64,000 bases of DNA from Rhizobium sp. Q54 (GTDB lineage: Bacteria > Pseudomonadota > Alphaproteobacteria > Rhizobiales > Aestuariivirgaceae): the NCBI GenBank assembly GCA_945889445.1, contig CAMDBX010000001.1, positions 62,001 to 126,000 of the forward strand. Direction: 5' to 3'. Shown piece by piece: positions 1 to 64,000 of the stretch; position 1 is the first letter of the stretch, and each line of letters opens with the position of its first letter. Both the position numbers and the translations under genes were made by a program. Under the pieces are notes generated by a model, which was given only the letters and a program-made list of their open reading frames with translations, had not been told where the DNA came from and searched no databases.

Positions 1-450
1 GTACCAGCCCGGGCGATACTTGGTGATGAGCGACATGTCCGGCGGATAGGCGCCGCCATTGGCGACGCGCGCCGCCTGCTCATTCGGGAAGGGTGAGGGG
101 AAGCGGTCGGACGGAAGGCCCGCGCGCTCGAACATCTCACCCTGCTCGTTGGGGCCGTCCTGCACGGTGTAGCCGGCAGCCACCGCCTTCACCTGCTCGT
201 CCGTGAACTCAGGCCCGCCCGGCTGCGACAGGTTGCGGAACGAGACGTAGTGCATCGAGTGGCACGACGCGCAGACTTCCTTGTAGACCTTGTAGCCGCG
301 CTGCAACTGCGCCCGGTCGAAGGTGCCGAAGGGCCCTTCGAAGGAGAAGTTGATGCCCTTGGCGGGGGTCTGGCCTTCGGCCGCGTGAGCCGCACCGAAG
401 GACAGCACCAGGCTGGCCGCGGCGATTGCGAGTGTCTTGAGCAATGTCAT
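1..450 (-). CDS. petC: cytochrome c1 (bc1 complex), 3' end outside window
   Basis: Cytochrome c1 is the haem-c subunit of the ubiquinol:cytochrome c oxidoreductase; it passes electrons from the Rieske protein to soluble cytochrome c in the periplasm. Only the first 150 residues are in the window. They show a Sec signal peptide (residues 1-23, ending AAHA) and a CASCH haem-binding motif at residues 60-64, followed by the typical RNLSQPGG-like stretch. The gene follows petB on the same strand, with the ATG 16 bp after the petB stop, which fits a petABC operon. The subunit is separate from cytochrome b, unlike the fused fbcH arrangement of Bradyrhizobium. The C-terminal membrane anchor and haem-ligand Met are not visible. 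Confidence 0.95.
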   Translation of the reverse strand, partial: MTLLKTLAIAAASLVLSFGAAHAAEGQTPAKGINFSFEGPFGTFDRAQLQRGYKVYKEVCASCHSMHYVSFRNLSQPGGPEFTDEQVKAVAAGYTVQDGPNEQGEMFERAGLPSDRFPSPFPNEQAARVANGGAYPPDMSLITKYRPGWY

Positions 451-466
451 TTTCTTTTCCCCCAGA

Positions 467-1723
467 TCACTCGGCAGGCACGGCCGCGGTGGCAGGACGC
501 TTCTTGGCAAGCACGTCATCCGAGATGGAGGACGGCAGCGGCTTCGGCGTCTCGATGAGACCGAGCAGCGGCAGGATCACCAGAAAGTGTGCGAAGTAGT
601 AGACGGTAAGGATGCGCGAGAACACCACGTAGAGGCCCTCGGCCGGCTTGGAACCGAGATAGCCCAGCGCCACGCAGACGATCGCGAAGATCCAGAAGAA
701 GCCCTTGAACAGCGGACGGTAATTGCCCGAGCGCACCTTCGAGGTATCGAGCCACGGCAGGGCGAACAGGATCAGGATCGAACCGAACATGGCGATGACG
801 CCGCCAAGCTTGTCCGGCACCGCGCGCAGGATCGCGTAGAACGGCAGGTAATACCATTCCGGCACGATGTGCGCCGGCGTCACCAGCGGGTTGGCCTCCT
901 GGTAGTTGATCGCGTGGCCGAGGTAGTTCGGCGCGAAGAAGATCCAGAACGCGAAGAACATGAAGAACACCACGATCGCGAAGGCATCCTTCATCGTGTA
1001 GTAGGGGTGGAAGGGCAGCGTGTCCTGGCTGCTCTTCACCGAAACGCCCGTCGGGTTGTTGTTGCCCACCACGTGCAGCGCCCAGATGTGCAGCACGACG
1101 AGGCCGGCGAGCACAAAGGGCAGCAGGTAGTGCAACGAGAAGAAGCGATTCAGCGTCGGGTTGTCGACCGAGTAGCCGCCCCACAGGAGTGTGGTGATCG
1201 AGTCGCCCACCCACGGAATGGCCGAGAACAGGTTGGTGATGACCTTGGCACCCCAGAATGACATCTGGCCCCAGGGCAGCACGTAGCCCATGAAGGCGGT
1301 GGCCATCATCACGAGGTAGATCAGCACGCCGATCATCCACAGCACTTCGCGCGGCGCCTTGTAGGAACCGTAATACATGCCGCGGAACATGTGGATATAG
1401 ACGGCGATGAAGAACATCGAGGCACCGTTGGCGTGCATGTAGCGCAGCAGCCAGCCGGAGTTCACGTCGCGCATGATGCCTTCGACCGACTGGAACGCCA
1501 TGTCGACGTGCGGCGTGTAGTGCATGACCAGCACGACGCCGGTGATGATCTGCACCAGCAGCATGACGGCGAGGATGCCGCCGAAGGTCCAGAAGTAGTT
1601 CAGGTTCTTCGGGGTGGGAAAGTCCAGTGCCTGGCCCTGAACCATGTCCATGATCGGAAGCCGCTCATGGAACCAATTCGCGAAGGCCGACTTGGGCTGA
1701 TAATTCGATGCGTGTCCGCTCAT
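467..1723 (-). CDS. petB: cytochrome b subunit of bc1 complex
   Basis: This is the membrane-embedded di-haem subunit that carries the Qo and Qi quinone sites of complex III. The 418 residues are the usual length for an alphaproteobacterial cytochrome b. The sequence shows the N-terminal amphipathic stretch with [12 protein letters not shown], several hydrophobic helices, the Qo-site PEWY motif (residues [13 protein letters not shown] region) and a His-rich helix pair. The gene lies between petA (16 bp upstream) and petC, so the three are almost certainly one transcript. The start at 1723 gives the expected N-terminus. Identification is secure. Confidence 0.98.
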
Positions 1724-1738
1724 TGAGGGTGGTCCTTC

Positions 1739-2326
1739 TTAGCCGATGCGGATCTTGGAGTCGGAGAGGTAGGCATAGGCCGGAACCGCGAGGTTCTGCG
1801 GCGCCGGGCCCTTCCGGATGCGGCCGGCGGTGTCATAGTGCGAGCCATGGCAGGGGCAGAACCAGCCGCCGTGCTTGGCCGAACCTTCGACAACCGCGAA
1901 GTCGCCCTCATTGGCGATCGGCACGCAGCCCAGATGGGTGCATACGCCCATCATCACCAGGAACTGTTCCTTGCCGCCCACCACGCGGTTCACGTCGGTG
2001 GCCGGGTCGCTTTCGGGCAGGTTGGCGTTGCGCGCCAGCGGGTCCTTGAGTTCGCCCATCTGGACGGCCTTGGCCGCCTCGATCTCAACGGGCAGCCGGT
2101 GACGGATGAACACCGGGTTGCCGCGCCACTTGATGGTGATTTCCTGGCCTTCGGCGATGGGCGCCAGGTCGACCTCGACCGAGGCCAGCGCTAGGACCGA
2201 GGCATCAGGGTTCATCTGGTTGATGAACGGCCAAACCGCCAGCGCTGCGCCGACGGCACCGACCGCACCGGTCGCGATATACAGGAAATCGCGACGGTTG
2301 GTCTCCGCATGTTCCGCTGTGGACAC
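1739..2326 (-). CDS. petA: Rieske iron-sulfur subunit of bc1 complex
   Basis: This 195-aa protein is the 2Fe-2S Rieske subunit that takes the first electron from ubiquinol and swings to cytochrome c1. The twin-arginine-type N-terminus (TNRRDFLYIATG) is followed by one membrane anchor, as expected for Rieske proteins that stay Tat-anchored. Cluster-binding motifs CTHLGC and CPCHGSHYD sit in the C-terminal half, with the usual GPAP loop near the end. The start codon is GTG (complement of 2324-2326), with an AGGGA-like ribosome site about 10 nt upstream. It is the first gene of petABC. A MarR/response-regulator pair resembling PetP/PetR lies about 19 kb away in this window. Confidence 0.97.
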   Translation of the reverse strand: MSTAEHAETNRRDFLYIATGAVGAVGAALAVWPFINQMNPDASVLALASVEVDLAPIAEGQEITIKWRGNPVFIRHRLPVEIEAAKAVQMGELKDPLARNANLPESDPATDVNRVVGGKEQFLVMMGVCTHLGCVPIANEGDFAVVEGSAKHGGWFCPCHGSHYDTAGRIRKGPAPQNLAVPAYAYLSDSKIRIG

Positions 2327-2408
2327 GTCTTTTCTTCCCTTTTGTTGCCGCGCCTGCCCGTGAATAGGATACGGGCGGGCTTTCCCCGGCGCTCAAACCC
2401 GCGACCTT

Positions 2409-2438
2409 TTGACATTGCGCCCCTGAGAAGTCTAGCCA
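2409..2438 (+). promoter_or_regulatory. sigma70-type promoter upstream of trmL
   Basis: A perfect TTGACA at 2409-2414 is followed after 18 nt by TAGCCA (2433-2438), or after 17 nt by CTAGCC. It points towards trmL, whose ATG is at 2501. The match to -35 is strong and to -10 only fair. It lies in the divergent gap between petA and trmL. Confidence 0.45.
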
Positions 2439-2500
2439 TCAAGTGTCGCAGTTCGCAGGGAAATTGATGGGGGCCCGGAGCCCCGGAAACGGACCGGAAA

Positions 2501-2968
2501 ATGCTCGAAATCGCCCTCTACCAGCCCGACATTGCCCCCAATGCCGCAACCATCCTGCGCATGTGCGCCTGCTTCGGGCTGACCTGCCGGATCATCGAGC
2601 CTGCCGGCTTCGTCATGAGCGATTCCCAGTTCCGCCGGGCGGGCATGGACTATCTCGACAAGGCCGCCCTCGTCCGGGACCCCTCATGGGGGGCCTACCG
2701 GGAGGCCACGGCCGGGCGCAGGAGCGTCCTCCTCACCACCAAGGCGTCACTCCCCCTGTGGGACTTCACCTTCGCCCCCAGCGACGTGATATTGATGGGA
2801 CGGGAAAGCGTCGGCGTGCCCGAGGAGGTTCACGGCGCAGTGGAGGCGCGCGTCGCCATCCCCATGCGGCAGGGCATGCGCTCGCTCAACGTGGCGCTGG
2901 CCTGCGCCATCGCCACCGGCGAGGCGCTGCGGCAGGCCAGCATTTCCGGGGCTATTGCACAAGCTTGA
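2501..2968 (+). CDS. trmL: tRNA (cytidine(34)-2'-O)-methyltransferase, SPOUT family
   Basis: TrmL methylates the 2'-OH of the wobble base in tRNA-Leu isoacceptors using SAM. The protein is 155 aa, the normal size for this minimal SPOUT enzyme. Visible family motifs are an N-terminal YQPDIAPNAATILR (usually N-x-G-N; here the second Asn-containing part is altered), a central ILMGRESVGVPEE corresponding to SPOUT motif 2, and MRSLNVALACAIA as motif 3 that forms the trefoil knot. It is divergent from petA. Its last 17 nt overlap the 3' end of the convergent TadG-like gene. A general tRNA/rRNA SpoU methyltransferase would usually be longer. Confidence 0.9.
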   Translation: MLEIALYQPDIAPNAATILRMCACFGLTCRIIEPAGFVMSDSQFRRAGMDYLDKAALVRDPSWGAYREATAGRRSVLLTTKASLPLWDFTFAPSDVILMGRESVGVPEEVHGAVEARVAIPMRQGMRSLNVALACAIATGEALRQASISGAIAQA

Positions 2969-4480
2969 GCACGTTGAGCGCGTCGCTGATCTTGCGGAAG
3001 GCGTTCAAAAGGTCTTCGGTGCGCTGGGCGGAGAATGACATCGTGGTGGGGTCAGTCGCGCAGCCCTTGAGGATGTTATCGATCTGCGTGCCTTCGGGCA
3101 CATCGAAGCGCACGGTGAAGATGTCGATCCCCTCCGCCTTTATGTTGTTGCAAATCTGGGCGGTCAGTGTGTTGGTCTTGCTGCCGTCGCGCCAGGGCAA
3201 GGTTAGGGATGTATTGCCGTTCGGGAGGTAGGCACCATCAATCATGCGCGGCGAATTGGCATTGATACCGTCGGTCATCAGGAGCAGCACCTTGCGCCCT
3301 CCGATCGCCCGCAGCTGCTCAATTGTTCGCGCAGCATAGGGTTCGCCGGGGGCCAGCAGGTTCCACCCCCAGATCAGGCCGTTCGGAATGTGTGTGTCGC
3401 CGGAAGCCACCAAGCCCGCTATGCTGGCGAGAACGTCCGTCTTCTTGGCGGTGAGCCCGAGGATGGGCTTCGGGCAGAGAGCATTGTTGGCCGTAGATAC
3501 CAGTGACTGACCCGAATACTTCGGGTTGGTCGGGCTCGAGATTTTGTCGAGGAAAGCATCCGTCCACGTGTTATACTGGAAGTTGGGGGGATTGACTGTG
3601 AGAACGGTCCGCGCGCCGATGCATCCGCCCCAGGGTGACCTCGTCGTACCGTTACATGTGAGCCTGCCCCTGGCGGAGCAGTCCTGAGTGTAGCAGTAGT
3701 TCCGCCTCAACACGCCATCGATGAGGCAGTCATAGTACTGTCTTGGACCACACGGAGCGTCCGGGAATTGATAGCTATAGCTTGAGCACCAGTCGCGGTC
3801 GACCGGAATCACCCAGTCCGGCACGGGGTTGCGCAGACCAATGGTCACGTAGCTCGTATAGGGCACCACGCCCACCTGGATGTTAGCGCTTCCGCTTGCC
3901 ATCACCTGGTTGACCAGCAGGTTGACGGCTTGCTTCAGCGTGGTGAGCTTCCGGTCCCCGCCGGTTGCGGGAGGGTCATTCATGGAAGTCGTCGTGTCCA
4001 GTACCAGCACAAGGTCGATTGGGCCGGGCTGCGGGCGCTGTGACCTGGAACTGACCGTCAGGCTGAATTGCGGAATTCCAACAATGCGGAGGAAGTTGGT
4101 CGGTATGCTTGCCTCGACGCTGACGGTCACGGTGTCCGGAGTGGTTCCGACCGGCGGAGTGTAATTCACCTGCAGCGGCTGCACAGTCACCAGCCCGGGC
4201 GACAAATCAAGATTGGCGTTGAACACGTTCCGCGCTTCGGCAGTCAGCTGCTGCTGCTTCCTCGTGATAGAGTCGGTGGGGTTGATGTCCAATCGTCCGG
4301 CCGCGAGAGAGGCGGAATCGAGGGTGCTCTGCAGGCTCACCCGGACGTAATAGGCGGTCGCGAAGTCCACCGCCGCGCCGGCGATGACGACCGGCAGCAT
4401 GGCCGATACGGCAACGATATGGCCGATACGGCAACGATGATGGCGACGCTGCCCCTCTTGTCCTGCCAGAAACGGGTCAT
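2952..4480 (-). pseudogene. TadG-like pilus-assembly protein with vWA domain, frameshifted by a 20-bp tandem duplication
   Basis: The body of this gene encodes a secreted or membrane TadE/TadG-type protein. An N-terminal hydrophobic segment is followed by an alpha-beta region (about residues 50-150) and then a von Willebrand A domain with MIDAS elements DTTTSMN and LLMTDG. The domain contains an unusual Cys-rich insert. The natural start is probably the ATG at 4480, giving MTRFWQDKRGSVAIIVAVSA, the classic TadG N-terminus. That frame is lost at 4399-4438, where a 20-bp unit is present twice. Removing one copy restores one 502-aa frame. In the frame of the body an ATG at 4544 is also open and would give 530 aa with an unrelated N-terminus, so some product may still be made. 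Confidence 0.75.
4399..4438. repeat. perfect 20-bp tandem duplication
   Basis: Two identical adjacent 20-bp copies, 4399-4418 and 4419-4438, each beginning ATGGCCGATACGG. Twenty is not a multiple of three, so the second copy shifts the TadG-like reading frame exactly where its membrane segment is encoded. Confidence 0.97.
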
Positions 4481-4666
4481 CCAAGGCCTTCCATAGCTCA
4501 CGATTATTCCCGCAAGAGTAGCATGAGACACCCTGATGAGCCATTGGTTTTTCCCGCTTTAGTTTAACTTTTGTCCACTATCGATCGACCGTTGAAAGCC
4601 TGCCGGGGCATGTTCACCCCCGCGGCAGAGGGTGCTAGGGTGAAGGAAACGCGACAGGATTTGCCG

Positions 4667-5503
4667 ATGACTGACACCCTTCCCGCCCGCCAGGACGCCG
4701 CCCGCCGCTGGTTCGAGACCCTCCGGGACCGCATTTGCGGGGCACTGGAGGAGATCGAGGGCGGATCGCGCTTCGAGCGCAAGGCGTGGGAGCGCAAGGA
4801 TGGCGGTGGCGGCGTGATGAGCATGCTGCACGGCAAGGTGTTCGAGAAGGCGGGTGTCCATACGTCAACCGTGCACGGCGAATTCTCGCCGGAGTTCCGG
4901 CGCCAGATTCCCGGGGCCGAGGAAGACCCGCGCTTCTGGGCCTCCGGCATCTCGCTGATCATCCACCCCTGGAACCCCTTCGTTCCAGCTGTCCACATGA
5001 ACACCCGCTTCATCGTGACCACCAAGACATGGTTCGGCGGCGGCGCTGACCTCACCCCGGTGCTGGACCGCCTGCGGGTGCAGGACCACGCCGACACGAT
5101 CGATTTCCATGCCGCCATGAAGCGCGCCTGCGACGCCCACCAGGTGGCCGACTATGAGAAGTTCAGGAAATGGTGCGACGAGTATTTCTTCCTGCCGCAC
5201 CGCAACGAGCCGCGCGGCATCGGCGGCATCTTCTATGACCACTTCAACTCGGGCGAATGGGAGAAGGACTTCGCCTTCACCAAGGACGTGGGGGGCGCCT
5301 TCCTTGACGTCTATCCCCAACTGGTGCGGCGGAACATGGACACTCCGTATACGGATGATGACCGCGAGGAACAGCTCGTCAGGCGTGGGCGCTACGTTGA
5401 ATACAATCTTCTCTATGACCGCGGCACCATCTTCGGCTTGAAGACCGGGGGCAACGTGGAATCGATCCTCTCCTCCATGCCGCCCATCGTGAAGTGGCCC
5501 TGA
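4667..5503 (+). CDS. hemF: oxygen-dependent coproporphyrinogen III oxidase
   Basis: HemF carries out the oxygen-dependent oxidative decarboxylation of coproporphyrinogen III to protoporphyrinogen IX in haem synthesis. The protein is 278 aa from the chosen ATG at 4667 ([13 protein letters not shown]), close to the usual 280-300. The signature regions are present: [10 protein letters not shown] near the N-terminus, VHMNTRFI followed by [10 protein letters not shown], the [14 protein letters not shown] region, GIGGIFYD, and the terminal [16 protein letters not shown]. An in-frame ATG at 4571 would add 32 residues that do not resemble the family. It is upstream of apt and separated from it by 15 bp. 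Confidence 0.96.
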
Positions 5504-5518
5504 GCGAGGAGTGAGCCG

Positions 5519-6064
5519 ATGGACCTGCGCAACGGTTTCGACATCAAGCGCTACATTCGAACCATCCCGGACTATCCGAAGCCGGGCATCATGTTCCGCG
5601 ACATCACCACGCTGCTCTCCAACCTGCATGGCTTCCGCGCCGCGGTGGACGAGCTGGCCTGGCCCTTCCTCAAGGGCGAGATCGACTATGTGGCGGGCAT
5701 CGAGGCGCGCGGTTTCATCCTTGGTGGCGCGGTGGCGCACAATCTGGGCCGCGGCTTCATTCCCATTCGCAAGAAGGGCAAACTGCCCTCTGCGGTGATC
5801 GGCCAGGAATATGCGCTGGAATACGGGGTGGACACGATCGAGATCCACGCCGACGCGATCCAGAAGGGCGACCGCGTGCTGCTGATCGACGACCTCATTG
5901 CAACGGGCGGCACAGCGGGTGCGGCCATCGACCTGATCCGCAAGTCAGGCGGCGAGGTGGTCTCCGCCGCCTTCGTCATCGACCTGCCGGAACTGGGCGG
6001 CGCTGCCAAGCTCAAGGCCAAGGGCGTGAAGGTGCACACGCTGGTGAGTTTCGACGGGCATTAG
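5519..6064 (+). CDS. apt: adenine phosphoribosyltransferase
   Basis: Apt salvages adenine to AMP with PRPP in the cytoplasm. At 181 aa it has the usual length. The PRPP-binding motif [14 protein letters not shown] is at about residues 120-133, and the adenine-pocket segments FRDITTLL near residue 27 and the [10 protein letters not shown] loop near 60 are typical. It begins 15 bp after hemF, so the two may be co-transcribed. A perfect hairpin 7 bp after the stop may end the transcript. No anomalies are seen. Confidence 0.97.
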
Positions 6065-6232
6065 TTCTCGTCCTCTCCCGCAACGCGGGAGAGGAAGGGG
6101 ACCCAACGAAGTTGGGGGAGGTGAGGGAAACCAAGTCCCGAACCCGATGAGGCGTTCTGTTTCCCCTCATCTCCCCGTTGCTTGTCCAGCAACGGGTCCC
6201 TTCTTCTTCCGCTGAAGAAGCGGGAGAAGACA
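6065..6232. repeat. palindromic intergenic repeat element between apt and the MaoC pair
   Basis: The gap between the convergent apt and MaoC genes starts with a perfect 10-bp inverted repeat (6072-6081 with 6085-6094, loop AAC). It continues with two larger imperfect inverted segments (around 6112-6126 with 6161-6177, and 6179-6199). There is no T-run, so this looks more like a dispersed palindromic element than a classical terminator, though the hairpin could serve both genes. Confidence 0.6.
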
Positions 6233-6712
6233 TCACGGCCGCTTCGGCGTCAGCACCTTGCCTTCAAACGAGAACACCAGTTCGCCCTTCTGGTTGAAGC
6301 CCTCGTTCATCGAGAACACCAGGCCCCAGCCCGGCCGTGAGTTGAGTTCGCGCGTGCCCGTCACCGTGCTGCGATAGGAAATCGCGTCACCCGGTGTCAC
6401 GGGCTTCAGCCAGCGCAGGTTGGTGAAGCCGGGTGACGGGCCGATCAGCGCGGGCTCGCGGCCCTCGGCGCGCATCTTTGCCTCCGCCGCCTGGTTGGTG
6501 GCGACGTAGCATTTCATCCAGCCCGCCCCGGTATGCCAGCCCGACGCGGACAGAACACCGAAGGGACCCTCGCGGCCGCCCTCCTCGCTCAGGTGGAAAG
6601 GTTGCGGATCATATTGCAAGGCGAAGGCGATGATCGCCTCCTTGGTGAAGTGGTGCGTGCCCAGTTCCACAACGAGCCCCGCCTCGATCTCGTCCAGCCA
6701 CAGCCCGATCAT
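6233..6712 (-). CDS. MaoC-like hotdog-fold dehydratase (second of a pair)
   Basis: A 159-aa MaoC-family protein, a fold used for hydration or dehydration of 2-enoyl-CoA substrates. The FALQYDPQPFHLSEE segment near residue 30 contains the Asp-Pro-x-Pro-x-His hydratase signature, with GVLSASGWH following. Downstream LRWLKPVTPGD is typical of the family. The ATG at 6712 overlaps the stop of the upstream paralogue by 4 bp (ATGA), so the two are translationally coupled. It is clearly related to that neighbour, so the pair arose by tandem duplication and may form a heterodimer. The substrate is unknown. An open frame extends upstream but lies in the neighbour. Confidence 0.85.
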   Translation of the reverse strand: MIGLWLDEIEAGLVVELGTHHFTKEAIIAFALQYDPQPFHLSEEGGREGPFGVLSASGWHTGAGWMKCYVATNQAAEAKMRAEGREPALIGPSPGFTNLRWLKPVTPGDAISYRSTVTGTRELNSRPGWGLVFSMNEGFNQKGELVFSFEGKVLTPKRP

Positions 6713-7161
6713 GGATTGCGCACCTTCATGAACTGCACGCCGGTGAGTTCCGCCTTGAGCTCCCCTTCGGCGTTGAAAAGCTCGAACTTCATCTTGAGGA
6801 TGCCCATCTCGGGGCGCTTGGACGATACCCGTCGGGACAGCACGGTGGCACGGCCGGTGAGCGTCTCGCCGGCATAGACGGGCTTCAGCCAGCGGCCCTC
6901 CTCCATGGAGTTCGACGCCATGGCGGCGGAGCGGTTGGCATAGCCCTCGACGGACAGCTTGATGAGAATGGCGCTCGACTGCCAGCCCGACGCCGCCAAT
7001 CCTCCGAGAACGGAGTTTTTTGCCGCCTCCTCGTCGAGGTGGAAGGGCTGCGGATCCCACTCACGCGCATAGGCGATCACCTCCTCCTTTGAGAGGTGAT
7101 AGGTGCCGAGCGGGATGACGTGCCCCTCGGGGAAGTCTTCATAGTGCAGCAGGTCGGACAC
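6709..7161 (-). CDS. MaoC-like hotdog-fold dehydratase (first of a pair)
   Basis: This 150-aa protein carries the same hydratase signature as its downstream neighbour: AREWDPQPFHLDEE near residue 33, then GLAASGWQSS and RWLKPVYAGETL. MaoC-like proteins bind acyl-CoA (or acyl-ACP) and usually act in fatty acid or polyhydroxyalkanoate metabolism. The start at 7161 gives MSDLLHYEDFPEG, a typical N-terminus. The gene is first of a two-gene unit and is separated from ychF by a palindromic repeat. Whether one copy is structural and the other catalytic cannot be judged by eye, since both keep the Asp and His. Confidence 0.85.
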   Translation of the reverse strand: MSDLLHYEDFPEGHVIPLGTYHLSKEEVIAYAREWDPQPFHLDEEAAKNSVLGGLAASGWQSSAILIKLSVEGYANRSAAMASNSMEEGRWLKPVYAGETLTGRATVLSRRVSSKRPEMGILKMKFELFNAEGELKAELTGVQFMKVRNP

Positions 7162-7195
7162 GCGGCGCGCTCCTTCGATTACTCACCTTGCGCAG

Positions 7196-7262
7196 GCTCG
7201 ACCCGCGCATCTTCTTTCTTGGTCGCCAAAAAGGATCGCCGGGTCAAGCCCGGCGATGGTGA
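7196..7262. repeat. palindromic repeat with CCGG-TCAAG-CCGG hairpin
   Basis: The gap between ychF and the MaoC pair contains a 9-bp perfect stem (7235-7243 with 7249-7257) with loop TCAAG. Similar hairpins with the same or complementary loop occur at 60300-60318 and 60344-60362, so this is a dispersed family. Confidence 0.6.
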
Positions 7263-7278
7263 GGCAAGGGGGAATTTC

Positions 7279-8376
7279 TTACGTGTTGAACCGGAAATGC
7301 ATCACGTCGCCGTCCTTGACGACATAGTCCTTGCCTTCCAGCCGGAACTTACCAGCCTCGCGCGCACCCGCTTCGCCGTTGCCGGACACGTAGTCCTCGA
7401 AGGCGATGGTCTCGGCACGGATGTAGCCCTTTTCGAAGTCGGTGTGGATCACGCCGGCCGCACCCGGGCCCTTGGTGCCCTTGGTGATGGTCCAAGCGCG
7501 GGCCTCTTTCGGGCCCACGGTGAAATAGGTGACGAGGTGCAGAAGGTCATAGCCCGCGCGGATCACGCGGTTGAGGCCCGGCTCCTCGAGGCCGGCGGCA
7601 TCGAGGAAGTCCTTCTGGTCCTGCGGCGCCATGACGGCGATCTCGGATTCGATCTGGGCGGAAACGACGACGGCCACCGCATTCTCTTCCGTGGCCCGCT
7701 GGAACACGCGGGCTGAAAAGTCATTGCCCTTGTCGGCCGAGGCTTCCTCGACGTTGCAGACATAGAGCACCGGCTTGGACGAGAGGAGGCCAAGGCCCCG
7801 GAAGGTCTTCTCTTCTTCCGGGGTGCGCTCGACGAGGCGGGCGGGCTTGCCGTCACGCAGCAGAACCAGCGCGCGGTTCATCAGGTCGGCCAGTTCCTTG
7901 GCTTCCTTGTCGCCCTGCTTGGCCTTCTTCTCGGTGGCGACGACGCGCTTCTCGAGCGAGTCCATGTCGGCCAGCATCAGCTCGGTCTCGATCGTCTCGA
8001 TGTCGGCGATCGGGTCGATCTTGCCTTCGACGTGGGTGATGTCGCCATCCTCGAAGCAGCGCACAACATGCGCGATGGCATCCGTCTCGCGGATATTGGC
8101 GAGGAACTGGTTGCCGAGGCCCTCACCCTGGGACGCACCGCGCACGAGGCCGGCGATGTCGACGAAGGTGAGCCTGGTCGGAATGATCTGCTGGGAGCCG
8201 GCGATCTTCGCCAGCACGTCGAGGCGCTGGTCCGGCACCGCCACGTCGCCCACGTTGGGCTCGATGGTGCAGAAGGGATAGTTCGCCGCCTGGGCTGCCG
8301 CCGTCTGCGTCAGCGCGTTGAAGAGGGTGGACTTGCCGACGTTGGGAAGACCAACGATGCCGCACTTGAAACCCAT
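7279..8376 (-). CDS. ychF: redox-regulated ATPase YchF (Obg-family)
   Basis: YchF is a universally conserved P-loop protein of the Obg family that prefers ATP and binds ribosomes. The 365 aa length is normal. The N-terminus has the G1 motif GLPNVGKSTLFNALT, then the G3 region DIAGLVRGASQGEGLGN; the G4 position reads YVCNVEEA where true GTPases have NKxD, the hallmark of YchF. The C-terminal TGS-like domain follows (TYFTVGPKEARAWTI). Its ATG shares one base with the pth stop, so pth and ychF are coupled, as in many proteobacteria. Confidence 0.97.
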   Translation of the reverse strand: MGFKCGIVGLPNVGKSTLFNALTQTAAAQAANYPFCTIEPNVGDVAVPDQRLDVLAKIAGSQQIIPTRLTFVDIAGLVRGASQGEGLGNQFLANIRETDAIAHVVRCFEDGDITHVEGKIDPIADIETIETELMLADMDSLEKRVVATEKKAKQGDKEAKELADLMNRALVLLRDGKPARLVERTPEEEKTFRGLGLLSSKPVLYVCNVEEASADKGNDFSARVFQRATEENAVAVVVSAQIESEIAVMAPQDQKDFLDAAGLEEPGLNRVIRAGYDLLHLVTYFTVGPKEARAWTITKGTKGPGAAGVIHTDFEKGYIRAETIAFEDYVSGNGEAGAREAGKFRLEGKDYVVKDGDVMHFRFNT

Positions 8377-8978
8377 CAGTTCTCTGCCTTCTTTGGCGGC
8401 TTCTCCGGCGCGGGATTGAGCGCCAGATGCACCTTGTTCTGGAATGACCCCTCCTCACCCTTGACGAGGAGGGCCGAATTGTCGGCGACCGCGGTGAGCA
8501 GCGGCTCCAGCCAGTCGCGGTCGGCCTTGGCGAAGTCGCTCAGCACGTAGCCGTGCACGAGTTCCTTGTGGCCCGGGTGGCCGATGCCCATCCGCACACG
8601 GATGAAATGCGGGCCGCAGTGGGCGATCATCGATCGGATGCCGTTGTGGCCTGCCGCCCCTCCGCCGAGCTTGACGCGCACCTTGCCGGACTCGAGGTCG
8701 AGCTCGTCATAAAGCACGACGACCTGCGACGGATCGATGTCGAAGAAGCGCATGGCCTCGCCGACGGACCGGCCGCTTTCGTTCATGTAGGTCTGGGGCT
8801 TCAGCAGCAGCACCTTCTCTCCGCCCAGCAAGCCGTCGGAGGTTTCCCCCTGAAAGCGCTTGCGCCACGGCGAAAAGCCATGGCGGCGGACGATCTCGTC
8901 CACCGCCATGAAGCCGATATTGTGCCGGTTGCCCTGATATTTGGAGCCCGGGTTGCCGAGCCCCACGATGAGGTGCAT
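8376..8978 (-). CDS. pth: peptidyl-tRNA hydrolase
   Basis: Pth recycles peptidyl-tRNA released from stalled ribosomes. The 200-aa protein has the expected N-terminus [18 protein letters not shown] with the catalytic His and Asn, [11 protein letters not shown] in the middle, [12 protein letters not shown], and GHNGIRSM. The C-terminal extension rich in Lys and Pro (about 15 residues) is common in alphaproteobacteria. It lies 21 bp after rplY and overlaps ychF by one base, in the conserved prs-rplY-pth-ychF order. Confidence 0.97.
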
Positions 8979-8999
8979 CTGGCCCTCGTTGAGCGAAGT

Positions 9000-9749
9000 T
9001 TACTTCTTCTTGGCCGGAGCGGCAGCGGCAGGCGCTGCGCCCTTGGCGGGAGCGGCACCCTTGGCCGGAGCAGCGCCCTTGGCCGGAGCAGCGCCCTTGG
9101 CGGGCGCAGCAGCGCCAGCGGCGGGAGCCTTCTGGTTGGTCGCCGGGACTTCGGCCGCAGCGGCGTCAGCCGAAGCTTCCTCTTCCTTGGCCTGGGCCGA
9201 GATGGCGCACAGCGTCACGTCATCCTTCACCGCCGAGGTCACGCCGTCGGGCAGCTTGATGTCGGACAGATGGATCGACTGGCCGACCTGCATCGGCGAG
9301 ACGTCAACGGTGATCTCATCCGGGATGAGGTTCGCGGAGCACGACAGCGCCACCGTGTGCGACACGATGTTGAGAGCGCCACCCTGCTTGATGCCGGGGG
9401 ACACGTCCTGGCCCTTGAAGTGAACGGGAACGTTCACGCGCACGCGGGCATCCTTGCCGAGGCGCAGGAAGTCGACGTGGACGATGAAGTCGCGCACCGG
9501 CTCGAACTGCACGTCGCGCGGAATGGCGCGCACGGTCTTGCCGTCGACTTCAAGGTCGATCAGCGTCGAGAGGAAACGTCCGGTCTGGATGTGGGGGAGG
9601 ACGTCGCCGTAGGTGAGCGAAATGAGCTGGGGTTCCGACTTGTCGCCATAGACGACACCGGGGATGAGGCCCGTACGACGGACTGCGCGAGAGGCCCCCT
9701 TGCCTGCCCGGGCGCGCGACGCGGCCTTGAGCTGCACGATCTTGGACAT
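9000..9749 (-). CDS. rplY: 50S ribosomal protein L25/Ctc with repetitive C-terminal tail
   Basis: This 249-aa L25 of the Ctc type binds 5S rRNA. The N-terminal domain begins MSKIVQLKAASRARAGKG and contains RRTGLIPGVVYG, followed by the C-terminal beta-domain (ISPDEITVDVS-like region). The last 60 or so residues are an Ala/Pro/Lys tail built from near-identical APAKGA hexapeptides and ending in KKK. At DNA level these are four 18-bp units. Such basic tails occur on alphaproteobacterial L25, but the length is variable. It is transcribed away from prs across a palindromic element. Confidence 0.95.
   Translation of the reverse strand: MSKIVQLKAASRARAGKGASRAVRRTGLIPGVVYGDKSEPQLISLTYGDVLPHIQTGRFLSTLIDLEVDGKTVRAIPRDVQFEPVRDFIVHVDFLRLGKDARVRVNVPVHFKGQDVSPGIKQGGALNIVSHTVALSCSANLIPDEITVDVSPMQVGQSIHLSDIKLPDGVTSAVKDDVTLCAISAQAKEEEASADAAAAEVPATNQKAPAAGAAAPAKGAAPAKGAAPAKGAAPAKGAAPAAAAPAKKK
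9037..9108. repeat. four 18-bp tandem units within rplY
   Basis: Units at 9037-9054, 9055-9072, 9073-9090 and 9091-9108 share the core GCGCCCTTGGCCGGAGCA with one to three changes. They encode the repeated basic Ala-Pro-Lys-Gly tail of L25. Unit number could change by slippage without breaking the frame. Confidence 0.9.
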
Positions 9750-9871
9750 GTTAGACTCCTGAGTATGAATGATCCGCCCGGACTTCCTCCAGGGGTGAAC
9801 GAGCCGAACGGATGGGCGGGCCTATAGCGGAAGGGGGCCGGGCGGGCAAGAGGGCCACATTCGCGGAAAGA

Positions 9872-9998
9872 AGCCCTCATCCGCCCTGTCGGGCACCTTC
9901 TCCCATCCTTAGGACGGGAGAAGGGACTGCTTGACCGGCTTCCCTTCGCCTGTTGCGCGAGCAATGGGAGAAGGTGGCCGACAGCCCGGATGAGGGCT
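9872..9998. repeat. REP/mosaic palindromic element between prs and rplY
   Basis: Two 35-nt arms, 9872-9906 and 9964-9998, are inverted copies of each other with only about three mismatches. The left arm reads AGCCCTCATCCGCCCTG and ends CTTCTCCCAT. A further copy of the arm occurs at 19213-19247. This is a typical intergenic palindromic repeat and could form a long hairpin in the prs-rplY transcript. Confidence 0.85.
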
Positions 9999-10013
9999 GC
10001 CGGCCTTAGAACT

Positions 10014-10949
<936 letters not shown>

Positions 10950-10984
10950 GCCCGAAATCCCCTGATCCGCCCCGGTTGCGAGGC

Positions 10985-11012
10985 TCTATAACAACCGCAT
11001 GACGCAATGCAA
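10985..11012 (-). promoter_or_regulatory. putative prs promoter
   Basis: On the minus strand TTGCAT (complement of 11007-11012) is followed after 16 nt by TATAGA (complement of 10985-10990), about 35 nt before the prs start codon. Both boxes are close to the alphaproteobacterial consensus. Confidence 0.45.
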
Positions 11013-11065
11013 AGAGGCATTTCGCTCATGCATCCATAGCGTTCGCTTATGGGGATAACTGCTCT

Positions 11066-12325
11066 TCAGCGGTAGCGCTTGACCACGTCGAAGATGCCTG
11101 TGGCGGCCGCTTCCGCCACGGCCATCGCCGCCCCGCCCCAGCCGTCGTCGAGCGAGCCCGCCGGAATGTCATTGGCCTGCTTCACGTCGCCCAGCACCTT
11201 GCCGGTGGGGGCCTTGACAAGCCAGCGCAGCGACACTGATTGGGTCTGGTCATCCTTGGCGGCCAGCTTGACGTGGCCCTCGATGGTGATGGCGTCCGGC
11301 TGCGGCTTGCTGACCACAGGCCAGCCGGCCTCGGAGAGGGTCCTGCGCATGGCGGAGGTCAGCTCGGCATTGCCGCCGCCGGGCGACCCTTTGACCGCAA
11401 CCACGGCCACGGCGCGGATTGGTTGATGGTCGGGTTTGGCGGTGGCCGGCACGGCGGTGGCCTGCTTGGATGACCCCGCGGCAGGCGCTTCAGTGGGTTC
11501 CGCCGCCGCCGTGACGGGCGTGCCGGCATCGTCCATGTTGGGCGGCTCGGCGGCGCGGCCTTTGTCCGAGACGGTGACCTCCGGCATCAGCTGCTCGCCG
11601 GGAAGCGGCGTGACGGCGGCGACCCAGGGCTGGATTTCTTCATGCTCCACGACTTGGTCGGCATTGGCGAGCTGGGTGGTGCCGAGTTCGGCAAGGCCCG
11701 GCCCGTGCATGGTCTCGAAATCGATGCGCCGCCCGGCATTCGGGCCCGCCTTGGCGAACAGTTCCGGCGGCGGCGTGGTGAGGCCGGAGAGCCGCGCCGC
11801 ATAGCCCATGGTCGCAAGCTTCTGGGCCATCATGTCGGCGGTGCGGCGGGCCACGCGATCAAGCACGTCAGGCGTGACCGCGCCCCACGGGTCGGGGCCG
11901 GAATAGACGCCGGCATTGTCCTCGCCGCTCAGCGTTTCGATCAGCACGCCCTCGCCATCGCGGAACTGCCACTCATAGACGACGCGCACCCCGGCATTGC
12001 CGGGAATGGCCCGCACGCTGCCGCCGAGGCTGAACACGCCCGACTGGAAGCTGCCCTCGACGAAGCCAATGTCATGCTGGCCGCCGGCACTGGCCAGCGA
12101 CTGCTTCAGAGCCGAGAGCATGTCCGGCGGAATGCCGGTGATCTGCTGGTAGGCGATAGGGGGAACTGTCTTGCCCTTCGCGTTGCCGCCGCTGGACGTG
12201 CCGGAATCGGTGAGGAGCGAGCCTGCCGAGCAGCCGGTGAGCAGGACCGCGAAGACAGCAAGAAACACCGCGGCCAACCAGCCCCGGACCCTTTCCGCCC
12301 CGCAGATCGCACCCAACTCAACCAT
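11066..12325 (-). CDS. predicted lipoprotein, function unknown
   Basis: A 419-aa exported protein. An N-terminal hydrophobic segment (about residues 13-31) ends in the lipobox LLTGC, so the mature protein should be diacylated by Lgt, whose gene lies 3 kb upstream. The body has two globular regions: residues 55-200, and 290-419, which includes repeated SVSLRWLVK-like strands. They are joined by a Pro/Ala/Thr-rich linker (about residues 240-290). It starts 3 bp after the M24 peptidase-like gene and is co-directional with it. I do not recognise a family. Similar lipoproteins upstream of prs occur in related genomes as far as I know, but no function is claimed. Confidence 0.75.
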   Translation of the reverse strand: MVELGAICGAERVRGWLAAVFLAVFAVLLTGCSAGSLLTDSGTSSGGNAKGKTVPPIAYQQITGIPPDMLSALKQSLASAGGQHDIGFVEGSFQSGVFSLGGSVRAIPGNAGVRVVYEWQFRDGEGVLIETLSGEDNAGVYSGPDPWGAVTPDVLDRVARRTADMMAQKLATMGYAARLSGLTTPPPELFAKAGPNAGRRIDFETMHGPGLAELGTTQLANADQVVEHEEIQPWVAAVTPLPGEQLMPEVTVSDKGRAAEPPNMDDAGTPVTAAAEPTEAPAAGSSKQATAVPATAKPDHQPIRAVAVVAVKGSPGGGNAELTSAMRRTLSEAGWPVVSKPQPDAITIEGHVKLAAKDDQTQSVSLRWLVKAPTGKVLGDVKQANDIPAGSLDDGWGGAAMAVAEAAATGIFDVVKRYR

Positions 12326-12328
12326 GGC

Positions 12329-13480
12329 CTATCGGATTATCATCCCCAGTGACGCCTTTGAAACCGGCTCGGGCTTCTTTTCCCCAATGATGTAGGTACG
12401 GCCAAGGCAGAAAGCGGCACCGGCCTCGGAATTCATCAGGATCATGTGCGCGAAAAACACCATGCCAGGCCCGATCACCACCGGATTGTCTTTGTAGAAC
12501 ATCGGGCTGTCCATCCACGATGGCGTGAACTTGGCGCCCAGCGAATAGCCGCACGCATTGAGCCGATGGTCCTTCATGCCATGTGCATCCATGACGCAGG
12601 CATGGGCGGCGAACACATCACCTGCCGTACGGCCCGGAACGAGCTGCTCCTCGACAGCCGAGAGCGCCTCCCGGCAGGCCTCGTCCATTGCGAGGTGCTG
12701 CTTCGACGGCTTGCCGATGATGAGGGTGCGCATGAAGGCCGCGTGGTAGTGGCGATAGACGCCGGCCCACTCGAGCGTCAGCTGGTCCTTCTTGGAGAGC
12801 TTGCGGCGGCCGGACTTGGAGCGACAGAGCAGCGCGTCGCGCCCTGAGCCGATGATGAATTCATTGGCCGGATAGTCGCCGCCGCCTGCGAAGATCGCCC
12901 CCTGCTGCGCGGCGAGGATCTCGCCCTCGTCGGCGCCGGGCTTGGTCTTGCGCACCGCGGCTTTCAGTGCCGCATCGCCAAGCTCGCCCGCCTTGCGCAC
13001 GTAGCGAAGTTCAGCGGGCGACTTCACCACGCGGATCATGTTCACGAGGTCGCTCGCATCGGAGAGCTTCGCGAAGCCCTCAAGTGCTGCATCCAGCTCC
13101 TTGCCGTTGGCGTGGGTCAGTCCATAGGACTGGTTCTCGACGCCCAGCCGCTTGCCCTTGGCGCCAAGGCTTTTCAGCATGTCGCGCAGCTGTGTCGCGG
13201 GCTTGGCACCCGCCGCATCGGTCCAGATGCGGATGTCCTCGATGATCGAGGTATGCTGTGCCTGGCGCAGGTCAGCCGAGCGGGTGAGCAGCGCGAGCTT
13301 TCCGTCAACGCCGAGATAGAGGCACTGGAAGAAGCAGAACCCGAAGGTGTCATAACCCGTGAGGTAGTACATCGACTCCTGCTGGAACATCAGCAGGCCG
13401 TCGAGCTTCTGCTTTTCCATCGCGGCGATGGTGGCCTTGATGCGGCGGGCGTATTCGGCGCGGTCGAAATGCAGTGCCAT
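12329..13480 (-). CDS. M24-family (Xaa-Pro peptidase-like) protein
   Basis: The protein has 383 aa from the ATG at 13480. It has the two-part layout of creatinase/prolidase-like enzymes: an N-terminal domain (to about residue 150) with YYLTGYDTFGFCF, and a C-terminal pita-bread domain. The usual metal ligands of M24 peptidases (D-D-H-E-E) are poorly recognisable: the segment DQLTLEWAGVYRHYHAAFMRT sits where DxxxxxxGYxxDxxR is expected, so it may lack peptidase activity, as pseudo-enzymes of this family do. It lies 10 bp after pgeF and 3 bp before the lipoprotein. A longer upstream open frame runs into pgeF and is not supported. Confidence 0.8.
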   Translation of the reverse strand: MALHFDRAEYARRIKATIAAMEKQKLDGLLMFQQESMYYLTGYDTFGFCFFQCLYLGVDGKLALLTRSADLRQAQHTSIIEDIRIWTDAAGAKPATQLRDMLKSLGAKGKRLGVENQSYGLTHANGKELDAALEGFAKLSDASDLVNMIRVVKSPAELRYVRKAGELGDAALKAAVRKTKPGADEGEILAAQQGAIFAGGGDYPANEFIIGSGRDALLCRSKSGRRKLSKKDQLTLEWAGVYRHYHAAFMRTLIIGKPSKQHLAMDEACREALSAVEEQLVPGRTAGDVFAAHACVMDAHGMKDHRLNACGYSLGAKFTPSWMDSPMFYKDNPVVIGPGMVFFAHMILMNSEAGAAFCLGRTYIIGEKKPEPVSKASLGMIIR

Positions 13481-13490
13481 TCTCTGTTCC

Positions 13491-14258
13491 TTAAGTGAGC
13501 GCGATGGCCGAGATGAGTCGGCCATAATCTTTCTCGTTGCGATGCGTGGCGCGGCGGTAGCTGAAAAAACGTTGCTCGTCACTGAAGGTGCAGAGCGACA
13601 GGTTGACGACAGTGCCCACGCCCTCGCCGCGCAGGCGCTCCGCGAGATAGCCCGGCAGGTCGAACATGTAATGCCCCGCGCGCGGCGAGGCCGTGAAGAA
13701 CTGCGCGTTCCCAGGATCGGCCTCGGTGAAACGGGCGGGGAACTCGGGACCAACCTCATAGGCCGCCTTCGAAATCATCGGGCCAATGACGGCCGTGACA
13801 TTGGTGCGGTCCGCCCCCTGCTCCTCCATCAGCGCGAGAGTGCGGGTGGTGACACCGGTGAGCGCACCCTTCCACCCCGCATGGGCCGCGCCGATAACCT
13901 TCGCCTTCGGATCGACGAAAAGCACGGGGCCGCAGTCGGCGGTGAGAACGCCAAGGCCGATGCCGGGCGTCTTCGTCACCAGCGCATCGACGCGCGGGCG
14001 CTCCTCGCCGTCCCACGGGCCGGAGACCACTGCGGCATCGGGGCTGTGGATTTGCCAAGCAGAGAGAAGCCGATCGGGTGCGACACCGAGCTTCGCGGCC
14101 ACGGTGGCACGGTTCTTCAGCACCGTGTCCTTGTTGTCGCCGGAGCCCATGCCGCAGTTCAGCGAGTCGAACAGGCCCGTCGAATGGCCGCCCTCACGGG
14201 TGAAGAAACCGTGGGAAATGCCGCCGAGGGCCAGTGCGTCAGTTGCGATCATGATCAT
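13491..14258 (-). CDS. pgeF: peptidoglycan editing factor PgeF (YfiH/laccase-domain)
   Basis: PgeF-type proteins hydrolyse wrongly incorporated serine from peptidoglycan precursors; the family is also annotated as multicopper polyphenol oxidase. The 255-aa protein carries the metal-site motifs AWQIHSPD (residue ~68), TADCGPVLF (~105) and AAHAGWKGALTG (~123). Its ATG overlaps the stop of the MidA-type methyltransferase gene by 4 bp, so the two are coupled, in the order lgt-methyltransferase-pgeF conserved in alphaproteobacteria. Confidence 0.93.
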   Translation of the reverse strand: MIMIATDALALGGISHGFFTREGGHSTGLFDSLNCGMGSGDNKDTVLKNRATVAAKLGVAPDRLLSAWQIHSPDAAVVSGPWDGEERPRVDALVTKTPGIGLGVLTADCGPVLFVDPKAKVIGAAHAGWKGALTGVTTRTLALMEEQGADRTNVTAVIGPMISKAAYEVGPEFPARFTEADPGNAQFFTASPRAGHYMFDLPGYLAERLRGEGVGTVVNLSLCTFSDEQRFFSYRRATHRNEKDYGRLISAIALT

Positions 14259-15304
14259 CCGAAAGGGTAAGGCGTGCTGATGCCCGGCGACATCGCGCAG
14301 AGCACCTTGAACAGGTTACCCATTTGCGCCTCGTCTGCAAGCCGCGCCATCTGGCGGGAGAGCGTTGCCCGGGTTGTGGCGTCGGCCTTGCCCTGAAGCT
14401 GTGCCACGCGCTGCTCGAGCCCCATGGCGCGCAGGAAGTCGCGCTGCGTCATGCCGGGTTGCACGACGGCACCCGCTTCGGTGAGGGCGTGGGCGAGTTT
14501 CTCGAAATCGACATGCGAGGTGAGATCCGCCTCGCCCGGCGTTTCGGTGAGTGCCACGAAGCGATGATCGCGCATGGCCTGCAGCGTGTCGCCGGGTGCT
14601 GTGTGCAGGTGACCGTAGTCGATGATGAGGGCAGCACCCGCATGCGCGGCGAGCCGTGCGCCGATTTCGCGCGCGATCTCGTCACGCGCCGACGCGAATT
14701 CGAGGACGTCGCCGTCCTTGCCCATGGAGCCCGGCACGATGCCGCCCACCCCGAGCGACAGCCGGCCATCAGCGAGGCCCACCACCCGCTCGCGCCACAC
14801 GCCCTCGCGGCGCTCGAACTGACGGATCGGGATGGCATCGAAGAATTCATTGGCGAGAAGGATCATCGGGCCCTCGGGCGCGTCCTCCAGCCGGTCATGC
14901 CAGCGGGCCGCCTCGCCCACAGCTTCGCGCTGCTTCTGCCGCAGCACCGGGCTGGTTTCGACGAGGTGGAGACTGGCGGCGGCGGCGAAGGCGGGAGCAG
15001 CCTTGCGCACGGTGCGCAGCACGTCGGCCATCAGCGTGCCGCGCCCCGGTCCGAGTTCGACGAGGCTGAAGGCTGGCGGTTGGCCCATGGCGGCCCATGC
15101 GCCCACCGCCCATACGCCGATGAGCTCGCCAAAAACCTGTGACACCTCGGGGGCGGTGATGAAATCGCCCGTCTCGCCCAGCGGGTCGCGGGTGACGTAG
15201 TAGCCGTGCTGCGGGTGGCCGAGGCAGAGGCTCATATAACGATCGATCCGCAGAGGCCCCTCCGCCGTGATCACCTCGGCCAGGAGCTGCTCAAGCGGGT
15301 TCAT
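14255..15304 (-). CDS. class I SAM-dependent methyltransferase, MidA/NDUFAF7 family
   Basis: A 349-aa relative of mitochondrial NDUFAF7/MidA, which dimethylates an Arg of the complex I 49-kDa subunit during assembly. Visible features are the N-terminal DRYMSLCLGHPQHGYY, the GDFITAPEVSQVFGELIG signature of the family, the SAM loop VELGPGRGTLMAD near residue 80, and ALLIIDYGH. It overlaps lgt by 14 bp upstream and pgeF by 4 bp downstream. In bacteria the substrate is not certain; complex I NuoD is the likely one by analogy. Confidence 0.92.
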   Translation of the reverse strand: MNPLEQLLAEVITAEGPLRIDRYMSLCLGHPQHGYYVTRDPLGETGDFITAPEVSQVFGELIGVWAVGAWAAMGQPPAFSLVELGPGRGTLMADVLRTVRKAAPAFAAAASLHLVETSPVLRQKQREAVGEAARWHDRLEDAPEGPMILLANEFFDAIPIRQFERREGVWRERVVGLADGRLSLGVGGIVPGSMGKDGDVLEFASARDEIAREIGARLAAHAGAALIIDYGHLHTAPGDTLQAMRDHRFVALTETPGEADLTSHVDFEKLAHALTEAGAVVQPGMTQRDFLRAMGLEQRVAQLQGKADATTRATLSRQMARLADEAQMGNLFKVLCAMSPGISTPYPFG

Positions 15305-16139
15305 GACGGGACCTCAGCAGCAGCCAAATGCCCACTGCGCAAAGCGGCAGGGACAAGATCATGCCCATGGTGGCGAAGCCGCCGAAATAGCCGAGGAAGG
15401 CGTCAGGCTCCCGGAAGAACTCCACCGCGATCCGCGACAGGCCATAGACCAGGGCAAAGATGCCGGATGCACGCCCTGGATGCTGCAGCGCGCCATAACG
15501 GTGGGTGCCGATGCGCACGGCGAGGAACAGAAGCAGCCCTTCGAGGACGGCCTCGTAAAGCTGGCTGGGGTGGCGGGGGACCTGCAGCGCATCATGCGGG
15601 AAGACGACCCCCCAGGGCAGCTCCGTCGGGCGGCCCCACAACTCGCTGTTGATGAAATTGGCCAGCCGACCGAGACCGAGCCCGACGGGAACGGAGGCGG
15701 CGCCGAGGTCCAGCATGCGATCAAGGCTGGTGCCGATCGACCGGCCATACAGCAGGCAGGCCACCACCACCCCGAGAAAGCCGCCGTGGAAGGACATGCC
15801 GCCGTCCCACATCTTCAGGATTTCGAGGGGGTGGGTGGCGTAAAACAGGGGCTTGTAGAACAGCACGTAGCCAAGCCGCCCCCCCAGCACCACGCCGAGC
15901 ACCGACCAGATGAAGAAATCATCGACCTGGGGCACCGTCATGGACGGCTTCTGTCCACCCCACAGCCGGGGGGTGGAGACGAGCCGCTTCATGTACCAGG
16001 AGGCGAAAACCAGCCCAACGATATAGGCCACCGCATACCAGCGCACCGCAAAGGGGCCGAACTGGACGATCACCGGGTCGACGTTCGGGAATGGGATGAC
16101 GGCGAGACTGAGGCCCGAGGAATTCATGGCGGCGGACAC
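15291..16139 (-). CDS. lgt: prolipoprotein diacylglyceryl transferase
   Basis: Lgt transfers diacylglycerol from phosphatidylglycerol to the lipobox Cys of prelipoproteins at the inner membrane. The 282-aa protein has about seven hydrophobic segments and the family motifs: FGPFAVRWYAVAY near the N-terminus, GGRLGYVLFY, the MSFHGGFLG signature, and GRLANFINSELWG followed by HPSQLYEA. It is first of a minus-strand operon and divergent from ubiK. Its substrate phosphatidylglycerol depends on PgsA, encoded at 28665. Confidence 0.96.
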   Translation of the reverse strand: MSAAMNSSGLSLAVIPFPNVDPVIVQFGPFAVRWYAVAYIVGLVFASWYMKRLVSTPRLWGGQKPSMTVPQVDDFFIWSVLGVVLGGRLGYVLFYKPLFYATHPLEILKMWDGGMSFHGGFLGVVVACLLYGRSIGTSLDRMLDLGAASVPVGLGLGRLANFINSELWGRPTELPWGVVFPHDALQVPRHPSQLYEAVLEGLLLFLAVRIGTHRYGALQHPGRASGIFALVYGLSRIAVEFFREPDAFLGYFGGFATMGMILSLPLCAVGIWLLLRSRHEPA

Positions 16140-16247
16140 TGGGCTTTGGCCCCTGCCCCGTCAAGGCGGCAGGCAGGCGCGGCAAGGCCGCATCTTGAAG
16201 TCGGGGCCCAAAACCCATAGCTAGGGCTTTCAGAGAGGAATACCGCC

Positions 16248-16526
16248 ATGACCACGACGCAGACCCGCTTCTTCGACGAACTGGCCAAGCTGATGACCAA
16301 CGCGGCCGGGGCAGCCCAGGGCGTGCGCCGCGAGGTTGACACCCTCGTCCAGTCCCAGATGGAGCGCGTGCTCAACAACATGGAACTGGTGAAGCGCGAG
16401 GAATTCGAAGCCGTGAAGGCCATGGCCGCCAAGGCCCGCGACGAAAACGAGGCGCTGTCCGCCCGGATCGCCGCGCTGGAAGCCAGGCTCGGCAGCAGCG
16501 GGGCCTCTGATTCGCGCGCCGACTAA
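16248..16526 (+). CDS. ubiK: UbiK-family accessory factor (BMFP domain)
   Basis: A 92-aa protein of the BMFP/YqiC family. In enterobacteria UbiK helps the Ubi complex in aerobic ubiquinone synthesis; the Brucella member (BMFP) promotes membrane fusion in vitro. The sequence has an N-terminal helix TRFFDELAKLMTNAAGAAQG and a C-terminal coiled coil with regular heptads (residues ~45-82, EEFEAVKAMAAKARDENEAL). It is divergent from lgt, the usual alphaproteobacterial position. A good RBS (GAGAGGAA) precedes the ATG. Confidence 0.9.
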   Translation: MTTTQTRFFDELAKLMTNAAGAAQGVRREVDTLVQSQMERVLNNMELVKREEFEAVKAMAAKARDENEALSARIAALEARLGSSGASDSRAD

Positions 16527-16540
16527 GCCCGGCGCTTACT

Positions 16541-16711
16541 GACTCACCGTCGCTTGCTGGCTCTCCGTCACCCACGGACGCGCAATCGTTTGTGCAACCA
16601 TTGCGGAAAGAAATCATTCCCCTGTGGAGGAATCACCTGTTCCTCCGGCCCGACTCTTGAAGCGACTCAATGTGTTGGGCAGTTTCCTTCCCGTGGTTCG
16701 ACGGATGATTC
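16541..16711. promoter_or_regulatory. cluster of GANTC (CcrM-type) sites upstream of the YbjN-domain gene
   Basis: GANTC occurs at 16541, 16652, 16664 and 16707, with a further copy at 16509 at the end of ubiK. Five sites in about 200 bp is well above the chance rate (roughly one per 300 bp at this composition). CcrM methylation of promoter GANTC sites controls cell-cycle genes through GcrA in alphaproteobacteria. Confidence 0.5.
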
Positions 16712-16733
16712 GTCAGCCAGCGGAGGAATGAGA

Positions 16734-17237
16734 ATGGCCCTCGAGGCCCTTGAACGCGAAAACGAGCTCCGCAATCCGCTCGACCGGGTCGAGCGCATTG
16801 CCGAAGCCTATAACTGGGCCGTTTCGCGCACTGACGCCCGTGAAGTGACGATGGAAGTCTCCGGCGGGTGGAGCGACATGACCATCTCTCTCAACTGGCG
16901 CGATGAATTCGAAATCCTGCATGTGGCCGTGAGCCTCGAGATGAAGGTGCCTTCCACCCGCCGCGACGAAGTGGCGAAGCTTCTGGCGCGCATCAACGAG
17001 CAGTTGCTCGTCGGCCACTTCGACCTGTGGCACCTGGACGGCAGCCTGGTTTTTCGCAACAACCTGCTGCTCAGCGGCAATGCCGAGGCCAATGACGCCC
17101 AGTGCGAGGCGCTGATCCGCTTTGCGGTGGACACCTGCGAGCGCTATTTTCCGGCCGTGCAGTTCGTGGTCTGGGCCGGACAGCCTGCAGAACAGGCACT
17201 GGAGGCCGCAATGATCGATACATGGGGTGAAGCATAA
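16734..17237 (+). CDS. YbjN-domain protein
   Basis: A 167-aa protein of the YbjN/DUF1790 superfamily, structurally like type III secretion chaperones. Family features are the N-terminal RVERIAEAYNW, the central strand-rich region and the FDLWHLDGSLVFRNNLLL segment. I chose the ATG at 16734 because GGAGGA lies 6 nt before it; an ATG at 16728 sits directly against the RBS, and a longer frame from 16554 runs through the presumed promoter. It is 16 bp upstream of proC. The cellular role is not established; the promoter contains clustered GANTC sites. Confidence 0.85.
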   Translation: MALEALERENELRNPLDRVERIAEAYNWAVSRTDAREVTMEVSGGWSDMTISLNWRDEFEILHVAVSLEMKVPSTRRDEVAKLLARINEQLLVGHFDLWHLDGSLVFRNNLLLSGNAEANDAQCEALIRFAVDTCERYFPAVQFVVWAGQPAEQALEAAMIDTWGEA

Positions 17238-17253
17238 TGGGGGGTGAAGCCTG

Positions 17254-18072
17254 ATGGTGAAGCTCACCGGGACACTGGTGCTGGTGGGTGCCGGCAAGAT
17301 GGGCGGCGCCATGCTGGAAGGCTGGCTCGCCGGGGGTGCTGAGCCCGCGCACATCGTGGCGCTGGACCCTGCACCACCGCCGGAGATGAAGGCGCTGCTA
17401 CAGCGCCACGACATTCGCCTGAACCCCGACTTGTCTACAATCAGGGATGCCGAGGTGGTGATCATCGCGGTGAAGCCGCAGCTGATGGAAGACGTGCTGC
17501 CGGGCATCGCCGCGCTGAAAGCCTCGAAGCCGCTGGTGCTCTCGGTGGCGGCGGGCAAGAAGATCGCCAGTTTCGAGCGCCACTTCGGTGCTGATGCGGC
17601 GGTGATCCGCACCATTCCCAATACGCCGGCCGCCGTGGGCCGTGGCATCACGGCGATGGCGTCCAACCCCAATGTCTCGCCTGCACAACTGGCACTCGCC
17701 CGCACCCTGCTTGAGGCGGTGGGGGAAGTGGTGACGGTGGACAACGAAGCGATGATCGACGCGGTGACGGCCGTCTCGGGCTCTGGCCCCGCTTACGTGT
17801 TCTACCTGACGGAGTGCCTTGCCGCGGCGGGCGAGAAGATCGGGCTGCCGAAGGACCTCGCCGTGCAGCTGGCGCGCGCCACCGTGGCGGGCTCCGGCGA
17901 ACTGATGCGCCAGTCGGGCACGGATGCCGCCACGCTGCGCCAGAACGTGACATCGCCCAAGGGCACCACCTATGAGGCGCTGCAGGTGCTGATGGCGGCA
18001 GACGGCATGGGACCCCTGTTCGAAAAGGCCGTGGCGGCCGCCTTGCGCCGCTCGCGCGAACTGGCCAGCTGA
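17254..18072 (+). CDS. proC: pyrroline-5-carboxylate reductase
   Basis: ProC reduces pyrroline-5-carboxylate to proline with NAD(P)H. The 272-aa protein has the N-terminal Rossmann motif [36 protein letters not shown], and the C-terminal dimerisation signature beginning [11 protein letters not shown] with [13 protein letters not shown]. The start region is odd: the sequence ATGGGGTGAAGC is repeated imperfectly three times across the ybjN-proC junction (17222-17262), so the proC ATG sits inside a small repeat. Confidence 0.96.
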
Positions 18073-18079
18073 GAACCTT

Positions 18080-18415
18080 ATGACCATTGCCTTTGATGAT
18101 TTCCAGAAGGTCGACATTCGCGTCGGAACAATCGTGGATGTGGAGGCCTTCCCCGAGGCACGCAAGCCCGCCTTCAAGTTGCGGATCGACTTCGGGCCGG
18201 AGATCGGCGTGAAGAAGTCCTCCGCGCAAGTCACGAAACACTACACGCCCGAAACGCTGATCGGCCGCCAGGTGGCGGCGGTGGTGAACTTCCCGCCGCG
18301 CCAGATCGGCAAGTTCATGTCGGAGGTTCTCACGCTGGGCTTCCCCGACGGCGATGGCGACGTGGTGCTGGTGGCGGTGGAACGGCCGGTGCCGAATGGT
18401 GGGAAGATGTATTAG
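18080..18415 (+). CDS. csaA: CsaA-like tRNA-binding protein
   Basis: A 111-aa single-domain OB-fold protein of the CsaA/Trbp111 family, which binds tRNA and, in Bacillus, acts as a secretion-related chaperone. Motifs include [11 protein letters not shown] at the N-terminus, [13 protein letters not shown], and [15 protein letters not shown] LxLGF near the C-terminus, matching the metG C-terminal domain. It follows proC by 7 bp and precedes the NUDIX gene by 9 bp, so these form one transcription unit. Confidence 0.92.
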
Positions 18416-18424
18416 GCCGCAAAC

Positions 18425-18817
18425 ATGCGCACCCGAGCCTGCGGCGTCTGCCTTCGAAATGGGCGCGTGCTGCTGCAGCGAAAGCGCGATGAAGCGATAT
18501 GGGCCCTTCCGGGCGGCAAGGTTGAACCGGGCGAGACGCCAGCCGCGGCCCTTGTGCGCGAGTGGCAGGAAGAGCTGGGAATACTGCCTGTGATCGGTCG
18601 GACGCTGTGGGTTTTCGAGAACCACTTTGAGCACCGCGGGGCCATCGTCGAGCAGACGGAATTCTACTTCGAGGTCATCGCGGCGGCTGACGGCGTTTCT
18701 CCGTACACGGAGAGTCAGGCGAGAGACGAAAGTCTGATTTTCGGCTGGTTCGCACCTGAGGATTTGCAGCAGTTGGATGTTCGACCGGCGGCGGTTGTCG
18801 AGCGGCTGTTCCCGTAG
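18425..18817 (+). CDS. NUDIX hydrolase (MutT-like size)
   Basis: A 130-aa NUDIX protein. The Nudix box spans about residues 31-53: [13 protein letters not shown] followed by [10 protein letters not shown], fitting GX5EX7REUXEEXGU. The small size and N-terminal [13 protein letters not shown] fit a nucleotide (MutT/ADP-ribose) pyrophosphatase, but the substrate cannot be read from sequence. It is last in the ubiK to NUDIX run and is followed by a large palindromic repeat. Confidence 0.88.
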
Positions 18818-18826
18818 GCGGAGCAA

Positions 18827-18922
18827 GGGCCCCCACCCCTGCCCCTCCCCACGAGGGGGAGGGGAAATGGATGGGACATGCTTTCCCTCCCCCTTGTGGG
18901 GAGGGATCAAGGGTGGGGGTCC
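18827..18922. repeat. inverted repeat, Cys-rich/G-rich palindromic element
   Basis: Arms 18827-18863 and 18883-18922 are near-complementary over about 37 nt (GGCCCCCACCCCTGCCCCTC against the reverse complement of the right arm). The element follows the NUDIX stop directly and may act as its terminator-like structure. Confidence 0.8.
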
Positions 18923-18965
18923 GCAAGCGCTGCCCTTGCATAATCCTATTGAGAGAATTTAGTCC

Positions 18966-18994
18966 TTGACAGCGCGCGCTCGATGTGCTAGAAA
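18966..18994 (+). promoter_or_regulatory. strong sigma70-like promoter with no gene behind it
   Basis: TTGACA (18966-18971), a 17-nt spacer and TAGAAA (18989-18994) form a near-consensus promoter on the plus strand. No plus-strand CDS follows for 3.4 kb; the next gene, at 19277, is on the opposite strand. A small RNA or a deleted gene could explain it. Confidence 0.5.
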
Positions 18995-19023
18995 GGCGCA
19001 CACTCCCAGAAACCCCTGATCGG

Positions 19024-19108
19024 CGTCATCCCTGCGAAGGCTGGGATCCCGCTGTCTGTCCGAGCGAGCTGAACCAAAGCTGGGCCCCGGCTTTCGCCGG
19101 GGTGACGG
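19024..19108. repeat. inverted repeat of the CGTCAYCCC-type intergenic family
   Basis: The arms 19024-19050 (CGTCATCCCTGCGAAGGCTG) and 19079-19108 (reverse complement beginning CCGTCACCCCGGCGAAAGCC) are related copies in inverted orientation. This is a familiar type of dispersed palindrome in alphaproteobacterial intergenic DNA. Confidence 0.65.
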
Positions 19109-19212
19109 AATTAGTGCGGGTTGGCTGGTCGCGAAAGGTGATGACGAATGATGCTCAGCGCTGTGTGGCGACTGTTGGCGATGTTGCCTGGCCTATTCGA
19201 ACTCTTGGCAAG

Positions 19213-19262
19213 AGCCCTCATCCGCCCTTTCGGGCACCTTCTCCCATTGCTGTGCACCGGGA
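19213..19262. repeat. copy of the REP arm also present at 9872
   Basis: 19213-19247 matches the 9872-9906 arm with one visible difference (CCCTTTCGGG for CCCTGTCGGG) and is followed by a short partial inverted arm (GGGAGAAGGGG). It sits just before the stop of the minus-strand gene at 19277. Confidence 0.75.
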
Positions 19263-19276
19263 GAAGGGGTTGGGGA

Positions 19277-19744
19277 TTACATCCCGAACAACTTCTTCCA
19301 GCTGTTCATGGCTTGCATCCACGGGTTTTCCGCGGCAGGTCCCTGACCCCAGATGTCCATGGGGGGCTTCATGCCGAAGATCTTCTCGTAGGATTCGAGC
19401 GTCATCTTCCAGGTGTCGGCCATGTTGGAGAACTGCTTGGCGTCCATGCCCTGCGCGGCGGGGCGCTCGGTGATCATCTGCCCCAGGTTCTCCCAGTAGT
19501 TCTGGGCGTTCTGGAGATGCATCATCCAGGCATCGTTGACGGGGCCGGGCGGGATCACCTGGTGGCCGGCGCGCATGGCGAGGAACAGGAACTTGCGATA
19601 CTCCTCGATGACGCGCTGCGTCATCTCGGCGTTCTGGCCCATTTGCTTCTGCATCATCTCCATGAGGGGGGCGAAGGCCTGCATGCCATCGGCGTTCATC
19701 ATGTTGAGCTTGAGCCAGAGCGGGTCGAGGCGATAATCCATCAT
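19277..19744 (-). CDS. uncharacterised Met-rich small protein, possibly GRDP-like
   Basis: A 155-aa soluble protein very rich in Met, Gln and Trp. I do not recognise a characterised family. Residues ~46-85 (EEYRKFLFLAMRAG, then PPGPVNDAWMMHLQNAQNYW) resemble the motif of glycine-rich-domain (GRDP/DUF1399-like) proteins, Y-R-x-F-L ... P-x-x-V-D-x-x-W-H-x-H ... Y-W, but with Met in place of the first His. It begins 7 bp after the histidine kinase gene, so it is the last gene of the MarR-regulator-kinase operon. Start at 19744 or at the next codon. Confidence 0.7.
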   Translation of the reverse strand: MMDYRLDPLWLKLNMMNADGMQAFAPLMEMMQKQMGQNAEMTQRVIEEYRKFLFLAMRAGHQVIPPGPVNDAWMMHLQNAQNYWENLGQMITERPAAQGMDAKQFSNMADTWKMTLESYEKIFGMKPPMDIWGQGPAAENPWMQAMNSWKKLFGM

Positions 19745-19751
19745 TCATCAC

Positions 19752-21092
19752 CTATACAGGTATTTGCACGCGCGCGCGAAGCCCCCCTTTCGGACTATCT
19801 TCGAGGGTCAGCTCGCCGCCATGGGCGCGGGCAATGTCGAGCGCGATGGCGAGGCCCAGCCCGGTTCCCGTCTCGTCCAGGTTCCGGGCATTGTCGAGGC
19901 GCACAAAGGGGCGGAAGGCCTCCGCCCGCTTGTCCGGCGGAATGCCGGGGCCATCATCGTCCACCATGAGGGTGAGCATGTGGTTGGCGACATTGGCCGT
20001 GACCGTCACTTTGCCGGCATAGCGCACCGCATTGCCGATGAGATTGGCCAGCAGCCGGCCGAAGGCATTGGGTTTGACCCGCACCGACTGGCCCTGCGGC
20101 ACGTCGATCTCGCAGGTGCCGTCACGACAGGCGCGCGCCGCGTTCAGCACGAGGGGTGCCAGTTCGACCAGCTGCGGCATCTCGCCGGCATCGCCCTTCA
20201 CGAAGGCCATATAGGCCTCGAGCATGAGCTGCATCTCGTCAACGTCTTCCTTCAGGGGCTGCACCTTTGGGCCGTCGCCCAGCACGGCGAGTTCCAGCCT
20301 GAAGCGGGTGAGGATGGTGCGCAGGTCGTGACTGACGCCAGCCAGCATGGCGGTGCGCTGCTCGACCTGCTTCGAAATGCGGTCGCGCATGTCGAGGAAG
20401 GCGACACCTGCTGCCCGCACTTCGCGAGCGCCGCGCGGTTTGAAGGCGCCAAGGTCGCGGCCGGTACCGAAGCTCTGCGCGGCGCGGGCGAGGTCGGTGA
20501 TGGGGCGGATCTGGTTCCTCAGGAAGATTGTTGCGATGCCCAGCAGGAGCAGCGAGGACAACAGCATGAAGGCCAGCAGGAATCCGGTGGAGGTGGCGAA
20601 GGTGCGCTCGCCCTTGGTCCGGAAATCAAAAATGACATCGGGAGCGGCCAGCACCTTCACCTCGACAAAATCCGGCTGCTGGCTGATGTCGAGCCAGAAG
20701 GGCCGGTTCATCTGCACGGTGAACTCACGCGTGAGACGCGTGTCGGCGCGGGAGAAGAAGGGCTGCGGCAAGGGCTCTGGCAGTTGGCCGCGGGTGATGG
20801 TGAGGCCGAGGCCCAGCGTGTCGTTGGCGAGCTTCTCGATCCGGGCTTCCGATGCTTCGGTCTTGTCGGAACCCTCGTAGAGCTGCACCAGCATGGCGAC
20901 GTCGCGGGCATAGGAGCGGGCCAGCAGGCGCGTGACGTTCTCGAAGTGGCGCTCGAGGATGAGGCCCGTCATGATGGTCTGCAGCAGCACGACCGGTGCC
21001 ACGAGGATGATGAGGGCGCGCGGGAACAGGCCCTCGGGCATGTAGCGCTCGAGGAACGCGTTGAAGCGGTTGTACAGCCAGTTCTGCGCCAT
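19752..21092 (-). CDS. EnvZ-type sensor histidine kinase
   Basis: A 446-aa inner-membrane kinase. Two transmembrane segments (about residues 26-46 and 170-191) bracket a periplasmic sensor region of about 120 residues. A HAMP domain follows (LRNQIRPITDLARA), then the HisKA box AGVSHDLRT with the phospho-accepting His at about 255. The ATPase domain has NLIGNAVRY (N box), DDDGPGIPP (G1) and GTGLGLAIA (G2). It follows the response regulator by 14 bp, so the two should be cognate. The DLRT form of the H-box is typical of the EnvZ/OmpB group. Confidence 0.93.
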   Translation of the reverse strand: MAQNWLYNRFNAFLERYMPEGLFPRALIILVAPVVLLQTIMTGLILERHFENVTRLLARSYARDVAMLVQLYEGSDKTEASEARIEKLANDTLGLGLTITRGQLPEPLPQPFFSRADTRLTREFTVQMNRPFWLDISQQPDFVEVKVLAAPDVIFDFRTKGERTFATSTGFLLAFMLLSSLLLLGIATIFLRNQIRPITDLARAAQSFGTGRDLGAFKPRGAREVRAAGVAFLDMRDRISKQVEQRTAMLAGVSHDLRTILTRFRLELAVLGDGPKVQPLKEDVDEMQLMLEAYMAFVKGDAGEMPQLVELAPLVLNAARACRDGTCEIDVPQGQSVRVKPNAFGRLLANLIGNAVRYAGKVTVTANVANHMLTLMVDDDGPGIPPDKRAEAFRPFVRLDNARNLDETGTGLGLAIALDIARAHGGELTLEDSPKGGLRARVQIPV

Positions 21093-21106
21093 TCCCCTAC
21101 CCTAGC

Positions 21107-21790
21107 TCAGTCGGCGTGCAGGACATAGCCCGCGCCGCGCACCGTCTGGAGATGGACGGGGTTCGAGGGATCGTCCTCGATCTTCTGGCGCAGCCGGTTG
21201 ATCTGGACGTCGACGCTGCGCGCGCCCTCCTCGGAGCCTTCGGGCGCCAGGTCGCTGCGCGCCACCGTGTTGTTGGCATTGTCCGCAAGGATGCGCAGGA
21301 ACTCACGCTCGCGCGTGGTGAGGCGGATGATCTCGGCGCCGCGGCGCAATTCGCCGCGCTGGACGTGGAAGGTGAAGGGACCGAATGCCACCTCGGGCTG
21401 GCCGCGCGCCGCCTGCTCCTGGCGCTTGAGCAGGCCGCGGATGCGCAGCAGCAGCTCGCGCGGCTCGAAGGGCTTGGCGAGGTAGTCGTCGCTGCCGGTC
21501 TCCAGGCCCGCAATGCGGTCGGAAGCCTCGGCAAGGGCGGAGAGCATGAGAACGGGAACCGGATTGCCCTCGGCGCGCAGCCACTCGGTGAAGGCGAGGC
21601 CGGTTTCGCCCGGCATCATGATGTCGAGCACCACGAGGTCGAAGGCCACGATGCGCATGTGCTCGCGCGCTTCCACCGCACTGCCTGCCACGGAAATGCG
21701 GAAGCCGTTCTCCATGAGGAAGGCCTGGAGAAGGTTGCGGATGCGGCGGTCGTCGTCCACCACCAGGATGTGGGGAAGATCATCCACCAT
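21107..21790 (-). CDS. OmpR-family response regulator, PetR-like
   Basis: A 227-aa transcription factor with an N-terminal receiver domain (ILVVDDDRRIR acidic pocket, phosphorylatable Asp56 in VVLDIMMPG, conserved Lys in LAKPFEP) and a C-terminal winged helix (LTTREREFLRIL, VDVQINRLRQKIE, VRGAGYVLH). The ATG at 21790 overlaps the MarR stop by 11 bp. The MarR plus OmpR pair with this overlap is the layout of Rhodobacter petP-petR, which controls cytochrome bc1 genes; petABC are at 1-2326 here. A longer open frame upstream lies within the MarR gene. Confidence 0.93.
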   Translation of the reverse strand: MVDDLPHILVVDDDRRIRNLLQAFLMENGFRISVAGSAVEAREHMRIVAFDLVVLDIMMPGETGLAFTEWLRAEGNPVPVLMLSALAEASDRIAGLETGSDDYLAKPFEPRELLLRIRGLLKRQEQAARGQPEVAFGPFTFHVQRGELRRGAEIIRLTTREREFLRILADNANNTVARSDLAPEGSEEGARSVDVQINRLRQKIEDDPSNPVHLQTVRGAGYVLHAD

Positions 21791-22310
21791 CTTTGGGCTC
21801 GCCCAGCAGGCTGGCACGGTCGATCCAGTCGCGCACCGCCTCGCGGTTGGCGGGCGAGACCATGTGATAGAGGACCTTGCGGTAGAGATGCGCGGCACTG
21901 CCCTCGGGCAGCGCCACGGCGCGGCGGATGCGGTTCATCTGCGGGCCCATCAGGCGCTGGCGGAGTTCCTCGCCGGCCTCGGTGAGATAGAGCAGGCGCT
22001 GGCGGCGGTCGGTCTCGCCTTCCTTCTGGAAGACATAGCCCTTGTCGATCAGCTCCTTCAGCACGCGGCCGAGGCTCTGCTTGGTGATCTGCAGGATGTC
22101 GAGCAGCTGCTGGACCGTCATGCCCGGGTCGCGGCCGACGAAATGCAGCACCCGGTGGTGGGCGCGCCCGAAGCCGTATTGCCCCAGGATCCCGTCCGGA
22201 TCGGACACGAAATCGCGGTAGGCGAAGAACATCAGTTCGATGAGCGCAACCGTGTCCTGCTCGCTCAGGGGATGATCGCCCATTCCTTGGGCAGAAATTA
22301 CGTCAGCCAT
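21780..22310 (-). CDS. MarR-family regulator, PetP-like
   Basis: A 176-aa winged-helix repressor. The DNA-binding region is clear: GMTVQQLLDILQITKQSLGRVLKELIDKG-like helix-turn-helix (residues ~70-100), followed by the wing KEGETDRRQRLLYLT. The ATG at 22310 is chosen because MADVISAQG gives a normal N-terminus; a frame from 22352 reads through the presumed promoter. The gene is first of a four-gene operon with a response regulator, a kinase and a small unknown protein, and is divergent from ilvE. A 16-bp imperfect palindrome abuts its start codon and may be its own operator. Confidence 0.9.
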   Translation of the reverse strand: MADVISAQGMGDHPLSEQDTVALIELMFFAYRDFVSDPDGILGQYGFGRAHHRVLHFVGRDPGMTVQQLLDILQITKQSLGRVLKELIDKGYVFQKEGETDRRQRLLYLTEAGEELRQRLMGPQMNRIRRAVALPEGSAAHLYRKVLYHMVSPANREAVRDWIDRASLLGEPKDGG

Positions 22311-22326
22311 GTTGACATATTTAAAC
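22311..22326. promoter_or_regulatory. imperfect palindrome, candidate MarR operator
   Basis: GTTGACATATTTAAAC matches its own reverse complement at 12 of 16 positions. It touches the MarR start codon and contains the -35 box of the divergent ilvE promoter, the expected place for an autorepressor site. Confidence 0.45.
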
Positions 22327-22340
22327 CCATTGGCTACGCT
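22312..22340 (+). promoter_or_regulatory. putative ilvE promoter
   Basis: TTGACA at 22312-22317, a 17-nt spacer and TACGCT at 22335-22340 point towards ilvE, leaving a leader of about 80 nt before its ATG at 22427. The -35 overlaps the palindrome at 22311-22326. Confidence 0.5.
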
Positions 22341-22426
22341 TGGCCAGTTCAAAATGCAAATCGGGCGCGAACGGCCGGAATTTCAGGCCCTTTCAATACC
22401 CTTATACCGGACAGGAGCACGATACC

Positions 22427-23314
22427 ATGGCGGGCATTTCCTTTGACCAGCGCGACGGTTGGATCTGGTTCAACGGCGAGATCGTGCCGTGGAAAGAAGC
22501 CAAGGTCCATGTGCTGACCCACGGCCTGCATTATGGTTCCTCCGTGTTCGAAGGCGAGCGCGCCTATGACGGCGTGATCTTCAAGACCACCGAGCATTCC
22601 ATCCGTTTCAGGAAGTCCGCCGAGATCATGGATTTCGAGATCCCCTTCTCGGTCGAGGAGCTGAACGCGGCCAAGGACAAGGTCGTGGCGCTCAATGGCG
22701 GCGGCGACCAGTATGTGCGCCCCGTGGCGTGGCGCGGCTCCGAGATGATGGCGGTCTCCGCCCAGAACAACAAGATCCATGTGGCGATCGCCACCTGGGC
22801 GTGGCCCTCGATGTTCGATCCCGAGACCAAGATGAAGGGCATCAAGCTCGACATCGCCGAGTATCGCCGCCCTGACCCGGCCTGCGCGCCGGTTCATGCC
22901 AAGGCCGCCGGCCTCTACATGATCTGCACCATCTCCAAGCACAAGGCGGAGAAGAAGGGCTATGCCGACGCCATGATGCTGGACTGGCAGGGCCGCGTGG
23001 CCGAATGCACCGGCGCCAACATCTTCTTCACGCGCGACGGCGCCATCCATACGCCGATCGCCGACTGCTTCCTCAACGGCATCACCCGCCAGACGGTGAT
23101 CGCGCTCGCCAAGGAACAGGGCCTCGAGATCATCGAGCGGCGGATCATGCCGGAGGAGCTCTCGACCTTCAACGAGTGCTTCATCGTCGGCTCCGCCGCG
23201 GAAGTGACACCGGTGGCCGAGATCGGCCCCTACAGCTTCAAGCCCGGCAACATCAGCCGCACCATGATGGACGCCTACACCAACGCAGTCAGGCCGAAGT
23301 CCAAGGCCGCCTGA
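22427..23314 (+). CDS. ilvE: branched-chain amino acid aminotransferase
   Basis: IlvE is a class IV PLP aminotransferase that interconverts branched-chain amino acids and their keto acids. The protein is 295 aa from the ATG at 22427, which has an AGGAG site 8 nt upstream. Visible motifs include the N-terminal FNGEIVPWKEAKVHVLTHGLHYGSSVFEG, the PLP Lys in the YMICTISKHKAEKKGY segment (residue ~170), and the C-terminal GSAAEVTPVAEIG signature. An open frame begins earlier at 22340 but covers the promoter. A clear terminator follows. Confidence 0.96.
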   Translation: MAGISFDQRDGWIWFNGEIVPWKEAKVHVLTHGLHYGSSVFEGERAYDGVIFKTTEHSIRFRKSAEIMDFEIPFSVEELNAAKDKVVALNGGGDQYVRPVAWRGSEMMAVSAQNNKIHVAIATWAWPSMFDPETKMKGIKLDIAEYRRPDPACAPVHAKAAGLYMICTISKHKAEKKGYADAMMLDWQGRVAECTGANIFFTRDGAIHTPIADCFLNGITRQTVIALAKEQGLEIIERRIMPEELSTFNECFIVGSAAEVTPVAEIGPYSFKPGNISRTMMDAYTNAVRPKSKAA

Positions 23315-23340
23315 GCGCGCCACTCACGCAAGATCATGAA

Positions 23341-23368
23341 GTCGCGCCACAACCGGGCGCGGCTTTTT
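23341..23368 (+). terminator. rho-independent terminator after ilvE
   Basis: An 8-bp stem (23341-23348 with 23356-23363, one G-U pair), loop ACAACCG, followed by TTTTT at 23364-23368. It lies 27 bp after the ilvE stop. Confidence 0.8.
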
Positions 23369-23446
23369 GCTGCGCCGAACCACAACTTCGGCGTTTGACC
23401 GGGCACAACCGATTGCCTAACCTGCAGCCATCGCAAGGAGGTCACC

Positions 23447-23800
23447 ATGACTCATCTCGGAAAACTGATATTCGCGGGGTTTGCCGCGGCAGCCCTGCTG
23501 GTGGCGGCTCAGCCCGCCGCCGAAGCCAAGACCATGGGCCCGACGGCCGCCGCCATCGTGGGCGGCGTGGCAGGCCTCGCGGTGGGCGCGGCCATCGCCG
23601 ACTCCGCCAACCAAAAGAAGAAGAAGAAGTACTATTACAACGGCTATGCCCCGCCCTATGGCCCCGGCACCTATGACCCCTACTTCAACCAGGCCTTCAG
23701 CCCCACCGCGGGCGTGGTCTGCTATCCCGCCCAGCGGCTTTGCTACAACAACAACGGCAGCGTCGCGAACCACTGGACGCGCAACGTTTACGGCTACTGA
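23447..23800 (+). CDS. small secreted protein with glycine-zipper segment
   Basis: A 117-aa protein with a Sec signal peptide (residues 1-27, cleavage after AEA). A glycine-zipper-like hydrophobic stretch (AAIVGGVAGLAVGAAIA, residues ~35-51) is followed by a Lys run, then a Tyr/Pro/Gly-rich tail with two Cys (VVCYPAQRLCYNN) that may form a disulfide. The YYNGY-type tail resembles the BA14K-like proteins at 31291-32429 without the BA14K signature. It is followed after 9 bp by another secreted protein gene. The function is unknown; an envelope role is the reasonable guess. Confidence 0.75.
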   Translation: MTHLGKLIFAGFAAAALLVAAQPAAEAKTMGPTAAAIVGGVAGLAVGAAIADSANQKKKKKYYYNGYAPPYGPGTYDPYFNQAFSPTAGVVCYPAQRLCYNNNGSVANHWTRNVYGY

Positions 23801-23809
23801 TCGGAGCAC

Positions 23810-24250
23810 ATGATGAACATTCTCACTTCGATCCGGCACGTGGCCGGCGCCACCCTGCTCCTCGCCGGCCTTGCCGGCCCGGCACTGGCGGCAGACGACC
23901 TGCGCATCGACGATGCGTGGAAGGCAGCCCTCGTCGACCAGCACGGCGTGCTGACCGAGAAGCAGCATGCCCAGGTCAACGCCATTGCCTATGGCGCGGC
24001 AGCGGCCCTGCTGTGCGACGGCATCGACATCGATGCGGACAAGGTTGCCGTGGCGGTGACCGGCGTTCTCGCCGATGGCCCGAAGGAACTCAGCGAAGAT
24101 GAAGAACTCGCCCGCTATACCGACATCATGCTGACGCTTGGCACGGCCAAGGGCATCCTGCTGGCCGAAGGCGCGCTTCACAAGGCGGAGTTCTGCGCCA
24201 ATGCCGCCGACGAAAAGGCCAAGAAGCCGGCGGATACGTTCTGGAAATAG
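23810..24250 (+). CDS. secreted protein of unknown function
   Basis: A 146-aa protein with a cleavable signal peptide (residues 1-27, ending ALAAD). The mature part is mostly helical and acidic, with two Cys (LLCDGID around residue 67 and AEFCANA around 126) that may pair in the periplasm. I recognise no domain. The start at 23810 has an adjacent second ATG and an RBS (GGAG) 5 nt upstream. It is probably co-transcribed with the preceding secreted protein. Confidence 0.7.
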   Translation: MMNILTSIRHVAGATLLLAGLAGPALAADDLRIDDAWKAALVDQHGVLTEKQHAQVNAIAYGAAAALLCDGIDIDADKVAVAVTGVLADGPKELSEDEELARYTDIMLTLGTAKGILLAEGALHKAEFCANAADEKAKKPADTFWK

Positions 24251-24289
24251 TTGGCGCGCAAGGGAGGCGCTGACTAAAGTCACACGCCC

Positions 24290-25750
24290 ATGACGACGCT
24301 TTGCGACTACCTCATCATCGGCGGCGGCTCCTCCGGAGCCGTCGTCGCCCGCCGCCTCGCCGACCGCAGCTCGGGGCGCATCATCCTCATCGAAGCCGGC
24401 AAGACCGACGAGGGCGACCCGGCGGCGGTGGACCTCAAGCGGCTGGACGAACAGACGCCGGACTATGACTGGGGCTTTCGCGCAGCGCCGCTGCCGGGTT
24501 CGCCCCCCCTTCTCAATTATGCGCGCGCGAAACTGCTGGGCGGCTGCGCCAACCACAATGACTGCGCCTTCATCCGCCCGCCTGACTCCGACTTCGATGA
24601 ATGGGAACGCCTCGGTGCCAGCGGATGGAATGCCGCCGCGATGGCGACATACTGGGATCGCATCACAGGCACGATCACCATCGAGACGGCACCCTGCCAC
24701 CCGGCCAGCCGCCGCTTCATCGACGCGGGGATCGAGATGGGCCTCGAGGAAGTGGATTTCGGCGCGCAAGTGCGACCGGGCGTGGGGCTGTTCCCGCTCA
24801 ATGCCAGGGGCCGCACGCGGCAGTCATCCTCCGTTGCCTATCTCCACCCCATCGCCGCATTGCCGAAACACCTTGAGGTGTGGACTGAGTGCATGGCGAC
24901 ACGGCTCCTCATCGAGGACGGTCGCGCAATCGGTGCCGAGACGTCGCGCGGCGAGATCCACGCGACGCGCGCCGTGGTGCTGGCGGGTGGCTCCATCCAG
25001 ACGCCACAGCTGATGATGGTGTCGGGACTGGGCCCCGCCGCGCATTTGCAGGAACACGGCATCGACGTGATACGCGACCTGCCGCACCTTGGCCAGCACC
25101 TGCGCGACCATGTGGCGGCTCCGGTGGTGTGGGAGACGCATGAACAGGTTGCGGGCTGGGAGATCTGCCCCTTCGAGGCGACGATGATGCTGCAGCTCGA
25201 AGAGCATGCCCCCGCCCCCGACATCCTGTTCCACTTCGGCCTGCGGGTGCGCGAGAAATATGACGATGAGCGGCTGGCCACCCGTGGCCCCGCGGTGAAG
25301 GCCTCGCCCAACGTGACGCGCGCCACGAGCGAGGGCCAGCTACGACTCTCGGGCCCCACCATGGCCGACAAGCCGGTGATCGACCTCAACTATTTTGCCG
25401 ATCCAGCCGACCTTGAACTGCTGCTGCGCGCCCTGAAATTCACGCGCAGGCTGGGCCAGACGAAGGCCATGCAGGCGATGGTGCGCGCGGAAGTGCACCC
25501 TGGCCCCGCAGTGCAGACCGACGAACAGTGGCGCGACTACATCCGCAGCGTCTGCGAGACGGTCTATCACCCGTGCTGCACGGCGGCGATCGGACGCGTC
25601 GTGACGCCGGAGCTGAAGGTGATGGGCGTCGACGGGCTGTTCATCGTCGATGCATCGGTCTTCGCCTCGCTCATCACGGTCAACATCAATGCGGCGGTGA
25701 TGATGGTGGCGGAGAAGTCGGCGGACTGCATTCTGGCGGCTCGCTCCTAG
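24290..25750 (+). CDS. GMC-family FAD-dependent oxidoreductase
   Basis: A 486-aa flavoprotein of the glucose-methanol-choline oxidoreductase family, which oxidises alcohols or reduces with quinone acceptors. The N-terminal dinucleotide fold (IIGGGSSGAVVARRLA), LLGGCANHNDCAF (in place of the usual LGGSSAINGM), AGGSIQTPQLMMVSGLGP (GMC signature 2) and the C-terminal YHPCCTAAIG with the catalytic His and VDASVF are visible. The LGG...N and PV-G-T-C positions deviate from typical choline dehydrogenases, so the substrate is unclear. There is no signal peptide. Confidence 0.88.
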   Translation: MTTLCDYLIIGGGSSGAVVARRLADRSSGRIILIEAGKTDEGDPAAVDLKRLDEQTPDYDWGFRAAPLPGSPPLLNYARAKLLGGCANHNDCAFIRPPDSDFDEWERLGASGWNAAAMATYWDRITGTITIETAPCHPASRRFIDAGIEMGLEEVDFGAQVRPGVGLFPLNARGRTRQSSSVAYLHPIAALPKHLEVWTECMATRLLIEDGRAIGAETSRGEIHATRAVVLAGGSIQTPQLMMVSGLGPAAHLQEHGIDVIRDLPHLGQHLRDHVAAPVVWETHEQVAGWEICPFEATMMLQLEEHAPAPDILFHFGLRVREKYDDERLATRGPAVKASPNVTRATSEGQLRLSGPTMADKPVIDLNYFADPADLELLLRALKFTRRLGQTKAMQAMVRAEVHPGPAVQTDEQWRDYIRSVCETVYHPCCTAAIGRVVTPELKVMGVDGLFIVDASVFASLITVNINAAVMMVAEKSADCILAARS

Positions 25751-25827
25751 GTAGTTCAACGGGACTTGCCAATCGGCGCACGCCTGAGGCAAATTACCCG
25801 CATGTCGTGTTACCCGGAGCGGCGGCG

Positions 25828-27645
25828 ATGAAGAAAAACGTGTCTTCAGTTCTGTTCGGAGCCCTGCTCCTGTCAGCAACGGCTTTCACCGCACAGGCGG
25901 CAGGCGGCAAGGCCGATGCCATCTATTTCGGCGGCGACATCCTCACCATGGCCACCACGGACCCGAGCTATGCCGAGGCGCTTGCCGTGGAAGACGGCAA
26001 GATCGCCTTCACCGGTTCCAGGGACGAGGCGCTGAAGCTCAAGGGCGATGCGACGAAGCTCATCGACCTCAAGGGCCGCACGCTGCTGCCGGGCTTCATC
26101 GATACCCACGGCCACATGGTCTATTTCGGCAAGAACATGATCGATGCCGACTTGTTCGGCACGACGGAGATGACCGAGGTGATCACCCGCATGAAGGCAC
26201 AGGTGGACAAGACCCCCGACGGCGCGTGGATCGTGGGCTTCGGCTACATGGCGCGCAAGCTCAAGGAAGGCCGCCATCCGACGGTGGAGGAGCTTGACCT
26301 CGTCTCGGCCGACAGGCCGGTCATGGTGGTCGACTCCTCCGGCCACCTCGGCGCCGGCAACACCGCACTGTTCAGTTTGCTCGGTCTCTCTGCGACAACA
26401 CCGGACCCCGAAGGCGGCAGCTTCATGCGCAAGACCGGCAGCAGCGAGCTTGCAGGCCCGATGGAGGAGACGGCGCTCTTCGCGGTGCGCGCCAAGCGAC
26501 CCGCCTTCACCGGTGAACTGGCAGACCGGGCCGTGACCGGCGCCGTGGAACTGTGGGCGAGCTATGGCCAGACCACGGCGATGGAATGCGGCCTCGGGCT
26601 GGGCGATGACGACATCGACATCGTGAAGAACGCCATCGACAAGAAGCTTCTGAAGATTGACCTTTATGTCTGCGCCAAGGACACCGTGGCGGGCACGGCG
26701 ATTGACGCGGGGCGCGCCGTTGCAGCCGAATATGCGACGGCGGAAACGTCCGACGATGCCGTGGCGCGTCAGGACCTGATCGCGGCCCAGGGCACCAGCG
26801 CCCCGGGCGACACGGCGCGCAAGCTGCTGCAAGCGAGGCCCGATCTCGACAAGCGCTACATCAACCGGGTGCGGCTGGGCGGCGTGAAGTTCTGGCTCGA
26901 CGGCAGCACCGACACGGCGTGGTTTACCGAGCCCTACACCAACAATCCGCCGGGCAAGACCGGAAGCTACAGCGGCTTCCAGCAGATTTCAGACGAGGTG
27001 CTGGACGCGGCCTTCGACACGTTCTGGACGAGCGACATCCAGATCAACATGCACATGAACGGCGATGCCGCGGTTGAGCAGGCACTCCGCGCCATCGAGA
27101 AGGCGGTCGTCAAGCACGGCATGCGCGACCACCGGCCGGTGTTCGTGCACGGCACCTACATGCGGGCCGACCAGATCGACCGCGCCCAGAAATATGGCGC
27201 CATTCCCAGCTATCTCACCTCCGGCATGATCAGCGGCGGCGCTGGCGCTCTGTTCCTGTGGGGAGGCGAGCGCGGCAACAAGGTGATGGCAACCCACACG
27301 CTGGAGAAACGGGGCATGCCCTTCACCTTCTCGCATGATGCGCCGGTGACACCGCAGCCGTGGATCCTGCCGCTCGTCGACGCGGGCGTGAACCGCGCCC
27401 TGCCCGACGGCACGGTGATCGGCGAGAAGGAGCGCGTGAGCCCCTATGTGGCGCTCAAGGCCGTGACCTCCTACGCCGCCTTCCAGATCAGGGAAGAGAA
27501 GACCAAGGGGACGCTGGAACCGGGCAAGCTCGCCGACTTCGTGATCCTCGAGCAGAACCCGCTGAAGGTGGACCCCCACAGCATCAAGGACATCAAGGTG
27601 CTGGAGACGATCAAGGAAGGGACCACGGTGTTCGTACGGGAGTGA
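25828..27645 (+). CDS. exported amidohydrolase (YtcJ-like)
   Basis: A 605-aa amidohydrolase-superfamily protein with an N-terminal signal peptide (MKKNVSSVLFGALLLSATAF, cleavage near residue 26), so it acts in the periplasm. The metal-binding GFIDTHGHMVYFG is at about residues 90-100. Later His residues lie in SDIQINMHMNGDAAVEQ and PVFVHGTYM, followed by FSHDAPVTPQPW. The C-terminal GTLEPGKLADFVIL strand returns to the beta-sandwich, as in the YtcJ/AmnE group. The substrate is not readable. The ATG at 25828 has a GGAG-like RBS; a frame from 25528 runs through the GMC gene. Confidence 0.86.
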   Translation: MKKNVSSVLFGALLLSATAFTAQAAGGKADAIYFGGDILTMATTDPSYAEALAVEDGKIAFTGSRDEALKLKGDATKLIDLKGRTLLPGFIDTHGHMVYFGKNMIDADLFGTTEMTEVITRMKAQVDKTPDGAWIVGFGYMARKLKEGRHPTVEELDLVSADRPVMVVDSSGHLGAGNTALFSLLGLSATTPDPEGGSFMRKTGSSELAGPMEETALFAVRAKRPAFTGELADRAVTGAVELWASYGQTTAMECGLGLGDDDIDIVKNAIDKKLLKIDLYVCAKDTVAGTAIDAGRAVAAEYATAETSDDAVARQDLIAAQGTSAPGDTARKLLQARPDLDKRYINRVRLGGVKFWLDGSTDTAWFTEPYTNNPPGKTGSYSGFQQISDEVLDAAFDTFWTSDIQINMHMNGDAAVEQALRAIEKAVVKHGMRDHRPVFVHGTYMRADQIDRAQKYGAIPSYLTSGMISGGAGALFLWGGERGNKVMATHTLEKRGMPFTFSHDAPVTPQPWILPLVDAGVNRALPDGTVIGEKERVSPYVALKAVTSYAAFQIREEKTKGTLEPGKLADFVILEQNPLKVDPHSIKDIKVLETIKEGTTVFVRE

Positions 27646-27652
27646 GGCAACG

Positions 27653-28414
27653 CTAGAGCTTTGCGCCCTTCTTGACGAGGAAGTCCACCAGCTTCTTCAC
27701 CTGTGCGGCGGGCACCTCGCGGACGTCGCCGGGGTGCATGTCGCCCAGCGAGAAGGGGCCGTACTGCAGCCTGACGAGGCGGTTCACCACGCAGCCGAAA
27801 TGGTCGAAGAGCTTGCGGATCTCGCGGTTCTTGCCTTCGGTGAGCACGCAGCGATACCAGCGGTTGGCGCGACCATCGTTCTGGCCATATTCCTCGACGA
27901 ACTCGGCGCCGCGATAGTCCACGCCATCGATGGCGATGCCCTGGGCGATGGCCTCGATCTCGTCAGGCTTCAACTGGCCGCGCACGCGCACCCGGTAAAG
28001 CCGCGACAGCGCCATCTCCGGGCTCATCATCGCCTGGGCGAGCGGACCGTCAGAAGACAGCACCAGCAGGCCCTCGCTGTTCACGTCAAGACGCCCCACG
28101 TTCATGATGCGCGGGTTCGATGCCGGCCATTCAGGCGGATTGAGCGATGGCAGATCGAAGATGGTCGGGCGGTTCTTGTGATCGCGGTGGGTGACAAGCA
28201 CGTCATCCGGCTTGTGCAGCAGGAAGAGGCGCGGCAGCGGCTTGGTTTCGGGCGTCACCGGCCTGCCGTCGATGAGGACGGTGTCGCCCTCCTCCACCGG
28301 CGTGGTGGGGAGCGCCGTGGCGCCGTTGACGCTGACGCGGCCATCGGCCACCAGCCGCTCCGCCTCGCGGCGCGACCCGGCACCGGCCTTCTGGAGATAG
28401 ACGTTGAGGCGCAT
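27653..28414 (-). CDS. RsuA/RluB/RluE-family pseudouridine synthase
   Basis: A 253-aa pseudouridine synthase. The N-terminal S4 RNA-binding domain (RLNVYLQKAGAGSRREAERLV) precedes the catalytic domain with NVGRLDVNSEGLLVLSSDG carrying the catalytic Asp, and the C-terminal TEGKNREIRKLFDHFG. The size and motifs fit RluB, which modifies U2605 of 23S rRNA, or RsuA; the exact site is not deducible. Its start shares one base with the moaD stop, so moaD and this gene are coupled. Confidence 0.92.
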   Translation of the reverse strand: MRLNVYLQKAGAGSRREAERLVADGRVSVNGATALPTTPVEEGDTVLIDGRPVTPETKPLPRLFLLHKPDDVLVTHRDHKNRPTIFDLPSLNPPEWPASNPRIMNVGRLDVNSEGLLVLSSDGPLAQAMMSPEMALSRLYRVRVRGQLKPDEIEAIAQGIAIDGVDYRGAEFVEEYGQNDGRANRWYRCVLTEGKNREIRKLFDHFGCVVNRLVRLQYGPFSLGDMHPGDVREVPAAQVKKLVDFLVKKGAKL

Positions 28415-28665
28415 CAGCCGCCCGTGACCGGCGGGAAGAAGGCAACCTCGCGCGCCCCCGCGACGGAGGCTTCGAGCGCCACGTGGTTCTGGTCCACCGC
28501 GGCGCGCAGCGTGCGGCGCTCGGCAAGGGCCGCGGCAACCGACGCATCACGCGCGCTTAAGTGGTCGATGAGGTCAGCGACGGTGGCGACCGAGGCGGGC
28601 ACATCCACGTCCTCGGAGCTTTTGCCGGCGATCTGCCGGATGCGCGCGAAATACAGGATCTTCAT
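28414..28665 (-). CDS. moaD: molybdopterin converting factor small subunit
   Basis: MoaD is the ubiquitin-like sulfur carrier that, as C-terminal thiocarboxylate, donates sulfur to precursor Z in molybdopterin synthesis. The 83-aa protein begins [15 protein letters not shown] and ends in the required Gly-Gly (PPVTGG). It shares one base with the pgsA stop upstream and one with the pseudouridine synthase start downstream. moaE is not next to it: no MoaE-like gene is seen in the window. Confidence 0.93.
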   Translation of the reverse strand: MKILYFARIRQIAGKSSEDVDVPASVATVADLIDHLSARDASVAAALAERRTLRAAVDQNHVALEASVAGAREVAFFPPVTGG

Positions 28666-29273
28666 CAGTCGACGACATGCCGGATGCCGGCGCGGAAATA
28701 ATCATAGCCGGTGTAAAGCGTAAGCGCTGCCGCAACCCACAGCATGGCGATGCCCACGCCGGTGGTGTGCGGGATCACCGTGTCACCCGCGGGGCCTGCG
28801 ATAAGGAAACCGATGGCGATCATCTGCACGGCGGTCTTCCACTTGGCGATCCTGGTGACCGGCACCGAAACCTGGAGCTCGCCCAGATATTCGCGCAGGC
28901 CTGACACCAGAACCTCACGCGACAGAATGATGATGGCCGCCCAGATGTGGCCACCGCGCAGGATGTCGTCCGCGCAGAGCACGAGAAGCACGACGGCCAC
29001 CAGCACCTTGTCGGCGATGGGGTCCAGCATGCGGCCGAGCGAGGACTGCTGCTGCCAGCGCCGTGCGAGATAGCCGTCGAAGAAATCGCTGATGGCGGCC
29101 AGCACATAGATGGCAAGTGCCGCCCAGCGCGCCTCGTTGCCGCCCAGGAGCAGCAGGGCCGCCACCACCGGCACCGCGACGATGCGGCCATAGGTCAGGA
29201 TGTTCGGGAGGTTCCAGACCTTCGAGTAAGCCACCGTCTTGCCTGTGTCCGTCTGATTCATTACGCCGCTCAT
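28665..29273 (-). CDS. pgsA: CDP-diacylglycerol-glycerol-3-phosphate 3-phosphatidyltransferase
   Basis: PgsA makes phosphatidylglycerophosphate, the committed step of phosphatidylglycerol synthesis, at the inner membrane. The 202-aa protein has the CDP-alcohol phosphotransferase signature D-G-x2-A-R-x8-G-x3-D-x3-D, read as DGYLARRW ... [10 protein letters not shown], and several hydrophobic helices. The start at 29273 overlaps the uvrC stop by 4 bp; an ATG at 29261 is an alternative. uvrC-pgsA-moaD is a common proteobacterial order. Confidence 0.95.
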
Positions 29274-31180
29274 TCTGCACTTTCGTGGAAGTGGTCGTAA
29301 ATAGCCTGCGCCAGCGCATGGCTGACGCCTTCCACCGCGGCCAGATCGGTGACGCTGGCCCTTGACACTGCTTTGGCCGAACCGAAAGCCTGCAGCAAGG
29401 CTTTCTTGCGCAAGGGCCCTATGCCCGGAACCTCGTCCAGCGGGTTGACCCCGATGGCCCTGGAGCGCCTGGCCCGGTGCGAGCCGATTGCAAACCTATG
29501 CGCCTCGTCGCGCAACCGTTGAATGTAATATAGCACCGGATCCCTTGCCTCGAGCATGAAGGAAGCCCGGCCGGGCACGTAAAAATGTTCGCGGCCGGCA
29601 TCCCGGTCCGGACCCTTGGCAATGCCCGCCACCGGCAGGTCTGACAGGCCCAACTCGTCCAGCACCGTCTTGGCGGCAGACAACTGGCCCTGGCCGCCGT
29701 CGATCAGCACGAGATCGGGCCAGGCCTGGACGTCCTTGTTCTGCTCGTCGCCGCGCACTTCCGCCTGTTCCTTGATGAGGCGGCTGAAGCGGCGAGTGAG
29801 CACTTCGCGCATCATGGCGAAGTCGTCGTTGCCGATCTCCTCGGTGCGGATATTGAACTTGCGGTACTGCGACTTGATGAGTCCGTCGGGGCCCGCCACG
29901 ATCATGCCGCCCACCGGATTGGAGCCCTGGATGTGCGAGTTGTCATAGACCTCGATGCGGCGCGGCTGTTCAGGCAGGCCAAAGACCCGCTGTACCCCCT
30001 CGAGCAATTTGGCCTGCGACGAGGTCTCGGCCATGCGGCGGCCCATGGCCTCACGCGCATTGGTGACCGCGTGCTCCACCAAGGACTTCTTCTCGCCGCG
30101 CTGCGGCACCGCCACCTCGATCTTGCGGCCGGCGTGGGTGGAGAGGGCTTCCTCCAGCAGCTCGCGCTCCTCGACGTCATGCGACAGCAGCACGAGATCG
30201 GGGATGGGCTTGTCGTCATAGAACTGGGCAAGGAAGGAGGCCATGATCTCGGGCGCCTCGTGGCTCCTGTCGGTCTTGGGGTAGTAGGCGCGGTTGCCCC
30301 AGTTCTGGAAGGAGCGGAAGAAGAACACCTGGATGCAGGTTTGTCCGCCCTCCTGGGCGAGACCGAAGACATCCGCCTCCGCCACCCCTTGGGGGTTGAT
30401 GCCCTGCGTTTGCGTGACGAAGCTCATGGCCTGGATGCGATCGCGGAAACTCGCAGCGCGCTCGAAATCGAGGCTCTCGGCGGCCTCCTCCATCTGCTTG
30501 GCGAGCTCGGCCTTCACCACCTGGCTCTTGCCGTTGAGAAAGGCCTCGGCCTCCTTGGCGAGTTCGCCATAGGCATCCTCCGCAATGTAGTTCACGCAAG
30601 GGGCCGCGCAGCGCTTGATCTGGTAGAGAAGGCAGGGACGCGTGCGATTGGCATAGGTGCTGTCGGTGCAGGTGCGCAGAAGGAAGGCCTTCTGCAGCGT
30701 GTTGATGGCGCGGTTGACCGCACCTGCAGACGCGAAGGGACCGAAATAGCTGCCCTTCCTGTTGCGCGCACCCCGGTGCTTCACCAGTTGCGCCACGTCA
30801 TGGTCCCTGGCGATGAGGATGTAGGGGAAGGACTTGTCGTCACGCAGGATGACGTTGAAGCGCGGCTTCAGCTTCTTGATGAGGTTGGCTTCGAGCAGCA
30901 GTGCCTCGGCCTCGGTGGAGGTCGTCACGAACTCCATGTTGGCGGTGAGCGAGATCATGGTGGCGATGCGCGCCGTGTGGCCCCAGACGCGGGTGTAGTT
31001 CGAGACACGGTTCTTCAGGTTGCGCGCCTTGCCGACATAGATGACGTCGCCCTTGGCATCATACATGCGGTAGACGCCGGGCTTGGCTGGAAGCCTGGAC
31101 ACGAAATCGCGAATGAGGTCGGCTCCCCGCCCGTCAGGGATGGGCGACTCATCAGGGGCCTGGGAAGGTTCGGACGTCAT
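29270..31180 (-). CDS. uvrC: excinuclease ABC subunit UvrC
   Basis: UvrC makes the two incisions of nucleotide excision repair. The 636-aa protein has the GIY-YIG nuclease domain at the N-terminus ([23 protein letters not shown]), a Cys-rich cluster (CTDS ... [15 protein letters not shown]), the UvrB-binding UVR motif (around residue 215, [18 protein letters not shown]), the RNase H-like endonuclease domain ([32 protein letters not shown]) and a C-terminal HhH pair ([13 protein letters not shown]). It starts the uvrC-pgsA-moaD-rlu operon. Confidence 0.97.
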
Positions 31181-31235
31181 TTGGCTCTCTTACATCCCTG
31201 CCCCTCAGGTGGGGAAGGCGTAACCCTGCCGCAAC

Positions 31236-31263
31236 GAAAAACCGGCGCCCCTGGGGGCGCCGG
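31236..31263 (-). terminator. rho-independent terminator after the first BA14K gene
   Basis: On the minus strand a perfect 10-bp GC stem (CCGGCGCCCC, 31242-31251, with 31254-31263) and 2-nt loop are followed by a run of five T residues (complement of 31237-31241). It lies about 28 bp after the BA14K-like stop. Confidence 0.8.
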
Positions 31264-31290
31264 CGTCACAATCACGTCTCAGCCGAACCC

Positions 31291-31782
31291 TCAATCATAC
31301 GGGCTGTTGCACTGCTTGCGCTTGCCGTTGCTCGAGACATAGGTGTTGGTCTTGGCATTGTAGGACTTGTAGCGGTTCTCGCACCATGCCTTGTGGCGGT
31401 TGCCACTGCCATTGCCATTGGTGAGGGCGACCACGCCGGCGCCGATCACCGGAACCGTCCACCACGGGCTGTTGTAGTACCAGCCATTGTAATAGAAGCG
31501 GCAGGAGTTGCTCCACGACCGGCAGTGCGGCCCGCGATAGCCATTGTAGTAGCCCGGACGGTAATGGGGGTGGTAGCCGTGACGGTAGACGGGCCGGTTG
31601 TAGTGGCCGCCATGATAGCCGCCGCGACCGCCCGAGGCCCTCACATTGATGATCGGCTGCGCGGCAGCCTCGGTCTCAAGAGCCGTGTTGATCTGGCCCG
31701 GGAATGCAGTGGCCTCCGTCGCCGAATATCCGATGATCCCCGCGGCAAGCGCCAGGAGCATGACGAAGCTCGCTCTCAACAT
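31291..31782 (-). CDS. BA14K-family secreted protein
   Basis: A 163-aa protein with a signal peptide (residues 1-26, ending ATA), a Gly/His/Tyr-rich middle, a short hydrophobic segment (PWWTVPVIGAGVVAL, residues ~112-126) and the BA14K C-terminal signature: HKAWCENRYKSYNAKTNTY followed by RKQCNSPY. BA14K proteins are named for a 14-kDa immunoreactive Brucella protein with lectin-like activity. I start it at the ATG 31782 (MLRASFVMLL); a longer frame extends upstream without support. A paralogue lies immediately upstream. Confidence 0.85.
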   Translation of the reverse strand: MLRASFVMLLALAAGIIGYSATEATAFPGQINTALETEAAAQPIINVRASGGRGGYHGGHYNRPVYRHGYHPHYRPGYYNGYRGPHCRSWSNSCRFYYNGWYYNSPWWTVPVIGAGVVALTNGNGSGNRHKAWCENRYKSYNAKTNTYVSSNGKRKQCNSPYD

Positions 31783-31946
31783 GTGCAGTGCCCTCCCTGA
31801 ATGTCTGCCCGCACAGGAAAAGCATGCCAAATTCGCTTTTTCAACCAAGAGTTCTGCATATAGGGACAAGCCTGCGGATTGTCGCAACCAAGCATGGAAA
31901 GGCCGGCGCCTTTCAACAACACCGGCTCGTCTCGTGGCGCTGCGAC

Positions 31947-32429
31947 TTATGCGCCGTAAGGGCTCACACACTGGCGCACACGGCCATTGTAGGACATCCA
32001 GGTGTTCGAACGCGGGTTGTAGGACTTGTAGCGGTTCGTGCACCAGCCGACATGACGGTTGCCATAGCCATAGCCATTGTTTCTTCAGTCATAGGCGCCC
32101 GTTGCACCGATCACGAGCCCGGCACCCACCACCGGAAGCGCCCACCAGGGTGACGCGTACCAATAGTTGCCGCGCTGGTAGCGGCAGTTGTTGCTCCGGC
32201 TGCTGCAACGATCACCGTGCATGTTGCGATTATAGGTCCTGTCGCCATTGGAATTGCGGCCCTGGTTGCCGCTGTAACGGCCACCATCGCGCACCTCGAG
32301 CAACAGCGAAGGGCTTGCTGACGACAAGGACGCTTGCGGCGTGGCGGTGAAGGCCGAGGCCTGCGTGGCCGAAAGACCCACCAGACCTGCTCCGATTGCA
32401 GCCAGGGTCATGAGACTGTGCTTCAGCAT
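31947..32429 (-). pseudogene. second BA14K-family gene, interrupted by an in-frame TGA
   Basis: The ATG at 32429 starts a signal peptide (MLKHSLMTLAAIGAGLVGLS...) and a body parallel to the neighbour, with PWWALPVVGAGLVI. At codon 115 (32085-32087) the frame meets TGA. In the same frame, with no shift, the next 45 codons encode a complete BA14K signature: NRHVGWCTNRYKSYNPRSNTW, then RVRQCVSPYGA and TAA at 31947. So one nonsense codon separates two well-kept halves. The short product (114 aa) would lack the BA14K domain. Recent mutation, sequencing error or stop-codon readthrough are possible; nothing suggests a selenocysteine system here. Confidence 0.8.
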
Positions 32430-32565
32430 TTTGTTTGTAACTCCCGTGCGTGCCACTCGGCTCTCCCGGGACGGGAAAGCCGTTCGGGCTTGCAGGAAGA
32501 ACGGGACGTGGAGCCCATGGTTCCGTCTCAGAAGGCGCAGGGCGCCTTCCAATCGTCATGACGGC

Positions 32566-32964
32566 TCAGCGCTGGCGTTCGATTTCGACGCCCACGCTGC
32601 GGGCATTCTTGATGATGTTGGGCTTCTCGACGCGCACGCGGGCGGCCATCACCCGCTTGTCCTTGAGGCATGCGGCAGCGATCTTTTCGCACAGCGTCTC
32701 GACCAGGTTGATGTGACCATCGGCGATGATCTGCTCGACCTTCTTGACCACGATCTCGTAGGACACCACATGGCCGATGTCATCAGCCTGCGGGCCATCG
32801 CCTTCGCTGACGGAAAGGTCGATGTTGACGATGATCCGCTGCGGGTCGATCTTTTCATGGTCATAAATGCCGATCAGCGCCATGAGGTCGAGGTCGCGCA
32901 CGAAGACGTGGCGAAGCCCCGAGGCGGCGCTTGCCACATGGTGGCTGATCATCGGCTTCTTCAT
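32566..32964 (-). CDS. folB: dihydroneopterin aldolase
   Basis: FolB converts 7,8-dihydroneopterin to 6-hydroxymethyl-dihydropterin in folate synthesis. The 132-aa protein has the motif VRDLDLMALIGIYDHEK near the N-terminus, INIDLSVSEG-like strand, VVSYEIVV, NLVETLCEKIAAAC with the catalytic region, and VRVEKPNI. Its ATG overlaps the stop of the upstream SDR by 4 bp. Together with that pteridine-reductase-like SDR this forms a pterin unit. Start at 32964; an internal Met at the fifth codon is an alternative. Confidence 0.94.
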   Translation of the reverse strand: MKKPMISHHVASAASGLRHVFVRDLDLMALIGIYDHEKIDPQRIIVNIDLSVSEGDGPQADDIGHVVSYEIVVKKVEQIIADGHINLVETLCEKIAAACLKDKRVMAARVRVEKPNIIKNARSVGVEIERQR

Positions 32965-33716
32965 TCATTCACCTCGGTCACGTCCGGCGTCTGCCAGACC
33001 AGATGCTGACCGCCATCCAGCGCGATCATCTGCCCGGTCAGCGACGGTTGTGACAATATGAATTTGACGGCGGCGGAAATCTCCTCCGGCGACGTGCCGC
33101 GGCCCAGAAGCGTCAGTTTTGCCTGTTTGTCGAAGTCCGCCTGGTCCATCCGGGCGGACGGCAGCGCGGGCCCGGGGCCGATGGCGTTGACGCGGATGTT
33201 GGGCGCCAGCGCCTGGGCCAGCGTGCGGGTGGCGGTCCACAGGCCGGACTTGGACGTGGTGTAGGAAAAGAACTTGGGGTTCAGCTTCCAGACGCGCTGA
33301 TCGATGATCGAGATGATGTTGCCCTCCTCGTCCGCCGGCAATTGCCGGGCGAAGGCCTGCGACAGGAAGACGGGCGCGCGGAGATTGGTGTCGAGGTGGT
33401 CGGCCCAGCTGGCACTGGTGATGGTGCCCACCTCGTCGGGCTCGAACAGCGAGGCATTGTTGATGAGGCAGGACAGGCCGCCCAGTGCGGCCGATGCTTC
33501 CGCGATCAGGCGGTCGGGCACGTCGGCTTCCGAGAGGTTGCCGCGCACGATGACCGTCTTGCAGCCCATGTTGCGGATGTCGCCTGCCACCTCCTCGGCT
33601 TCGGCAAGCGAGGCGTTGCAGTGGACAGCCACATCCCAGCCGTCCTTGGCGAAGTCGAGCGCCAGCCTCCGCCCGATGCGCTTGGCGGACCCGGTGACGA
33701 GAACGGACTTCCTCAT
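32961..33716 (-). CDS. SDR oxidoreductase, pteridine reductase/FolM-like
   Basis: A 251-aa short-chain dehydrogenase. The cofactor motif is TGSAKRIGRR in place of the common TGxxxGIG; this Arg-Ile-Gly form is a hallmark of pteridine reductases (PTR1) and FolM. NNASLF and the catalytic YTTSK follow. It is coupled to folB by a 4-bp overlap, which supports a role in reducing dihydrobiopterin/dihydromonapterin or dihydrofolate. It is also coupled upstream to a cupin gene by 4 bp. A general ketoreductase role cannot be excluded. Confidence 0.85.
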   Translation of the reverse strand: MRKSVLVTGSAKRIGRRLALDFAKDGWDVAVHCNASLAEAEEVAGDIRNMGCKTVIVRGNLSEADVPDRLIAEASAALGGLSCLINNASLFEPDEVGTITSASWADHLDTNLRAPVFLSQAFARQLPADEEGNIISIIDQRVWKLNPKFFSYTTSKSGLWTATRTLAQALAPNIRVNAIGPGPALPSARMDQADFDKQAKLTLLGRGTSPEEISAAVKFILSQPSLTGQMIALDGGQHLVWQTPDVTEVNE

Positions 33717-34084
33717 GCCGCGGGCTTGGGCAGCAGGATGACGTAGTGCTTCTTCACCTTCTTCACCGTTTCCCAGGTGCCCTTGAAGCCGGCGGGAATG
33801 ATGAAGCCATCACCCTTCTCAACCGTCCAGGACTTGCCGTCCTCATTGGTGAGGATCGCCTTGCCCTCGATGATGTGGCAGAACTCCCACTCGGAGTAGT
33901 CGACCTTGACCTTGCCGCGCGTCGACTCCCAGATGCCACAAAACAACCGGTCATCCTCGCCGGTGAAGTGGTTCCAGGTGCGCGTCTCGTATTTGCCCTT
34001 GATGAGCTTCTCCTTGTCGGGCTTGCCCTTCTCGGCGTCCGGGGCATGCTTGCCCTTGGTCTTCATCACCATAATGTCGGCCAT
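33713..34084 (-). CDS. cupin-fold protein (DUF861/cupin_3)
   Basis: A 123-aa single-domain cupin. An N-terminal Lys-rich segment (KTKGKHAPDAEKGKPDKEK) precedes the barrel: YSEWEFCHIIEGKAILTNEDG, VEKGDGFIIPAGFKGTWET. These strands correspond to cupin motifs 1 and 2, though metal-binding His residues are largely missing, as in DUF861/EutQ-like proteins. It heads the three-gene cupin-SDR-folB unit with 4-bp overlaps. Its role with the pterin enzymes is unknown. Confidence 0.8.
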   Translation of the reverse strand: MADIMVMKTKGKHAPDAEKGKPDKEKLIKGKYETRTWNHFTGEDDRLFCGIWESTRGKVKVDYSEWEFCHIIEGKAILTNEDGKSWTVEKGDGFIIPAGFKGTWETVKKVKKHYVILLPKPAA

Positions 34085-34096
34085 GTGCTCTCTCCC

Positions 34097-35278
34097 TCAG
34101 GTCAGTCGTTTCAGCAACTCGTCGCGGCTCGGCTGGAAGTCGGAGGCGACCCACCAGTCTTCCAGCTTGCTTAGCATTACACCGATTTCCGGCCCGGGGC
34201 TCATGCCCGCCGCAAGAAGATCGCGCCCGGACACCGGCAGCACCGGAATGGACCAGCGTTCAGGCAATTCCAGCAGGGTTTTCCACTCCGCATCGTCGGA
34301 GGCCGCATCCGATCGCGCCCAGGCGACCTGGACCAGATCGCGCCAGGCCTCGGGCCCCATGTGATAAAGGATGGCGCGCTGTTCAGTTGGCCGCAGCGCG
34401 GGTGATGGCGGCAGCAGCGAGGCCAGCGCCTCGAGGCGTTTGGCCTCATGGTTCGAAAGCCGCCAGCGCTCCGGCATCGATCGCGGATCCTGCGCCAGCA
34501 CGGCCAGCCGCAGAAGCGGGTCCGCGCCCAAGCGCTGCAGCACGCGCCAGTCCTCCGTATACGGAAGAAGCTGCGACAGGATACCCTGCCCCGCCATCAG
34601 CTTCAGCGTGTCGACGGCACCCGGTGCCGACATCAGCTTGAACATTTCCTGCCGGATGCGCTCGGCCGAAAGGCCGTCGAGGCCCGCCTTGAGGCGCGTG
34701 CAAGCGGCAAGCCCCGCCGCATCAGGCGCGCCATGACCATAGCGCGCATGGAAACGGAAGAAGCGCAGGATGCGCAGGTAGTCCTCCGCGATGCGCTGTT
34801 CCGGATCACCGACAAAGATGACGCGGCGGCGCTGCACGTCCGGCCAGCCATCGACGAAATCATGCACCGTGCCGCGCGCATCGCAGTAGAGCGCGTTCAT
34901 GGTGAAGTCGCGCCGCTGCGCATCGGCGTCCCAGTCGTCGGTGAACCTGACCTTGGCGCGGCGGCCGTCGGTCTCAACGTCATGGCGCAGCGTGGTGACT
35001 TCGAAGGGATGGTGATCGACCACCACCGTCACCGTGCCATGCTCGATGCCGGTGGGATGAACCTTCATGCCGGCTGCAGCACAGGCCGCCGTCACCTGCT
35101 CTGGCGACAGGGTGGTGGCGACGTCGACCTCCGTCACGGCTTCGCCCAGCAATGCATTGCGCACCGCACCGCCTGCCACGCGGCCCTCGCCGCCTGCTGC
35201 CGCCAGCGTGGCGAACAGGCGCTGCAGCGCGGGCTCATTGAGCCACGCTTCTGCGGCAAGGGAGGGAAGCTTGGTCAT
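34097..35278 (-). CDS. cca: CCA tRNA nucleotidyltransferase/poly(A) polymerase family
   Basis: A 393-aa class II nucleotidyltransferase that adds or repairs the CCA end of tRNA. Motifs: GRVAGGAVRNALLG (G-G-x-V-R), the catalytic pair VDVATTLSPE (usually D-x-D; here the TEVDVATT segment), DVETDGRRAKV ERRxxV region, DAQRRDFTMNALY, and GDPEQRIAEDYLRILRFFRFHARYG. The ATG at 35278 overlaps the upstream CoA pyrophosphatase gene by 4 bp; a frame from 35389 is within that gene. DUF1285-NUDIX-cca is a common alphaproteobacterial cluster. Confidence 0.93.
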   Translation of the reverse strand: MTKLPSLAAEAWLNEPALQRLFATLAAAGGEGRVAGGAVRNALLGEAVTEVDVATTLSPEQVTAACAAAGMKVHPTGIEHGTVTVVVDHHPFEVTTLRHDVETDGRRAKVRFTDDWDADAQRRDFTMNALYCDARGTVHDFVDGWPDVQRRRVIFVGDPEQRIAEDYLRILRFFRFHARYGHGAPDAAGLAACTRLKAGLDGLSAERIRQEMFKLMSAPGAVDTLKLMAGQGILSQLLPYTEDWRVLQRLGADPLLRLAVLAQDPRSMPERWRLSNHEAKRLEALASLLPPSPALRPTEQRAILYHMGPEAWRDLVQVAWARSDAASDDAEWKTLLELPERWSIPVLPVSGRDLLAAGMSPGPEIGVMLSKLEDWWVASDFQPSRDELLKRLT

Positions 35279-35904
35279 GTCGGTTCGTACATCAGGCGAT
35301 AGAGGTTGCGGATCATGCCGGCAGTGGCGCCCCAGATGTAGCGCCCCTGCCAAGGCATTGCATAATAATAGCGGGTGTGGCCCTGCCAATCCCGCGAATG
35401 ACGCTCATGATGCGCAGGGTCCATCAGGAAGGCCAGCGGCACCTCGAAGACGTCCTTCACCTCGGCTTCCTGCGGCTCCAGGGTGAAGCCGGGGCGGACG
35501 AGGGCCACCACCGGCACGACGCGGTAGTTGGTGGAGGTGAGGTAGGTATCCAGGAAACCGATGGGTTCGACGAAGGTTGACGGGATGCCCGTCTCTTCAC
35601 GTGTCTCGCGCAGGGCGGCGGCCACCGCATCGGCATCCGTATCGTCGATGCGCCCGCCGGGGAAGGCGATCTGACCGGCGTGGCTGCGCAGGTGCGGCTG
35701 GCGTTCGGTGAGAAGCAGGTGAAGACCCTCCGGCCGGGGCACCAGCGGCACCAGCACCGCGGCGGGCTTCGGCTCCTCGTTCTCGCAGATCATACGCGCC
35801 ATGGGGTTGAGGTCGTCGTCGCTGAAGCCATGAGCCCGCGGCGGCGCGGCATGAAGCCGCCCGGCGGCACGCGCCCGGAACGCGGCCTCGTCAAAACCCG
35901 TCAC
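35275..35904 (-). CDS. CoA pyrophosphatase-type NUDIX hydrolase
   Basis: A 209-aa NUDIX protein of the NudL/PCD1 CoA-pyrophosphatase group. The Nudix box is GGRIDDTDADAVAAALRETREETG (longer than 20 in total if extended; key residues G, E-E-E at its end), preceded by LLLTERQPHLRSHAGQIAFPG. The LLTxRxxxLRxHxGQxxFPGG stretch is the UPF0035 signature of CoA diphosphatases. It cleaves CoA to 4'-phosphopantetheine and ADP in characterised members. Coupled by 4-bp overlaps to DUF1285 upstream and cca downstream. Confidence 0.9.
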   Translation of the reverse strand: MTGFDEAAFRARAAGRLHAAPPRAHGFSDDDLNPMARMICENEEPKPAAVLVPLVPRPEGLHLLLTERQPHLRSHAGQIAFPGGRIDDTDADAVAAALRETREETGIPSTFVEPIGFLDTYLTSTNYRVVPVVALVRPGFTLEPQEAEVKDVFEVPLAFLMDPAHHERHSRDWQGHTRYYYAMPWQGRYIWGATAGMIRNLYRLMYEPT

Positions 35905-36515
35905 GACGCGATCCCGATCTCGGCAGCCCTTTGCATGGGATAGAAGCGTCCGGAGGACCAGACGCCGAACCAGCCGTCCTCGACGCAGCCCGCCGCAGCC
36001 AGGTCATAGAACAGCGCGCGACTCACCAGCGCCTCGAGCCTGGCCCGCACCATCACATAGGGCTTGAGGCCACCGGTTCCCAGCTCCTCGGCGAAGCGCA
36101 GCGGGTGGTCGCCGTCCACGATCACCGCATCATCCACGTTGGTTTCGAAGTGGATGACCTGCCCTCGCCCGTCTCCCTCCACCTGCATGCGGATGGCCGT
36201 GAAGGGCGCGTCGTCGACCCGGATTCCGACCTTCTCCACAGGTGTCACAAGATAGTATTTTCCGTCATCGTCATGGCGCAGGACGGAGGAAAACAGCTGG
36301 ACCAGCGGTTTCCGGCCGATCGGCGAGTTCATGTAGAACCAGGTGCCGTCCTGGGCGATGCGCATGTCGATGTCGCCGCAGAACGGCGGGTTCCACAGAT
36401 GAACCGGCGGCAGTCCCTTGGCTTTTCGCGCCTCCCCCAGCCCTTTCAGGGGGTTGCTTGCATCTCGCTGATCGGTGTTCATTTTCCCGTCATTACCGTC
36501 TGGTCGGCCTGTCAT
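35901..36515 (-). CDS. DUF1285-domain protein
   Basis: A 204-aa protein of the DUF1285 family. The conserved segment LWNPPFCGDIDMRI, DGTWFYMNSPIGRKPLVQLFSSVLR and YYLVTPVEKVGIRVDDAPF is clear. The structure of this family is known but its function is not. It is first in the DUF1285-NUDIX-cca operon and divergent from the MoxR operon, a conserved arrangement in related bacteria. The true start may be the ATG giving MNTDQRDAS, 11 codons into the frame. Confidence 0.85.
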   Translation of the reverse strand: MTGRPDGNDGKMNTDQRDASNPLKGLGEARKAKGLPPVHLWNPPFCGDIDMRIAQDGTWFYMNSPIGRKPLVQLFSSVLRHDDDGKYYLVTPVEKVGIRVDDAPFTAIRMQVEGDGRGQVIHFETNVDDAVIVDGDHPLRFAEELGTGGLKPYVMVRARLEALVSRALFYDLAAAGCVEDGWFGVWSSGRFYPMQRAAEIGIAS

Positions 36516-36607
36516 TGCCGCCTCTTTTAGGCCATTCTCGTTGCCGAGGATGAAAACAATTCATCCGGGGCTGATCCAGCCCCGGTTCCCATACGATAGT
36601 GAGTGAA

Positions 36608-37606
<999 letters not shown>

Positions 37607-37610
37607 ACTG

Positions 37611-38489
37611 ATGACATCCGCCCAGGCCCTCACCCTCGCCGACCGCGCCGCAGCCCAGGCCCGCGCGCTGCCTCCGCTTCTGGTGGAGGCGGAGCGCATC
37701 GCCGCGACGGTGATCCTGGGCGAGCATGGCCGCAAGCGCGCCGGGCCGGGTGAATCCTTCTGGCAGTACCGGCCCTACAGCTTTGGCGACTCCACTCAAC
37801 GCATCGACTGGCACAAGTCTGCCCGTTCGGATCGCGTCTACATCCGCGAGAATGAATGGGAGGCGGCCAACACGCTGTGGGTCTGGGCCTCGCCGGCAAT
37901 CTCCATGACCTTCAGGTCCCACCTGTCGCAGGTCACCAAGCGCGAGCGCGCGCAGCTGCTGATGCTCGCCCTCGCCTCGCTCGCGGTGCGGGGCAATGAG
38001 CGGGTGAGCGCACTGGGCTCGCCCTATGCGCCAGACCACACGCGAGCCCAGCTGGTGAAGCTTGCGGTGTGGTTCATGAAGGCGGAAGGATCTGCACTTC
38101 CCAGCTTTACCCGCATGCCGCGGTTTTCGGGCGCAGTGCTGGCCAGCGACTTCTTCGAAACGCCGCAGGACATCGCCCGCGCCATCACGCCGCTTGCCGA
38201 AGCGGGCGTGAAGGGCCACCTCGTGCAGGTGGTCGATCCGGCGGAGGAGACGCTGCCCTATGCCGGCCGTGTCGAGTTTCACGAGATGGCGGGGCCGTTA
38301 AAGTTCCTGTCCTCCAAGGCCGAGACGCTGCGTGAGGCCTATGCCGAAAAGCTCGCCGAACACCGCGCCGCACTCAAGGACCTGTGCCGCCGCATCGGGT
38401 GGAGCTTCGTGATCCACCGCACTGATGAGCAGCCCACGCGCAGCCTGCTGTCGCTCCACGCCCTGATTTCGGGCGAGGCGGGACGATGA
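37611..38489 (+). CDS. DUF58-domain protein
   Basis: A 292-aa protein of the DUF58 family, typical partner of MoxR ATPases. The signature [43 protein letters not shown] occupies residues ~45-85 (key part: YRPY...GD...IDW). It resembles a vWA fold, but the metal site is not obvious. It starts 4 bp after moxR and overlaps the next gene by 4 bp. An earlier in-frame ATG lies within moxR. Confidence 0.9.
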
Positions 38490-41281
38490 ACCTGCTCGGC
38501 GCGCTCTCCTTCGCCACGCCACTGGCACTTGCCGCGCTGCTGTTGCTGCCGGTGATCTGGTGGCTGCTGCGCTTCACCCCGCCGCGCCCGGAGACGGTGC
38601 GCTTCCCGGCAATCCGCCTGCTGCTGGGCTTGAAGAACCGCGAGGAGAAGCCGGACAAGACGCCATGGTGGCTTCTGCTGCTGCGCTTGGCGCTGGCGGC
38701 CCTCGTCATCATCGGCGTGTCGCAGCCGCTCTATGCACCGGGCCGCATCGGCACCCTGACCAACACGCCGGTGCTCGTGGTCGTCGACGACAGCTGGGCC
38801 GCCGCGAAGGACTGGGACCAGCGCCGCGAGGTGATGGCGGAGATCCTCGACAATGCCGCGGCCGCGGGCGCCACGGTGACGCTTGCCACGACAACGCCTG
38901 AGCTTCGCCCCCAGGCCCTGGAGCCCAAGACCGCTGCCGACGTGAAGGCGCGTGCCGCAGCGCTTGCACCGCGCGCCTTTGACCCGGACCGCTTGGGCAC
39001 GCTCGACCGGCTTGCCGCGGCATTCGGCAAGTCGGAGGCGCTGCGCGTGATCTGGCTGTCCGACGGCATCGACGATGGCAAGGCGCAGGATTTCGCTGTG
39101 GGGCTGCAGAAGCTGGCCAATGGCGCGGCCGCGGTCGAGGCCATCGTGCCGTCCACGGCGCAACTGCCGCTTGCCCTCGCAACGCCCGGTTTCGAGGGTG
39201 GTCAGATCAAGGTCACCATGCTGCGCGCGCCCGGTGGCCCGGTGCAAACGGTGCCGGTCGTCGCCACCGCGGGCAATGGCCGCAGCTTCGGCGATGTCAC
39301 GCTGAACTTCGCCGCAGGTACAACGATGGCAGCGGGAGTCCTCGAGCTTCCCGTTGAACTGCGCAACGAGGTGGGGCGCATCGCCATCAAGGACGAGCGC
39401 AATGCCGCGGCGGTGTTCTTGATGGATGATCGCTGGCGCCGCAAGACGGTGGGCCTGATGTCGGGCACCACCGCGGAAATGTCGGAGCCGCTTCTGGCCC
39501 CGCTCTACTTCGTCTCGCGCGCGCTCGACCCTTATGCCGAAGTGAGCCAACCCGACGGCACGGCGGCACTCAAAAGCCTGCTGGACCAGGGTCTCTCCAT
39601 GCTGGTGCTGGCCGACATCGGCGTGCTGCCGGGCGAGCAGCAGGACATGATCTCGCGCTGGGTGGACAATGGCGGCGTGCTGCTGCGCTTCGCGGGCCCG
39701 CGCTTCGCCGGTGCGCAGGACGGCCTGGTGCCGGTGACGCTGCGCGCCGGCGACCGCTCGCTCGGCAGTGCGCTGAGTTGGGAGACGCCGCAACCGATGC
39801 AGCCCTTCCCCGAAAAGAGCCCCTTTGCCGGCCTGACGCCCGACCCGTTGGTATCGGTGAACCGGCAGGTGCTGGCCGAGCCTGATTCCGACTTGCCGGA
39901 CAAGGTGTGGGCCAGCCTCGCCGATGGCACGCCGCTGGTGACCGCCAAGAAGGAAGGCAAGGGCCTGGTGGTGCTGTTCCATGTCACGGCCAATGCCGAC
40001 TGGTCGAACCTGCCGGTCTCCGGCCTGTTCCTTGAAATGCTGCGCCGCGTGCTTGATCTTGCGCCGGCCGCCGGCAGCGGCGTCAAGAGCAGCGCCATCG
40101 CCAGCGAAGCCCAGGCCTATGCGCCCTTCCTGGCGCTTGACGGCTTCGGCGACCTGACCAGCCCCTCGCCCGACGTACAGCCCATTCCCGCCACCGCAAT
40201 CGACAAGGTCACGGCCACCGCCGCGACACCGCCCGGCCTCTATCGCCGCGGTGAACAGGAGCGTTCCATCAACATCACCCATAGCGGAGCCGCGTTGACC
40301 GCGATTTCCACGCTTCCCGACGGTGTGGCGCAGCGCGCCCTGGCGCCGCTGCCGACACTGGCGCTGGCGCCCTATGCCTTCGCGCTCGCCATGCTGGCCT
40401 TCCTCGCCGACTGCTGTGCAGCCCTGTTTCTCGGTGGCGGACTGACGCGCATGCGCCAGCGCCGCGCCGCGGCGGCGGCGCTGCTGGCCCTCACCTTGGT
40501 GACGGCGTGGCAACCGCTTGCCGTCCAAGCCCAGTCGGACGCCGACTTTGCCATGCAGAACGCGCTCGAGACCAGGCTCGCCTATGTGAAGACGGGCGAT
40601 GCCGAGATCGACAGCATCAGCGAAGAGGGCCTCAGGGGCCTCGGGCAAATGCTGCGCGAGCGCACCTCCGTCAACACCGGCGATCCCGTCGGCGTCAACA
40701 TCGAGCGTGACGAGCTGGTGTTCTTCCCGCTGCTCTACTGGCCGGTGCGGCCAGAGGCGACCGTGCCATCGGACGCCGCGCTGGCGCGCATGGATGCCTA
40801 CATGAAGGGAGGCGGCACCATCTTCTTCGACCTGCGCGAGGATGGCTCCGGCGCTGACGCGCTGAGCGGCGGCGCCACCGCCGCGTCCGAGGCGCTGCGC
40901 CGCATCCTGGCCAAGCTCGACATTCCGCCGCTGGAGCCGGTGCCATCTTCGCATGTGCTGACCAAGAGCTTCTACCTGCTCGACCGCTTCCCCGGCCGCT
41001 ATGACGGCGGCAAGCTGTGGGTGGAGCGCTCCGACAGCGAGGGTGCGGCCATCGGCAATACCGATGGGGTGAGCGGCCTGATCATCGGCGCCAATGACTA
41101 TGCTGCGGCCTGGGCCATGGATGTGAACGGCGATCCGCTCTACGCCTCGGTGCCGGGCACCGACCGGCAGCGCGAGTTCGCGGTGCGCACCGGCATCAAC
41201 ATCGTGATGTATGCGCTGACCGGCAACTACAAGGCCGACCAGGTGCATGTGCCCGACCTTCTCGACAGGCTGGGACAATGA
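38486..41281 (+). CDS. BatA-like N-terminus fused to DUF4159 membrane protein
   Basis: A 931-aa membrane protein. The N-terminal BatA segment has two transmembrane helices (residues ~8-28 and 58-78) with the FTPPRPETVRFPAIRLL motif. A vWA-like domain follows with VVVDDSWAA (degenerate MIDAS, DxSxS reduced) and IWLSDGIDDG. After a beta-rich region come further helices (~625-655 and ~665-685), the second looking like an internal signal peptide. The C-terminal DUF4159 domain contains ELVFFPLLYWPV and GGTIFFDLRED. It may be a processed fusion. It overlaps the next gene by 4 bp. The role is probably envelope maintenance with MoxR; not proven. Confidence 0.85.
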   Translation: MNLLGALSFATPLALAALLLLPVIWWLLRFTPPRPETVRFPAIRLLLGLKNREEKPDKTPWWLLLLRLALAALVIIGVSQPLYAPGRIGTLTNTPVLVVVDDSWAAAKDWDQRREVMAEILDNAAAAGATVTLATTTPELRPQALEPKTAADVKARAAALAPRAFDPDRLGTLDRLAAAFGKSEALRVIWLSDGIDDGKAQDFAVGLQKLANGAAAVEAIVPSTAQLPLALATPGFEGGQIKVTMLRAPGGPVQTVPVVATAGNGRSFGDVTLNFAAGTTMAAGVLELPVELRNEVGRIAIKDERNAAAVFLMDDRWRRKTVGLMSGTTAEMSEPLLAPLYFVSRALDPYAEVSQPDGTAALKSLLDQGLSMLVLADIGVLPGEQQDMISRWVDNGGVLLRFAGPRFAGAQDGLVPVTLRAGDRSLGSALSWETPQPMQPFPEKSPFAGLTPDPLVSVNRQVLAEPDSDLPDKVWASLADGTPLVTAKKEGKGLVVLFHVTANADWSNLPVSGLFLEMLRRVLDLAPAAGSGVKSSAIASEAQAYAPFLALDGFGDLTSPSPDVQPIPATAIDKVTATAATPPGLYRRGEQERSINITHSGAALTAISTLPDGVAQRALAPLPTLALAPYAFALAMLAFLADCCAALFLGGGLTRMRQRRAAAAALLALTLVTAWQPLAVQAQSDADFAMQNALETRLAYVKTGDAEIDSISEEGLRGLGQMLRERTSVNTGDPVGVNIERDELVFFPLLYWPVRPEATVPSDAALARMDAYMKGGGTIFFDLREDGSGADALSGGATAASEALRRILAKLDIPPLEPVPSSHVLTKSFYLLDRFPGRYDGGKLWVERSDSEGAAIGNTDGVSGLIIGANDYAAAWAMDVNGDPLYASVPGTDRQREFAVRTGINIVMYALTGNYKADQVHVPDLLDRLGQ

Positions 41282-43338
41282 TGGACTGGAGCGTCTCCTT
41301 CGAACCGTTTCTGCCGTGGGCGCTGATCGCGCTGGCAGGTGTTGCCGGCCTCGCACTTCTGCTGGCGCTGGCCATCGGCCGGTCGCGCGGCACGCTGCTG
41401 CGCGCGCTGTCCTTTGCGCTGCTGCTTGCCGCTCTCGCCAATCCGGTGGTGCGCAACGAGGAGCGCCAACCACTGCCCGACATCGCTGTGGCGGTGGTCG
41501 ACCTGTCGCTGAGCCAGCAGACGGGCGCGCGCAGCAAGCGCACCGAGGAGGCCGTTGCGGCACTGAAGCAGGCCGTCGCACGGCTTCCCAACACCGAGCT
41601 TCGCACCGTCGACGTCAAATCCCTCGCCAGCAGCGAGGATGACGGCACCCGCGCCTTCGAAGTGCTGAACCGGGCACTTGCCGACATTCCACCCGACCGT
41701 TTCGCGGGCGCCGTCATGATCACCGACGGACAGGTGCACGACGCGCCGCAGGATCCGGCCAAGAGCGGCATTGGCGGACCACTGCATGCCCTGATCACCG
41801 GATCGAAGACCGAGAAGGACCGCCAGATCGTCATCGAAAAGGCACCGCGCTTCGGCATGGTAGGCCAGGAACAGATCGTGTCTTTCCGCCTCGACGAGGC
41901 GAACGGCCCGGGCCAGCCGGTGCCGGTGACCATGACCGTCAGCGGCGGCACGCCGATCACCCTCGATGTCTCGCCCGGCCAGACGGTGGAGGTGCCGGTG
42001 GCCGTCGATCACGGCGGCCAGAACATCGTGGAGATCACCGCACCGTCGCTCGACGGCGAGATATCGCTCCAGAACAACCGTGCCGTGACCGTGATCGAGG
42101 GCGTGCGTGACCGGCTGCGCGTGCTGCTGGTCTCGGGCGAGCCGCATGCCGGTGAACGCACCTGGCGCAACCTGTTGAAGGCCGATGCCTCCGTCGACCT
42201 CGTGCACTTCACCATCCTGCGCCCACCCGAGAAGCAGGACGGGACGCCGACCAAGGAACTGGCCCTCATCGCCTTTCCGACGCGCGAATTGTTCGTCGAC
42301 AAGCTCGACCAGTTCGATCTCGTGATCTTCGACCGCTATCGCCGCCAGTCGGTTCTGCCCGAGGCCTACATGTTCAACATCGCGCAATATGTGCGCAATG
42401 GCGGCGCGGTTCTGATCGCGTCAGGCCCTGATCTCGCCGCCGAGGATGGCCTCTACAGCACGCCGCTCTCCGACATCATGGCGGCAATTCCCACCGGCGA
42501 CGTGGTGGAGGAGCCGTTCAAGCCGATGCTCACCGACCAGGGCCGGAAGCACCCTGTCACCAAGGATCTTCCCGATTCCGCTGGCGAGACTCCAAGCTGG
42601 GGCCGCTGGTTCCGCCTCGTCGACACTTCGACGCAATCGGGCGAGACGGTGATGTCGGGTCCCGGCGACAAGCCGCTGCTGGTGCTCTCGCGCCAGGACG
42701 AAGGCCGTGTGGCGCAGTTGCTGTCCGACCAGGGCTGGCTGTGGGCGCGTGGCTTCGAGGGTGGCGGCCCGCAGACCGAACTGCTGCGCCACCTGGCGCA
42801 CTGGCTGATGAAGGAGCCCGACCTCGAGGAGGAGGCCCTCAACGGCAGGCAGCAGGGCAACGACCTCATCGTCGAGCGCCGCACCATGGCCGACAGCGCC
42901 GAACCGGTGGAGGTGACGCTTCCGTCCGGCAAGACAGAGACCGTACCCCTGCGCCAGATTTCGCCGGGGCGCTTCCAGGGATCGCTGCCCGTCACCGAAG
43001 CCGGGCTGCACCGGCTGGCCGACGGCAAGCTGATGGCGGTTGCCGCCACCGGCAACGGCGATGCGCGCGAGATGGCCAATCTGCGGTCGACCACCGACGT
43101 GCTGGATCCGGTGGCCCGGGCCACCGGCGGCAGCACAGGCTGGCTGGAAGATGGCATGCCGCAGATCGTCAAGGTATCAGCTGGCCGCCAGATGGCAGGC
43201 GCGGGCTGGATCGGCCTGCGCGCCAATGACAGCTACCGCGTGCAAGCGGTGTCCGACACGCCGCTCTTTGCGACGCTGCTAAGCCTCGCAGCGCTGCTGC
43301 TCGCCCTGGGCAGCATGTGGTACCGCGAGGGCCGCTGA
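41278..43338 (+). CDS. membrane protein with vWA domain and glutamine-amidotransferase-like region
   Basis: A 686-aa protein with two N-terminal membrane helices (residues ~10-55) and one at the C-terminus (~660-680), so the bulk is on one side of the membrane, presumably periplasmic. The first soluble part has vWA MIDAS elements DLSLSQ (DxSxS) and MITDGQ. The region from ~275 (LRVLLVSGEPHAGERTWRNLL, IFDRY, VRNGGAVLIASGPDLA) resembles the class I glutamine amidotransferase-like fold seen in MoxR clusters. It is last in the operon. Its final 60 nt overlap the 3' end of the convergent GNAT gene. Confidence 0.82.
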   Translation: MMDWSVSFEPFLPWALIALAGVAGLALLLALAIGRSRGTLLRALSFALLLAALANPVVRNEERQPLPDIAVAVVDLSLSQQTGARSKRTEEAVAALKQAVARLPNTELRTVDVKSLASSEDDGTRAFEVLNRALADIPPDRFAGAVMITDGQVHDAPQDPAKSGIGGPLHALITGSKTEKDRQIVIEKAPRFGMVGQEQIVSFRLDEANGPGQPVPVTMTVSGGTPITLDVSPGQTVEVPVAVDHGGQNIVEITAPSLDGEISLQNNRAVTVIEGVRDRLRVLLVSGEPHAGERTWRNLLKADASVDLVHFTILRPPEKQDGTPTKELALIAFPTRELFVDKLDQFDLVIFDRYRRQSVLPEAYMFNIAQYVRNGGAVLIASGPDLAAEDGLYSTPLSDIMAAIPTGDVVEEPFKPMLTDQGRKHPVTKDLPDSAGETPSWGRWFRLVDTSTQSGETVMSGPGDKPLLVLSRQDEGRVAQLLSDQGWLWARGFEGGGPQTELLRHLAHWLMKEPDLEEEALNGRQQGNDLIVERRTMADSAEPVEVTLPSGKTETVPLRQISPGRFQGSLPVTEAGLHRLADGKLMAVAATGNGDAREMANLRSTTDVLDPVARATGGSTGWLEDGMPQIVKVSAGRQMAGAGWIGLRANDSYRVQAVSDTPLFATLLSLAALLLALGSMWYREGR

Positions 43339-43860
43339 ACCGGGAACCTGCGCGAGGCCCGAAGCGCCTTCGAGCGCGCCGGGTGTGAGCTCCAGATACA
43401 GAAAGCGTGCCGGGTCGACGGGGCCGGGCAGGCTGATCAGCCCATCGGGCAATTTGCGGAATCCAACCTTGGCGTAATAGGGCTCGTCTCCCACCAGCAG
43501 CACCAGGCCGTGGCCCTGGGCGCGGGCGCGCGCCAGGCCTTCCTCCATCAGCGCAATGCCGATACCCAGCCCCTGCCGATCCGGATGCACGGCAAGCGGC
43601 CCCAGCAGCAGGGCGGGCGACAGCCGCACCCCAATGGCCAGTGGCCAGAAGCTGATGGTGCCGGAAACACCCACGCCCGCGTCACGCGTCACCATTGAAA
43701 GGCCGGGAACGGCGCTGTTGCCCTCGCGCAGGCGGTAGGATGTCTTGCCATTGCGGCCGGAGCCGAAGGCGAGGTCGAGCAGGTGCTCGATGGCATCATG
43801 GTCGTGAGAGGTCGTGTCTTCGCAGGTGATGGGGCCGCACATGGGCAGGATCTCGGACAA
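43279..43860 (-). CDS. GNAT-family N-acetyltransferase
   Basis: A 193-aa GNAT protein. The acetyl-CoA motif is LLGPLAVHPDRQGLGIGIALMEEGLARA (key part HPDRQGLGIG) near residue 90, followed by VLLVGDEPYYAKVGF, typical of the YhbS-like group. The substrate is unknown. The last 20 codons run through the 3' end of the convergent vWA gene; family members usually end soon after PARFLYLELTPGAL, so the extra tail may be a product of the overlap. The start at 43860 gives MSEILPMCG; later starts are possible. Confidence 0.85.
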   Translation of the reverse strand: MSEILPMCGPITCEDTTSHDHDAIEHLLDLAFGSGRNGKTSYRLREGNSAVPGLSMVTRDAGVGVSGTISFWPLAIGVRLSPALLLGPLAVHPDRQGLGIGIALMEEGLARARAQGHGLVLLVGDEPYYAKVGFRKLPDGLISLPGPVDPARFLYLELTPGALEGASGLAQVPGSAALAVPHAAQGEQQRCEA

Positions 43861-44059
43861 TCAGAACTTCAGGACTGGCGCCCGAAAGCCCCGGACGCAG
43901 CTGACGAAGACGTCTGTGCGGAAGGGTTGACCGGACGCGTTCAGGCGCGCGCGCTGCCGCGCGTGGCGCGGGCTCGTCGTCGCAGGTTGATATGGTCCAA
44001 GCCGATCATCCTGCGCGCCTTAGCTTGTAGCTGGCCGAACGTCAAGGTTCGGTAAAGCT

Positions 44060-44539
44060 TCACCAGATCCGCGACGGAGTTGCCCCTGACAGCACTTCCG
44101 TGATGCGCCGCCGGGTTCCCGGGGTGGTCCCTTCTGGAAGCGCCGCAGTGGCAAAGAACCGTGCCTCCGCAATTTCGGCACTGGGCGTGAAGTCATCCTC
44201 GCGGAACCGCCGCACCACGAAGCAGGCCACGTGATCGCCCCTGAACTGCGCGTCATTGAGGAAAACGCCATGCAGCACCGGGGCCTCCTCCGCCACGATC
44301 CCCGCCTCCTCGCGCAGTTCGCGCAACGCGGCATCGGCCAGCGCCTCGCCGCGCTCGACACCGCCGCCCGGCAGCAGCCATCCTGGGGCATAGCCGTGCC
44401 GCACCAGAAGGACTTCTGTTGCATTCGCCTTCAGCACCACGATTCGCGTGCCCAGCGTCATGCCACGCGTCTGGCGATAGGCCACCCGCAGGACAGGTTT
44501 CACAACCCGGAACAGCATGGCTTTAAGGCGCTCTGGCAT
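44060..44539 (-). CDS. NUDIX hydrolase
   Basis: A 159-aa NUDIX protein. Its Nudix box, GGGVERGEALADAALRELREEAG in full form with key residues G-E-R-E-E-G, follows LLVRHGYAPGWLLPG. The N-terminal 20 residues are basic and hydrophobic (FRVVKPVLRVAYRQTRG). It is divergent from the ceramide synthase candidate, 72 bp away. The substrate is unknown. The 199 bp between it and the GNAT gene hold nothing I can recognise. Confidence 0.87.
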   Translation of the reverse strand: MPERLKAMLFRVVKPVLRVAYRQTRGMTLGTRIVVLKANATEVLLVRHGYAPGWLLPGGGVERGEALADAALRELREEAGIVAEEAPVLHGVFLNDAQFRGDHVACFVVRRFREDDFTPSAEIAEARFFATAALPEGTTPGTRRRITEVLSGATPSRIW

Positions 44540-44611
44540 GGCAGATGGTTAGCCCCTCGTTCCGTCCTCGCCAAGCTTGAGTTCCGCGGGCCCGCTTGTT
44601 AAGCCGTAGCC

Positions 44612-45754
44612 ATGAGCCAGTCCGTCAGCGTCCGACCGGTGCGCGGCAAGGAAGACCTTCGGGTCTTCCTGGACGTACCGTTCGCGATCTATGCCGACGA
44701 TCCCAACTGGGTGGCGCCGCTCTATGTCGAGCGCCTGGAGCATATCGACCCGAAGCGGAATCCCTATTTCCGGCATGCCGATGCCGAACTCTTCCTTGCG
44801 TTTCGCGGCGACAGGCCGGTAGGCCGCATCTCCGCGCAGCTCTGCCGTCTGCGCAGCGAGCGCCACGCAGACGGCGTTGGCCAGTTCGGCTTCATCGAAG
44901 CCGAAAATGACCCCGCGGTCTTCGCCGCCCTGTTTGACGCCGCAGGTGCCTGGCTGAAGCAGCGCGGTGCCACCGCCATTCAGGGCCCATTCAGCTTCTC
45001 GATCAACGATGAAACCGGCCTCCTCGTCGAGGGCTTCGAGACGCCGCCTTCGGTTTTGATGGGTCATGCGCGCCCCTATTATGGGCAGCGCATCGAAGAG
45101 GCTGGCTTCGCCAAGGCGAAGGACGTCATCGCTTATGACCTTTTCGCAGCGCCCGAGATACCGCGCGCCCTCAAGTCGGCCTATGACAAGGCGCTCTCCG
45201 ACACGGACGTAACGCTGCGCCCGCTTGACAAGAAGCAACTGCTGAAGGAGTTGCGCACCGTCGTTTCCATCGCCAACGATGCATGGTCCGAAAACTGGGG
45301 CTTCGTTCCCTGGACGGAAGAGGAGATGATGGCGCTCGCCAACAATCTCAAATTCCTGGTGAGCGGCGACTACATTGCGATCGCCGAATATAAGGGCGAG
45401 CCCGCGGCCATGGCCATTACCCTGCCCAACATCAATGACTGGCTCACCGGTCTGCAGGGCCGCCTCCTGCCCTTCGGCTGGGCGAAGATCGCATGGAGCC
45501 TTTACGCGAAGCCACCTCAGTCGGTGCGCATGCCGCTCATGGGACTGCGCAAGAAGTTCCACGGCACAGCCACCGGCGCCGTGCTCGGCATGGCGGTGAT
45601 TGCCCGCGTCCGGAACTTTCACGTCGGCCGCGGCACCACGAAGGGCGAGGCCTCATGGATCCTCGAAGACAACATGCCAATGCGCCGCATGATCGAAGCC
45701 TTCGGTGGCCGGCCCTACAAGACTTATCGCATTTATGAGAAGTTAATCGGTTAG
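44612..45754 (+). CDS. bcerS: bacterial ceramide synthase candidate (GNAT-like, YghO family)
   Basis: A 380-aa protein of the YghO-like family with a GNAT-related fold: RPVRGKEDLRVFLDVPFAIYADDPNWV at the start (key part VPF.IY..DPNWV), FSINDETGLLVEGF and HARPYYG in the middle, and NWGFVPWTEEEM in the second half. In Caulobacter a member of this family is the bacterial ceramide synthase that N-acylates the sphingoid base, unrelated to eukaryotic ceramide synthases. Here it lies 4.4 kb from serine palmitoyltransferase, with kinase and permease genes between, supporting that role. No membrane segment is obvious. Function is by family and context. Confidence 0.78.
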   Translation: MSQSVSVRPVRGKEDLRVFLDVPFAIYADDPNWVAPLYVERLEHIDPKRNPYFRHADAELFLAFRGDRPVGRISAQLCRLRSERHADGVGQFGFIEAENDPAVFAALFDAAGAWLKQRGATAIQGPFSFSINDETGLLVEGFETPPSVLMGHARPYYGQRIEEAGFAKAKDVIAYDLFAAPEIPRALKSAYDKALSDTDVTLRPLDKKQLLKELRTVVSIANDAWSENWGFVPWTEEEMMALANNLKFLVSGDYIAIAEYKGEPAAMAITLPNINDWLTGLQGRLLPFGWAKIAWSLYAKPPQSVRMPLMGLRKKFHGTATGAVLGMAVIARVRNFHVGRGTTKGEASWILEDNMPMRRMIEAFGGRPYKTYRIYEKLIG

Positions 45755-45798
45755 GCGCTACCCGCGTCAGGCAGCGCCGCGCTGCCCCGTTCCAGTGT

Positions 45799-46746
45799 GT
45801 GTCAGCCAGAAGTTTGCCAGCTCACGTGTTCACCCTCGCCCATCTTTCCGACCTTCACCTTGGCCCACTGCCCGCCGGATCGGCGCACAGGCACTTTGCC
45901 TTGAAACGAACGATAGGCGTCATGAACTGGCGGCTCAGTCGTCACCGCGTGCACAACCCCGCCGTGGCCCTGGCCATCGCTGCCGACATCGTGCGCGAGG
46001 CACCAGACCATGTGGCGCTGACCGGCGACATCGTGAACGTCGCGGCGCGCGAGGAATTCGTGGCGGCATCTCGCTGGATGAACGCCTTCGGCACGCCAGA
46101 CTGGATCAGCTTCGTGCCAGGAAACCATGACTGCTACGTGCGCATGGCGTGGGAGCATGGCCTGCTTCACCTCGCGCCCTACATGCAGGGCGACATGCGC
46201 GTGCCCCTCACCCAGGACTCGCCGCAGATCACAACACCCTTCCCCTATGTGAGGCTCCGCCGCAACGTCGCCCTTATCGGCGTCTCGACGGCCGCGCCGC
46301 AACCCCTCCACCGGGCCTCGGGCCAGCTGGGCCGCACCCAACTGAAGTCGCTCGCCCATCTTCTTTCGGACCTCCGCGAGCGCGGTTATGCGCGCGTGGT
46401 GATGATCCACCACCCGCCGCTGCCCGGGCTGGCCAGCCCGCGCAAGGCGCTGATCGACGCCGCCCCGCTGCGCGACGTGCTGGAAGCGCAGGGCGCAGAG
46501 TTGGTACTCCACGGCCACAACCATGAGCACATGCTGAACACCCTCAATTCCCGCTTCGGCGCGGTGCATGTGCTGGGGGTGCCCTCGGCCTCCCTGATCG
46601 AGGAGCAGCACCACCCCCTGGCCGCATGGAACCTGTACCGGATCCAGCGTCTGGCGGGAAAATGGCAGATCGACGTGTCGATCCGCCGCTATGATCCAGC
46701 CAGCCGTCAGGTCGCCCCCCTGACTGAATTCACCCTTTCATCCTGA
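45799..46746 (+). CDS. metallophosphoesterase
   Basis: A 315-aa calcineurin-like phosphoesterase. The metal-binding motifs are in order: LSDLHLG, LTGDIVN, PGNHDCY, MIHHPPLPG and LHGHNHEHM. There is no signal peptide, so it is cytoplasmic or membrane-associated. It lies between the ceramide synthase candidate and the LptF/G-like pair. A role in lipid phosphate turnover is conceivable but untested. The chosen GTG start (45799) gives MSARSLPAHVF; a GTG at the VFTLAHL codon is an alternative. Confidence 0.85.
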   Translation: MSARSLPAHVFTLAHLSDLHLGPLPAGSAHRHFALKRTIGVMNWRLSRHRVHNPAVALAIAADIVREAPDHVALTGDIVNVAAREEFVAASRWMNAFGTPDWISFVPGNHDCYVRMAWEHGLLHLAPYMQGDMRVPLTQDSPQITTPFPYVRLRRNVALIGVSTAAPQPLHRASGQLGRTQLKSLAHLLSDLRERGYARVVMIHHPPLPGLASPRKALIDAAPLRDVLEAQGAELVLHGHNHEHMLNTLNSRFGAVHVLGVPSASLIEEQHHPLAAWNLYRIQRLAGKWQIDVSIRRYDPASRQVAPLTEFTLSS

Positions 46747-46809
46747 TCGCTGGCTGGCTAGATTGCGCCGGTTGACGATCCCCCTCTCTTCCGGAAGCTG
46801 AAACCCACC

Positions 46810-48030
46810 TTGCTGCTCCCCATCCTCGACAGGCATGTCATGCGGCAAGTATCGCTGCCACTCGCGGGCGCGCTGGTGATCGGCTTGCTGATGCTGCTGG
46901 CCGACCGCATGGTCCGCCTGCTCGACACCACGCTCGGCAAGAAGAACTCCTTCTCGGTCGTGTTCGAGATGCTGGCCTATCTTGTGCCGCATTACCTGGG
47001 CACGGCACTGCCGGCCGCGCTGTTTCTCGGTCTGCTGTTGGGATTCGGCAAGATGTCGGAGAATTCCGAGACCGACGCCTTCATGGCCTCGGGCGTAGGC
47101 CTCAACCGCATGGCCCGCCCGGTGATCCTGATGGGTGTGCTGATCAGCATCATCTCCATGCTCATCATGGGATGGATCCAGCCCTATGCCCGCTATGCCT
47201 ATCGCTCGGTGGTGTTCGACATCCAGAACGTGGAAGTCTTCTACCTCGCGGAAGAAGGCGTGTTCATGCAGGCAGGCGACCGCACCTTCGTCATCGACAA
47301 GCTGGACCGCAGCACCAACGCGTTCGAGCATGTGTTCATCTTCGAAGACAATGGAGCAAAGGGGTCCGACACCGTCACAGCCTCGCGCGGCTCGCTCGTC
47401 GACAACCCTGCAGGCCAACGGCCTATGCTGCACCTCGAGGACGGCCACCGCCTCACCTTCAAGACCAGGCCCGATGTCACCTCAAAGGAGCCAGCCATCG
47501 GCGAGGCCACCAAATTCGCACTTGCCGATACGCCGCTCGGCCGCATTTCCGATGACATCTTCCGGCTGCGCGGCGAGGACGAGCGTGAACTGACGCTCCC
47601 CGAACTGTTTACCGCGCTCAAGAACCCACCGCCAAAATCGAGCCCTGAGGACGTCAGCTCAGAGTTGAGCGAGAGACTGGTGATGGCGGTGAGCATCCTG
47701 ATCCTGCCCTATCTTGCAATTCCCTTCGCGGTGGGTTCGCGGCGCAGCGCTCGCGGCTTCCGCACTGGCGTCGCCCTCGTGCTGATCGTCGTCTACAACG
47801 AGATAATCCACCAGGGTGCCTCATTGGCCAATCACGGGGTGGCCTCGCCCTTGCTCACTATGTGGTTGCCCTGCCTGCTGCTTGCCGCGTTTGCCGCCTG
47901 GCGCTACATCGGCACTTGCTTCACCCTGCGCAACGATCCGGTCAGCGCCGCCATCGACCGCGTGGGTGAGTTCTTCGGCAACCTGCGTCGCAGCGTTGTG
48001 TACCGTCTTGGATGGGGAAGACCGACATGA
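46810..48030 (+). CDS. LptF-like permease (YjgP/YjgQ family) in sphingolipid cluster
   Basis: A 406-aa YjgP/YjgQ permease. Six helices are expected: three near the N-terminus (from LPLAGALVIGLLMLL on), the periplasmic beta-jellyroll in the middle (residues ~140-265) and three at the C-terminus (from LVMAVSILILPYLAIPFAV). The coupling-helix pattern ENSETDAFMASGVGLNRM (usual E-x-x-A-x-x-x-x-G) is kept, so it should work with an LptB-type ATPase. True lptFG normally sit next to lptD/surA/pdxA; here the neighbours are sphingolipid genes. TTG start at 46810; an ATG at 46840 is possible. Coupled to the next gene by 4 bp. Confidence 0.88.
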   Translation: MLLPILDRHVMRQVSLPLAGALVIGLLMLLADRMVRLLDTTLGKKNSFSVVFEMLAYLVPHYLGTALPAALFLGLLLGFGKMSENSETDAFMASGVGLNRMARPVILMGVLISIISMLIMGWIQPYARYAYRSVVFDIQNVEVFYLAEEGVFMQAGDRTFVIDKLDRSTNAFEHVFIFEDNGAKGSDTVTASRGSLVDNPAGQRPMLHLEDGHRLTFKTRPDVTSKEPAIGEATKFALADTPLGRISDDIFRLRGEDERELTLPELFTALKNPPPKSSPEDVSSELSERLVMAVSILILPYLAIPFAVGSRRSARGFRTGVALVLIVVYNEIIHQGASLANHGVASPLLTMWLPCLLLAAFAAWRYIGTCFTLRNDPVSAAIDRVGEFFGNLRRSVVYRLGWGRPT

Positions 48031-49103
48031 TGAAGATCATCGGCTTGATGCTGAACCGCATGGTCGCCATTCGCTTCTTCGGCATCCTTCTCGGCATCTC
48101 CTTTTTCGTCCTGTCGCTCGACGTCCTGACCAATGCCAAGGACCTGCAGACGCTGCGCCCCAACGACATGACCATCCTGCTGCAGTACATGCTGTATCGC
48201 GCTCCGTCCGTGCTGGTGAACTACATGGGCATCAGCATGCTGCTCGCCATGTTGCTGAGCCTCACCGAACTGAGCTACCGCAACGAGATGGCGGCGATGT
48301 GGGCGGCGGGAATTTCACCGGCGCGACTCATCATCATGCTGCTGCCGCTGGCCTTCGTGGCAGGCGCGATCAATTTCATGCTTTCGGATTCAGCCATTCC
48401 CGCCACCATCCCGCAACTGCGCGACTGGGGCGTGGGCGACTATGGCGCAGAAAAGTTGAAGCTTGGCGAGAAGGACCCGATCTGGATGCGGGCGGGACCG
48501 GACATCCTCCGGGCGGAAAGTGCCAACGCCGATTCGACCGAGCTCGACGGTGTCATCATCTTCCGCCGCGACGAACAAGGCCTTCTGCATGAGCAGATCT
48601 ATGCCAAGCAGGCGACGCTTTTCGAGGGCCGCTGGACGCTGTCCCAGGTGCTGGTTTATTATCGCGACAATCTCCAGCCGTCGCGTCTTGAAACCCTGGT
48701 CTACTCTGGTGCCATGAAGCCCGCCCAGGCCGGCGCACGTTCCGGTGCGCCAGAGGACATGTCCTTGTCGGAGCTTTTCTACTTCATCGATAACCAAGGC
48801 TTCGGCATCCGGCCTGTATGGGTCTATGAAACTTGGGCGAACAAGCGCGTCTCGCTGTTCTTCTCGGGCCTCCTGATGATGGGCCTGTGCATTCCACTGG
48901 CCACCCGCTTCCGCCGCGGTGGTGGCCTTGGCGCGTTGTTCGCGGTCGGTGTCGGCATTGGCTTCGTCTACTTCATCGTTGATGGCATATCGCTCACCAT
49001 GGGCGAGCTTGGCTTCGTCAGGCCATGGCTTGCCGCGTGGCTGCCGATCCTCGCCTTCGGGTCCCTCGCCGTGGTGATGACGCTCAGGTCGGAGACAGTG
49101 TGA
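48027..49103 (+). CDS. LptG-like permease (YjgP/YjgQ family) in sphingolipid cluster
   Basis: A 358-aa partner permease. It has N-terminal helices starting MVAIRFFGILLGISFFVL, the coupling segment LSYRNEMAAMWAAGISPARL (E-x-x-A-x-x-x-x-G), the periplasmic beta-jellyroll (residues ~125-250) and three C-terminal helices. The ATG at 48027 overlaps the LptF-like stop by 4 bp (ATGA) with GGGGAAG upstream; a start at 48012 is less likely. Its stop overlaps the GTG of the DAG-kinase-like gene by 4 bp. So LptF-LptG-kinase form one coupled unit. It could be the only LptG of the organism or a specialised copy. Confidence 0.88.
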   Translation: MMKIIGLMLNRMVAIRFFGILLGISFFVLSLDVLTNAKDLQTLRPNDMTILLQYMLYRAPSVLVNYMGISMLLAMLLSLTELSYRNEMAAMWAAGISPARLIIMLLPLAFVAGAINFMLSDSAIPATIPQLRDWGVGDYGAEKLKLGEKDPIWMRAGPDILRAESANADSTELDGVIIFRRDEQGLLHEQIYAKQATLFEGRWTLSQVLVYYRDNLQPSRLETLVYSGAMKPAQAGARSGAPEDMSLSELFYFIDNQGFGIRPVWVYETWANKRVSLFFSGLLMMGLCIPLATRFRRGGGLGALFAVGVGIGFVYFIVDGISLTMGELGFVRPWLAAWLPILAFGSLAVVMTLRSETV

Positions 49104-50068
49104 CGGGGCGGCCGCGGCGTGCCGGGCTGATCGTCAATCCGCGCTCCGGCAAGGGCAGCGGCAAGGGCCAGGCGCTGGCCGAAAAGCTGAAGGGTGATCC
49201 CGGCATTTCGCTGCACGTGCTCGAACACTTCGCGCATCTCGAGGACGTGATCGCCAGCATGGCACAGGAGCAGGTGACCGACCTGTTCATCAGTTCGGGT
49301 GACGGCACCATCCAGGAGATCCTCACCCAGATCGCCGAGCGGCCGCTCTTTTCACAGCAGCCCCGAATCTGCCTGCTGCCGCACGGCACGACCAATCTCA
49401 GCGCCAATGACCTGGGCTTCGTAAACCGCTCGATCGATGTTCAGGCGGCGTTCCTCAGGCGGCCGGAAGCACGAAGGCTTGCCACCCGCAACACCATACG
49501 CTGCGTGAACCCCGGAGACGGCAAACTGCGCCACGGCATGTTCGTGGCCACTGGCGCCATGTCGATCGCCACGCATTACTGCCAGCGCGCCTTCAACGAA
49601 CAGGGCGTCAAGGGACAATGGGCTGTGGCCAAGACACTGCTGACGGCGGTGCGCAAATACATGTTCTCTGCACCTGACGGGAAGGACGATGCGCGCTTCG
49701 ACCGCCCCTATGCGATTTCGGTCGATGCCAACGGCCGCCGTCTGGCTGAGGGAACGCAGCTCCTGCAGATGTCGACGACACTCGATACGTTGTTGCTGAA
49801 GTGCCACCCCTTCTGGGGCGGCAAGACGGCGCCCATCCGGACGACGGTGATCCCCTATCCCGTGCCTTCGGTGCTGCGCTGGATGCTGCCCATCATGTAC
49901 GGTGGCGAGAACCACGCAAGCCCTGCTGGCGCCGCGAGCTTCTGCTCCGAGCAACTCTCCGTCGCATCGGACGTCATGTTCGTGATTGACGGTGAATTCT
50001 TCCCCCCACCCAAGGATGAGCCGCTGCGGCTGGAAACCGGCACCGAGTTCACCTTCATCAGACGCTAG
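49100..50068 (+). CDS. cpgB: diacylglycerol-kinase-family lipid kinase, ceramide kinase candidate
   Basis: A 322-aa protein of the DAGK-catalytic/LCB5 family. The N-terminal VNPRSGKGSGKGQALAE and the ATP-binding SSGDGTIQEILT (GGDGT-type, here SGDGT) followed by LLPHGTTNLSANDLG are clear. In Caulobacter the homologous CpgB phosphorylates ceramide on the way to anionic ceramide phosphoglycerate lipids. GTG start at 49100, overlapping the LptG-like stop by 4 bp. No CpgC/CpgD-like genes are seen in the window. A general lipid kinase of DAG type remains possible, but the gene neighbourhood favours ceramide. Confidence 0.78.
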   Translation: MTGRPRRAGLIVNPRSGKGSGKGQALAEKLKGDPGISLHVLEHFAHLEDVIASMAQEQVTDLFISSGDGTIQEILTQIAERPLFSQQPRICLLPHGTTNLSANDLGFVNRSIDVQAAFLRRPEARRLATRNTIRCVNPGDGKLRHGMFVATGAMSIATHYCQRAFNEQGVKGQWAVAKTLLTAVRKYMFSAPDGKDDARFDRPYAISVDANGRRLAEGTQLLQMSTTLDTLLLKCHPFWGGKTAPIRTTVIPYPVPSVLRWMLPIMYGGENHASPAGAASFCSEQLSVASDVMFVIDGEFFPPPKDEPLRLETGTEFTFIRR

Positions 50069-50116
50069 ACTTCCGCCCCGGCCTTCGCCTGGCCGGACAG
50101 GGGACATCGCGATCGC

Positions 50117-51325
50117 CTAGCCGTTCGCGACCTTCTTGCCGTGGCCCTGCGCCACCACCGCGCCGAACAGTTCAATGATGCGGTCGATCTCGGCGTCGGA
50201 ATGCGCGGCTGAAACGGAGCAGCGTAGCAGGCACAGCTTGTTGGGCGTGCCCGGCGGCAGCGCGATGTTGACATAGACGCCTGCCTTGAGCAGTGCGCCC
50301 CACATGGAAATGGTCAAAGGCTCGTCCGGGCAGCGCACTGCCACGACAGGGCTCACCACATCGCATCCGAGTTCGAGGCCCAGGTCCTTGAAGCCATGGA
50401 ACAGCCGTGCCGAGTTTTCGGCCAGCTTCTTGCGCCGCTGCGGTTCCGCCGCGAGCTTGCGGATCGCCGCAAGCGATGTGGCGATGGAGGCCGGCGAGGA
50501 CGATGCGGTGAACATGTAGGGCCGCATCGCATAACGCAGATATTCGAAATAGGGATGGTCGCCCGCCCCGAAGCCGCCGATGGCACCCACGCTCTTCGAG
50601 AAGGTGCCAACAACGAAGTCGACCTCCTTCTCAAGACCGGCCTCGTCGGCCAGTCCGCGGCCATGGGGCCCGAGAACGCCGAAGCTGTGCGCCTCGTCGA
50701 CCAGCAGCTGGAAGCCGTGCTTCTTCTTCACTTCGATGAAGTCAGCCAGCGGTGCCCTGTCGCCCATCATCGAGTAGATGCCTTCGAGCACGACGAGCTT
50801 GCCGCCGCCATCTTCTTCGCCCCGGGTCAGGCGCTTGTCGAGGTCGGCGGCATCATTGTGGCGGAAGCGCACCAGCTTGGCGCCCGACAGCGTGCAGCCG
50901 TCATAGATCGAGCTGTGCGAGTCGGCGTCGAGGTAGATCGTGTCGCGCGATCCAGCGAGGCCCGACATCATGCCGAGGTTCGCCTGGTAGCCGGTGGTGA
51001 AGACAATGCAGTGCTTGCGGTCAAGGAAGGTCGCAAACTCGGTCTCGAGCTGCTTGTGAAGTGCGAAGGAGCCGTTGGCGATGCGCGAGCCCGTGGTGCC
51101 GGTGCCGAACTCGGCCAGCGCCTTCTGGCCCGCCGCGATGCATTCGGCATCGAAGGTGATGCCCATGTAGTTGTTGGTGCCGGCGAGAATGGTCTCGCGG
51201 CCGTCGATCAGCGCGCGGGTTGGCGAGATCAGTTTCTCGTTGACGACGCCCACGGCGTCTCCGCCCAGAAACTTCATGCGGGCGTGGCGTTCGGCAGTCG
51301 TCGCGAGCTTGGCGAGAAGGTCCAT
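50117..51325 (-). CDS. spt: serine palmitoyltransferase (alpha-oxoamine synthase)
   Basis: A 402-aa PLP enzyme of the alpha-oxoamine synthase family. DEAHSFGVLG (residues ~210-219) and GTFSKSVGAIGGFG with PLP-Lys ~244 are the family core, with NNYMGITFD near the N-terminus. Serine palmitoyltransferase condenses serine with a palmitoyl thioester to 3-keto-sphinganine. KBL and BioF are relatives, but the coupled acyl carrier protein, epimerase and acyl-AMP ligase genes match the sphingolipid operon of Caulobacter. It follows the ACP gene by 3 bp. Confidence 0.88.
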   Translation of the reverse strand: MDLLAKLATTAERHARMKFLGGDAVGVVNEKLISPTRALIDGRETILAGTNNYMGITFDAECIAAGQKALAEFGTGTTGSRIANGSFALHKQLETEFATFLDRKHCIVFTTGYQANLGMMSGLAGSRDTIYLDADSHSSIYDGCTLSGAKLVRFRHNDAADLDKRLTRGEEDGGGKLVVLEGIYSMMGDRAPLADFIEVKKKHGFQLLVDEAHSFGVLGPHGRGLADEAGLEKEVDFVVGTFSKSVGAIGGFGAGDHPYFEYLRYAMRPYMFTASSSPASIATSLAAIRKLAAEPQRRKKLAENSARLFHGFKDLGLELGCDVVSPVVAVRCPDEPLTISMWGALLKAGVYVNIALPPGTPNKLCLLRCSVSAAHSDAEIDRIIELFGAVVAQGHGKKVANG

Positions 51326-51328
51326 GCC

Positions 51329-51568
51329 TTACCCCTTCTTTGTCCGGGCCTCGACGACCTTTGCGAGGTCGGCCACCGTGCGTGTTTCCGACAGCACGTT
51401 GAGCGGGATCTCGATGTCGAAGTGGTCCTCCACCTCCATCACGAAATCCATCACCGTGACGGAGTCGATGTTGAGGTCGGTCGAGATGTCGGTTGCGGCC
51501 GAGAGGGCCGAGCCGTTGGTATTGAACGGTTGGAGCAACGTGCAGAGTTGGGAGACGGTGTCGGTCAT
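51329..51568 (-). CDS. acpR: dedicated acyl carrier protein for sphingolipid synthesis
   Basis: A 79-aa acyl carrier protein. The phosphopantetheine site is in DLNIDSVTVMDFVMEVED with Ser36 (DSV in place of the usual DSL). The acidic helix II follows. In Caulobacter-type ceramide synthesis a special ACP supplies the acyl group to serine palmitoyltransferase. The ATG at 51568 overlaps the reductase stop by 4 bp; an upstream extension from 51625 is in the reductase gene. Four of the ceramide genes are thus packed on one transcript. Confidence 0.9.
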   Translation of the reverse strand: MTDTVSQLCTLLQPFNTNGSALSAATDISTDLNIDSVTVMDFVMEVEDHFDIEIPLNVLSETRTVADLAKVVEARTKKG

Positions 51569-52536
51569 TGAGACGTCCTTGAACTTGGCGTTCTTGTATC
51601 GGTGCCGCGCCCCCGAGGCAACCACCCGGCATTGCGGTACCAGGTCACGGTTTCGGCAAAACCCGTGTTGAAGGAGGTGGGGTCGGCCAGCGCCAGGGTG
51701 CCGGCGCGGGCCACCCAGTCGGGATGATAGAGCTCGGCAATCTTGCCGCTGTTCACCATGCCAGGCTTGCCCGTCAGCCGCGACAGGCCTTCGGCCAGCC
51801 CGGCCACCGCGGCGGGAAGGGCGCGAGGCAGAAAGATCGGGCGAATTGGTGCCCCCCGGAAGCCGGAGGCGGTGCTGATCAGGTCGCCCCAGCCATAGCC
51901 GCCCGGCTTGTCGTCGCTCACCTCATGCAGGCCCTGTTGGTCCGATTGCACCGCAATCGCGATGATGCGGGCAAGGTCACGCCCATGGATCAGCGAAAAC
52001 CGGGCATTCGGCAGGCCGGGAATGGCCGCCACGGGGCGCGTCAGTTCCTTGATCAGCGGCAGCGTGCCGCGGTCGCCGGGGCCATAAACAGCCGGCGGCC
52101 GGATGAGAATGGCGTTGAGAGCCGCCATGCGCTCCCGCACGATATCCTCGCCGGCCCGCTTGCTGGCGGCATAGGATGACAGCTGCGGCTCGCGCGCCGC
52201 GAGCGAGGAAATGTGCACGAAGCGCCGCACGCCGGCCCGTTGCGCGGCGTCCGCCAGCGCCCGGGTGCCCAGTTCGTTGACACTAAAATACGCCGCGCAG
52301 TCGAGGCCCGTCAGTGCGCCAGCAAGATGGACGATGGCGTCGGCGCCATCGGTCAACTGCACCAGCGCCTCGGCGTCGGCGAGATCGCCCTTCACCAGTT
52401 CCACGCCCTCGGGCAGGCCTGCCTTCTCCGGACTGCGCACCAGCGCGCGCAGGCGGTGGCCGCGCAGCAGCAATTCGGCTACGGCGTGCCGACCGGCGAA
52501 GCCCGTGGCGCCGGTGATGGCGATGATCTTGCTCAT
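51565..52536 (-). CDS. cerR: NAD-dependent epimerase/reductase, ceramide reductase candidate
   Basis: A 323-aa extended SDR. The NAD motif ITGATGFAGRHAVAELL is at residues ~7-23, with VHLAGALTG, the SSLAAREPQLSSYAASK segment with catalytic YxxxK, and RPPAVYGPGDRG. In Caulobacter the epimerase-like CerR reduces oxidised (3-keto) ceramide to ceramide after N-acylation. Its place between the acyl-AMP ligase and the ACP-Spt pair fits that role. Other NAD-dependent sugar epimerase functions are possible from sequence alone. Confidence 0.82.
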   Translation of the reverse strand: MSKIIAITGATGFAGRHAVAELLLRGHRLRALVRSPEKAGLPEGVELVKGDLADAEALVQLTDGADAIVHLAGALTGLDCAAYFSVNELGTRALADAAQRAGVRRFVHISSLAAREPQLSSYAASKRAGEDIVRERMAALNAILIRPPAVYGPGDRGTLPLIKELTRPVAAIPGLPNARFSLIHGRDLARIIAIAVQSDQQGLHEVSDDKPGGYGWGDLISTASGFRGAPIRPIFLPRALPAAVAGLAEGLSRLTGKPGMVNSGKIAELYHPDWVARAGTLALADPTSFNTGFAETVTWYRNAGWLPRGRGTDTRTPSSRTSQ

Positions 52537-52564
52537 GATGTTCTGTGCGGCGGCCGAAGCCGCC

Positions 52565-54364
52565 TCAGAGCGCGGCCTCGAGGCTGGCGATCGCGGCGCT
52601 CAGCGACAGCGACGTCACTTCCGCGATCTCGCCCGACAAGAACTTTTGCTTGGCGGCGGCGCGCGACAGCTTGCCCGAGGAGGTGAAGGGCAGGCTCTTC
52701 GGTGGCACCATCACCACCTTGCATTCAACGCCTGCGGAGCGGTGCACCACGGCGGCCACTTCGTGGCGCAGCGCCTCGACGGACGCGCCGTCCTGTACGC
52801 GGCAATGCACCAGCACCGTCACCTCGTCCTCGCCCTCGTCATTCTCGACGGCGAAGGCGGCAACGTCACCCGAGCGCAGCGGCTCGATCTGCTCGGCGGC
52901 CCATTCGATGTCCTGCGGCCAGATGTTGCGGCCGTTATGCAGGATCAGGTCCTTTGCGCGACCGGTGATCACGATCTCGCCGTCCAGCCAGTAACCCATG
53001 TCGCCGGTGTCGAGGAAGCCGTTCTGGCCAATCACCGAGGCAGTCGCCTCGTCATTGTGATAGTAGCCGGACATCAGGCTCGGCGTGTTGACGAAGATGC
53101 GGCCGACAGCGCGCGCACCCAGCACGTTGCCGCGCGCGTCGCGGATCTCGACGGTGCTGCCGTCCATCGGGCGACCGCATACCACGAAGCTGCGGGCATT
53201 TGCGCCACGGGCCGGAACGGCCCTGCCCTCATGCTTAAGGGCCTGGCGGTCGATTGAGTCAACGCGGATGGGCGCATCCGGGTCGATGAAGGAAATGGCC
53301 AGAGTCGTTTCGGCCATGCCGTAGCTCGGCAGGAAGGCGTGCGAGCGGAAGCCGGCAACGGAAAGATGAGCCGCGAAGCTCTCCAGCACGTCGGCGCGCA
53401 CCATGTCGCCACCGATGCCAGCGATGCGCAGGCGCGACAGGTCGAGGGCCACCGCATCGCCGTTGATGCGGCGGGCGGCGAGGTCATAGCCAAAGCTCGG
53501 CGAATAGGTGATCGTCGACTTGTTGTCCGACATCAGCTTCAGCCACAGCGCAGGGCGGCGGGCGAATGAGGTGGTCGCGAGAAAGTCGACGCTCACCTGG
53601 CCCATGGTGGCCGACAGGCAGAAACCGACAAGCCCCATATCATGATACAGCGGCAGCCACGAGAAGGCACGATCCTCGGGGGTGATGCGCATGCCATCGC
53701 GCAGAATGCCGCGCGTGTTGGACATGATGGCCTTCTGCGAGATCAGAACGCCCTTGGGGTTCGACGTCGAACCCGAGGAATACTGGATATAGGCGTCTTC
53801 ATCCGCCTTGAAAGCCTCGAGCTTGGTGGCGGCCTCGGGCAGTGCCTGCAGTTCGGCGTGGGTCAGCACGCGGCGCGCACCGGCCCGCGCGGCGCCTTCG
53901 GAAATGTGGCCGAGCAGATCCTCGCCCGTCACCACGGTCTGGGCCTTGGCGGCAGCGAGCATGCCGGCCACGCGGTCGATGTAGGAGTCCTTGCCGCCGA
54001 TATACATGGTGTAGGGCATCGGGCAGGGAATGAGCCCGGCATACTGGCAGCCGAAGAACACCGCCATGAACTCGGGGCCTGTCTCGGCGACGACGGCAAC
54101 ACGGTCGCCGCGCTTAAGGCCGAGCGAGAGAAGCTTGCGAGCCGTGGAGATCGCCTGGTGGCGCAACTCGGCGTAGGGCAGAACGCTCTGCACAGCTCCA
54201 CGCGGGGAATAGAAATTGAAGCCGGTAACGCCCTTGGCCGCATAGTCGAGACCTTCGGTCAGCGTGGCAAAGCCACCGAGCTTCTGAGCGAGGCTGCGAT
54301 TTGAGGTCGGGGTGACCGATACGGACGTCTCGGTCTCAGCGTTCCGCTTCAAAGCGCTCTGCAT
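52565..54364 (-). CDS. acsR: fatty acyl-AMP/acyl-ACP ligase, start of ceramide operon
   Basis: A 599-aa ANL-superfamily adenylating enzyme. Motifs: the P-loop YIQYSSGSTSNPKGVLISQ (~residues 180-198), HDMGLVGF, SYGMAETTLAISF, and the C-terminal DTGDMGYWLDGEIVITGRAKDLIL with the conserved Gly-Arg-Lys hinge. The FAAL-type insertion (FLATTSFARRPALWLKLM region) suggests it makes acyl-AMP and loads an ACP rather than CoA. The next genes are cerR, acpR and spt. It is the first gene of the minus-strand operon, with paired TTCGTAAC motifs upstream. Confidence 0.86.
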   Translation of the reverse strand: MQSALKRNAETETSVSVTPTSNRSLAQKLGGFATLTEGLDYAAKGVTGFNFYSPRGAVQSVLPYAELRHQAISTARKLLSLGLKRGDRVAVVAETGPEFMAVFFGCQYAGLIPCPMPYTMYIGGKDSYIDRVAGMLAAAKAQTVVTGEDLLGHISEGAARAGARRVLTHAELQALPEAATKLEAFKADEDAYIQYSSGSTSNPKGVLISQKAIMSNTRGILRDGMRITPEDRAFSWLPLYHDMGLVGFCLSATMGQVSVDFLATTSFARRPALWLKLMSDNKSTITYSPSFGYDLAARRINGDAVALDLSRLRIAGIGGDMVRADVLESFAAHLSVAGFRSHAFLPSYGMAETTLAISFIDPDAPIRVDSIDRQALKHEGRAVPARGANARSFVVCGRPMDGSTVEIRDARGNVLGARAVGRIFVNTPSLMSGYYHNDEATASVIGQNGFLDTGDMGYWLDGEIVITGRAKDLILHNGRNIWPQDIEWAAEQIEPLRSGDVAAFAVENDEGEDEVTVLVHCRVQDGASVEALRHEVAAVVHRSAGVECKVVMVPPKSLPFTSSGKLSRAAAKQKFLSGEIAEVTSLSLSAAIASLEAAL

Positions 54365-54444
54365 GCAATCGATACCCTGCGAATTCCAACTTCATTGTCC
54401 GAAGCCGCTCAAACGTCGCGGTTGTAGGTGGCATACGGTAATTT

Positions 54445-54501
54445 TTCGTAACAGCCCACCTGAGTCCGGGGAAATCAATTACTGTTTCAGTTTGTTACGA
54501 A
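54445..54501. promoter_or_regulatory. inverted pair of TTCGTAAC motifs before the ceramide operon
   Basis: TTCGTAAC at 54445-54452 and its inverted copy GTTACGAA at 54494-54501 lie in the 167-bp upstream region of the acyl-AMP ligase gene. The second is part of an imperfect 13-bp palindrome (54490-54502). The pair is a candidate operator; no known regulator is assigned. Confidence 0.4.
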
Positions 54502-54531
54502 CTGGGGACAGCAGGAAATCGTTAATACAAA

Positions 54532-55194
54532 TCAATACTTTAAAAGACCGAAATAAAGAGCTGCGGCAACCAGCGCCAAGGCCCCGAAGGCGAAGCCCGA
54601 CACCCATGCCAGAATCAGGGTGGCGGAACTGTATCCAGTGGACGAAACTGGCCCCGGGGTGGCGAATTGCCGCTCGCGTGCAACCAACCGGTGCGCCATG
54701 TGGCGGCGGATGGCGGCGGCGGCCTCATCCCGGTCCCTGCCCTCGAACAGAATGTCGCGGCTGTCCTGCCGGTCCTGCAGCACGCGGTAGGTGCGGTGGT
54801 CAGGCTCCATCACCACATAGGCGGTCAGATCAACCCAGAGTTTTGGGGGATCGCCCGGCAGCAGCGAAAGGTCGAACAGGTCCCGGGCCTCGGGCGAGGA
54901 CTGGACGGTGGGTACAAGCTCATCCTTGAGGATTTGCAGGCGCAGCGTCTTGGAATCGCGCAGGTCCAGGGCTGCCTCGAAATGGGCCGCCTCGGCGAGC
55001 CGGGCCTCGCGGAGGGCATCCGCCAGACCGTCCCGATCCTGTCTCACCGCGGACTTCACCACGCTTGCAGACTCCTCACCTGCCCTCGCCTGTCCCAAAC
55101 CGGAACGGCGGAACTGGGGCAGGCCCCATTCCGGCCAGAGCCGTGCAGAACCCGTGCCAGCCGCTGGGGCCGGCCCGCAGCATTCCCCGGACAT
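54532..55194 (-). CDS. tail-anchored membrane protein of unknown function
   Basis: A 220-aa protein with one C-terminal transmembrane segment (SATLILAWVSGFAFGALALV, residues ~190-213), so it is tail-anchored facing the cytoplasm. The body is helical with EARLAEAAHFEAALDLRDSKTLRLQILKDEL and LPGDPPKLWVDLTAYVVMEPDHRTYRVLQD. It resembles conserved unknowns of alphaproteobacteria, as far as I can recall. The N-terminal 35 residues are Gly/Pro rich, so the true start may be later (around residue 50). It is upstream of the ceramide operon but separated by 167 bp. Confidence 0.65.
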   Translation of the reverse strand: MSGECCGPAPAAGTGSARLWPEWGLPQFRRSGLGQARAGEESASVVKSAVRQDRDGLADALREARLAEAAHFEAALDLRDSKTLRLQILKDELVPTVQSSPEARDLFDLSLLPGDPPKLWVDLTAYVVMEPDHRTYRVLQDRQDSRDILFEGRDRDEAAAAIRRHMAHRLVARERQFATPGPVSSTGYSSATLILAWVSGFAFGALALVAAALYFGLLKY

Positions 55195-55229
55195 GCCGGG
55201 GACGCAAGAGGACGCCGCGGAAGACCCGC

Positions 55230-55397
55230 CTAGAGCCCGGCCTCTTCCGCCTCGTCGGCCGCCTCGGACAGCAGCTGCGAAATCTCCTTCAGCGCCGCCT
55301 TCTGCTTCGGCGTCAGCTTGGATTTCGGATTGTCGATCAGCGCCGCCACCTCGACGCGCAGGGCATCGATGCGGGCGGTGAGTTCAGGGCTTGCCAT
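55230..55397 (-). CDS. 55-aa helical ORF next to the Ada-like gene
   Basis: ATG (55397) to TAG (55230) encodes 55 residues: Lys/Glu-rich, with SKLTPKQKAALKEISQLL then an acidic end. It is one amphipathic helix pair without a recognised family. It overlaps the preceding Ada-like gene by 14 bp in a different frame, and GAG-rich sequence precedes its ATG as a possible RBS. Coding is likely because the composition and overlap fit the operon, but unproven. Confidence 0.5.
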   Translation of the reverse strand: MASPELTARIDALRVEVAALIDNPKSKLTPKQKAALKEISQLLSEAADEAEEAGL

Positions 55398-55596
55398 CGT
55401 GGTCTTGCTCCTTGTCGGGGCGACAGCGCTTGCAGGGTCTCAGCCCCGCCGCGCGCGCCGCTTCCGGCGTCATGAAAAATCTTGTGTTCTCCGGCTTCGG
55501 CCGGCGGGACGGACACTGCGGCCGGCAATAGATGCTGGTCGTCGCGACGCCATACCAGAACTGGCCATCGGCGCGGGCATCGCGGTCGAGGACCAT
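55384..55596 (-). CDS. stand-alone Ada-type zinc-binding domain
   Basis: A 70-aa protein that equals only the N-terminal zinc domain of the Ada DNA-repair protein. The four Cys ligands are C24, C28 (CRPQC) and C55, C58 (CKRC), with FWYGVATTSIY before the first pair. In Ada, one Cys accepts methyl groups from phosphotriesters. The ATG at 55596 matches the start of the domain (MVLDRDARADGQFW); the longer open frame to 55953 lies within the SDR gene. It is 119 bp after the SDR stop and overlaps a 55-aa ORF by 14 bp. Confidence 0.72.
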   Translation of the reverse strand: MVLDRDARADGQFWYGVATTSIYCRPQCPSRRPKPENTRFFMTPEAARAAGLRPCKRCRPDKEQDHDGKP

Positions 55597-55715
55597 TTGC
55601 CACCGCTCCAGATCCTCCGTTGCCTGCCGTGCTGCCACCAGCGTCACCTCTGTGAGATCAGGGCCATATGCACCGACAGCCGCGGCAACGCCACCCGTTT
55701 TCCAGCCTGTGCGCC

Positions 55716-56486
55716 CTACTGCGCGGTGAAACCGCCATCGAGCAGGATGGTCTGGCCGCAGATCATATCCGAGGCGGAGGACGCGAGGAACAGGATGAGG
55801 TCCGCCACCTCGGTGGTACGGCCGAAGCGTCCGGCCGGAATCTTGGCCTTCATCGGGTCGCCCTTGGCCGGATCGCCCCACACCATCTCGCCCATCGGCG
55901 TCAGGATCACGGTGGGGCAGATGGAGTTGGACTGGATGTTGTGCTTGGCCCACTCCACCGTCATCACCCTGGTCAGCATGTTGAGCCCGCCCTTGGAGGC
56001 GCCATAGGCGCCATGGTCGTCAAGTGCCACCACGCCCGACTGGGACGAGATGTTGATGACCTTGCCCAAGCGCTGTTCGATCATCTTCGGCACCAACGCC
56101 TGCGCCAGCAGGTAGGGGGCGCGCAGGTTCACGTTGTTGACCCATTCCCAGTCGTCGACCGGCGTGTTGATGATCGACTTGATGGTAGTGACGCCGGCAT
56201 TGTTGACGAGAATGTCGATGGTGCCGAACGCCTCGAGGGCCGCGCGCGCCGCCGCGCGCGGGCCCTCCACGGTGGCGAGGTCGGCCGTGATGGGAACGCA
56301 CCTGCGCCCCAGTGCCTCGACTGCCTCGCACACCTCCGCCAGCCCGGCCTCGTCGCGGCCCACCGCGGCGATGTCGGCCCCGGCATCGGCCAGCACGCGA
56401 CAGGTCTCGAAGCCAATGCCCTTGCTGGCGCCCGTCACCAGGGCGCGGCGCCCCTCAAGTGAAAATCGCTTCGTCCACTGCGTCAT
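55716..56486 (-). CDS. SDR-family oxidoreductase (FabG-like)
   Basis: A 256-aa classical SDR. The cofactor loop TGASKGIGFETCRVL, NNAGVTT, catalytic Ser in ISSQSG and YGASKGG with Tyr and Lys are all present; the end LLDGGFTAQ is typical of ketoacyl reductase or gluconate-5-dehydrogenase relatives. The substrate is not readable. It sits between the Ada-like gene and a fatty-acid-hydroxylase-type gene; a lipid substrate is possible by context. Start at 56486 (MTQWTKRFSLEGRR). Confidence 0.87.
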   Translation of the reverse strand: MTQWTKRFSLEGRRALVTGASKGIGFETCRVLADAGADIAAVGRDEAGLAEVCEAVEALGRRCVPITADLATVEGPRAAARAALEAFGTIDILVNNAGVTTIKSIINTPVDDWEWVNNVNLRAPYLLAQALVPKMIEQRLGKVINISSQSGVVALDDHGAYGASKGGLNMLTRVMTVEWAKHNIQSNSICPTVILTPMGEMVWGDPAKGDPMKAKIPAGRFGRTTEVADLILFLASSASDMICGQTILLDGGFTAQ

Positions 56487-56530
56487 GTCACACCCATCAT
56501 TGGATGGCCCGCGCCATCGTCACACTGATC

Positions 56531-57298
56531 CTAGCGTGGCTCGAAAGGCCGCGCGAGCAATCCGGCAATGCCCCTGTCCTTCAGTTCTTGCGTGCCGATC
56601 GCCATCTCCGGCGTGCGCACAGTGGCGCTGCGGCTGCCGAACAGCCGGTCCCAGACGGAGAGCAGCGAAGCATAGTTCGAATCCGTATCGCTCCGGATCG
56701 CATGATGGTGCACCCAGTGGATCGACGGCGTGACGATCACAAAGGACAAGGCCCGCTCCAGCCGCTTCGGCAGCCGCAGGTCGGAATGGTGGAACATGGT
56801 GTTGAAGGCCAGAAGCGTCTCGAACACGACGACGCTCATGAGCGGAACGCCAAGCGCCAGGATCACTGCCGCCCGCACCAGCGAGGAGATCACCACTTCG
56901 CCGAAATGGAAGCGCAGCGCTGAACTTGCGTCGAGAAACTCATCTAAGTGATGAACCTCATGGAAGCGCCACAACAGCGGCCACCTGTGGTTCGCGCGGT
57001 GCCACCAGTAGATCCACAGGTCGAGCACCAGGATGTCGAGCACCAGCCCGGTCCAGCCGCCCCACCACTCTGGCCGCCAGCCCAGCGCGTGCGAGGCGGC
57101 ATAAGCCGAAACCGGCACCACGATCAGCGGCGAGACCAGCGCATTGAACCCGGCGAGCGACAGGTTCTTGGCCACGCGCTTCAGCCCGCCCACCACCCGG
57201 GCCATCGGAAACATGCGCTCGGCCACCAGCAGCAGCACCAGCCAGGCCAGCACCGCAATGATCTTGTAGGCCAGCAGCGACGAGAGATGGTCCATCAC
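56531..57298 (-). CDS. fatty acid hydroxylase/sterol desaturase superfamily protein
   Basis: A 255-aa membrane di-iron enzyme. Histidine boxes in order: HRANH (~100-104), HEVHH (~113-117), FHHSD-type HHSDL (~181) and HWVHHH (~210), with about four hydrophobic segments. The superfamily includes sterol C4-methyl oxidase, alkylglycerol monooxygenase and sphinganine C4-hydroxylase. The gene is 2 kb beyond the ceramide operon, on the same strand as it, so hydroxylation of a sphingoid base or fatty acyl chain is an attractive guess. Its ATG overlaps the stop of the AbrB gene by 4 bp. Confidence 0.85.
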   Translation of the reverse strand: MMDHLSSLLAYKIIAVLAWLVLLLVAERMFPMARVVGGLKRVAKNLSLAGFNALVSPLIVVPVSAYAASHALGWRPEWWGGWTGLVLDILVLDLWIYWWHRANHRWPLLWRFHEVHHLDEFLDASSALRFHFGEVVISSLVRAAVILALGVPLMSVVVFETLLAFNTMFHHSDLRLPKRLERALSFVIVTPSIHWVHHHAIRSDTDSNYASLLSVWDRLFGSRSATVRTPEMAIGTQELKDRGIAGLLARPFEPR

Positions 57299-58369
57299 CT
57301 GTCCTGTAGCCGCGAAGGGTCAGTGGGAGAAGTGACATCGCCGTGACCCCCCATGCGCCGCAGCACGTAGGCCGTGGCTGCGGGCATCAGCAGGGCGAGG
57401 CCGAGGTAGCGCGCCATCTGGTGGGCGCCCACATAGGCCGGGTCGAGGTTGAGCGAGAACGCCATGATGGTCATGGCATCGAGGCCACCCGGCGAGAAGG
57501 CGAGCAGCGTGAGCGCGAAGGGAAGATCGGAGACATAGGCCGCCACACCTGCACCGGCCATGGCGATGACCAGCGCGATCAGGAACCCCGAGAAGCCCTC
57601 GACCAGCGCCGCGCGGAACTCCCGGAAGGTGAAATGCGAGAAGCGCGTCCCGATCATCACCCCCAGCACCACATTTGCCGGGATCAGGATGGAGGCCGGC
57701 GCAGCACCCGAGATGAGGCCCGAAAGTTCCAGCCCCGCGCTTGGCCAGCATAGGTCCCAGCATCAGCCCCGCCGGCACCTTGAGCCACTCCAGCGCATAG
57801 CCAGCCGCCGTGGACACGGCGACCAGCAGCACGATGTCCCACACACTGCCAATTTGACCAAGCGTCATGACGACACTGTCTTCCGGTGGCCTCAGCCAGG
57901 TGATGACGGTGGGCAGCGCCGCCACCAGGAAGAACAGCCGGATGCATTGCGCAATGGTCACCCGCCGCATGTCGGCCTTGGTGCCGCTGGCCAGCAGCAG
58001 CGTCAGCGACAGCGCGCCTGGCAGGCTGGCGAACAGGGCGGTGGCCGCATCCCACCCGCTGCGCCGGATGTAATAGGCGGTGCAGGCCCAGGTCACGGCC
58101 ACCACGGTGAGGCAGAGGAAGGCGATGGACAGCGGCCAGTGGATGGCGCGGTCCACCGTGTCCCACGACACCGCCGTGCCGGTCTGGATGCCGAGGAAGA
58201 TGAAGGCCACGGCGCGCAGCAAGTCCGGCATGCCGATCTTCACCTTCGAGAACACGGCCACGATTGCCGCCATCATGCTCCCCGCCAGCCAGGGCGCGGG
58301 GATCCCGAGCGCCCAAAAGGCCAGTCCGCCGGCAAAGCCGATGGCAAGGCCTGTGGCCGTGTCACGCAT
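57295..58369 (-). pseudogene. AbrB-family (PF05145-type) membrane transporter, broken by a single-base frameshift
   Basis: The frame from ATG 58369 encodes an AbrB-type protein with repeated hydrophobic helices (ATGLAIGFAGGLAFWALG, PAPWLAGSMMAA, LPGALSLTLLLASG, and VPAGLMLGPMLA). It then turns into a Cys/Asp/Gly-rich shifted frame. From about 57740 the correct helices continue in another frame to the stop at 57295 (VVLGVMIGTRFSHFTFREFR, SPGGLDAMTIMAFSL). Removing one T of the TT at 57741-57742 rejoins them, giving 357 aa, the family length. So the gene is frameshifted or the base is a sequencing error. It overlaps the HAD gene by 8 bp. Confidence 0.82.
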
Positions 58370-59168
58370 CGCGCGCCTTCAGCACGGCGTCGGCGAATTC
58401 GGCGAAGCCATGCCCGCCCTCGCCCATCGTCACATAGTTGGGCAGGTGCGCCATCAGCTTGGCATAGGGCCTGATGTTGGCCACGCCGATGCCGAGCGGG
58501 AACACCGCATACATCGGCGCATCATTCGGCGAGTCGCCGCAATAGGCGATGTGATTCAAGTCCTTTTCGACTCTGATATCAAAGGATTCGGCCAGGAACC
58601 TCTCACTCATGGTGAGCTTGTCATGATTGCCGAACCAGGCATTCACATGAATGGACGAAACCTTTGCGGCAGCGCCTTGCCTGTGGAAGGCCTCGGCGAT
58701 CGCCTGCGCGGTGGCGAGCGGCAAGGGCGGCACGTCCTCGCAGAAGTCGATGGCAACATCGATCTCGCGATAGGCCTGGTCGGAGGCGATGGTCGTGCCG
58801 GGGAAGTCCGCCAGAACTTGATTGGCGATCTTCCAGAGTTTCTCGCTGTTGGCGCGCCGCACCTCGGGTGCTTGCGCATAGACGCGGATCATCTTCTTCG
58901 CCGCCTCGTCATAGCGGAAGTAGAAGGCGCCGTTCTCGCCCACCACGCCGTCGACAGGCCATTGTCGCGCGATCAGGTCGCACCATCCGGCGGGCCTCCC
59001 GGTGATGGGCACAACCTTGATGCCTGCACGGCGCAATTTCCACAACGCATCAAAGGCTTCTGCTGGAAGCCTGCCATGGAGGGTGAGCGTGTCGTCGATA
59101 TCCGTGAGAACCGCCTTCACCCCGGCGAGAAGGGCGCGCGGGGCGTGTGACAGAGGCTGCATGGTCAT
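58362..59168 (-). CDS. HAD-superfamily phosphatase
   Basis: A 268-aa HAD hydrolase, Cof/HAD-IIB-like. Motif I is DIDDTLT with the nucleophile Asp and the acid Asp, motif II VPITGRPAG, motif III Lys in the middle region, and motif IV YCGDSPNDAPM. The HAD-IIB cap lies between ~85 and 190. The substrate is probably a sugar or mannosyl-glycerate-type phosphate but not deducible. It is coupled to the FAD oxidoreductase upstream by 4 bp. An internal Met (MQPLSHA) is an alternative start. Confidence 0.87.
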   Translation of the reverse strand: MTMQPLSHAPRALLAGVKAVLTDIDDTLTLHGRLPAEAFDALWKLRRAGIKVVPITGRPAGWCDLIARQWPVDGVVGENGAFYFRYDEAAKKMIRVYAQAPEVRRANSEKLWKIANQVLADFPGTTIASDQAYREIDVAIDFCEDVPPLPLATAQAIAEAFHRQGAAAKVSSIHVNAWFGNHDKLTMSERFLAESFDIRVEKDLNHIAYCGDSPNDAPMYAVFPLGIGVANIRPYAKLMAHLPNYVTMGEGGHGFAEFADAVLKARDA

Positions 59169-60238
59169 GTGAGTGTCGGCCTGTCCGGTGAGAAGGTTGC
59201 AAGCAGCGGGTCGCGTGTCCCGTCGAGGATTTCATGGGACGCGAACAGGCCCAACGCCGGGGCCAGCGTCACGCCCGAATGGGTGACAACCAGGTAGAGG
59301 CCATTGCGCTCATCCGGCCGCCCGATGGCCGGGAAGCCGTCCGCAGGCGTCGGCCGGTAGCCGACGGTAAAGAAGTCGAGGCCCAGCCCCTCCGCCCCTT
59401 CGACCATGGCCTCGACCTTGGCCTGCAGGTCGATGGCCAGCGCCACGGCATTGCCCTCGGGGTCGGCCCCGGCGAAGTCGGTGCCCGCCACGATCCGCCC
59501 CTCCGCCGTCTGGCGAATGTGCAGGCCCGGCGTCATGACGAGGCCATTGAGCAGCTTCCGGGCGGGCTTCGAGTGCGCCAGCAGCCCGGCGGGTGCAGTC
59601 ATCCGGAAGGTCAGACCCACGCTGTCGAGCAACTGCGCGCTCTGGGCGCCCGCTGCCACCACCGTCTCGTCGGCGTGGATCACGCCAACGTCGGTCATCA
59701 CGCCGATAACCCGGCCATGCTCCTCCGCCAGCCACTTGACCGGGGTCTCGGCCAGCACCTCGGTACCCAGCGCCTTGGCCGCATCGAGCAGCACCCGGGC
59801 GGTGGCCAGCGGCTCCAGCATGCCTTCGCCCGGTGCGAAATAGCCGAAGTCGGGAACCGTGGTGAGGGTGGGCTCGATCACGTGGATTTCGCCCCGCCCG
59901 ACCTTGCGCAGCGGCTGGCCCCACTTGGCCCGCTCGGCGGCATAGGCGTCGAGCTCGGCCGGCGGCAGGTCCCAGATCAGGCCACCGCACCAAGTGATGG
60001 CGAGCAGCGGAATCTCCGATTGCATCTTGTGCCAGTGCTCGATCGACTTGAGGCGCAGCCGGAAATAGGGCTCGGGGTTGCCCCAGCTGGCGTTGATCCA
60101 CGCCCAGCTCGCCCGCGTGGCAAGACCGCCCGTTTCGCCCGCCTCGATCACCTTCACCTCGGCGCCCGACTTCGCCAGGTGGTAGGCGATGGACGCTCCG
60201 ATGATGCCCGATCCGACGACGATGACCCGCTTGGCCAT
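59165..60238 (-). CDS. FAD-dependent oxidoreductase, DAO family
   Basis: A 357-aa flavoprotein of the D-amino-acid-oxidase family. The FAD motif VVGSGIIGASIAYHLAKSGAEVKVIEAG is at residues 5-33 (GSGIIG core), with RASWAWINASWG next. The C-terminal GYRPTPADGFPAIG and LVVTHSGVTLAPALG mark sarcosine/glycine oxidase relatives. The substrate is unknown. It starts the unit DAO-HAD-AbrB-hydroxylase on the minus strand. The gap to the next gene holds a palindromic repeat. Confidence 0.9.
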   Translation of the reverse strand: MAKRVIVVGSGIIGASIAYHLAKSGAEVKVIEAGETGGLATRASWAWINASWGNPEPYFRLRLKSIEHWHKMQSEIPLLAITWCGGLIWDLPPAELDAYAAERAKWGQPLRKVGRGEIHVIEPTLTTVPDFGYFAPGEGMLEPLATARVLLDAAKALGTEVLAETPVKWLAEEHGRVIGVMTDVGVIHADETVVAAGAQSAQLLDSVGLTFRMTAPAGLLAHSKPARKLLNGLVMTPGLHIRQTAEGRIVAGTDFAGADPEGNAVALAIDLQAKVEAMVEGAEGLGLDFFTVGYRPTPADGFPAIGRPDERNGLYLVVTHSGVTLAPALGLFASHEILDGTRDPLLATFSPDRPTLT

Positions 60239-60299
60239 TGCTTCCTCCCCTGCGCCTGGTCCTTATTGGCCCTCCCAGGGCGACTTATCAATTCACCTT

Positions 60300-60362
60300 C
60301 GCCGGACTTGATCCGGCGATCCTCTTGCGGCGCCCGAGAGGGTGCCCCGGTCAAGCCGGGGC
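60300..60362. repeat. two related hairpins with TCAAG/CTTGA loops
   Basis: Stem 60300-60306 with 60312-60318 (loop CTTGA) and stem 60344-60350 with 60356-60362 (loop TCAAG). Their arms are similar and inverted relative to each other, and match the hairpin at 7235-7257. Confidence 0.65.
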
Positions 60363-60381
60363 AAGGTGACCTTCTGCGGCC

Positions 60382-61317
60382 TCAGAACTTCACGCTTGCC
60401 GCACCCTTGGTCTCGAGCATGGCGCGCGCCTCATCGGCACTGGCGATGTCGTAGGACAGCTCCTCCAGGATATGCCGGATCTTGGACACCAGCGCCGCGT
60501 TGGATGGCGCCAGCTGGCCCTTGCCGAGGTAGAGGTTGTCCTCGAGGCCCACGCGCACGTTGGCGCCCATGGTCGCCGCCATGGTGGTGAAGGGCAGCTG
60601 GAAGCGCCCCGCCGCCAGCACCGACCAGTAATACTGGTCGCCGAACAGCCGCTCCGCCGTCTCGCGCATCACCATCACGTTCTGCGGGTCGGGCCCGATG
60701 CCGCCGAGGATGCCGAAGATCGTCTGCACGAACAAAGGCGGCGTCACAAGCTTGCGGTCGAGGAAGTGGGCGAGCGTGTAAAGGTGCCCCACGTCATAGC
60801 ACTCGAACTCGAACTTCACGCCGTGCCCCTTGCCCAGCCGCTCGAGGATCTTCTCGATGTCGCCGAAGGTGTTGCGGAAGATGAAGTCCTTGGAGTTCTC
60901 GAGATGCGCGCGCTCCCACTCATGCTCGAAGGCGCTGTAGCGGTTGAGCATCGGGAAGAGGCCGAAGTTCATCGAACCCATGTTGAGCGAGGTCATCTCG
61001 GGCGAAAACGCTTCCGCCGCCTTGATGCGCTCGTCGATGCTCATGCCCTGTCCGCCGCCCGTGGTGATGTTCACGATGGCATCGCAGCTCTGCTTGATGC
61101 GCGGCAGGAAGCGGTTGTAGGTGTCCGGGTCGCCTGAGGGCTTGCCGTTTTCAGGGTCGCGCGCATGAAGATGCAGGATGGCGGCTCCGGCTTCCGCCGC
61201 CTCGATCGCCTGGTGGGCGATGTCGTCGGGCGTCACCGGCAGGTGCGGCGACATCGATGGCGTGTGGATCGAGCCGGTGATGGCGCAGGTAATAATGGTC
61301 TTGTTCTTCTTGCGCAA
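60382..61317 (-). CDS. BKACE family beta-keto acid cleavage enzyme (DUF849)
   Basis: A 311-aa protein of the BKACE (3-keto-5-aminohexanoate cleavage enzyme) family, which condenses a beta-keto acid with acetyl-CoA. It has TIITCAITGSIHTPSMSPHLPVTPDDIA, the zinc-binding ILHLHARDPENG, and the LNMGSMNFG and VKFEFECYDVGHLY segments. The precise substrate cannot be predicted. The start is probably TTG at 61317 (LRKKNKTI), with GGGAGG 5 nt upstream; no ATG is near, and a longer frame to 61515 passes through the divergent promoter. Confidence 0.9.
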   Translation of the reverse strand: MRKKNKTIITCAITGSIHTPSMSPHLPVTPDDIAHQAIEAAEAGAAILHLHARDPENGKPSGDPDTYNRFLPRIKQSCDAIVNITTGGGQGMSIDERIKAAEAFSPEMTSLNMGSMNFGLFPMLNRYSAFEHEWERAHLENSKDFIFRNTFGDIEKILERLGKGHGVKFEFECYDVGHLYTLAHFLDRKLVTPPLFVQTIFGILGGIGPDPQNVMVMRETAERLFGDQYYWSVLAAGRFQLPFTTMAATMGANVRVGLEDNLYLGKGQLAPSNAALVSKIRHILEELSYDIASADEARAMLETKGAASVKF

Positions 61318-61471
61318 GATGGCCTCCCTTGGGCGCTGCATTTTGGCCGGAAGGCTACCGGGGCAAGAACCTCCCGTCACGCGGTAGTTTGGGCAGGCGA
61401 GCCATGCAAGTTTGCCGCAAGCCGCAGCGGCTAGCCTCTCCGCAAACCAACGTTGCGGGCTTGCACCCATC

Positions 61472-62470
61472 ATGATCCCGATCCAGCGCATCATGCTTGC
61501 CGTCGTGTCGGGCATCGCCGGGCTCGCTGCGCTCTATCTGATCCGCAGCCCGGGCAGCCTGCCTCATGAAAAGGCCCTGCAGCTCGGCGCGGTGACGCTG
61601 CTCATCGCCGCCACGCTGTTCGCCACATTGTGGGACACGTTGCGTCTGGCTCGCCCGGCGCCCGCGGCGGCAGATATTGACGGCAATGTGCCGCTGCCGG
61701 AAACCTCTGTAGATCCGGTGCAGGGCGAGGTGAGCAAGCTCCTCAGCCTGCTGCGCCAGCACGCGGTGGCCAACGAGAACTTCTCCAGCGTCCTCGAGCG
61801 CGCCAAGGAGGAGTTGCACGAAAGCCTCCGCACCGAGCAGGTGCGCATCATCATCTCCTACCTCATGATCGAGAATGACAACATGAAGGCCCGCACCTCC
61901 AACCTGCAGGCCAGCCTTGAAACCTCGCAGCACCAGATCGAAAAGCTGAAGACCAACCTCGCAACCGCCCAGGCGCAAGGACTGAGCGACCCTCTGACCG
62001 GCCTCAAGAACCGCCGCGGCTTAGACGTGGTGCTGGCCTCGCAACTCGCCGGCGCCCGCAACGCGGCGCAGCCCCTGTCGCTCATTCTGGCGGATATTGA
62101 CCACTTCAAGTCGATCAATGACCGCTATGGGCACCCGGCCGGCGATGATGTTCTCAAATGGTTCGCGAAAGTCCTGTCCAGCAACGTCAAGGGACGCGAC
62201 ACGGTTGCCCGCTACGGCGGCGAGGAATTCGCCATCGTCATGCCCGCCACGCCGCTGGACAGTGCCGCCAAGGTGGCGGCCCAGATCAAGGCCCAGCTCG
62301 AGGCGCAATTCTGGCAAAAGCCCGGCGCGCCGAACACCCTGCTGCGTGTCACCGCCTCCTTCGGCGTGGCGGAACTGGCGGGCAGCGAGGGCACCAGCGC
62401 GCTGTTGGCGCGCGCCGATGGCAAGCTCTACGAAGCCAAGCAGGCCGGCCGCAACCGTGTTGCCGCCTGA
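61472..62470 (+). CDS. membrane-associated GGDEF diguanylate cyclase
   Basis: A 332-aa protein with two N-terminal hydrophobic segments (about residues 5-20 and 35-53), a helical coiled-coil linker (residues ~70-165, LLSLLRQHAVANENFSSVLERA and later KARTSNLQASLETSQ) and a C-terminal GGDEF domain. The active-site loop is GGEEF in RYGGEEFAIVMP; DPLTGLKNRRGL and DIDHFKSINDRYGHPAGDD mark the domain start. It should make c-di-GMP. An inhibitory RxxD upstream of the loop is not evident. ATG chosen at 61472; longer frame not supported. Confidence 0.9.
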   Translation: MIPIQRIMLAVVSGIAGLAALYLIRSPGSLPHEKALQLGAVTLLIAATLFATLWDTLRLARPAPAAADIDGNVPLPETSVDPVQGEVSKLLSLLRQHAVANENFSSVLERAKEELHESLRTEQVRIIISYLMIENDNMKARTSNLQASLETSQHQIEKLKTNLATAQAQGLSDPLTGLKNRRGLDVVLASQLAGARNAAQPLSLILADIDHFKSINDRYGHPAGDDVLKWFAKVLSSNVKGRDTVARYGGEEFAIVMPATPLDSAAKVAAQIKAQLEAQFWQKPGAPNTLLRVTASFGVAELAGSEGTSALLARADGKLYEAKQAGRNRVAA

Positions 62471-62616
62471 AAATACCTAAAGCCACACCTGCAGGCGTCC
62501 TAACGTTAACTTCCTTCAAAACCTGCACAATCCCGTTGCCTCCCGTTACATGATCGTCATAATGTCTTGGAAAGACATCAGAAGCCGGACCTGAACCGGA
62601 CTGGTCACGCAACTGA

Positions 62617-62640
62617 GGCACCTGCACTCAAGCAGGTGCC
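62617..62640 (+). promoter_or_regulatory. leader hairpin before the PotD-like gene
   Basis: A perfect 9-bp inverted repeat, GGCACCTGC (62617-62625) and GCAGGTGCC (62632-62640), with loop ACTCAA, lies just before the RBS (GGAGGA at ~62648) and ATG 62662. It could fold in the mRNA leader. Confidence 0.55.
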
Positions 62641-62661
62641 AAACACGGAGGACGTTCTCGC

Positions 62662-63822
62662 ATGACGAAGCTTACACCCGCGCAGGAAACCATGCGCGCA
62701 GCGGCGCTGTCGCGCCGTACCCTTATGAAATCGGCCGTCGCCCTCGGCGCCATCGGTCTCGCTGGCCCGCTCTACACCAAGAATGCGCTCTCCTCCTCGG
62801 GCGAGCTGAACCTGCTTATGTGGTCGGACGAATTCCCCGCTCCGGTTCTCGAGAACTTCGAGAAGGCCTCGGGCATCAAGGTGAACCAGACCCCGTTCTC
62901 GCAGAACGAAGAGCAGATCAACAAGCTGCAGGCCACCGGCGGCGAAGGCTTCGACCTCTGCCAGCCCACGCGTGACCGCGCCCCCCAGTTCAAGGAACTG
63001 GGCGTGCTCGCTCCCTTCGACATGGCCAAGCTGAAGAACGTCGGCAACATCATCCCCGGCCTGCTGGCCAGCTCCAAGGAGCTCTGGGAATGGGATGGCG
63101 GTCTCCATCACCTGCCGCACCTCTGGGGTTCGGAAGCCATCTCGTGGCGCACCGATCTCTACAAGGGCAACCCGGCCGAGCTCAGCTACGGCTCGCTGTG
63201 GGGTGATGACGTCAAGGGCCACGTCCAGGGCCGCCCGCACTCGCTGCTCCTCGGCATCGGCCTGTGGATGGATGCCTCGGGCAAGCTGCCCTCCAACCGC
63301 ATGCTTGACGCGTTCAAGGATCCGGACAGCTTCAAGAAGATCTACGACCAGTTGCTCCCCTTCGCCATCGAGCACAAGCCCTGGATCAAGCAGTTCTGGG
63401 ATTCAGCCGACAACACCAAGTCGGGCCTGATGGAGAACGACGTGTGGATCGGCCAGACCTGGGATGGCCCCGTGCTGTCGCTCAAGAAGGAAGGCAAGCC
63501 CGTGTCCTACCAGGCGCCGAAGGAAGGCGCCATTGCATGGCTCGACGGCCTGTCGCTCGTCAAGGCAGCCAAGAACACCGATCAGGTCTATGCCCTGCTC
63601 GAATACCTGCAGACGCCGGAAGTCTCCGCCGCTGCCGCTGAGGGCTCGGGCTACAACCCGACCGTCACTGGCGCCGACGCGCTGCTCTCGCCGGCCGCCA
63701 AGGCGAACTTCCAGGAGTCCTTCCCCGGCGACGCGCTGGCCAACCTGTGGCACCGCCCGGCCGAGCCGTCCTGGTTCGGCGAGCTGCGCACGCAGTACGC
63801 GGACAAGTTCAAGGCCGCCTGA
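62662..63822 (+). CDS. Tat-exported PotD-like substrate-binding protein
   Basis: A 386-aa periplasmic binding protein of ABC transporters for spermidine/putrescine or similar cations. The N-terminus carries a twin-arginine motif (SRRTLMKS, residues ~17-24) followed by a hydrophobic stretch, so it is exported by Tat. The mature part has LNLLMWSDEFPAPVLENFEKASGIKV and GEGFDLCQPTRD, typical of PotD/PotF-like proteins. A RBS (GGAGGA) is 9 nt upstream. A strong terminator follows, then the start of the next gene. Confidence 0.88.
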   Translation: MTKLTPAQETMRAAALSRRTLMKSAVALGAIGLAGPLYTKNALSSSGELNLLMWSDEFPAPVLENFEKASGIKVNQTPFSQNEEQINKLQATGGEGFDLCQPTRDRAPQFKELGVLAPFDMAKLKNVGNIIPGLLASSKELWEWDGGLHHLPHLWGSEAISWRTDLYKGNPAELSYGSLWGDDVKGHVQGRPHSLLLGIGLWMDASGKLPSNRMLDAFKDPDSFKKIYDQLLPFAIEHKPWIKQFWDSADNTKSGLMENDVWIGQTWDGPVLSLKKEGKPVSYQAPKEGAIAWLDGLSLVKAAKNTDQVYALLEYLQTPEVSAAAAEGSGYNPTVTGADALLSPAAKANFQESFPGDALANLWHRPAEPSWFGELRTQYADKFKAA

Positions 63823-63842
63823 TCGGCGTCACGACACTTTGC

Positions 63843-63876
63843 AACCAGCCCCGCATCGCGGGGCTGGTTCTTTTTC
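63843..63876 (+). terminator. rho-independent terminator after the PotD-like gene
   Basis: A perfect 12-bp stem (63843-63854 with 63858-63869), 3-nt loop ATC, followed by CTTTTTC. It separates the binding-protein gene from the next gene, so binding protein may be made in excess over the transporter. Confidence 0.9.
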
Positions 63877-63979
63877 AGGCAATGGTTGGCCCTACTTGAA
63901 TTGTGTGGGTCTTCGATAGAAATTCGGTCAGAGGTCGCGTAAGACGACCCCCGGAACAGACAGCAGGGGTGGTGAGCGC

Positions 63980-64000
63980 ATGAGCGCCGGCGTAGAACTT
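63980..64000 (+). CDS. first codons of next gene, probably an ABC transporter component
   Basis: ATG at 63980 (MSAGVEL...) follows a GGTGAG-like RBS and runs to the window end. Seven codons are too few for identification. Its place after a PotD-like gene and terminator suggests the ATPase (PotA-like) of the same transporter. Confidence 0.45.

Follow-up and report, generated by a model that had tools for sequence, protein, structure and literature searches.

What is a pair of LptF/LptG-like permeases doing inside a gene cluster for ceramide synthesis, and which lipid might it move? In E. coli, LPS is exported by the LptB2FGC-LptA-LptDE system, and LptFG normally export LPS. In the Q54 genome (Aestuariivirga genus, 99.6% complete), such a pair lies between genes for sphingolipid enzymes in the 64,000-nucleotide stretch of DNA analysed here (the window). 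We examined the cluster itself, the ancestry of the permeases, and the lipid A and Lpt genes of this and other spt-bearing genomes.

A ceramide cluster with an embedded lptFG pair

All five genes of the proteobacterial ceramide pathway (aasR, cerR, acpR, spt and cerS) are present in the window (Table 1), where the plus-strand genes cerS-metallophosphoesterase-lptF-lptG-kinase face spt-acpR-cerR-aasR on the minus strand. Profile searches and translations recovered every gene named in a sequence-only reading of this DNA, each at the coordinates it had given. The genes acpR, cerR and cerS were identified from general ACP and SDR models, from a matching fold and from their conserved position. For cerS there were zero Pfam or NCBIfam matches; the top PDB matches of its AlphaFold model (pLDDT 83.6) were tandem-GNAT proteins (2wpw and others), and homologs scoring 331-351 bits occur in the corresponding cluster of Phenylobacterium, Stella and Pseudomonas luteola.

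Table 1. Genes of the ceramide cluster, with positions in the window
Gene	Position	Strand	Basis
cerS, ceramide synthase candidate	44612..45754	+	tandem GNAT fold; position as for bCerS/CC_1154
calcineurin-like metallophosphoesterase	45799..46746	+	PF00149 44.6 bits
lptF, sphingolipid-cluster type (LptF2)	46810..48030	+	PF03739 229 bits
lptG, sphingolipid-cluster type (LptG2)	48027..49103	+	PF03739 198 bits
DAGK-family lipid kinase (DAGK_cat), ceramide kinase candidate	49100..50068	+	PF00781 57 bits
spt, serine palmitoyltransferase	50117..51325	-	NF047599 577 bits, cut-off 500
acpR, dedicated acyl carrier protein	51329..51568	-	acyl-carrier-protein models E 1e-11, below curated cut-offs
cerR-like SDR reductase	51565..52536	-	PF01370 102 bits; position conserved in relatives
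aasR, fatty acyl-AMP ligase	52565..54364	-	NF006624 761 bits, cut-off 600

The claim that lptF, lptG and the kinase gene are coupled by 4-bp overlaps proved correct, with ATGA at 48027-48030 (lptF/lptG) and GTGA at 49100-49103 (lptG/kinase). The GTGA overlap makes 49100 the most likely kinase start, in place of the first ATG of the ORF (49025). The likely acpR start at 51568 gives a further 4-bp overlap, with cerR. Homology between the kinase and the gene adjoining spt in Phenylobacterium is weak (42 bits). The CPG/CPG2 phosphosphingolipid pathway combines a ceramide kinase with genes for a CDP-alcohol transferase and a nucleotidyltransferase; the window locus holds the candidate kinase, and a search of this locus returned no homologs of the other four CPG head-group cluster genes. 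Promoter and terminator scans gave results near shuffle level (2 vs 1.3 and 5 vs 6.7), and a tRNA scan of two loci (L004 and L005) found none. The metallophosphoesterase gene between cerS and lptF was absent from the earlier gene list; of the 60 spt loci with permeases, 42 have a metallophosphoesterase ORF no more than 700 bp from one of the permease ORFs.

The association of permeases with spt extends to other genomes. The linkage sample comprised 80 spt loci, the best 80 of 128 matches to the window Spt, and is biased toward relatives of the window since that protein was the query. Among the 49 loci with 9 kb or more on both sides of spt, 44 hold one LptF/LptG permease or more and 39 hold two, a linkage that is more than chance.

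Ancestry of the permease pair

Both permeases are full-length PF03739 members, scoring well above the gathering cut-off of 27.9 (Table 1), and they matched LptG and LptF chains in the PDB at E 2.5e-11 and 1.5e-13. Scores against the LPS-export equivalog models fell below the cut-offs (lptF, TIGR04407, 214.2 bits, cut-off 230; lptG, TIGR04408, 201.9 bits, cut-off 240). With HMMs for the sphingolipid-cluster (SL) and LPS types, trained partly on sequences later typed, LptF scored 552 bits for SL type versus 95 for the best LPS type, and LptG 516 versus 120; this typing omitted the second pair of G033, a G009 fragment and the fused SL-type LptG of G042. At the positions of E. coli K40/K41, the charge pattern of the LptG proteins differs from that of alphaproteobacterial LPS-type LptG; at the K34 position, SL and LPS types are alike, both mostly D.

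A YjgP/YjgQ tree had been proposed as a means of telling a specialised pair from an ordinary one. The tree built from 49 concatenated pairs places the window pair inside a clade of alphaproteobacterial sphingolipid LptFG with support of 100/99, separate from the pepA-lptFG-lptD pairs. For the trees, 176 permease rows were hand-cut to 62 LptF and 55 LptG by leaving out near copies and some long branches, and the AU tests used 56 LptF and 51 LptG rows after removal of further long branches. L070, L213, L175, L193, L203 and L204 were among those omitted from the concatenation; L070 and L213 group with the SL clade in the single-gene LptF and LptG trees.

A topology in which the pair is a relocated LPS pair was rejected for the concatenation (AU p 0.0099) and for LptF alone (p 0.032), and survived for LptG alone (p 0.14). 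A version of the test forcing only the window rows to group with LPS pairs was discarded, as it splits 90%-identical sisters. A single origin of all sphingolipid-cluster pairs was likewise rejected (p 2.2e-6 concatenated, 0.011 for LptF), and survived for LptG alone (p 0.074). Because a single origin is rejected, two or more recruitments are likely, and LptFG probably entered ceramide clusters at least twice. Such repeated recruitment likely runs against the origin suggested for the gamma clusters in PMC11324152, horizontal transfer from an alphaproteobacterium.

Lipid A genes and Lpt components in spt-bearing genomes

A search of the Q54 genome found no second lptFG pair adjoining lptD/surA/pdxA and no further LptG. 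The single additional permease is an orphan LptF (C150:294-1454); as half of an LPS pair it was rejected, since it lies inside the SL LptF clade and scored 279 bits for SL type versus 82. The sequence-only reading had left the pair as either the only LptFG or a specialised set, and save for this orphan both descriptions apply. LptA, LptC and LptD are present, LptB (375 bits) is the genome's only clear LptB, and the sole LptC-family gene found with the Pfam LptC model lies within an lptC-lptA-lptB-rpoN locus. Genome search and tree both came out in favour of the idea of the sequence-only reading, that the permeases may extract ceramides for the outer membrane.

There were no matches in the Q54 genome to LpxC (PF03331) or LpxB (PF02684), the two lipid A genes covered by the search. 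This point had not been seen in the earlier reading. A draft artefact of one genome was rejected as the cause, because lpxC is absent in 6/6 sampled family members, all 99-100% complete.

We then compared 51 spt-bearing genomes, namely Q54 and 50 of the 80 spt loci, chosen to span taxa; most of the lpxC-negative genomes among them come from one neighbourhood of Hyphomicrobiales. LpxC was not found in 40 of the 51 and LpxB in 39, and the isolate Aestuariivirga litoralis (L021 = G004) belongs to both groups; the two models match controls such as E. coli and Caulobacter and all 11 lpxC-positive genomes. Four permeases, an SL-type pair in the ceramide cluster plus two others, are found in all 11 lpxC-positive genomes (permease counts include the G009 fragment, which at 19 bits is below cut-off). 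For nine of these, LPS type means a position next to pepA (in alphaproteobacteria also to lptD); for G045 and G046 the term covers no more than the two permeases that lie, on separate contigs, outside the ceramide cluster. The lpxC-positive alphaproteobacteria that were typed carry the SL pair plus a pepA-lptD pair. In 39 of the 40 lpxC-negative genomes every typed permease is of SL type, and lptD is retained in 39 (50 of 51 overall). In 6/6 of the lpxC-negative lptD loci read, the pepA-lptD gap is 86-166 bp and permease-free; these were fetched at lptD, and 14 canonical loci were fetched at permease matches and so hold permeases by construction. G047, a Desulfobacterales MAG, is a counterexample in which LptFG seems to be kept without an SL-type pair: it is spt-positive, lacks lpxC and lpxB, and its one permease pair groups with non-cluster Desulfo permeases in both trees (support 99), with ambiguous HMM typing.

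In 150 genomes of the order, which share members with the 51 (same coordinates, e.g. G004 = G113) so that the counts overlap, LptFG is kept in 17/17 lpxC-negative genomes with spt and in 0/5 without it. The Fisher p of 3.8e-5 overstates independence, because the five come from two families and most lpxC-negative genomes of the 51 are close neighbours within Hyphomicrobiales. Within one genus (g32), three lpxC-positive members carry both pairs, and the lpxC-negative G152 has two permeases, both SL-type and both in the spt locus. Family f46 is a counterexample, as four lpxC-positive genomes with an spt-like gene (below cut-off) have only two permeases.

A proposed sphingolipid route and its relation to known systems

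From the observed gene content, clade membership, and patterns of co-loss and co-retention, we infer a sphingolipid substrate, the direction of transport and use of the Lpt bridge. We consider it likely that Q54 has a sphingolipid-specific Lpt extraction system built into a complete ceramide cluster. Spt, AcpR, AasR, CerS and CerR would make ceramide (dihydroceramide), which the kinase, judging by homology, may phosphorylate. LptF2/LptG2 would pair with the only clear LptB and extract the sphingolipid from the inner membrane, and the Lpt bridge would then serve sphingolipids on their way to the outer membrane, being free for them because lipid A synthesis and LPS-type lptFG have apparently been lost in Q54 and its relatives. 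Most likely, then, SL-type LptFG delivers (phospho)ceramides to an Lpt bridge released from LPS duty. The survival of the permeases only in the version built into the sphingolipid cluster suggests that the Lpt machine now moves sphingolipids to the outer membrane in Q54. We lean slightly toward a broader version, a whole Lpt conversion in several alphaproteobacterial lineages, in which LPS-type LptFG was cleanly excised after lipid A loss, the SL type became the sole extractor and LptD a sphingolipid gate; the genus of Q54 may export ceramide-1-phosphate itself, as the product of the kinase encoded by the gene overlapping lptG.

Alternatively, the pair could export another envelope lipid (a glycolipid, lipoprotein, hopanoid or capsule-linked lipid), its position in the cluster reflecting co-regulation only. 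Other cargo has a reported connection to LPS machinery, PMC13317210 speaking of an interaction of lipoprotein transport with it in E. coli and Borrelia, and CPG head-group genes were not found at the window locus; however, LptFG retention follows spt in lpxC-negative genomes, permeases are linked to most full spt loci and LptFG was probably recruited more than once, which makes this reading unlikely. Its hopanoid variant is further weakened by the listing of Aestuariivirga among genera without shc (PMC12583986). It is very improbable that SL-type LptFG acts at the inner membrane only, or passes sphingolipids to an LptC2-type carrier and not to LptA-LptD: the Caulobacter cluster does hold a dedicated LptC2 (CC_1168; PMC11324152), a diverged LptC2 could evade the Pfam model and LptD could be retained for another role, but the one LptC-family gene found sits in the lptC-lptA-lptB-rpoN locus and LptD persists in nearly all lpxC-negative genomes. 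Ordinary LPS export by a canonical LptFG pair relocated to the ceramide cluster, with diverged lipid A enzymes missed by profiles, would fit the retention of the other canonical Lpt parts tested, the lack of another lptFG pair in the genome, the LptG-alone result and the two-gene lipid A search, but is the least credible reading given LpxC and LpxB models that match their controls, the rejection of relocation by the concatenated tree and the SL pairs held besides pepA-lptD pairs in typed lpxC-positive alphaproteobacteria.

The introduction of PMC11324152 describes the route of bacterial sphingolipids to the outer membrane as unknown, and according to PMC11087976 no flippase or lipid transporter has yet been identified for them. 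Transport by LptF2/LptG2 is already a published idea for Caulobacter (PMC11324152), the only paper found on Lpt and sphingolipids together; the loss-of-LPS pattern, the probable repeated recruitment and a description of Aestuariivirga as LPS-free were not found in the literature searched. Genomes that have apparently lost lipid A and kept one SL-type LptFG pair and LptD amount to a natural deletion experiment, in which the part that Lpt plays for LPS is separated from the one proposed for sphingolipids, and they offer hosts for testing LptD and LptFG without LPS. Should the proposal be true, Lpt exports lipids more generally, with LptFG determining its substrate.

The Q54 system resembles E. 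coli Lpt in its PF03739 permeases, which are homologous to LptF/LptG chains of solved structure, and in having LptB, LptC, LptA and LptD, but differs in that LpxC and LpxB were not found and the permeases score below the LPS-export equivalog cut-offs. The genes for LptF2, LptG2 and LptC2 of Caulobacter crescentus (CC_1156, CC_1155 and CC_1168) belong to its CC_1168-CC_1152 sphingolipid region; PMC11324152 proposed sphingolipid transport by LptF2/LptG2, itself left transport uninvestigated, and gives a co-fitness of 0.60 for CC_1156 with CC_1159. Both organisms have an lptFG pair inside the ceramide cluster, and the window pair shares a clade with cluster pairs from Phenylobacterium and other Caulobacteraceae relatives, the Caulobacter genes themselves being outside the tree. 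In Caulobacter, however, LptF2/LptG2 exist as second versions in addition to an LPS set, and the control matches LpxC, whereas in Q54 no LPS pair, LpxC or LpxB was found, the locus has no CPG head-group genes and the kinase gene overlaps lptG. Sphingomonas, said to carry sphingolipids instead of LPS (PMC11087976), belongs to a different order, and one of the two genomes compared (G043) has an LpxB match. In agreement with the pattern in Q54, both (G043 and G044) have a single SL-type lptFG pair in the spt locus and no lpxC found, and G044 carries pepA-lptD without lptFG.

Ceramide cluster and Lpt genes of the window genome

The window genome (4.94 Mb, 99.6% complete; the window is part of contig C1) shares its GTDB genus with Aestuariivirga litoralis. 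Gene calls and two directly read 4-bp overlaps, ATGA between lptF and lptG and GTGA between lptG and the kinase gene, bore out the sequence-only reading of a permease pair coupled to the kinase gene within a ceramide cluster. Because GTGA overlaps lptG, the kinase gene most likely starts at 49100 rather than 49025. A Pfam search with the cerS product gave no match. Its structural model (pLDDT 83.6, 25 sequences) had tandem-GNAT proteins as top PDB matches, and the predicted fold agrees with bCerS, as expected.

Ceramide cluster and neighbouring features in the window, with the orphan lptF found elsewhere in the genome
Feature	Position	Strand	Remark
MoxR-type ATPase, then long ORFs	36599-43338		Upstream of cluster; ATPase 36599-37606; ORF lengths 931 and 686 aa; weak glutamine-amidotransferase-like match in the last
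GNAT	43279-43860	-	With NUDIX gene, adjoins cerS
NUDIX hydrolase	44060-44539	-	
cerS, metallophosphoesterase, lptF, lptG, DAGK_cat kinase	44612-50068	+	Gene order
Metallophosphoesterase	45799-46746	+	
ATGA	48027-48030		Common to lptF and lptG
GTGA	49100-49103		Common to lptG and kinase gene
spt, acpR, cerR, aasR		-	Gene order; opposite the cerS-kinase block
Orphan lptF	C150:294-1454		

The GNAT and NUDIX genes also lie beside cerS in relatives (e.g. loci L018-L023, L034, L038, L045 and L047). Of 60 spt loci with permeases, 42 have the metallophosphoesterase gene close to them; Caulobacter CC_1157, a possible counterpart, is described in PMC11324152 as probably unrelated to sphingolipids.

Three PF03739 matches were found in the genome: the cluster pair and the orphan LptF. 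The lptD locus (pepA-lptD-surA-pdxA-ksgA) lacks lptFG, in line with the proposal that the cluster pair is the only or a specialised LptFG. LptB, for which a search had been suggested, is present as the sole match over the TIGR04406 cut-off (375 bits; runner-up 163), and its gene adjoins lptC (the one LptC found) and lptA upstream of rpoN. Profile searches of the genome for LpxC and LpxB gave no match. Therefore, the window genome keeps the tested parts of the Lpt bridge and a single sphingolipid-cluster (SL-type) pair, and the two lipid A enzymes tested (LpxC and LpxB) and an LPS-type pair, i.e. one outside the ceramide cluster and mostly beside pepA, were not found.

Permease pairs and lpxC across genomes

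Spt loci of other genomes were fetched (80), and 50 of these genomes were searched whole along with the window genome. LpxC was found in 11 of these 51 genomes, LpxB in 12 (the same 11 plus one Sphingomonas) and LptD in all except G031. All 11 lpxC-positive genomes carry four permeases; the 40 lpxC-negative genomes carry two (27), three (9, one of which counts a 19-bit fragment), four (3) or five (1). Permeases were typed with profile HMMs built from tree clades, so that training sequences were partly those typed; untrained sequences (e.g. loci L018, L020, L124 and L228) were typed equally clearly. In 11/11 lpxC-positive genomes one pair was SL-type and the two other permeases LPS-type, a label that in the Desulfo genomes G045 and G046 rests solely on position outside the ceramide cluster; the LPS-type pair adjoins pepA in 9/11. 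In G042 the SL LptG is fused in-frame to LptF and was not typed separately. Among lpxC-negative genomes, 39/40 had SL-type permeases only, among those typed: the diverged extra pairs of G017 and G027 score low, and a further pair in G033 is outside the typed set. The exception, Desulfobacterales MAG G047 (loci L094 and L193), has spt but neither lpxC nor lpxB; its one LptFG pair grouped with non-cluster Desulfo permeases in both trees (support 99) and is not SL-type there. That pair lies about 40 kb from spt. Diverged further pairs occur at L203 (G017), L204 (G027) and L175, the last in lpxC-positive G067 (family f18), where a cerS homolog and an Spt-like gene are close by.

In a sample of 150 genomes of the order (each at least 90% complete), LpxC was absent from 22 (two by elimination), PF03739 was absent from six, and Spt was detected at E <= 1e-105 in 32, 23 of them over the cut-off. 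LptFG was present in 17/17 lpxC-negative genomes with spt and 0/5 without (Fisher p 3.8e-5), a value of smaller real weight since the five represent two families (four genomes from f47, one from f19) and the 17 represent eight. Of 113 lpxC-positive genomes without spt, G072 alone lacks LptFG. A further 15 genomes have both genes; 11 of these carry four or five permeases, and the other four, from family f46, carry two. Genus g32 is the sharpest case: lpxC-positive G081, G121 and G179 have two pairs, the SL one in the spt locus and the LPS one flanked by pepA and lptD, and both permeases of lpxC-negative G152 (100% complete) are SL-type and in the spt locus.

In the four f46 genomes (G096, G130, G160 and G186; lpxC-positive, two permeases only) the Spt-like gene falls under the NF047599 cut-off, and sphingolipid synthesis without an SL pair is possible there. 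The f47 (G097, G131, G161 and G187) and f19 (G111) genomes without lpxC, spt or any LptFG may represent bacteria that are free of LPS and whose Lpt system is reduced or missing.

Origin of the cluster pairs and residues at putative contact positions

A concatenated LptF+LptG tree (49 pairs, 713 columns) placed alphaproteobacterial ceramide-cluster pairs in one clade (100/99), which includes the G070 pair, whose spt is on a different contig, and alphaproteobacterial pepA-lptD pairs in another (100/100). The window pair lies beside that of A. litoralis in the ceramide-cluster clade, as the proposed tree check had asked. Relocation of an alphaproteobacterial LPS pair was rejected (AU p 0.0099 concatenated, 0.032 LptF; LptG alone 0.14). 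Gammaproteobacterial and Desulfo cluster pairs fall outside the alphaproteobacterial clade and a single origin was rejected (p 2.2e-6 concatenated, 0.011 LptF; LptG alone 0.074); thus sphingolipid clusters probably acquired LptFG on two or more occasions.

The six lpxC-negative lptD loci that were read (G000, the window genome; G002; G004, A. litoralis; G018; G023; Sphingomonas G044) all have a pepA-lptD gap of 86-166 bp without a permease. In 14/14 canonical loci read, all of them retrieved by way of a permease match, both permeases lie between pepA and lptD.

The orphan LptF (L004) is a paralog within the SL LptF clade. Since this type is the only LptF of G026 and G029, whose clusters have LptG without LptF, it can probably partner LptG2. 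Such loci comprise L004, L194-L197 and L198; in a sister genome (L195) the gene is near FYDLN_acid and cytidylate kinase genes.

Residues were compared in an exploratory way, at positions picked from an all-column scan; we take E. coli LptG K34, K40 and K41 and LptF K30 and R292 to have contact roles. The LptG K41 position is basic in 79% of 24 alphaproteobacterial LPS-type rows and acidic in 88% of 42 SL-type rows (D in the window), and that of K40 is R in 96% of LPS-type and basic in 29% of SL-type rows (K in the window). The LptF K30 position is basic in 39/39 SL-type rows and Q in 91% of 23 LPS-type rows. In both types, the K34 position is mostly D and R292 is kept. These differences would fit a changed substrate and prove nothing.

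Proposed export route and comparison with Caulobacter

Clusters of lpxC-negative relatives (L024, L026, L028, L037, L071 and L214) add four genes that have homologs in Phenylobacterium, among them those for a CDP-alcohol transferase and a MobA-like nucleotidyltransferase. None was found in the window locus or those of its closest relatives (L018-L023, L025 and L072; loci only), so the exported lipid may be ceramide-1-phosphate, or ceramide with another head group. From the observed gene content and evolutionary pattern we infer the transport steps: ceramide, made in cytoplasm and periplasm and then phosphorylated, would be extracted by LptB2F2G2 and handed on by LptC-LptA to LptD. The initial observation is right, and its reading as possible sphingolipid export is upheld at genome level.

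According to PMC11087976, CerR of Caulobacter is periplasmic, Spt and bCerS are cytoplasmic, and transporters had not been identified; the main text of PMC12275187 has no word starting 'Lpt'. In the open-licence PMC literature we found no paper that deals with Lpt in sphingolipid bacteria free of lipid A, nor one on lipid A loss in Aestuariivirga; subscription work may exist. The concept of LptFG-borne sphingolipids is already in print for Caulobacter: PMC11324152 names CC_1168, CC_1156 and CC_1155 LptC2, LptF2 and LptG2, puts forward a role for them in carrying phosphosphingolipids in LPS fashion (transport itself was not tested there) and gives a co-fitness of 0.60 for CC_1156 with CC_1159, with none reported for CC_1155. 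The new part is that, upon loss of lpxC, the LPS-type pair is gone and the sphingolipid pair and bridge are kept, in 39 of the 40 such spt genomes examined.
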